A stretch of 21,736 nt of DNA from a virus. A program made the position numbers and the translations under genes. The DNA is taken from IMG/VR virus record IMGVR_UViG_3300046000_011284, positions 1 through 21,736 of that record; one strand, given 5' to 3'. Each line of letters opens with the position of its first letter. Position 1 is the first letter of the stretch. The notes below the pieces were generated by a model. The model did not search any database and was not told where the DNA came from. It saw only the letters and a list, made by a program, of their open reading frames with translations. Shown in pieces: positions 1-21,736 of this stretch.

Positions 1-772
1 GATAAGGAAATTTTATAAAATCCCTAATACTAGTAGGATTATTTTTATACGATTGATTTAATTTTTCTGATGATGATAAGGGGATATATTTAAATACATT
101 TTTTAATCCTGTAATTGATGGGAAGTTTTGTTCAACAAATGACCAGGGTTCCCATCTATCCCACTCAGTAGCTCTACCACCAACATCGTTATTTGATCTA
201 TCTGATGCTTTATAGGTATTATCACTACCTACTACAACAACAAAAAAGCTTTTACGATCACTATCAGATAAATTATTATCTTTTACTAAATAAAATGTTG
301 GATTTTTTCTATTAGTATCGTAACGATAATTACCAAATGATCCTCTTGTTATACACCAGCTTTCACCTCTACCATAGTTTAAACAATTATCCTCTTTAGA
401 ACCATTATATATAATTAAACCATCTTGGTTATAAACAACATCAGGTGTAATATCAGCTTCTTCAGGAGCTTCTTCAGCACCTTTAGAAGAAGTAATTATA
501 CGAATCAGTTTAGATAAAGAAACTATAACTTCAGCTTTACCACCAGCTCCTATTTTTACTAAATCAGTTCCCCCCTTTTTAATTATTCCTGATTTTATTC
601 GATCAAAACGTTCAATATATTTTTTTAATTGATCATCAGTAATAGAAATATTTAAATCATCAGCTTCATCACGATAATGTTGCATGATTGTATTTAATAT
701 TCCTTGAGAATATTCATTTAAAGGAAATAAATTATGGACTACATGTAATATAAATTTATCTATTGCTTTCAT
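1..772 (-). CDS. Partial phage protein, paralogue of the central module of the 1125-residue fusion
   Basis: An open frame starts with ATG at 772 and runs off the left edge with no stop, giving 257 codons. I read it directly from the minus strand. Function is unknown. It matches the middle of the protein encoded at 3150-6527 in order: EYSQG (residues 20-24), a Y-I-x-RFD-x-IKS segment (52-61), VYNQDGL-x-IY (113-122), a C-x4-YG-x-G-x-SWCI-x-RG core (130-144) and GLKNVF (222-227). The counterparts there are EYSQG, YINRFDQIKS, VYNQNGLRIY, YGNGYSFCI and GLKDVF. The Trp/Phe-Cys-Ile core resembles a domain I have seen in many phage proteins, but I cannot assign an activity. It begins 10 bases after the stop of the zinc-ribbon gene and so belongs to the same transcription unit. 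The C-terminus is not visible. Confidence 0.85.
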   Translation of the reverse strand, partial: MKAIDKFILHVVHNLFPLNEYSQGILNTIMQHYRDEADDLNISITDDQLKKYIERFDRIKSGIIKKGGTDLVKIGAGGKAEVIVSLSKLIRIITSSKGAEEAPEEADITPDVVYNQDGLIIYNGSKEDNCLNYGRGESWCITRGSFGNYRYDTNRKNPTFYLVKDNNLSDSDRKSFFVVVVGSDNTYKASDRSNNDVGGRATEWDRWEPWSFVEQNFPSITGLKNVFKYIPLSSSEKLNQSYKNNPTSIRDFIKFPY

Positions 773-782
773 ATTCTTATTT

Positions 783-1361
783 TTACCATTTACGGCAGCT
801 CCAATATCTTGCTTTAGTACGTGGTCCTGGGTTAATACAATTGTGTCTTGCTCTAAAGGCTTTACGCCTTACGGGATTATTTTTCTTTATATTCATTCCT
901 TTAGCACCAAAGTTTACTTTTACAACTTTGCCTGTTTTGGGATTTTTAACATATACCTTAAATTTTTTACTATCACCTCTCATCGGTTTACCTAATGGAA
1001 CCGTACGACCTTGATATTTAGCTTCTAACAAACAATCACAAGTAGCTTCATTTAATTGTTGTTGATATTCACGCATGAATTCAATAAATTCTTTTATATC
1101 TTCTTCACTTTCAACATCATACTCATTTATTTGATTACTATTGTCGTGATCACACTTATGACAAAGATAAGGTTCTTGTCCTCCATCTGCTAATTTCCAT
1201 TTCCAACCACACTTTTCACATTCAATCTCTCCATCTATAATATCTTCATTAATAGGAACACAGTTAGGTACTTGTCTACCATCTTTATCTTTCATTCCTA
1301 TTTGCTTATAACCTTTCCAACATGGGGATTTTTCAGATAATAATTCTAATAATTTAATCAT
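783..1361 (-). CDS. Zinc-ribbon phage protein with MIKLL leader and basic C-terminal RHNC/WSC domain
   Basis: The protein has 192 residues from the ATG at 1361. That start is preferred over an in-frame upstream one (1385) because it lies 5 bases after the upstream stop instead of overlapping it, and because it gives the MIKLLELLSE leader shared with three other genes here. Visible modules are the leader with L-S-E at 8-10; a CWKGY-x6-K-x5-PNCVP motif (14-36); a zinc ribbon with C48-x2-C51 and C67-x2-C70; an acidic helical stretch (81-105); a second L-L-E at 111-113 followed by YQGRTVPLGKPMRGD; and a basic C-terminal domain with RARHNC and ARYWSCRKW. I recall similar modules in uncultivated marine phages, without known function. 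The two Leu-X-Glu sites flank module boundaries, consistent with prohead-protease processing (inference). Confidence 0.88.
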   Translation of the reverse strand: MIKLLELLSEKSPCWKGYKQIGMKDKDGRQVPNCVPINEDIIDGEIECEKCGWKWKLADGGQEPYLCHKCDHDNSNQINEYDVESEEDIKEFIEFMREYQQQLNEATCDCLLEAKYQGRTVPLGKPMRGDSKKFKVYVKNPKTGKVVKVNFGAKGMNIKKNNPVRRKAFRARHNCINPGPRTKARYWSCRKW

Positions 1362-1366
1362 ATTGT

Positions 1367-1600
1367 TTATTTTGCGTGCCACCAATTACAACAATACTCA
1401 TCTGCAGGAGCGGGAATTTTAGCATCACCATTATGCCACTGTAGCCAATATTTGTTATTACATAAATTACCCTTTTCAGTCCAATACTCACAGTTAGCAC
1501 ACATTGAACCACCTTTGGTTACACGCATACCTGGTTTATGGTCTGAGGGATATTCTATTTTACCTTCTTGGAGTTTAAGTAATTCGAGTAGACTATACAT
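1367..1600 (-). CDS. Small cysteine-rich protein with LLELL leader, possibly metal-binding
   Basis: This 77-residue protein starts with MYSLLELLKLQEG, a variant of the MIKLLxL leader, with L-Q-E at residues 10-12. The mature part has Cys at 34, 37, 47, 70 and 71 within C-A-N-C-x-Y-W and Y-C-C-N-W-W. The spacing and flanking aromatics recall high-potential iron-sulfur proteins (C-x2-C ... C ... W-C-x-x-W). The second spacer is shorter than usual, so this is a weak analogy and zinc binding is equally possible. The start ATG overlaps the upstream stop by one base (TAATG), implying translational coupling. No function is assigned. Confidence 0.82.
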   Translation of the reverse strand: MYSLLELLKLQEGKIEYPSDHKPGMRVTKGGSMCANCEYWTEKGNLCNNKYWLQWHNGDAKIPAPADEYCCNWWHAK

Positions 1601-1893
1601 TAGTTTAGGTTTTTTAATTTACCATTTTCATTAGAAAGAAATTCAACCTTAGTACGTAACTCAGCTACTTCAGATGTTAACTTTAAAATTAAATTTCGTA
1701 AGTCATCTTTTTCTCGAGATGATTCTTCAAGTAGTGCTTCTAGTTTAGAAATACGATCTTTGCAATCATGACGAATAAAATCATCATCCCTTTCTTTATG
1801 TAGTGCCCTTTTTTCATAATAGCGAAAAGCTGATGTACTTCCCAAAACCGTTATTGCAGTGATTAACACTGTCCATAAGTTGCTATTCTCCAT
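1600..1893 (-). CDS. Single-span membrane protein with coiled coil (spanin/holin-like architecture)
   Basis: The protein has 97 residues. Residues about 6-24 form one hydrophobic segment (WTVLITAITVLGSTSAF). A charged heptad-like coiled-coil region follows to about residue 92, rich in Lys, Glu, Leu and Arg. This layout is that of inner-membrane spanins (Rz-like) and of some phage membrane-anchored scaffolds. There is no recognisable outer-membrane lipoprotein partner overlapping it, so a lysis role is only a possibility. It is separated from the upstream gene by about 46 bases that contain an ATATTTAT element, and its stop overlaps the next start by one base. Confidence 0.8.
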   Translation of the reverse strand: MENSNLWTVLITAITVLGSTSAFRYYEKRALHKERDDDFIRHDCKDRISKLEALLEESSREKDDLRNLILKLTSEVAELRTKVEFLSNENGKLKNLN

Positions 1894-1932
1894 CGTATTT
1901 AATAGATTGATTCGATTAGTAAATCATTACCT

Positions 1933-1940
1933 ATAAATAT
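1933..1940 (-). promoter_or_regulatory. ATATTTAT element at the end of the 1940-2527 gene
   Basis: Copy of the recurrent octamer, 39 bases before the ATG at 1893 and overlapping the upstream stop codon by one base. Its position would suit a promoter core for the membrane-protein and Cys-rich genes, but no partner -35-like box is clear. Confidence 0.3.
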
Positions 1941-2527
1941 CAAGACTCAATATGTTCTTTGAGTTTCTGTATGTATTCTTGTAGTTCTGTGGTGATTTTT
2001 TGCTTATCTACACCCTTACCAGCCCATTTCTCAATATCACCAGCTTCAGTAATGAAACTTTCATTATTATCGTTTAATGCTAACTCTAACATAACATCTT
2101 CTAAATCTTTAATATGAGCTTTAACACCACCTGTTATTAAACCACGGGCGTATTCTTCATAATGGCCTGTAGTTTTAAGTTGGGTTTCCATTGATATAAC
2201 ACAATCAAAACACATTTTATGGATAGGCCACATTTTTTTATTTAATCTATCACCACGCATTGCTTTACTACATTTGGGGCAGATTAATGGTAGATGGATA
2301 GATTCTTTTAATTTATCGAAGCGCGTAACCGTTTGTTTAATGCCGTTTTTAATGGTCCATTGTTTACCATTCTCATCCCATATATCACCCTCTTTATGGT
2401 CAATTTGAGCTTTAGAATAACCGATTTGAGTAGTTGTTTTGGCTGTATAGTCTTTAGTAATGATATTGCGCATTCGTTGCACATCCTTTTCCTTCCAATC
2501 TTTTATAAGTTTTGATTCGTTTCCCAT
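1940..2527 (-). CDS. Conserved phage protein with two-CxxC zinc-binding centre
   Basis: The protein has 195 residues. The N-terminal half carries DVQRMRNII, QIGYSKAQ, EGDIWDENGKQWTIKNGIKQ and FDKLK segments. These are followed by a zinc-binding pair CPKC (about 84-87) and CFDC (about 106-109) with H-K-M between them. The C-terminal part is acidic and helical, ending in a Lys/Glu-rich tail. The family is familiar from large aquatic phages, where it is generally left as hypothetical. Its first 25 bases overlap the end of the upstream GIY-YIG endonuclease gene, which looks inserted immediately in front of it. F-I-T-E-A near residue 160 is a loose match to the Leu/Ile-X-Glu cleavage consensus. 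Confidence 0.85.
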   Translation of the reverse strand: MGNESKLIKDWKEKDVQRMRNIITKDYTAKTTTQIGYSKAQIDHKEGDIWDENGKQWTIKNGIKQTVTRFDKLKESIHLPLICPKCSKAMRGDRLNKKMWPIHKMCFDCVISMETQLKTTGHYEEYARGLITGGVKAHIKDLEDVMLELALNDNNESFITEAGDIEKWAGKGVDKQKITTELQEYIQKLKEHIES

Positions 2528-3099
2528 AACTGTGTTTTTTTATATTTTCCTCTAGGTTTTCCTACTCTTTTTTTGTAGGCTTTATAACGTTTTTTCATTT
2601 TTAATTTAGTCTCTTCAGATCGAGATATTCCTTTAAGGCGTATACTTTGTTCTTTTCCAAACCCTTCAGGTTTAGGTTTACCTTTAGATGTTTTACTAAT
2701 TTTTTCTCCTCGTTCACTGTTTTGATAACAAACATGACCTATTTTACTTTTACTTACTCGTTCGCCAAATCCTTCAGGTTTAGGTTTTTTTAATTTTTGC
2801 TTTGTTTCTTCAGATTTAGGGCCTTCACTATTATCAAATAATTCACAATTTAAACCGTCATTGATAGCATTGTAATGTTGTTTCCAATAAACTTCACGTT
2901 CATTAAGTTGCTCTATAGTACATTCTTCTATTATTTCAAATTGATGGTTATCAACATTATATTTTAAAAATGAATTATATATTTTAGGTTGACGTTTACA
3001 ATCTAAACTTTTATATTGTTTAAATCTTCTTTCTATATTTGTAGATTGACCAATATAAACTTTATTATTTGGATTTATTATTTTATATATTCCTATCAT
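2503..3099 (-). CDS. GIY-YIG homing endonuclease with NUMOD-type DNA-binding repeats (Seg-like)
   Basis: This 198-residue free-standing homing endonuclease acts as a DNA nickase or double-strand cutter that spreads its own gene. The N-terminal catalytic domain has G-I-Y (3-5) and V-Y-I-G-Q-S (13-18), then R25 in the ERRF segment and an E-x-x-Y-W-K-Q-H-Y segment near residues 68-76, the expected place for the family's catalytic Glu. The C-terminal half holds repeated S-E-E-T-K-x-K-x-K and KPKPEGFG units typical of NUMOD3 helix-type DNA-binding motifs, ending in a very basic tail. It lies between the 1125-residue fusion gene and the zinc-binding gene, whose start it overlaps by 25 bases. No split gene or intron is evident around it. 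Confidence 0.93.
   Translation of the reverse strand: MIGIYKIINPNNKVYIGQSTNIERRFKQYKSLDCKRQPKIYNSFLKYNVDNHQFEIIEECTIEQLNEREVYWKQHYNAINDGLNCELFDNSEGPKSEETKQKLKKPKPEGFGERVSKSKIGHVCYQNSERGEKISKTSKGKPKPEGFGKEQSIRLKGISRSEETKLKMKKRYKAYKKRVGKPRGKYKKTQLWETNQNL
2657..2679. repeat. Direct repeat copy 1 within the homing endonuclease gene
   Basis: This 23-base segment encodes the KPKPEGFG unit and recurs at 2765-2787 with one mismatch. It marks a duplicated DNA-binding motif inside the gene. Confidence 0.85.
2765..2787. repeat. Direct repeat copy 2 within the homing endonuclease gene
   Basis: Second copy of the 23-base segment at 2657-2679. The surrounding protein units are only partly alike, so the duplication is either old outside this core or constrained within it. 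Confidence 0.85.
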
Positions 3100-3146
3100 A
3101 TCAATAAATATGTAAAATATTTAAAGAACATGATGTGCTGCTCCAT
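3096..3146 (-). CDS. Possible 16-codon leader peptide ahead of the homing endonuclease
   Basis: An ATG at 3146 opens 16 codons (MEQHIMFFKYFTYLLI) ending in a TGA that overlaps the endonuclease ATG as ATGA. It begins 3 bases after the stop of the 1125-residue gene. It may serve to couple translation or open the start-codon hairpin, but an open frame this short can arise by chance. Confidence 0.25.
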   Translation of the reverse strand: MEQHIMFFKYFTYLLI

Positions 3147-3159
3147 AACTTATTGATAT
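3098..3159 (-). promoter_or_regulatory. Inverted repeat spanning the start codon of the homing endonuclease gene
   Basis: The arms ATATCAATAA (3098-3107) and TTATTGATAT (3150-3159) are perfectly complementary over 10 bases and enclose 42 bases. In the minus-strand RNA one arm covers the stop of the 1125-residue gene and the other runs into the ATG at 3099, so pairing would bury the start codon. T4 homing endonuclease genes such as I-TevI are known to be silenced in early transcripts by start-region hairpins. The stem here is AT-rich, so its stability is uncertain. Confidence 0.45.
3104..3111 (-). promoter_or_regulatory. ATATTTAT element 4 bases before the 3099 start
   Basis: Minus strand reads ATATTTATTGATATG. 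This is one of six intergenic copies of the octamer, three of which sit exactly 4 bases before the start codon. Its role is unknown. Confidence 0.35.
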
Positions 3160-6100
3160 ATTTCTTCGTGTTGTTTGCCGAAATCTCTTAATAAGACTCC
3201 TGCTTGAGCATTTGCTTCGTTTTCTATTTCACTTCCTGTTTTTCCGCTTTCGTAATTAATACGTCCGTCTTCGTCTTGCTTACGATGTACTAATTCATGT
3301 GCTAATGTTCTTAATATATCAGCCATATTTCTATTCCCGCAGTACACCCATATCTTATTAGCATTCGGATCAAAATAACCAAAACTCCTTTTCTCCTTAG
3401 CAGCCGCATTATCGTATGAGAAGGTTAAGTTACGTGGAGGTTTTTGTATTTCCAAGTTTTTGATTGCATACTTTACAAATTCACCTATAGTACCAGTTTC
3501 GCTTTCAGTTAATTTGGTTTTACGTTCTAAACCTTCTTTCATTAATCTTAGTTTAGATAATTCATTTCTATATTCGTCAACTAATTGTTTAATATCTTTA
3601 AAATAATCTTTATACATAGGATTTGAAAAATCTTCCTTTTGATACTTTATAATCCAATCATCTTCAATATTATGGTTCTTATCAGATCCATTATACTGAG
3701 GTATAATTATTTGTTCTATAAATTTTTTCTTTTGATGTTCTAAACTTGTTTGACTTCCTGTTTTTACAATTCTAGATTGTCTTATTGATTCAGTACGATA
3801 GTCATTAACCGCTTCAGTTTTAAGAATTCCAATAAAATTATATGATTCTATTTTATTATTTATAAATTCATCAATAAGTTTATTAGCCTGTATAATGCCG
3901 GAAAAATTATAATTATTATAAATATGATCACCTCTCCACTGACTGCCATATCTATTATAAATTTTATCAAATTTATCATTATATTTTCTCTCAAGATTAT
4001 ATTCTGCTTTTTCTTTTGGATCTATTTTTATAGGCTTAAATACATCTTTTAGCCCTTTAAGTTCAGGATAATCACCCACTACTGGGTCAAATACTTTACT
4101 GTCATCTTCAAAAGCCCCATATTCTTCTTCTCCTTGATTGTCTGCAGTAGTTACAGTGTAATATACTTTAGGTTCATTATATCTGATGTAATTGGTTTCT
4201 TCATCATCATTATAGTCATCGGCTAATTCAGGATATTCATGTATAAATACTACTAACAAATGAGTTGGATCTATAAATTTTCCATTTTCATCTTGTTCAG
4301 ATGATTTTGTATCATCAAACACAAAGTATGGTGTTCCATTATTTTCTATTCTATAATCATGATATAAATTATCTTCTCCACGAGCTGAGATGCAGAATGA
4401 GTATCCATTACCGTATTTAATACAGGCATTTTTAGTTTTACCAACATATATTCTTAATCCATTTTGGTTATAGACTAGATTAGCATCTTTGCTAGGTTCA
4501 CCATCATTTATTTTACCTGCCTTAATACGCTTAGGTTGATTAGCATCAACTATAGTTTCTAATTCTTTCCAACTATATGTTGTGATATCTTTATTAGCTA
4601 CTTCTGGTTTGCTTTTAATTTGATCAAAACGATTAATATATGCTTTGATAATATCTGCTCCTAAATTAGGTTTTTCTTGTTTAAATTTAGTTACTAGATC
4701 ATTAATGGTGCCTTGAGAGTATTCTTTTAAAGGCCAAGGTTTAGGACCTTTTAAATCTAAAACACCCAACAATACTTTAGGTATTTTATTTAATTTTTTA
4801 TAATCAGCTAATATACGACTACCATATGTTAAATAATATCTATCTTGATCATAATTTAAAATCATAGGAGGACCACTAATTTCACTATTTTCGTCTTCAT
4901 GATTTTTATTTTCTAACTTATCCCACATATCGTCAGACATTACTACCATATTACCTACTGTAAAAGCATATCTTACGTCTGGGATTGGTATATTGAATGC
5001 TTGAGCGGTATCTTCAACATCTGCCTCTCTAGATAAAACATAATCAGCAAACATATCATCTTGATTCTGATATTTCCTCTCAGTTACTGGGGCTACAGGA
5101 GCGGTAGGAGCAGGTGTAGGTTGTGGTTCTTCTTTTGTTTCTTTACCTATGGCTCTTAAAAAGTCATTTACTTCAATTCCATCAGGTAAATATTTTCTTA
5201 TATCACCTTCATTTTCATCACGTATTGCTTTTCTAAGATTAGTAGCACTTATATCTTCACCATCTTCAGTTACTGACCCAGCATTGAATATTTTAGCGTT
5301 AGGGTATTTCTTTAATCTCTCATATCTACCCTCATCACCTTTACCATAAGCAGCATATACTGTCAACTCAGGATTATTTTCTACAAAATCATATACATCT
5401 TTAACAGGAGTAATACCAGATATTCTTACTTCAACGTTACCATCTAATTTTTGCTTATATAATTCCCATATAGCAGCACTTTCATCTGCAGTAATACCTT
5501 CATGTGTTTTAGGAGAAATTAAAACAACTACTTGATCAGCATTCTGTAGTAATTTCTTTACTACTTCAAAATGACCTTTATGTGGAGGTTTGAATTTACC
5601 TGGGTATAGGGCTATTGTTGGTTGGTCTTGCTCTAATAATAATGAGGCGAGATACCTACCTAAATTAGTTTCAGTTAATGTGTTATTCACTTTATCTAAT
5701 GATTTTTGTTTATTATCGCCTTTAGGTGTACCTACTTCACCACTTTTAATAGACACCATCGAATTAAAAATACCTTTAATGCGATTTTTTGAGCGTATGT
5801 TTTTTGTCTTAGATGATATATCATTTAATAGATCTTCAAAGCTACCATCTATTTTGTAGTTGGTAAATAACCGCTTGATATTGGACCAATTACTAGTTTT
5901 CCATACTTCAGTGCGGTCAACTTCTTTAAAATTATCTAATGTTACGATACGTAGTGTTAATCCGGCGCTTGATAAATTGAATTCGTATTCTTGATTCGCT
6001 TCAAGTTCAGGTATATTTTTAATACCCATACGAGCAAATATTGCTTTAGGATCTTCTTCCAAACATATTACTTTAGATAATCCTAATAATAATCCTTGTA

Positions 6101-6527
6101 TTTCAGCAGGATAATCTAAAAATTCTTTTTTAAATTCAGCTTCATCATCACTAATAGAAACAATATTATCTATTTGAACATATTCACCTGGTTGTCCTTC
6201 TATAGGATATAGTATAGTGATTATTTCTCCTGTGTTTAGATATTTTTTACCTTTATATTTTTCACTTTTAAAAGGAACAATAATATTATCTGGTAGAGCA
6301 GATAGGAATTTAGCTAATTCTACTTTAATATTTTTCTTATCAGTTGCTTCTAAATTAACAATTAAATCAATATCACCAAAGTCTTCTTTAGCGCTTGTAT
6401 TATATGAGCCTGATACTTTAGCACTTTTAAAAGCAGGAAATTTCTTTAATATCCTGTTGATATAATTATCTACTGTTTTAGCAACAGAAGCTCTAGTAAT
6501 TCTATTTCCACCGGCACTTCCAGACAT
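3150..6527 (-). CDS. Multidomain fusion: nucleotidyltransferase, HxGH adenylyl/cytidylyltransferase, phage Cys module and HExxH metalloprotease
   Basis: The protein has 1125 residues. Domains in order: (1) a polymerase-beta-type nucleotidyltransferase, G40-S41-Y42 ... D52-I-D54, with a third Asp at about D120. (2) A HIGH-superfamily nucleotidylyltransferase from about 303 to 460, with GKFKPPH316-K-G-H319 and I426-S-A-T-N-L-R432 (the ISxTxxR-like motif), as in NMN or pantetheine-phosphate adenylyltransferases. (3) A Pro/Ala-rich linker at 467-482. (4) A module at about 595-835 shared with the gene at 1-772. (5) A charged helical stretch at 835-1005. (6) A zincin domain with H1077-E-L-V-H1081 and a downstream Glu-rich E1102-N-E segment that could supply the third zinc ligand. 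Leu-X-Glu sites at L297-L-E299 and L1006-T-E1008 fall just before domains 2 and 6. The substrate is unknown. Its ATG overlaps the upstream nucleotidyltransferase stop by one base. Confidence 0.9.
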   Translation of the reverse strand: MSGSAGGNRITRASVAKTVDNYINRILKKFPAFKSAKVSGSYNTSAKEDFGDIDLIVNLEATDKKNIKVELAKFLSALPDNIIVPFKSEKYKGKKYLNTGEIITILYPIEGQPGEYVQIDNIVSISDDEAEFKKEFLDYPAEIQGLLLGLSKVICLEEDPKAIFARMGIKNIPELEANQEYEFNLSSAGLTLRIVTLDNFKEVDRTEVWKTSNWSNIKRLFTNYKIDGSFEDLLNDISSKTKNIRSKNRIKGIFNSMVSIKSGEVGTPKGDNKQKSLDKVNNTLTETNLGRYLASLLLEQDQPTIALYPGKFKPPHKGHFEVVKKLLQNADQVVVLISPKTHEGITADESAAIWELYKQKLDGNVEVRISGITPVKDVYDFVENNPELTVYAAYGKGDEGRYERLKKYPNAKIFNAGSVTEDGEDISATNLRKAIRDENEGDIRKYLPDGIEVNDFLRAIGKETKEEPQPTPAPTAPVAPVTERKYQNQDDMFADYVLSREADVEDTAQAFNIPIPDVRYAFTVGNMVVMSDDMWDKLENKNHEDENSEISGPPMILNYDQDRYYLTYGSRILADYKKLNKIPKVLLGVLDLKGPKPWPLKEYSQGTINDLVTKFKQEKPNLGADIIKAYINRFDQIKSKPEVANKDITTYSWKELETIVDANQPKRIKAGKINDGEPSKDANLVYNQNGLRIYVGKTKNACIKYGNGYSFCISARGEDNLYHDYRIENNGTPYFVFDDTKSSEQDENGKFIDPTHLLVVFIHEYPELADDYNDDEETNYIRYNEPKVYYTVTTADNQGEEEYGAFEDDSKVFDPVVGDYPELKGLKDVFKPIKIDPKEKAEYNLERKYNDKFDKIYNRYGSQWRGDHIYNNYNFSGIIQANKLIDEFINNKIESYNFIGILKTEAVNDYRTESIRQSRIVKTGSQTSLEHQKKKFIEQIIIPQYNGSDKNHNIEDDWIIKYQKEDFSNPMYKDYFKDIKQLVDEYRNELSKLRLMKEGLERKTKLTESETGTIGEFVKYAIKNLEIQKPPRNLTFSYDNAAAKEKRSFGYFDPNANKIWVYCGNRNMADILRTLAHELVHRKQDEDGRINYESGKTGSEIENEANAQAGVLLRDFGKQHEEIYQ

Positions 6528-7498
6528 TAGGCTTTTTCTTTTTGGTAAGGAATTAAATTTGAATTATCCGGTAAAAATTTACCTTTTAATCCTAATCTGT
6601 CTTGATTTTCAATCCAATATTTTTGTAAATTATTTGGTATATCTGCTCGAGTTGAATCAAGTATTTTAAGGTATCTATCTATAATAGAATTATATTCTTC
6701 TTTAGATATATTTTTCCTCATAAAATCTTCTAACTTAAAATAATCATCTAGAATATCTTGAGTTAAATTAAAGCCATATAGTTGATTTAATAAATCGATA
6801 GCTTCTTTAGGATTAGATGCTTCTTGTTTACCACTTTCTTTATCAACAACACCTGTAGTATGACCAAATGATTTACCTTTATTAGAGAATAAAGCCAACA
6901 TTAATTGTGTGCGATGCAAACCTTTAACATTTCCCTCATATGATTGGGAATAATAACTAAAACGTAACCATTCAGGATTACCTACATTAATGTCAGTCTG
7001 AACGGCTTTACCTACTTGTTCACCATCAGGGCCATACTGAGGTATGGCGCAGAATAATGATCCGGCACCTGATGCTTTAAGATCTACTTCAACATCAGGT
7101 AAAGTATCATTAATTTTATCCCCAATTAACACAATCATAGCGCGTAATTGAAGTTTTTCAGGAGATGCTGTTCTAGCTTTCTTAGTAAATTGAGCTAATA
7201 ATTCGTTGTATTTATTTTCATCTACACCCCAACCTTTAAAATCAGGTTTACCACCAGGAAATATATTTTTAATATCGTATGATAAATCAATATCACCGGA
7301 TACTGCTTTTTTACCTGCTGAACCTAGTTTTTCAAATGCAGTAAATGTTGATGCTTTAGCTGGGAATACTTGGGATAATTGCTCTACAAATTTTTCAATT
7401 GTAGGTTCAATATTATCTTTTTCAATTGAGTCTGTAGTACCGAATACGTTACCACCTTCTTTTAGTATTTGCTTAGCTAGGTTAAGTAATTTGATCAT
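6527..7498 (-). CDS. Polymerase-beta-type nucleotidyltransferase-like protein with MIKLL leader
   Basis: The protein has 323 residues. The start MIKLLNLAKQILKEGG carries the shared leader, with L-K-E at 12-14. The nucleotidyltransferase signature is LGSAGKKAVSGDIDLSYD: G59-S60 and D69-I-D71. A likely third carboxylate lies in VQTDINVG (D169). A conserved-looking block, NPEWLRFSYYSQSY and GLHRTQLMLALF (about 174-203), follows, then a helical C-terminal part. Enzymes of this fold transfer nucleotides to proteins, RNA or small molecules; the target cannot be read from sequence. The neighbouring 1125-residue protein begins with a second, divergent nucleotidyltransferase domain, so the two may act together. 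Toxin-type (MenA/AbiEii-like) activity is an alternative. It is preceded by a strong hairpin at 7511-7541. Confidence 0.85.
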   Translation of the reverse strand: MIKLLNLAKQILKEGGNVFGTTDSIEKDNIEPTIEKFVEQLSQVFPAKASTFTAFEKLGSAGKKAVSGDIDLSYDIKNIFPGGKPDFKGWGVDENKYNELLAQFTKKARTASPEKLQLRAMIVLIGDKINDTLPDVEVDLKASGAGSLFCAIPQYGPDGEQVGKAVQTDINVGNPEWLRFSYYSQSYEGNVKGLHRTQLMLALFSNKGKSFGHTTGVVDKESGKQEASNPKEAIDLLNQLYGFNLTQDILDDYFKLEDFMRKNISKEEYNSIIDRYLKILDSTRADIPNNLQKYWIENQDRLGLKGKFLPDNSNLIPYQKEKA

Positions 7499-7510
7499 AA
7501 TTAAACATAA

Positions 7511-7541
7511 ATAGGTAGCATGGACAATCCAAGCTACCTAT
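7511..7541 (-). terminator. Perfect hairpin upstream of the nucleotidyltransferase gene
   Basis: ATAGGTAGC (7511-7519) pairs with GCTACCTAT (7533-7541). After one A/A mismatch, inner arms TGGA/TCCA enclose a CAA loop. On the minus strand it is followed by TTATGTTTAATT and then the ATG at 7498. The U-rich but broken tail suits a weak intrinsic terminator for the upstream operon. An mRNA-stabilising or processing hairpin in the leader of the 323-residue gene is equally likely. Confidence 0.55.
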
Positions 7542-7547
7542 AAATAT
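7540..7547 (-). promoter_or_regulatory. ATATTTAT element before the 7511-7541 hairpin
   Basis: Copy of the octamer found in most longer gaps of this window. On the minus strand it immediately precedes, and by two bases overlaps, the hairpin, 41 bases before the start at 7498. It could be part of a promoter for the leftward block. Confidence 0.35.
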
Positions 7548-7559
7548 TGATTATTTTAA

Positions 7560-7685
7560 TTATGCAATTAATTTAATTAAAGTAAAAATTAAAAAAAACG
7601 TAATAAAACCCCATGCTATATCTCTTTCAAGGTTAATTTTTTTACCTGTGTTAAAATTAAATAACAAATCTACAATTTTGTGCAT
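7560..7685 (-). CDS. 41-residue single-span membrane protein
   Basis: A short open frame from the ATG at 7685 to the TAA at 7560-7562, read directly. The first 22 residues are polar/basic (MHKIVDLLFNFNTGKKINLE). Residues 23-40 are strongly hydrophobic (IAWGFITFFLIFTLIKLI), giving one predicted membrane helix with a basic N-terminal flank. It starts 3 bases after the metallophosphoesterase stop (TAAATTATG), as expected for a co-translated gene, and fills most of a gap that would otherwise be unusually long for this genome. Small membrane proteins of this size in phages include holins, antiholins and superinfection-exclusion proteins, but nothing here chooses among them. Confidence 0.6.
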   Translation of the reverse strand: MHKIVDLLFNFNTGKKINLERDIAWGFITFFLIFTLIKLIA

Positions 7686-7688
7686 AAT

Positions 7689-8435
7689 TTAATTATTATA
7701 AATGTGAATTTTTCCGTGTGTATCAATAAGTATAGCACTCATATTTTCCACCCAATCTCCACTATTAAGATACCTCTTACCATTAATTATTCTATCTTCA
7801 GGTTGATGTATATGACCACACATAACCCCATCGCACCCTTTCTTTTCTGCCATTTTTAATGCTGTAGTTTCAAAATCATTAACATAATTAGTAGCAGTTT
7901 TAACACTATTTTTTATTTTTTGAGATATTGATTGATATGGTAATTTACGCCATTTACGATATTTGTTATACCAACGATTTAAAGTTAATGCTATATCATA
8001 TCCAACAGCACCAATTTTAGATAACCATGTATATTTTGTTATAAACACATCAATTATATCACCATGAAAAACATAGTAACATTTTCTCTCCCAATTATCA
8101 TACTCAATATGTTCTGCGTATTCAATTTTATAATCTTCTCTAAATTCAATACCACCAAAATGATTACCTATAAATTCTTGTAAGAATTCATCATGGTTAC
8201 CTCTAATCCAGATTACTTGTATTTTATTAGATAGTTTCAATATTTTACCTAATACTTTAGTATGTTGTTTTTTCCATTTGCTTCCTCTATTTAAAGCCCA
8301 ACCATCAATAATATCGCCGTTTAATATTAAAAGATCAGTGGGGTGATTATCTAAAAACTCTAAAAACTCTTCAGCTTTAGAATCTTTAGTACCTAAATGT
8401 AAATCAGAAACTATTATTGCCTTGTAATTTTTCAT
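7689..8435 (-). CDS. LpxH-like calcineurin-fold metallophosphoesterase
   Basis: The protein has 248 residues from the ATG at 8435. This start forms an ATGA overlap with the upstream glycosyltransferase stop and is preferred to a TTG two codons earlier. All metallophosphoesterase motifs are present: S-D11-L-H13-L-G, G-D41-I-I-D, G-N80-H81-D82, H124-G-D and G-H208-I-H210. The length and the H-G-D spacing fit the UDP-2,3-diacylglucosamine pyrophosphatase (LpxH/LpxG-like) branch more than general phosphodiesterases. The family hydrolyses a pyrophosphate in a lipid-sugar nucleotide at the membrane. With a glycosyltransferase directly upstream, a role in making or altering a glycolipid or surface sugar is plausible, but substrate specificity is not visible. 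Confidence 0.88.
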   Translation of the reverse strand: MKNYKAIIVSDLHLGTKDSKAEEFLEFLDNHPTDLLILNGDIIDGWALNRGSKWKKQHTKVLGKILKLSNKIQVIWIRGNHDEFLQEFIGNHFGGIEFREDYKIEYAEHIEYDNWERKCYYVFHGDIIDVFITKYTWLSKIGAVGYDIALTLNRWYNKYRKWRKLPYQSISQKIKNSVKTATNYVNDFETTALKMAEKKGCDGVMCGHIHQPEDRIINGKRYLNSGDWVENMSAILIDTHGKIHIYNN

Positions 8436-9118
8436 TCCCAATAATTAAAGTCTTGTTTAAAAAATTCATCATTATTTCTGTTTAACCATGATTTCCAAGC
8501 CAGCACAATCATATACCATACACCTTTTTTATCAAATCTTCTACTTGAAGTATAAACGTAATTGTTTGTGATTTTAAAACGATTAGGTTTAATTTTGGAA
8601 CTGAGGTGATAATCCTCGGCAATTTTATCTTCTTCATTGAATCCTTTTAAATTATTAAAGGTTTCTGTTTTAAATAACATAAAACCACCTAAAGCAAATG
8701 GTTTTGTTTTTGAACTATACCACTGGAACAGATCAAATACTCTATATAGCCAGTTATATTTTTTATCTGTTTTATATTTGCAAGTAACTAGATCATATTT
8801 ACCCTTAATAGCACGTCTGATACATCCTTTAATTGTATTTTGTTCTGGAAAAATATCAGCATCTAGAAATAAAATATAGGGTGTTGTTACTAATTTAGCT
8901 CCATTATTGCGGGCTATGGCAGGTAATCCACCTTCAATTACTTCTATATTTTTATATATTGATTTATATTTTTTTAATAACAAAATAGAAGATTCCTCAG
9001 TTGAGGAATCCGCTATTATTATTTTACAATCAATTTGAGATAATATTATTTTTAATAAATCAATTATTCCTTTACCTTCATTTTTGCAAGGAATTACTAT
9101 GGTTAATTGTTGATTCAC
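8432..9118 (-). CDS. Family 2 glycosyltransferase
   Basis: The protein has 228 residues, starting at GTG (9118). No ATG is available near the first beta strand, and the Rossmann-like TIVIPCKNEGKGI must be near the N-terminus, so GTG is the natural choice. GT-A features are the nucleotide-binding first strand (6-15), L-D86-A-D88 (DXD metal/sugar-nucleotide site), GGF-x-L-F-K (acceptor loop, about 144-150) and the A-E168-D169 general-base motif. A C-terminal basic/aromatic segment (RFDKKGVWYMIVLAWKSW) may touch the membrane. It transfers a sugar from a nucleotide sugar to an unknown acceptor. It is coupled to the LpxH-like gene by ATGA. An ATATTTAT element ends 4 bases before the start. Confidence 0.88.
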   Translation of the reverse strand: MNQQLTIVIPCKNEGKGIIDLLKIILSQIDCKIIIADSSTEESSILLLKKYKSIYKNIEVIEGGLPAIARNNGAKLVTTPYILFLDADIFPEQNTIKGCIRRAIKGKYDLVTCKYKTDKKYNWLYRVFDLFQWYSSKTKPFALGGFMLFKTETFNNLKGFNEEDKIAEDYHLSSKIKPNRFKITNNYVYTSSRRFDKKGVWYMIVLAWKSWLNRNNDEFFKQDFNYWE

Positions 9119-9122
9119 ACAG

Positions 9123-9130
9123 ATAAATAT
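9123..9130 (-). promoter_or_regulatory. ATATTTAT element 4 bases before the 9118 GTG start
   Basis: Minus strand reads ATATTTATCTGTGTG. The spacing to the start matches that at 3099 and 12068, and it supports the GTG as the real start. Confidence 0.35.
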
Positions 9131-9131
9131 C

Positions 9132-9917
9132 TTAATTTAATTTTACTGATGTGGGTAATAGTAAAGTCATAGGCTTAAAATCAGGATTTTCCATTTTGTA
9201 TATTTCATATATGTTTTGGAACATCTTAAAATTAGTAGCAATTCCACCATATTGTTTTAATTGCCATCCTTTACCTTGAATTGTATCTCCTTTACCTTCA
9301 CCACGAGTAGATGCTTTTAACCACAATACTCCTGTATCTTCAACTAATTGATTATGGGTTTCATTCCAGGCAACAGCATATGCTGCTAATTGTAAACCAT
9401 AAGATGTATGAAGTGAATTAGATGTTTTAATATCAAGTAACCATACTTTACCATTAATTTTAACAATTAAATCCGCTGTACCAGCGTATTCATGATTATC
9501 TGAAAATAAATGATATTCAGTTACTATTAGTTCGGGTTTATGTGTTGTCCAGAAATCGGCAAATTTAAGAATCATTCTCCAAACATCAAGTGAATATTGT
9601 GCTTTACCATATTCATCTATCCATTGAATTTCTTCTCCATTTAAATAACGATCAATAGCATTATGTACTTGTGTACCTTCGTTTGCTGCTTTAGAAGCAA
9701 TAATATCGGAATTATGTCCTACATCTTTAAGCCAAGCATGAAAAAATTGGTTTTTAGGAAAATAATTTAATACTGATGTAACTGAAGGGTAATATTTATC
9801 GTTGCGTTTATAAAATCTACTATCTAAAACATTTACTTGTTTATCACCTTCGCTATATTCTACAAGACGCTTAATTTTAGGGTCTTTAATAATGTTTACA
9901 TTTCTGTCAATAATCAT
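9132..9917 (-). CDS. PD-(D/E)XK nuclease (RecB/Cas4-like)
   Basis: The protein has 261 residues. The PD-(D/E)XK core shows G81-T-x-x-H85 N-terminal to the core, E134 in a VTEYHLF strand, G146-T-A-D149-L, D162-I-K164-T-S and Q176-L-A-A-Y, the arrangement of RecB-type exonucleases and Cas4-like proteins. There are no iron-sulfur cysteines at the C-terminus, so it is not a typical Cas4. It overlaps the primase stop by four bases (ATGA), which places it in DNA replication or recombination: end resection, processing of Okazaki-type intermediates, or degradation of host DNA. The same signature is found in many phage exonucleases listed simply as PD-(D/E)XK proteins. Confidence 0.9.
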   Translation of the reverse strand: MIIDRNVNIIKDPKIKRLVEYSEGDKQVNVLDSRFYKRNDKYYPSVTSVLNYFPKNQFFHAWLKDVGHNSDIIASKAANEGTQVHNAIDRYLNGEEIQWIDEYGKAQYSLDVWRMILKFADFWTTHKPELIVTEYHLFSDNHEYAGTADLIVKINGKVWLLDIKTSNSLHTSYGLQLAAYAVAWNETHNQLVEDTGVLWLKASTRGEGKGDTIQGKGWQLKQYGGIATNFKMFQNIYEIYKMENPDFKPMTLLLPTSVKLN

Positions 9918-10855
9918 AATAATTGTAATTTTTTTTCAAGCAAACTCTGAAAATTCAGTGGTTGTGTTTGCTCAATATTGTTTAAAAAATTTTCGAAACC
10001 TATTTCATTAGCATCTTTACCTTCCATTTCTACCAAATATATTTCTTTACCGTATGACATTAACATTTCAGCTTGTTTTAAAGCATCACGTCTAGCGTCT
10101 TGATCCAAAGCAATATAAATTCTATCAACAGAAGATTTAACTAATTTTTCCATTAATTTACCATGTATTACCTTTCCAAATAAAGGAATAACATTACGTT
10201 TAATTGTTAATGCATCAAACATACCTTCAACAAGTATGATTGGTGCATCCCAATTTATATATAGTTCAAAACCAATAACGTCTTTAGCCGCCACTGGTGG
10301 ATTTTTGTATTTTTGAGGTGTTTCACCTTTATAATCTCTAGCTATAAAATAATTTAATTTTTTATCATTATCATATGAAGGGATAATAACACGACCTCCA
10401 TATTTACCATCTTTACAAAAACCAATATTGTATTTAATTATATCGTCTTGAGTTAAACCACGTGACTTAAGAAATTTCAAAACGTGCTTTACTTCAATTT
10501 GTAATATTTTATCTAATTTAGTTATATCAATTAATGAAATAAATTCTTTAGGTAATTGTACAGCACCTAATTCAATATTTTTAGTATTATCTGGGATTAT
10601 TAGGATGTTAAGTTCTCCTATTTTATTATCTGGGGCTTTCATCTTTTTAAATAATGAAAGTAATGTTTTACCCTTAGCACTACAAATCCAACAATGCCAA
10701 AAATTTTCACGTTTAGCTGTTGTACGTAAATTAATTTCTAATTTTAGTTTATGATGTGTACAGAATGGACACTTAAAAGCATAATTGCCTTTACTTGTTG
10801 ATTGTCCTTTACCTAGTACTGATTCAATTAAGAATAGTAGAGCTGTATTATCCAT
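9914..10855 (-). CDS. DnaG-type DNA primase (T4 gp61-like)
   Basis: The protein has 313 residues. It synthesises RNA primers for lagging-strand replication. The N-terminal zinc-binding domain has C29-P-F-C32 and H54-C55-W-I-C58. The primase core includes RGLTQDDIIKYNIGF and GGRVIIPSYD (about 132-162). The Toprim domain carries V-E210-G-M-F-D-A-L and L-D251-Q-D253-A, followed by G-K-D281-A-N-E. It is shorter than bacterial DnaG (no C-terminal helicase-binding domain), similar in size to T4 gp61. The stop overlaps the nuclease start (ATGA). No helicase or polymerase is present in the window. Confidence 0.93.
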   Translation of the reverse strand: MDNTALLFLIESVLGKGQSTSKGNYAFKCPFCTHHKLKLEINLRTTAKRENFWHCWICSAKGKTLLSLFKKMKAPDNKIGELNILIIPDNTKNIELGAVQLPKEFISLIDITKLDKILQIEVKHVLKFLKSRGLTQDDIIKYNIGFCKDGKYGGRVIIPSYDNDKKLNYFIARDYKGETPQKYKNPPVAAKDVIGFELYINWDAPIILVEGMFDALTIKRNVIPLFGKVIHGKLMEKLVKSSVDRIYIALDQDARRDALKQAEMLMSYGKEIYLVEMEGKDANEIGFENFLNNIEQTQPLNFQSLLEKKLQLL

Positions 10856-10881
10856 ACTCTCAATATATGAAATAATTTTGC

Positions 10882-11334
10882 CTAAGCAAAATCTTTGCGA
10901 AAGTACTTACCTGCTATATTGTCGTTGTAACTATTATCAATAAACAATACATTATGTACTATTTGTTCTCTTAATTCAAGAAATGTAAGTTGTTTTTTAT
11001 TTTTAGCAAAATTTAATATAACACGTTGAAACTTATCTTCACCTAATAATTTAACATCAGCTAATAGTTCTTTAGATGAACCATAATATGATTTCCACCC
11101 ACTATCTACTTTATCAACTCGGGTTGTTGGTTTACGACCAACACCTGTATGTTCAGCAATTTCTTTTTTAGTGAGTTTTTTCTTTTTATTATGTAAGAAT
11201 GCTTTTTTACCTATATAAAATTTATTTGTTTCCAAATTAGTAATTATATAAGTAAAACCATAATAACCTTCAGTGTGTTCTTCAGGAAATTCATCTAAAC
11301 TTCCGTCATCGAGATGCCATAACCAATTATTCAT
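10882..11334 (-). CDS. GIY-YIG-like phage protein
   Basis: The protein has 150 residues. YGFTYIITNLETNKFYIGKKAF (about 24-45) fits the GIY-YIG first strands, with the hairpin Y-x-I ... Y-I-G-K. A Lys-rich segment and GWKSYYGSSKELLADVKLLG follow, then an LELREQ segment (about 117-122) that could supply the conserved Glu. A family with this layout, with W-x-S-Y-x-G-S, occurs in many T4-like and aquatic phages as a putative endonuclease. Unlike the gene at 2503-3099 it has no NUMOD repeats, so it may be a resident nuclease and not a homing element. It is separated by 26 bases from the primase gene. Confidence 0.7.
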   Translation of the reverse strand: MNNWLWHLDDGSLDEFPEEHTEGYYGFTYIITNLETNKFYIGKKAFLHNKKKKLTKKEIAEHTGVGRKPTTRVDKVDSGWKSYYGSSKELLADVKLLGEDKFQRVILNFAKNKKQLTFLELREQIVHNVLFIDNSYNDNIAGKYFRKDFA

Positions 11335-11343
11335 AAAATTTAT

Positions 11344-11760
11344 TTAAACACTTTCAATATTAATGAAATATTTAGGATCTAAGTAACCTTCTCTATTAGA
11401 TAATATTCTTTCTTCAAAAAATTCAGTAAATTTAGAAATAATAGGTGTTCCTTCTTCTTCAAACTCATCTTTATTCCATATATTCTCTACATTAATTGGT
11501 TCAATTTTATATCTTTCAGATATTTTATTTCCATCTAATGTAATCCTAACATTTAAATCTTTATAATCTAAATATTTAAATAAACCTTTTCCACTTTTAT
11601 CTCTAGTAGCAGCAATATAAAATTGATTTGGATAAAGTCCTGAGTTATCAGGTTCAAATTTTATACCTTTTTCTTTTATACTATTAATAAAAGAACTATT
11701 TGTAAAATGATATAATATACCTACTTGTTTAGCTTCTATTAAGTCTAATAATTTAATCAT
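11344..11760 (-). CDS. ADP-ribosyltransferase-like small protein with MIKLL leader
   Basis: The protein has 138 residues. It begins MIKLLDLIEAKQ, the shared leader with L-I-E at 7-9. The rest shows G-I-L-Y-H-F-T (14-20), an SINSIKEKGI-like helix, a Y-I-A-A-T-R-D strand, V-R-I-T-L-D-G, and a late F-F-E-E-R-I segment. This order (Y-H-x-T near the N-terminus, a Ser/Thr-T-R-D strand, an E-E-R-I near the end) resembles predicted ADP-ribosyltransferase or DarT/RES-type folds seen in phage proteins. The resemblance is by pattern only and NAD+ use is unproven. T4 packages its Alt ADP-ribosyltransferase in the head, which would fit the leader. The gene overlaps its upstream neighbour by one base. Confidence 0.75.
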   Translation of the reverse strand: MIKLLDLIEAKQVGILYHFTNSSFINSIKEKGIKFEPDNSGLYPNQFYIAATRDKSGKGLFKYLDYKDLNVRITLDGNKISERYKIEPINVENIWNKDEFEEEGTPIISKFTEFFEERILSNREGYLDPKYFINIESV

Positions 11761-12068
11761 TATGTATCGTATTTAACAACAAACGTCATATCTGTATCAG
11801 GTGACATTAACATTGGTTTACCAAATTTAGCAACAGCTAATAATTCATTATTATCATTATATAATCCTAACGCAGTAGCATAGGTGTAAAAATCAGAGCC
11901 AGTAGCAAAATCTTTTACAGATCCACTAGCGTAATTAGTTACTAGTGTTGGATTGTAAGATAAATTAAAATCACTTTCCTTTACCAAACAACGAACCTCA
12001 TGTTCGTATATTGGTTGTTCATTTTTAAATGAAACTGAAAATGATCCTGTATATGTTATTGCTGGCAT
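11760..12068 (-). CDS. Stand-alone virion-type C-terminal domain protein
   Basis: The protein has 102 residues and is beta-rich. Its last third, GLYNDNNELLAVAK followed by x-x-x-P, is the same as the C-terminal end of the 310-residue virion protein at 15524-16456. The preceding V-K-x-S-D-F-N-L-S-Y-N-P-T-L also matches V-K-N-S-E-F-N-Y-T-T-N-P-S there. It is therefore a separate copy of a virion protein's C-terminal domain, probably itself a structural or decoration protein. It lies beyond the glycosyltransferase genes, away from the main structural block. An ATATTTAT element ends 4 bases before the ATG. Confidence 0.85.
   Translation of the reverse strand: MPAITYTGSFSVSFKNEQPIYEHEVRCLVKESDFNLSYNPTLVTNYASGSVKDFATGSDFYTYATALGLYNDNNELLAVAKFGKPMLMSPDTDMTFVVKYDT
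11836..11869. repeat. 34-base exact repeat, copy 1
   Basis: Encodes the LGLYNDNNELLA region and is identical over 34 bases to 15600-15633, including third codon positions, which suggests recent copying or recombination. Confidence 0.9.
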
Positions 12069-12072
12069 GGAT

Positions 12073-12080
12073 ATAAATAT
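12073..12080 (-). promoter_or_regulatory. ATATTTAT element 4 bases before the 12068 start
   Basis: Minus strand reads CTAATATTTATATCCATG. One of the three octamer copies with exactly 4-base spacing to a start codon. Confidence 0.35.
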
Positions 12081-12089
12081 TAGAAAATT

Positions 12090-12572
12090 TTAATGTCTTT
12101 CATTGCTTCCTATATGTTTAACAGGTATACCTGCATATTTTTGATTAGGTAATAATTTACTTTGTTTAGTTACTACTCCATTCATTCCTATCATTACCCC
12201 TGGGGGTATTGTTGATTTTTGATGAATAGCTACCCCCATTCCTAAATTTACATTTTCAGAAATGTGACAGAAACCTGCTAGTTTTGAACCAGCACTCATT
12301 GTTACATTATTTTCTATTACACAATCATGAGCAATATAACCATATTTCATTATATAACAATTTTCACCTATTTCTGTTCTTCTTTCTGCTCCAGCATCTA
12401 TTGTTACAAATCCAGTTAATCTAGTCCCTTTTTTAATTATTACACCCTTTCCTTCTTCTTCTCTTTTTTTCCATTCAGGTGGAAATCCTATTATACAATA
12501 AGGTCCAATGTAAACATCTTCTTCGATTATTACATTAGGTTCAATTAGAGCTGTAGGGTGAATATAAGTCAT
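12090..12572 (-). CDS. LpxA-like left-handed beta-helix acyltransferase
   Basis: The protein has 160 residues from the ATG at 12572, 8 bases after the upstream stop. A longer in-frame reading to 12632 would overlap the glycosyltransferase by about 50 bases and adds 20 residues that do not fit the fold. Hexapeptide repeats ([LIV]-G-x4) begin at once: IHPTALIEPNVIIEEDVYIG, then ITIDAGAER, EIGENCYIM and IAHDCVIENNV, where H82 corresponds to the catalytic His of LpxA. Then come GFCHISENVNLGMG, GMNGVVT and AGIPVKHI. It is shorter than LpxA (about 260 residues), lacking the C-terminal helical domain, so UDP-sugar O/N-acylation of a different substrate is likelier than true lipid A synthesis. It lies in an operon with two glycosyltransferases. 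Confidence 0.88.
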   Translation of the reverse strand: MTYIHPTALIEPNVIIEEDVYIGPYCIIGFPPEWKKREEEGKGVIIKKGTRLTGFVTIDAGAERRTEIGENCYIMKYGYIAHDCVIENNVTMSAGSKLAGFCHISENVNLGMGVAIHQKSTIPPGVMIGMNGVVTKQSKLLPNQKYAGIPVKHIGSNERH

Positions 12573-12580
12573 ATTTTTAG

Positions 12581-13330
12581 TTAGGGTTCTATAATAGCAG
12601 TTTTTACTTCTTCTATCCAATTTAACTTCCAATGAGGATTTAAATGATAAACACCCTTAGGTTCTTTGCCAGATTCAATGTATATATTTGCTGCTTCTAA
12701 CATTTTTTGATAGCTAGTAGTCTCACCTTCTTTATCTTCTCCAAATTGAGATATATGGTTTCTTGGTGATGACCACCTATATAAAAATTGTGGTTCATCT
12801 TTACAAACATCAAGAGATTTATGTAAATATTCTGCTATTCTATTATTAAAAGCAGCATCTTCTCCTGTATTTTTTTCTGGTATTCCTCCTACAGCATCAA
12901 ATAATTTTCTTGAAACTATATTTGCTCCTTGAGTTTGATCTGTCTTTTTGTAAAGAACATCTCCATATAATATATAGAATGGACCTTCATATACAAAATC
13001 AGATTGATTTAAATTATTAACCATTCTACTTATTCTACCTGGTAGATAAATGTCATCATCTCCCCATGTTAATAGATATTCTCCAGTAGCATATTTATAA
13101 GTTGTATTCCATTTATGTCCAAGATTAGGAGATCTTTCTGAGGAATTAATTATTTTTACTTCTGGGTGTTCAAATATAAATTCTTGTTGGGAGAAATCAT
13201 TATATATTATTAATTCTTTTTCTCCTTGATAGTCTTGTTTCAAAAAAGATTCAAGAGCTTCTTCTAGAAGATATGCTCTAGAAAATGTAGGACATATGCA
13301 GGATACTTTAGGGAGATTTATAGTAGACAT
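12581..13330 (-). CDS. Family 2 glycosyltransferase
   Basis: The protein has 249 residues. The GT-A fold shows VSCICPTFSRAYLLEEALESFL (9-30) and the E-L-I-I-Y-N-D strand. W-G-D91-D-D93-I-Y-L-P is the metal/nucleotide-sugar site and N-T-G-E157-D158-A-A the general-base region. A C-terminal extension contains YRWSSPRNHISQ. It transfers an unknown sugar to an unknown acceptor. Its ATG overlaps the upstream gene by 13 bases. The acyltransferase follows directly, so the two may build an acylated or acetylated amino-sugar decoration. It is unlike the other family-2 enzyme at 8432-9118 outside the core motifs. Confidence 0.88.
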   Translation of the reverse strand: MSTINLPKVSCICPTFSRAYLLEEALESFLKQDYQGEKELIIYNDFSQQEFIFEHPEVKIINSSERSPNLGHKWNTTYKYATGEYLLTWGDDDIYLPGRISRMVNNLNQSDFVYEGPFYILYGDVLYKKTDQTQGANIVSRKLFDAVGGIPEKNTGEDAAFNNRIAEYLHKSLDVCKDEPQFLYRWSSPRNHISQFGEDKEGETTSYQKMLEAANIYIESGKEPKGVYHLNPHWKLNWIEEVKTAIIEP

Positions 13331-14259
13331 GATTTTTGAGTTGTTTCTATTATTTCATTAACATAATTATATGAGCAGAAATTGGAATCAAATGTATTTT
13401 CTATATTATAAGGTAATGAATTAGTATAATTTCCTTTCATAAATAATCTACCATGCTCAGTTACACCAGCATTATGGAATATACAAACTTCATCCCATTT
13501 AGAAATAGGATCAGTTGCCCAACAAAAATCTAATCGTTTGTCTACTTTAGTTTCATGTTCAAATAACCAAGCATTCCATAATAATGACCACATTCCTGCT
13601 GTCCATTTTTGTATTGGGTATCCTTCACCTTTCCATAATGGTTCTTGTTCACAAAACCATTTATATAATTTTATAGAGTCTTTTTCTACTTTATCCCAAT
13701 ATTCATAAGTAGAATTTTTAACAATATGTTGAGCCCCCCCTGAATTAGAGTTGAGTAGTTTAGGTATTAAAGGATCTATTCCTATTTGATTGCACATACC
13801 TCTATAAATATCCTCTCCTTTAGTTAAAATATATTGTGTACCTATATAACCTACGGTATCACTTAAATACCATATATTATCATTCAAAGCAAAACTAAAA
13901 TCTACTGGTTTAGTAAATAATATATCTGAATCATGTAAAAATAGGGATTGAGTAGATAATTCAGGGTATGCTTGAATATGTTGTTTTAATATATTAAAAT
14001 AAATTGATGGAATATAAGACATATCCTCTCTAGTATCTTGATAGAAGAAAAAACGAACATAATTATACTTATTAACTAACTTATCCCACATCTCTATATT
14101 TTCAGGAGTTGAGGTTAAATCATTAGGATTCCAAGCAACTAAAATATCAATGTCATTACCACTAACCCCATGCTTAACAAAGTTATTAATCATAACTTCA
14201 ACTTGCCAAGCATAATAAAGTATTCTTGGTTGAACACAAATGTAATGCAAATTTTTCAT
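13318..14259 (-). CDS. Putative GT-A-type glycosyltransferase with DXD motif
   Basis: The protein has 313 residues. It begins MKNLHYICVQPRILYYAWQVEVMINNF and contains I-L-V-A-W-N-P-N-D, Y-I-P-S-I-Y-F-N-I-L-K-Q-H, L-F-L-H-D110-S-D112-I-L-F-T-K-P (DXD), L-L-N-S-N-S-G-G-A-Q-H and W-T-A-G-M-W-S-L-L-W. The DXD after a hydrophobic strand, the N-S-G-G-A-Q loop and the W-T-A-G segment recall the GT-A group that includes eukaryotic hydroxyproline/serine protein glycosyltransferases; I recall similar proteins in aquatic phages. The acceptor is not visible. It starts 17 bases after the stop of the mucin-like virion protein, which makes that Thr-rich protein an attractive candidate acceptor. Confidence 0.72.
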   Translation of the reverse strand: MKNLHYICVQPRILYYAWQVEVMINNFVKHGVSGNDIDILVAWNPNDLTSTPENIEMWDKLVNKYNYVRFFFYQDTREDMSYIPSIYFNILKQHIQAYPELSTQSLFLHDSDILFTKPVDFSFALNDNIWYLSDTVGYIGTQYILTKGEDIYRGMCNQIGIDPLIPKLLNSNSGGAQHIVKNSTYEYWDKVEKDSIKLYKWFCEQEPLWKGEGYPIQKWTAGMWSLLWNAWLFEHETKVDKRLDFCWATDPISKWDEVCIFHNAGVTEHGRLFMKGNYTNSLPYNIENTFDSNFCSYNYVNEIIETTQKSCLL

Positions 14260-14276
14260 AACAAATTTTTATTTAT

Positions 14277-15518
14277 TTACGGTATAGGACATGTTATGCA
14301 AGATGAAGATAAGGTTTCTGTACCTTCAACATACGTTTGATTACCAAACGTTCCTGGGGTGATTGATGTAATTTCCAAATTAGATCCAGTCTCATTAGGA
14401 TCAGCCCCTGTTAATGTTATTGTTCCACATGTTTCTCCTGCTAGTATTGTAGCAGTTCCACTAATAGTACTTGTATCAGCAGCTGTCCAAGTAAGATCAA
14501 CTGTAACGTTAGTATCTACAGGAGCACTAGCATACGCATATGCTACAACATTGCCTGAGCCATTAGCTTGAACACCGGCACATGCCGTAATTGTTATTGT
14601 TTCAGGAGCCTCCGTTGTAGTGCTAGTAGTTGTTGATGTAGTTGTTGTTGTGGTTGTAGTAGTAGGCTCCGCAGTTGTAGTCGTTGTTGTTGTACTAGTT
14701 GTCGTTGTAGGTGCAGCCGTGGTAGTAGTAGTTGTTGTACTAGTAGTTGTTGGTGCCGTAGTTGTACTAGTTGTTGTGCTAGTAGTTGTTGGTGCCGTAG
14801 TTGTACTAGTTGTAGTACTAGTAGTAGTAGTTGGAGCTGCAGTTGTTGTTGTAGTTGTTGTAGTTGTTGGTGGCGCAGTTGTTGATGTTGTGGTTGTACT
14901 AGTTGTTGTAGTAGTAGGGAGACAATCATCAGATGATGTAGGAAACATTAATTGATAATCCTGATTAGTAATTATTCCTAATCCATGAGCATAAAATATA
15001 TTTCCTATATGAGTATTACTAGATTGTGAATCATATAGATTACCATATCCATCATCTACTACTCTATAAGCAGAAGAAGATAATATAAATGTGTTTGGTA
15101 ATATTTTATCACCAAATACACCTTGATTAATTGCTAATACTCGAATACCTTCCATAGCGCCTGTAGGGAAGTTTTCAACTAATCTAGCACTATCATTATA
15201 TATAAAATATGATTGTGTAGGTCTTTGTTGTGAAGCTGATTCGTAATAAATTGAATTAACTAGTGAAGATGTATTTAATAAAGTTGTATACTTTTGATAG
15301 AATAGTTGATTTATTTGACTATACAATAAACGCTCATATTGTCCTTCACTTTTTGGATCGCTGCCTGAGGAAAAACTACCAGTAAAATTAGTTCCTTTAT
15401 ATATGGTTAAATATTCATTAGATGTTGGAAAGCAATCAATAGAAATAGTCCATTGCTTATTAGCATAGTAAGGTACAAATGTAACGTCTGATTTGCTTAA
15501 CTTTTTGAATGATGCCAT
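14277..15518 (-). CDS. Virion protein with mucin-like Thr/Pro tract and C-terminal Ig-like domain
   Basis: The protein has 413 residues. The N-terminal 200 residues are a virion module. The part at 125-185 (I-R-V-L-A-I-N-Q-G-V-F-G-D-K-I-L-P-N-T-F and V-V-D-D-G-Y-G-N-L ... I-G-N-I-F-Y-A-H-G-L-G-I-I) parallels the 310-residue neighbour (S-R-Y-K-E-S-L-L-P-G-S-F ... L-I-D-D-S ... F-F-P-D-L-G-V-I-I-L). Residues 201-305 are almost wholly Thr with Ser, Ala, Pro and a few Glu. Residues 306-413 look like a secreted beta-sandwich with Cys at 313, 364, 407 and 410. I interpret this as a fibre or decoration protein with a stiff, possibly O-glycosylated stalk. The adjacent glycosyltransferase genes support that idea. 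Confidence 0.85.
   Translation of the reverse strand: MASFKKLSKSDVTFVPYYANKQWTISIDCFPTSNEYLTIYKGTNFTGSFSSGSDPKSEGQYERLLYSQINQLFYQKYTTLLNTSSLVNSIYYESASQQRPTQSYFIYNDSARLVENFPTGAMEGIRVLAINQGVFGDKILPNTFILSSSAYRVVDDGYGNLYDSQSSNTHIGNIFYAHGLGIITNQDYQLMFPTSSDDCLPTTTTTSTTTTSTTAPPTTTTTTTTTAAPTTTTSTTTSTTTAPTTTSTTTSTTTAPTTTSTTTTTTTAAPTTTTSTTTTTTTAEPTTTTTTTTTSTTTSTTTEAPETITITACAGVQANGSGNVVAYAYASAPVDTNVTVDLTWTAADTSTISGTATILAGETCGTITLTGADPNETGSNLEITSITPGTFGNQTYVEGTETLSSSCITCPIP
14604..14918. repeat. Thr-codon low-complexity tract with 39-base period in part
   Basis: This stretch encodes the Thr/Ser/Ala/Pro stalk (residues 201-305). It includes a 35-base perfect direct repeat at 14740-14774 and 14779-14813, offset by 39 bases (13 codons). 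Long spurious open frames in other frames (poly-Val, Leu/Gln-rich) arise from it. Confidence 0.92.
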
Positions 15519-15523
15519 ACATA

Positions 15524-16456
15524 TTAGTAATCTATCTTAATTCTTATTAATGCTTCTTTAGTAAAATCTTTTGTTAGAGGTCTACTCATTTTAGCTACTG
15601 CTAATAATTCATTATTATCATTATATAATCCTACAGTTGTTGGAAACGTTTGAGGACTATTAATTAATGTTGTATATAATAAATTACCATTATCATCTAT
15701 AATAGATGGGTTAGTAGTATAATTAAATTCACTATTTTTTACACGAGTAAAGAAATATGTTGATGATACAGTTTCAGATGATTTTAATTTAAAACTACCT
15801 CCAGCTATAATAGAATCATATAATTTACTTGCATTATATGATACTCCAGGAGCTGCTATTTTGCCTGATAGACTTCCAGAATCTAAAATTATTACTCCTA
15901 AATCCGGAAAGAAAAAACCATAATTTGTAGCTGTACTAAAAGAACCACTAGCTATACTACCACTAATTACATTATAATACCTATTTTCACCAAGAAAACG
16001 AGATAAATTAGTAGTTGTACTATCATCTATTAATGTAATTCCTGATGCTGCTGATAGCTTTAATTCAAAAGAGCCAGGAAGTAAACTTTCTTTATAACGT
16101 GAGCGAGCAACATTAATTACATAAATACTACTTGCTGTTACAGAATTATTAAATGAAAAATTAGTGTTTTCAGTGCCATATACTAAATTTCTATATTGTC
16201 CATACACAATACGAGATGGAGAACTACCAGTAACTAAAGCATTTATTGCAATAGATCCAGATCCATATAAATTACCATATTGAATACTAAATTGTACTGC
16301 CGGGGTTGAGTCATATACATCTATGTAATATTCAGTAGCATTACTTTGAGTAGTAAAGGGAGGTGCTAATTGATATTGATCACCACTCCATAACCCCCGT
16401 ACTACGGTTTCTGAACTTATTACTTGATCTTCTGTATTATATCTTGAAAATGACAT
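15524..16456 (-). CDS. Virion structural protein with GLYNDNNELLAVAK C-terminal domain
   Basis: The protein has 310 residues, is beta-rich and Ser/Thr/Asn-rich, with no catalytic motif and no membrane segment. Visible blocks are RIVYGQYRNLVYG (about 83-95), SIYVINVARSRYKESLLPGSFEL (about 110-132), NYGFFFPDLGVIILDSGSLSG (about 183-203) and the C-terminal VGLYNDNNELLAVAKMSRP. The last block is a signature I recognise from structural proteins of aquatic tailed phages, and it is copied in the stand-alone gene at 11760-12068. The middle domain is paralogous to the N-terminal half of the next gene. A role in tail, baseplate or fibre attachment is inferred from the block it sits in. Confidence 0.82.
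   Translation of the reverse strand: MSFSRYNTEDQVISSETVVRGLWSGDQYQLAPPFTTQSNATEYYIDVYDSTPAVQFSIQYGNLYGSGSIAINALVTGSSPSRIVYGQYRNLVYGTENTNFSFNNSVTASSIYVINVARSRYKESLLPGSFELKLSAASGITLIDDSTTTNLSRFLGENRYYNVISGSIASGSFSTATNYGFFFPDLGVIILDSGSLSGKIAAPGVSYNASKLYDSIIAGGSFKLKSSETVSSTYFFTRVKNSEFNYTTNPSIIDDNGNLLYTTLINSPQTFPTTVGLYNDNNELLAVAKMSRPLTKDFTKEALIRIKIDY
15600..15633. repeat. 34-base exact repeat, copy 2
   Basis: Identical to 11836-11869. Encodes the same VGLYNDNNELLA stretch in the larger virion gene. Confidence 0.9.
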
Positions 16457-16464
16457 AGTTTATA

Positions 16465-17127
16465 TTAGTTTGTTGATACTTTTTGAATATTCAAAGGTAT
16501 AGTAATTCTAGCACCACTGTCTCTACCAATCACGGTAAGTGTAGTTGTTAGGGTAGACAAAGTAGATCCAAATAATGTATTAATAGTTGTTCCTGTTAAT
16601 GTAAATGAAGTTCCAACTTGTGTTACTGATAGTACAGTACCTGTAGTTGTATTTAGTCCTGAAATAGGAGTAGTAGTTGTTATACCAGTACCACTAAAGG
16701 TAGATACTAAACGAGAATCAGCAATTGTAGCTATATATCCGTTTGATTCAAATGTACTTGTGGCTCCTAAATAATTAAGAGTTTGTGGAGTGATAGTTAA
16801 TGAAGCCCCTTGTTTAAGAGTAACACTAGTATATCCTATATTAATAACAGGTAAACGTGAAGTACCACGAGGTAATGTTACTAGTTTATAACGCATCGTT
16901 TGTGAATCTTCAGGAAATGCTTCTAATACAGGAGTATTTTCAATTGCTTGACCATAAAATGCAGAACCAGAAGGATGTGTTGGATTATATAATGTATAAT
17001 CAATTTCATCATCTGCTAATGCAAACTGTGTTATTTGAAAAGACCCATCATTTCGAGCTAATAATTCGCGACCTTTTGTGGTTAATATTGCGTCTACAGT
17101 TATTGTTGTAGGATTTAAAATTGCCAT
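16465..17127 (-). CDS. Virion structural protein (ILTTKGRELLARNDG family)
   Basis: The protein has 220 residues. The N-terminal 100 residues carry a strongly conserved-looking block, TVDAILTTKGRELLARNDG, ITQFALADDEIDYTLYNPTHP and LPRGTSRLPVI. I associate it with structural proteins of uncultivated aquatic phages. The remaining 120 residues are Thr/Ser/Gly-rich beta strands with tandem T-T-T-x-I/V segments resembling a fibre-type or Ig-like domain. There is no signal peptide or membrane helix. It lies between two other virion genes, 8 bases before the next start. A baseplate/tail-sheath-associated role is inference from position only. Confidence 0.82.
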   Translation of the reverse strand: MAILNPTTITVDAILTTKGRELLARNDGSFQITQFALADDEIDYTLYNPTHPSGSAFYGQAIENTPVLEAFPEDSQTMRYKLVTLPRGTSRLPVINIGYTSVTLKQGASLTITPQTLNYLGATSTFESNGYIATIADSRLVSTFSGTGITTTTPISGLNTTTGTVLSVTQVGTSFTLTGTTINTLFGSTLSTLTTTLTVIGRDSGARITIPLNIQKVSTN

Positions 17128-17147
17128 AAGTTTCTATTGTATATGAT

Positions 17148-17155
17148 ATAAATAT
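17148..17155 (-). promoter_or_regulatory. ATATTTAT element in the 17128-17172 gap
   Basis: Copy of the recurrent octamer, 20 bases before the ATG at 17127, within TTAATATATTTATATCATAT. It could be part of a promoter for the downstream virion genes. Confidence 0.35.
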
Positions 17156-17172
17156 ATTAAGTTATAAATTTT

Positions 17173-17904
17173 TTAAAAAGTATTTATTGTTATTGCTGAT
17201 TGATCTGATAGGAGTTTTAATTTTACCTCTTTAGTAATAGTATCTATATTATCTAGTACATCAGGTGCTATGTTTTGAGGAATTAAAAATCCATACGATG
17301 TGGCACCTTCACGTTTTCTAAAGGTTAAAAAAGCATTGTTTTCATCTTCTAATCTGGAAAGTAATAAAAATCTCTGAAAAGAGCCAGACATTAAATTATT
17401 ACGATATAATGTAGATAAAGGAGAAGTTAATTTTAATCTTAATAAGTTATTACCATCAATAAAAACACGTGTTATGCTAGATTCAACATAAGTACCATCA
17501 GATAAATAAGTCAATACTATATCATATGGTTTAATAACAAATTTATAATCTACATCTCCATAGGTTGAATATAAACTATTTAAGGATCCTGTAAGAGGAT
17601 TAGGAACAAATAAATAATTTCTATCATGAAAATTACTTATACCAGAACCAAATACAATTTCATCACTGTATAAAGTATTTTCAGCAGAACTTGAAAGCGA
17701 AGCTGAATTAAAGTAGGGACAATTAAGGGAAGCATACCCTGTAGCTACAGATAATGAAGATACATTTAATGACCCTGCTGATAGAGATGCAGTAAAATTA
17801 TTAGTAGATGTATTTTTTACTACAAATTTAAATGTTAGTGTATCTCCTTTTTCTAAAGGAACAGATGCTTGATTTATACTAAATGTTTTTGTTTCGGATG
17901 CCAT
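17173..17904 (-). CDS. Beta-rich virion protein
   Basis: The protein has 243 residues. It starts MASETKTFSINQASVPLEKGDTLTFKFVVKNTST, reading like a beta-sandwich N-terminal domain, and continues with Ser/Leu/Asn-rich strands, VFIDGNNLLRLKLTSPLS and RKREGATSYGFLIPQN. No catalytic motif, transmembrane helix or cysteine cluster is visible. Its start lies 2 bases after the stop of the 1247-residue protein and the composition is like that of its neighbours, so it is probably part of the same virion substructure. The exact location is unknown. Confidence 0.78.
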   Translation of the reverse strand: MASETKTFSINQASVPLEKGDTLTFKFVVKNTSTNNFTASLSAGSLNVSSLSVATGYASLNCPYFNSASLSSSAENTLYSDEIVFGSGISNFHDRNYLFVPNPLTGSLNSLYSTYGDVDYKFVIKPYDIVLTYLSDGTYVESSITRVFIDGNNLLRLKLTSPLSTLYRNNLMSGSFQRFLLLSRLEDENNAFLTFRKREGATSYGFLIPQNIAPDVLDNIDTITKEVKLKLLSDQSAITINTF

Positions 17905-17906
17905 AA

Positions 17907-20900
17907 TTATGCTTCTAATATTAATACTTCTATATTATCACCTGGTTGGATTGTTATATAGTCAATTCCTCCTCCTCCTATTATATTAACATAAGAAGGT
18001 ATAGTATCATCTGCTGGTCTACTATAAGTTCCCGATTTAGTAGTACCGTTAACTTTTATTTCTACTACTAAAGGATCTACAAGAAGCCCACCATTATTCA
18101 TTTTTTTAATCTCTACTCCTAATGATGTTGGAACTGTTATTCCTAAGGGTCCAATACTAGACTGTTCATTGCTAGTAGGGACACTACCACTAACTTCAAG
18201 AGTAGCTGCTGTTATTGCTGAGAAATAAACACTATATTTAGAATATGTACTGGTGTTTATTGAAGCTGTTAATGAACCTGCAGTTCCCGGAGGGGCAGCA
18301 GTGTAAAATACTTGTTCAGATTCATATAATAATGTAGATCCATTTTTAAACACTTGTAAAGACCAAGTAGCACTTTGACTACTTCCGGATAATTCTAATG
18401 AAAGATCAAAAGATGCTTGTATTTTATGATTTCCAAATTCTTGTACCGAATATGAAGGGTGTGAAGTAAAATCACCAGATTTAAAATAAGCTGCTCCTTC
18501 TTGTACTACATTAAAAATACTAGGAACATAACTTGCACTTAAAGGAAATCCAAGTACAGGTGAACCACTTATATATAGAGAAGAACTTGAATTAAGGGCG
18601 GTTGCTAGATAAGAACTGGCTCCACTTAAATTTTCAAAATATAATGTAGGATCTACACTACATGTAGAAAAATATAATATAGGATTATATGAATAACCAC
18701 TATCAAATATAATCTTATTACCGTCTGTTGTTTTTTGATTACTTGATTTTTGATTATCAAATTGAGATACATTTAGATAATCACCTGCAATAAATGTTCG
18801 TTGTACTTCTTCCCAATGTTTATTACGTTGGTTTAATTCTGTCAACCCACCATATTCATCTACAAGATATTTTAAACTAGCTTTATTTCTACCAGGCAAG
18901 AATACTGATTCTATTATGTCTGTAAATAATCCTATTTTTCTTACATTTTTATCAATCGTTGCTGTTTTACCATATGAATTATCACCAGCATAGGTAGAGG
19001 AAGCACTAGTATAGTTACTGTATAATAAACTACTTATTTTAACACCTTCATATCTTGATCTGTTATAAGAAGTAAGAGATTCATTTGAATCTTGCAAATA
19101 AGCAGGTGTTAATATGCTTCCTGTAGTGCCAAAGATATATTCTATATCTTGCCTAGTATTAGATAATCTACTTGCAGATACATTATTTAATAAAATATTA
19201 AATTCAGAATGTTCGAATGCATATATGCTATTAGTTAAACTAGCAGTAGAATTTAAATATGGATTAAAGTTTCTTTCTATCCAATCATTACCATATCTAA
19301 TTACACTACCACTAAATTCTCCGGTATAATATGAACCTCTGCTACCTGTTAATCCTTGATATATGTTTGTATATTCCGTACTAATTGAAGGACCTTCTAA
19401 AATAGCATCCATTACTTCTATTTCAGAAGTAGAACTAGGATTAGAATAAGACCATTTATTTCTCTCTAATACAGGAGAATTAATAGTAACACCGGTTGAA
19501 AGATTTGCTCTTGCAGGAACAAAATCTTTTACCATTTTAAATAATGAATTATCAAAAAATTGAATTAATCGGATAAATCCAGAGTAATCCATATTAGATG
19601 CTGTAAAGTTATAATAAATATTACGTTGAGTATTTAAGTCACTATAAGAACTACTATATAATTGTCTTGGATCTCCAATATAGTTGTCTAAAGCCCATGA
19701 GGGGTCAGTAGAAGCAATACGCGATGCTGCATATGTATCTATTTGAGTCTCAGGAGAGAATGAAACATCAACGTAATGTAGATCATCGGTCCTAAATAGC
19801 GCAGGTAATGTTGGTTGCTGTTGTAAACTAATATAGGGTGACAATACACTCCCAGTTACTATATCATTAGTAACTATCCTTACTTTATCAGTATTATATT
19901 CGTCTAAAGTACTATTTTTTAAATCACCACCGTATTCTTTAACATTCAATATACTACTAGTAATACCAAATGCAGATATTAATGTTTGTAATCCATAAGT
20001 TGTTCCTTTAGTTTTTAATAGTAAAGGTAAATTATGATAAATACGTTTATAAGATTCAACAAGTAAATCTTTTTGAGGAATTGAATTTAAATAGGAACCT
20101 GTAGGGGTAAAATTGTTATCAAAACTAGAACTACCATTATTTCCTATTAGAAAAGGAATATTATCTGAATCTCCATATTTGTTATATAATTTTATTCCTA
20201 GTGATTGTAGTGTAGTGTATACTAAATCTTTAGAAATACCTTGTTCTAGGTTGTTATTTGCTAAGTTTATATCAGTAATAGCATTTAGGAAAATCCAAAT
20301 ATTATCAAAATAATGACCTACCATATTAAGGAAGGTTATATATTGATCATTATTTCCATCATCTTTAATAAATGAAGGAACAGTATTTGTTAGATTATTT
20401 TGATTATAATCATCATAATCATATGCACTAGCAGTAGTAGCACCATACCAAGTATTAACTAAATTAGATCCAGTTGAATATAAAGTAAATGGTTTTAATG
20501 AGCTAGATTTAGGATAAGGAGTAATTTCAAATTCTAAAGATGATGTTAAAGTAGAACCACTTTCAAAATATAAATAATATTCAAATCCATCAAAATTAAC
20601 TATAGTATCGTTTATGCTAGCTGTAGCTGAATTTAAATCATAAATTAAATTGGGATAACTAGATGTTAAAGGAGTATATGTTGTTATAGTATTTCTATAA
20701 TCTTCAATTTGCTTTACTTTATTATAAAAATTAATAACTCTCTGTTTAGCCGAACTAAAAAATATAAAGTTATTAAAATTAGTGTAGTTGGTATTAATAT
20801 CAGTACTTTGTGAATTTATTAAATTTAAAAGTTGTTGATATGATGATGAAATATTTTGTAAACTACTTACTAAACTATTATATGTTTGATAAGAAGTAGC

Positions 20901-21650
20901 AATGTTATTTTGATTAGGTATATCGATAGCAAAGTTAGGACCTCTTAATTGTGGACCCGGAGCTGGGGTAATTAATTTATCCAGGTTAATATCAAAAACA
21001 TATGGGTTTGCCTTTTCATTAACAACCCATAAGGTAGATTTTTCCTGTATATTATCAGGTAGGGGTTGATATAACTTAAATAAAATTTCATAACCAGAAT
21101 CTACTTTATTAAGAGCAACATTTATAGCTACTGCTTGTATGTTGTCACCAAAATTTATAAGATGATCAATAAAATAAGAAGATCCAGTTGCTTCGTTTAT
21201 AAGGGATAAAGCAGCATCTTCTATTTGTTGATTTGTTAAGATTGTAGATCCTACTCTTAATTCAGTTCTATCTGCTGATATTTCTTTTAAGAATAATTCA
21301 GCACTTGGATTTGAAATTCTATTGTTAAATATATTATATTGAACTATAAATTCACCAGATGAATATCCTAAAGTTTGTAAATCCTTAACAGGATCTATTT
21401 CAATAATAGGTAAAGCATTTGTATTTGGGTCTACAAAGGAGGTACTAGGAGATTTAAAATCTTTATAACTATAATTAATATTTAAAAGATTATTACCCGC
21501 ATCATAAACAAAATATTCAATATAATCATTTTGTTGACCAAAATCTTCTTTTAATATTTGTGGTAAAAATAAATTAAGGTCAGCCTCATCATAACGAGAT
21601 ACCTGTTGAGTATTTAAAATTTCACCTATTATTTTAATATTATCCGCCAT
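17907..21650 (-). CDS. Large virion structural protein (1247 residues)
   Basis: The longest gene of the window. The first 250 residues contain an Asp/Leu-rich start (DEADLNLFLPQIL), EFIVQYNIFNNRI, ELRVGSTILTNQQI and PGPQLRGPNFAIDIPNQN. A region around 255-330 is predicted helical, with many Gln, Ser and Tyr (SSYQQLLNLINS). The middle carries SYKRIYHNLPLLLKTKGTTYGLQTLISAFGI, a block I recall from large structural proteins of aquatic phages. The final 250 residues are beta-rich and Ser/Gly/Thr-rich, ending PGDNIEVLILEA, like a receptor-binding or carbohydrate-binding sandwich. There is no enzymatic motif. A baseplate, tail-fibre or connector role is inferred. Its ATG overlaps the upstream stop by one base. 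Confidence 0.83.
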   Translation of the reverse strand: MADNIKIIGEILNTQQVSRYDEADLNLFLPQILKEDFGQQNDYIEYFVYDAGNNLLNINYSYKDFKSPSTSFVDPNTNALPIIEIDPVKDLQTLGYSSGEFIVQYNIFNNRISNPSAELFLKEISADRTELRVGSTILTNQQIEDAALSLINEATGSSYFIDHLINFGDNIQAVAINVALNKVDSGYEILFKLYQPLPDNIQEKSTLWVVNEKANPYVFDINLDKLITPAPGPQLRGPNFAIDIPNQNNIATSYQTYNSLVSSLQNISSSYQQLLNLINSQSTDINTNYTNFNNFIFFSSAKQRVINFYNKVKQIEDYRNTITTYTPLTSSYPNLIYDLNSATASINDTIVNFDGFEYYLYFESGSTLTSSLEFEITPYPKSSSLKPFTLYSTGSNLVNTWYGATTASAYDYDDYNQNNLTNTVPSFIKDDGNNDQYITFLNMVGHYFDNIWIFLNAITDINLANNNLEQGISKDLVYTTLQSLGIKLYNKYGDSDNIPFLIGNNGSSSFDNNFTPTGSYLNSIPQKDLLVESYKRIYHNLPLLLKTKGTTYGLQTLISAFGITSSILNVKEYGGDLKNSTLDEYNTDKVRIVTNDIVTGSVLSPYISLQQQPTLPALFRTDDLHYVDVSFSPETQIDTYAASRIASTDPSWALDNYIGDPRQLYSSSYSDLNTQRNIYYNFTASNMDYSGFIRLIQFFDNSLFKMVKDFVPARANLSTGVTINSPVLERNKWSYSNPSSTSEIEVMDAILEGPSISTEYTNIYQGLTGSRGSYYTGEFSGSVIRYGNDWIERNFNPYLNSTASLTNSIYAFEHSEFNILLNNVSASRLSNTRQDIEYIFGTTGSILTPAYLQDSNESLTSYNRSRYEGVKISSLLYSNYTSASSTYAGDNSYGKTATIDKNVRKIGLFTDIIESVFLPGRNKASLKYLVDEYGGLTELNQRNKHWEEVQRTFIAGDYLNVSQFDNQKSSNQKTTDGNKIIFDSGYSYNPILYFSTCSVDPTLYFENLSGASSYLATALNSSSSLYISGSPVLGFPLSASYVPSIFNVVQEGAAYFKSGDFTSHPSYSVQEFGNHKIQASFDLSLELSGSSQSATWSLQVFKNGSTLLYESEQVFYTAAPPGTAGSLTASINTSTYSKYSVYFSAITAATLEVSGSVPTSNEQSSIGPLGITVPTSLGVEIKKMNNGGLLVDPLVVEIKVNGTTKSGTYSRPADDTIPSYVNIIGGGGIDYITIQPGDNIEVLILEA

Positions 21651-21736
21651 TATTGTTTAGTCAAATCGTTTATTATTGTTTGAGTATCTAATACTTGTTG
21701 TCTTAAAGATGTTATTTCATCTAATAATGCTTGTCT
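21650..21736 (-). CDS. C-terminal fragment of an upstream virion gene (coiled coil)
   Basis: Only the last 28 codons are visible (…LLDEITSLRQQVLDTQTIINDL…), ending in TAA that overlaps the next ATG by one base (TAATG). The Leu/Ile/Val spacing fits a heptad coiled coil. Its position upstream of the 1247-residue protein suggests another structural gene. The 5' part lies outside the window. Confidence 0.7.
   Translation of the reverse strand, partial: RQALLDEITSLRQQVLDTQTIINDLTKQ

Follow-up and report, generated by a model that had tools for sequence, protein, structure and literature searches.

Why would one phage place nearly the same short peptide in front of proteins that are otherwise unrelated? 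An earlier note, made from the sequence alone, had described four such genes in a viral DNA fragment of 21,736 nucleotides (hereafter the window, meaning this whole stretch), each with a MIKLLxL leader ending in Leu-X-Glu, and had read the leaders as capsid-targeting peptides on proteins packaged in the head and injected with the DNA. All coordinates and N-termini were confirmed: four minus-strand genes encode a leader of 9-14 residues with hydrophobic-x-Glu at its end, and the proteins beyond it show no significant mutual similarity (BLASTP-short; best non-leader match E 0.15). The proposed common start and ending held only in part: MIKLL opens three of the four genes and MYSLL the fourth, the residue at P3 is not always Leu, and leader length varies (10, 12, 14 and 9 for genes 783-1361, 1367-1600, 6527-7498 and 11344-11760, respectively).

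1332..1361, minus strand: leader MIKLLELLSE (10 aa) of gene 783-1361; predicted cut after Glu10, next residue K
1565..1600, minus strand: leader MYSLLELLKLQE (12 aa) of gene 1367-1600; predicted cut before G
7457..7498, minus strand: leader MIKLLNLAKQILKE (14 aa) of gene 6527-7498; predicted cut before G
11734..11760, minus strand: leader MIKLLDLIE (9 aa) of gene 11344-11760; predicted cut before A
783..1361, minus strand: mosaic cargo with a PCWKGY...VPNCVP segment, a zinc-ribbon-like Cys segment (CEKCGWKW...CHKC) and a DUF5754-like C-terminal module
1367..1600, minus strand: Cys-rich cargo (HKPGMRVTKGGSMCANC...), 61 homologous loci
6527..7498, minus strand: Pol-beta superfamily nucleotidyltransferase (NTase) cargo (AF2 mean pLDDT 86; Foldseek)
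11344..11760, minus strand: cargo of unknown fold with a YHFT motif; an ADP-ribosyltransferase (ART) fold is possible, unproven

A T4-type propeptide is expected to stand before unrelated proteins, which is the case here, and to carry hydrophobic residues at positions 4, 7 and 8 with Glu at P1. Gene 783-1361 fits exactly, genes 1367-1600 and 11344-11760 fit with Glu at 12 and 9, respectively, and gene 6527-7498 carries Ala8 and Glu14 in its leader. MIKLLELLSE matches the pattern M..h..hh.E, as do T4 IPII, IPIII, Alt and gp24; T4 IPI falls outside this ten-residue pattern.

The leader is constrained up to its terminal Glu

Within the window, 3 among 23 ORFs start with M[IV][KR][LI], versus 9 of 8024 internal Met (binomial P 2.5e-6). 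This test is post hoc, as the motif had already been chosen in the earlier note, and the genome-scale tests are the reliable ones. Across 14 related genomes, M[IV][KR][LI] starts were found in 61 of 2358 proteins, versus the same 9 of 8024 internal Met (p 2e-30). The pattern M..h..hh.E, derived from the leaders of T4 and of the window, gave 51/2358 starts versus 19/8024 internal Met (p 6e-19), with the full pattern present in 39 of the 61 M[IV][KR][LI] starts versus 12 of 995 other M..h starts. Control records (four contigs without an S77 match, plus crAss001) yielded 2 and 0 of 429 for the two start patterns. Some M[IV][KR][LI]-starting proteins were plainly other proteins, and a hydrophobic-x-Glu ending at 9-15 was absent from 14 of the 61.

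The constraint is position-specific. Among 27 non-homologous family representatives, positions 7 and 10 exceeded all 500 null samples and positions 5, 6 and 8 exceeded at least 489, while position 9 and positions 11-22 were at background, so that the constraint ends at Glu10. When IMG/VR was scanned with the Glu10 pattern, at least 145 of 151 matches lay at ORF starts, in at least 63 families (the scan halted at 120 loci, making match and family counts lower bounds); with Asp10 instead, at equal degeneracy, only 9 of 37 did. The Glu11 pattern, intended as a control, likewise gave enough matches to halt the scan, and where Glu was at 11 without Glu10, 39 of 42 had L, I, M or V as residue 9. A reversed-pattern control produced 0 matches, but it is weak because the pattern contains stop-like triplets. 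In 84,980 bacterial and archaeal genomes, the leader pattern gave 44 matches, 19 at ORF starts. Two further N-terminal classes were observed.

Individual families show the same behavior. L4, L12 and E14 of the NTase leader were kept in 19 of 19 distinct N-termini using two to five codons each (Glu14 as GAA 12 times and GAG 7 times, Leu4 by five different codons), and P2 was the most variable among the first 24 positions. This leader lies outside the confident AF2 fold (pLDDT < 50 for residues 1-16). One cargo can also carry different leaders with the Glu kept: homologues of the MYSLL-starting gene in other contigs have MIKL, MISL, MHKL or MKL ahead of the same cargo, and in homologues of gene 1367-1600 leader sequence and length vary while the cargo start is nearly fixed. 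The NTase of Flavobacterium phage immuto has no leader and begins M-GGNVF; the window counterpart reads LKE/GGNVF (the slash marks the predicted cut), an exact coincidence with the predicted cut. Absence of the leader in homologues had been named in advance as a refutation; the outcome is thus mixed, a leaderless homologue that yet begins at the predicted cut.

A prohead protease and a capsid site in related records

As the earlier note had suggested, the prohead protease and its consensus in the major capsid protein were sought, and both were found in relatives. The window is a 21.7-kb fragment, and the counts refer to related records, not to the window. An S77 prohead protease scored above cut-off in 12/12 and 6/7 related records, including G013, which encodes an NTase 92% identical to that of the window. 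In the capsid protein, [LV]-x-E/[AST] was present in 11 of 11 aligned relatives at the place matching T4 gp23 FLTE/AE, a correspondence judged by eye. S77 also occurred in 14 of the 25 leader contigs that measured at least 41 kb. The remaining 11 had no Gp23 or T4 portal above cut-off and Terminase_6N in 0/11, compared with 4/4 head-bearing relatives; these absences make it likely, without proving it, that they are fragments.

Leader genes are also enriched near the head genes, with M[IV][KR][LI] starts in 15 of 146 genes of the portal-to-capsid interval versus 46 of 2212 elsewhere (p 2e-6), and in 8 of 14 genomes they stand between the genes for the prohead protease and the scaffold. No MIKL gene was found between portal and capsid genes in the other six (G001, G002, G010, G013, immuto and G012, whose record ends within this region).

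Tagged cargo is diverse

Beyond the leader, the NTase matched DNA polymerase beta best in Foldseek (top E 6.5e-5, prob 1.00, TM 0.3). Gene 783-1361 matched phrog_7595 (3e-12, residues 114-192) and, weakly and under the family cut-off, PF19058 (E 0.0056). Its parts recur separately behind leaders: a related zinc ribbon in G005 2173-2760, a PCWDGY segment in G005 10103-10633, and, in G013 146012-146389, the DUF5754 part with the first two segments absent. Searches of Pfam and PHROGs with gene 1367-1600 returned nothing at E 0.05. The label ADP-ribosyltransferase-like, given earlier to gene 11344-11760, was not established: it had no Pfam or PHROGs match, its profile matched DarT (0.22) and RNA 2'-phosphotransferase (0.25) in the PDB without significance, and its AF2 model was of no use (pLDDT 36). 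The fold remains a weakly supported possibility. A homologue at L361 reads MIKLIDILRE/AKQVG, followed by the same AKQVG..LYHFTN start as in 11344-11760.

Across the wider set, tagged cargo leans basic (median pI 8.1 for 62 tagged families versus 5.9 for 1723 genes of seven relatives). Clear enzyme domains include NUDIX (4e-14), RNase_T (7e-11), Zeta_toxin (9e-9) and RimK ATP-grasp (1e-32), and a 2H phosphoesterase was found behind the related leader MKLRKILKE. For 12 of 20 tagged proteins, no Pfam family scored above cut-off.

Cleavage-like sites also lie between modules

3150..6527, minus strand: 1125-aa multidomain protein, no N-terminal leader (Pfam profiles)
1023..1025, minus strand: codon of Glu113, P1 of the predicted internal site CLLE/AKYQGR in gene 783-1361
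5631..5633, minus strand: codon of Glu299, P1 of the leader-like internal stretch NLGRYLASLLLE/QD in the 1125-aa protein

All 70 distinct entries have [VLMI]-x-E/[ASG] ahead of the DUF5754-like module, and 5 of 10 small-phage copies examined begin M-AKY, i.e. at the predicted cut. V and M also occur at P3 in capsid or DUF5754 sites. The 1125-aa protein combines a weak Pol-beta-type NTase start (PF18765, 0.015, and PF20573, 0.0078, both under cut-off), a CTP_transf_like/NadR domain (PF01467, 8.3e-5, above cut-off) and a weak C-terminal metallopeptidase-like part, with the Glu299 stretch directly ahead of the NadR/cytidylyltransferase-like domain. Elsewhere, a NadR-related domain stands behind an N-terminal leader (MNRLAQFLIE in G008 45026-47374; MKGLAKFLVE in L074), and three copies (L129, L120 and L205) have a very short leader or none.

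Interpretation and alternatives

The leaders are very likely T4-type capsid-targeting propeptides on a large, exchangeable and partly polyprotein-like cargo set, and this explanation includes a source phage that is a T4-like myophage related to immuto. The main sequence-level predictions of this reading were met (residue constraint, Glu and not Asp at P1, S77 protease, capsid site, gene context, leader exchange on one cargo and the leaderless orthologue), though not in every genome or at every start, as counted above. Packaging, cleavage and injection with the DNA remain inferences, with no virion data. In this model, the leader (hydrophobic at 4, 7 and usually 8, terminal Glu) would associate with the prohead core during assembly, bringing any fused protein into the head; the S77 protease would cut after hydrophobic-x-Glu, releasing mature cargo that would exit together with the DNA at infection. 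The tag is exchangeable, with dozens of unrelated proteins sharing it and one cargo bearing different tags across phages, and module strings with internal sites may give several mature proteins from one precursor.

The best surviving alternative is that the leaders target the prohead and are cut, with the cargo being assembly factors (scaffold, core or chaperones), whether retained in the head or lost from it, rather than injected effectors. In its favor, several genomes encode one leader family, the HFLEIISTYGQHR proteins, between the protease and the scaffold, where it may belong to the core, and the scaffold protein itself opens with an LLKEAIAD-like sequence. However, the exact tag occurs on at least 63 families, several of which have clear enzyme domains that would not be expected of scaffolds, and we consider this unlikely.

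Far less plausible is an AT-rich nucleotide start context, or a signal for membrane or folding, without a role for any protease. The GC content of the window is about 30%, and MKKLLLL signal-like N-termini joined the same similarity cluster in an unsupervised comparison. Against this, the fixed residues of the NTase leader persist while codons vary, Glu is kept and Asp is not, a hydrophobic residue 9 accompanies Glu11, and at two loci (L269 and L276) the leader lies within a longer protein with no start codon ahead of it. Functionless spread by recombination would be easy among leader genes that are often close together (two or more at 24 of 115 loci), but it is very hard to reconcile with a constraint that halts at Glu10 over 27 families and with exchange of leader sequence and length while Glu is kept.

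Implications of a readable packaging tag

Packaged proteins are normally learnt by virion proteomics of cultured phages. If the targeting reading is right, a tag readable in sequence would allow the proteins packaged by uncultivated T4-like phages to be predicted and the predictions to be tested, covering at least 63 IMG/VR families. T4 IPI acts against a restriction system, and one E. coli strain supports T4 only with IPIII, which by its authors' inference overcomes a defense there (PMC9026906, PMC9391042). Given these precedents, the tagged families, with 12 of 20 tested proteins lacking a Pfam family above cut-off, form a candidate list of counter-defense and take-over proteins, roles that are inferred. 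Internal sites, if cut, would make the prohead protease a cargo polyprotein processor, which is not described for T4 in the literature examined.

A bolder reading, which as a whole we favor by a narrow margin, is that Bacteroidota T4-like phages deploy a secretome of virion-borne effectors, marked by a readable ten-residue code. The tag would admit almost any protein, the head protease would double as a polyprotein processor before injection, and the effectors would be zinc ribbons, nucleotidyltransferases and NAD-synthesis, Nudix, kinase-like and 2H phosphoesterase enzymes. The code, with other consensus sequences, would run through T4-like phages generally, and cargo would be traded between packaging phages and small phages expressing it from the genome.

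Comparison with known systems

Capsid-targeting sequences (CTS) of T4 IPII, IPIII and Alt, the gp24 propeptide and the gp21 protease, which we take to be a member of PF03420, are well described (PMC9026906, PMC9958956, PMC3012670). Mutagenesis of IPIII assigned targeting to residues 4 and 7 and processing to residues 8 and 10, and it was already suggested that T4-like phages could use a CTS to incorporate various proteins (PMC9026906). The leaders described here share with them a short N-terminal peptide, hydrophobic 4, 7 and 8, Glu10 and the L/I-x-E motif, together with an S77-family protease in related records, basic-leaning cargo and non-homologous proteins behind the leader. They differ in consensus (MIKLxDILxE versus MKTYQEFIAE in T4), a length of 9-14, far more cargo families, V/M at P3 of capsid or DUF5754 sites, sites between modules and, judged by immuto's host, another host phylum. 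The pattern also picks one T4 ORF (8908-9165), which to our knowledge is not known as a head protein.

Polyvalent proteins and head-packaged NAD/ADP-ribose enzymes are similarly multi-domain early effectors, bearing ART, Nudix, 2H phosphoesterase and kinase domains, for which packaging and injection have been inferred (PMC5512222, PMC9503650). Polyvalent proteins join several effector domains, often with a peptidase, in one chain; in the 1125-aa protein only CTP_transf_like scored above cut-off, with Polbeta and the putative metallopeptidase DUF6782 under it. For the known proteins, packaging was inferred from fusions and gene context and processing from peptidase domains in the same chain; in the present case both tasks would fall to a short leader and the head protease. 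PMC9503650 names no packaging leader ('targeting sequence', 'CTS' and 'propeptide' have 0 occurrences). In phiKZ and SPN3US (PMC5694885, PMC10052503, PMC9026906), ejected head proteins likewise have N-terminal propeptides cut by a gp21 homologue at a short motif with terminal Glu. Unlike in the window, that motif is S/A-x-E or A-x-E and several propeptides exceed 100 residues, with only SPN3US gp45 of T4-like length.

Four unrelated proteins in the window carry a short N-terminal leader

The window comprises 21,736 bases at approximately 30% GC, and all 23 ORFs retained from it lie on the minus strand. These are our own gene calls, made without a gene finder by taking the longest ORFs, removing overlaps greedily, and starting each at the first ATG within 45 codons. 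The earlier note had proposed that four genes encode a common leader followed by unrelated proteins. Both points held, and all four leaders end in hydrophobic-x-Glu. These genes and three other features are as follows:

783-1361, minus strand: zinc-ribbon-like protein, leader of 10 residues
1367-1600, minus strand: Cys-rich protein, leader of 12 residues
6527-7498, minus strand: nucleotidyltransferase (NTase), leader of 14 residues
11344-11760, minus strand: protein with a YHFT motif, leader of 9 residues
2503-3099: GIY-YIG protein, homing endonuclease type, near leader genes
10882-11334: GIY-YIG protein, SegE type, near leader genes
14277-15518: predicted protein from the tail gene region, containing a long TTTTSTTTT(AAP) repeat rich in Thr

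A partial gene at the edge (1-770, minus strand) resembles, by eye, the C-terminal half of a 1125-residue protein, including an EYSQG stretch among others, and might represent a duplicated module.

The large protein encoded at 17907-21650 resembles a protein of Flavobacterium phage immuto (33% identity, 62% of the query covered), a 160-kb phage whose annotation includes T4-like Gp20, prohead core serine protease, Gp23, and tail sheath. Leader genes 6527-7498, 11344-11760, and 1367-1600 are present at 100% identity in a 57-kb related record, G014, and the NTase at 92% identity in a 183-kb record, G013. G013, immuto, and 12 IMG/VR records found via the zinc-ribbon protein make up the 14 related genomes used below.

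The leader is enriched at protein starts and ends abruptly

In the 14 genomes, M[IV][KR][LI] was found at the start of 61 of 2358 predicted proteins, compared to 9 of 8024 internal Met residues, and M..h..hh.E (h, hydrophobic) at 51 of 2358 compared to 19 of 8024. In control sequences the counts were 0/429 and 2/429, respectively. The controls were four contigs without a match to S77 (the gp21-type prohead protease family), taken from 11 records with distant Cys-rich homologues, and bases 1-100000 of crAss001, itself unsearched for S77. The M..h..hh.E counts are not an independent test, the pattern having been modelled on a T4 leader and the window leader; it was first applied before the T4 genome was consulted. 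In T4 itself it matched 4/260 starts compared to 1/843 internal Met (p 0.012). With other starts allowed, six ORFs matched, namely those of IPII, IPIII, Alt, gp24, and 61.1 plus an ORF at 8908-9165. The T4 leaders are MKTYQEFIAE (IPII, IPIII), MELITELFDE (Alt), and MAKINELLRE (gp24); IPI did not fit the pattern within ten residues. Gene 61.1 (NC_000866 18966-19130), annotated as hypothetical, has a CTS-like start, MKTFKEFIKE/D (here and below, a slash marks the predicted cut).

To locate the end of the tag, proteins were selected on residues 1-4 only and downstream positions compared with 500 null samples. Across 27 families, positions 7 and 10 exceeded all 500 nulls and positions 5, 6, and 8 at least 489, with position 9 and positions 11-22 at background. 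The profile is that of hydrophobic-x-Glu, after which the tag ends abruptly. Since the family table predates G013, 32-family versions may double-count its proteins, and the 27-family figure, without G013, is preferred; in a 32-family run to position 26, the values at positions 17, 18, and 24 were matched in 26, 47, and 32 of the 500 nulls. In T4 IPIII, residues 4 and 7 are mainly responsible for targeting and residues 8 and 10 for processing; the motif recognised by the T4 protease is L/I-x-E (PMC9026906).

IMG/VR was then scanned with a codon pattern for MIKLxDILxE, in which YTN also admits Phe; a match counted as an ORF start if the ORF ran to at least 45 codons and the preceding stop was no more than 40 codons away. 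The scan returned at least 120 loci, and 145 of the 151 matches examined lay at ORF starts, in at least 63 families; two or more matches were present at 24 of 115 loci. Replacing Glu with Asp at equal degeneracy gave 37 loci in total, with 9/37 matches at ORF starts. In T4, Asp at position 10 inhibits processing yet permits targeting (PMC9026906). A Glu11 scan, which returned at least 120 loci (111 of 120 examined), was rejected as a negative control: 29 of its 71 ORF-start matches also carry Glu10, and 39 of the remaining 42 have L, I, M, or V as residue 9, so the site has shifted as a unit. Across 84,980 genomes of bacteria and archaea, the Glu10 pattern occurred 44 times, 19 times at ORF starts, and at least one of these contigs, L497, has three matches and looks phage-like.

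Most leader-bearing relatives encode an S77 protease and have a putative capsid cleavage site

The gene order in relatives runs from portal through S77 protease and scaffold to major capsid protein, with other genes between. M[IV][KR][LI] genes occur within the portal-to-capsid interval in 8/14 genomes, accounting for 15/146 genes inside compared to 46/2212 outside. Related records G005 and G006 each have five adjacent genes with a MIKL Met between protease and scaffold, although in each genome one Met lies downstream of the called start and Glu is not at position 10 in all. A G005 gene in this gap (2173-2760) encodes a zinc-ribbon protein resembling that of the window. The interval had no such gene in G001, G002, G010, G013, or immuto, nor in G012, although the G012 record stops inside the interval. 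G010 and G013 instead have another N-terminal class there (KQ.I.E..R.Q.LAG or similar).

S77 scored above cut-off in 12/12 and 6/7 leader-bearing relatives; the seventh is G014, whose portal is 3.2 kb from its end. Among leader contigs of at least 41 kb from the pattern scan, 14/25 had S77. This survey covered 25 of 27 such contigs, omitting L381 (already included as G002) and L386, and 40 of the 120 loci lay outside it. The 11 contigs without S77 had no Gp23 or T4 portal above cut-off (a single sub-cut-off match for each of these two families), no S78 protease, and no Terminase_6N at E 0.01, the last of which was found in 4/4 head-bearing relatives. They therefore appear to be fragments lacking head genes. 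In the capsid protein, [LV]-x-E/[AST] was present in 11/11 aligned sequences where, by eye, T4 gp23 has FLTE/AE.

Leaders vary among homologues and can be absent

Leaders on the Cys-rich cargo include MYSLLELLKLQE, MHKLTELLGLITE, MIKLTDLLKE, MISLIQILKE, and MKLIDALLLE, with the cargo start G-x-x-EYP nearly fixed. Among 11 records with distant Cys-rich homologues, the single S77 match was in the 369-kb record G022, whose homologue has a leader-like MKLRLVQLRRVIKEE. Comparing Cys-cargo records of at least 39 kb, S77 was found in 9/10 with a leader and 0/4 without (p 0.005). The 11 records were chosen by eye, and other leader-bearing Cys-cargo records of at least 39 kb, as well as locus L275, were outside the comparison. 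Because the records are non-random and those with a leader are not closely related to those without, this association is only a correlation.

Absence of the leader in homologues had been named as a potential refutation. The immuto NTase is leaderless, beginning M-GGNVF four codons after the preceding stop, exactly at the predicted cut (LKE/GGNVF or similar in the window and its kin). A structural model of the NTase has a pLDDT of 86, with residues 1-16 below 50. Foldseek matched DNA polymerase beta (E 6.5e-5, TM 0.3), at superfamily level only.

Two other explanations were considered. The first was signal or lipoprotein peptides; in an unsupervised N-terminus comparison of non-homologous proteins the MIKL leader fell in the largest cluster together with signal-like peptides. 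This was rejected, as the MKKLLLL types that cluster nearby lack, by eye, the fixed Glu. Start-codon context as the cause was rejected because leader codons vary: among 19 distinct NTase N-termini, Glu14 is encoded by GAA in 12 and by GAG in 7, and Leu4 and Leu12 each use five codons, so selection acts on the peptide. This table includes only ORFs with GGNVFGT and a Met 14 residues earlier, so neither immuto's copy, which has no leader, nor the L205 fusion is counted.

Taken as T4-type capsid-targeting leaders, the reading first made from sequence alone, these peptides are very likely correctly identified; that their cargo comprises injected effectors is likely, with injection inferred. Such leaders in uncultivated phages were undescribed in the open-access titles and abstract openings searched, which did not cover subscription journals or preprints, and no title on immuto virion proteins was found in that literature.

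Internal sites suggest polyprotein-like cargo

A DUF5754-like module is preceded by [VLMI]-x-E/[ASG] in 70/70 distinct entries, with nine different residues at P2 and Glu at P1 throughout (P1 and P2 being counted backwards from the predicted cut). Entries were de-duplicated by N-terminus and junction (70) or by junction alone (51). Phages C48C1, HTVC008M, and Melnitz also conform, and C48C1 has a T4-like start, MKKFKQYIDE, 17 residues ahead of the module. Among ten small-phage copies, those of Kolga and four other pelagiphages begin M-AKY and that of CRP-902 M-ATYKG; CRP-2, CRP-6, CRP-738, and HTVC106P have other starts. The window's 1125-residue protein has NLGRYLASLLLE/QD ahead of a NadR-like domain, and in the Cys-rich homologues L269 and L276 the leader is internal to a longer protein, with no start codon before it. 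These sites probably mark polyprotein-like cargo processed by the head protease, although cleavage at them is inferred.

Cargo identities

Of 20 exact-tag proteins (19 families), eight had a Pfam family above cut-off (Zeta_toxin/AAA_33, LRR, NUDIX, RNase_T, AAA, DUF5824, Phage_lysozyme2 with Peptidase_M23, and RimK) and 12 had none. A phage tail lysozyme with peptidase M23 behind MIKLKDILTE (L412:1725-2969:+) is unexpected for head cargo. For 11344-11760, the AlphaFold model was too poor to use (pLDDT 36, two sequences), a seven-homologue profile gave no significant PDB match, and tblastn in annotated phages nothing at E 0.01.

Proteins that resemble 2H phosphoesterases and have two HxT motifs follow a leader, MKLRKILKE in G005 and G006, at:

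G005 139891-140487
G006 40708-41277
L442:96-635:-

Pfam was tested on the G005 copy of the G005/G006 protein. 2_5_RNA_ligase2 scored 35.4 bits for G005, above the cut-off of 27, and 22.4 for L442, below it. Identification as Acb1 was rejected (25.2 bits for G005, 20.7 for L442, cut-off 27), and BLASTP gave no convincing match to T4 57B. It is possible that these are packaged cyclic-nucleotide enzymes, distantly Acb1-like. On the evidence of fusions and context, others have proposed head packaging for Nudix, ART, and 2H proteins (PMC9503650). T4 IPI acts as an inhibitor of a restriction system, and on one strain the phage requires IPIII (PMC9026906, PMC9391042); by inference, leader cargo may act similarly.

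Other N-terminal classes

The unsupervised comparison also yielded two N-terminal classes besides MIKL. The second, approximately K.SELR.LIKEAV[KR]E, occurs on unrelated proteins (33 proteins, 18 families), some encoded between portal and protease genes. The third, approximately M.KQ[FYQ]I.EA.R.Q.LAGI..E (about 20-23 residues), is found on differing proteins, several adjoining the prohead protease.

Members of the second and third N-terminal classes
Second: G004 125334-125648; G007 41215-41508; G003 31592-31918; others
Third: G003 151403-152184; G010 25077-25601; G013 124994-125599 and 128276-128635; immuto 25061 and 111675

Four immuto proteins (103806, 117631, 118632, and 1803) share MENFDLKKFLVENKLT.NS.L..E-like starts, which may be a leader of this type but longer.
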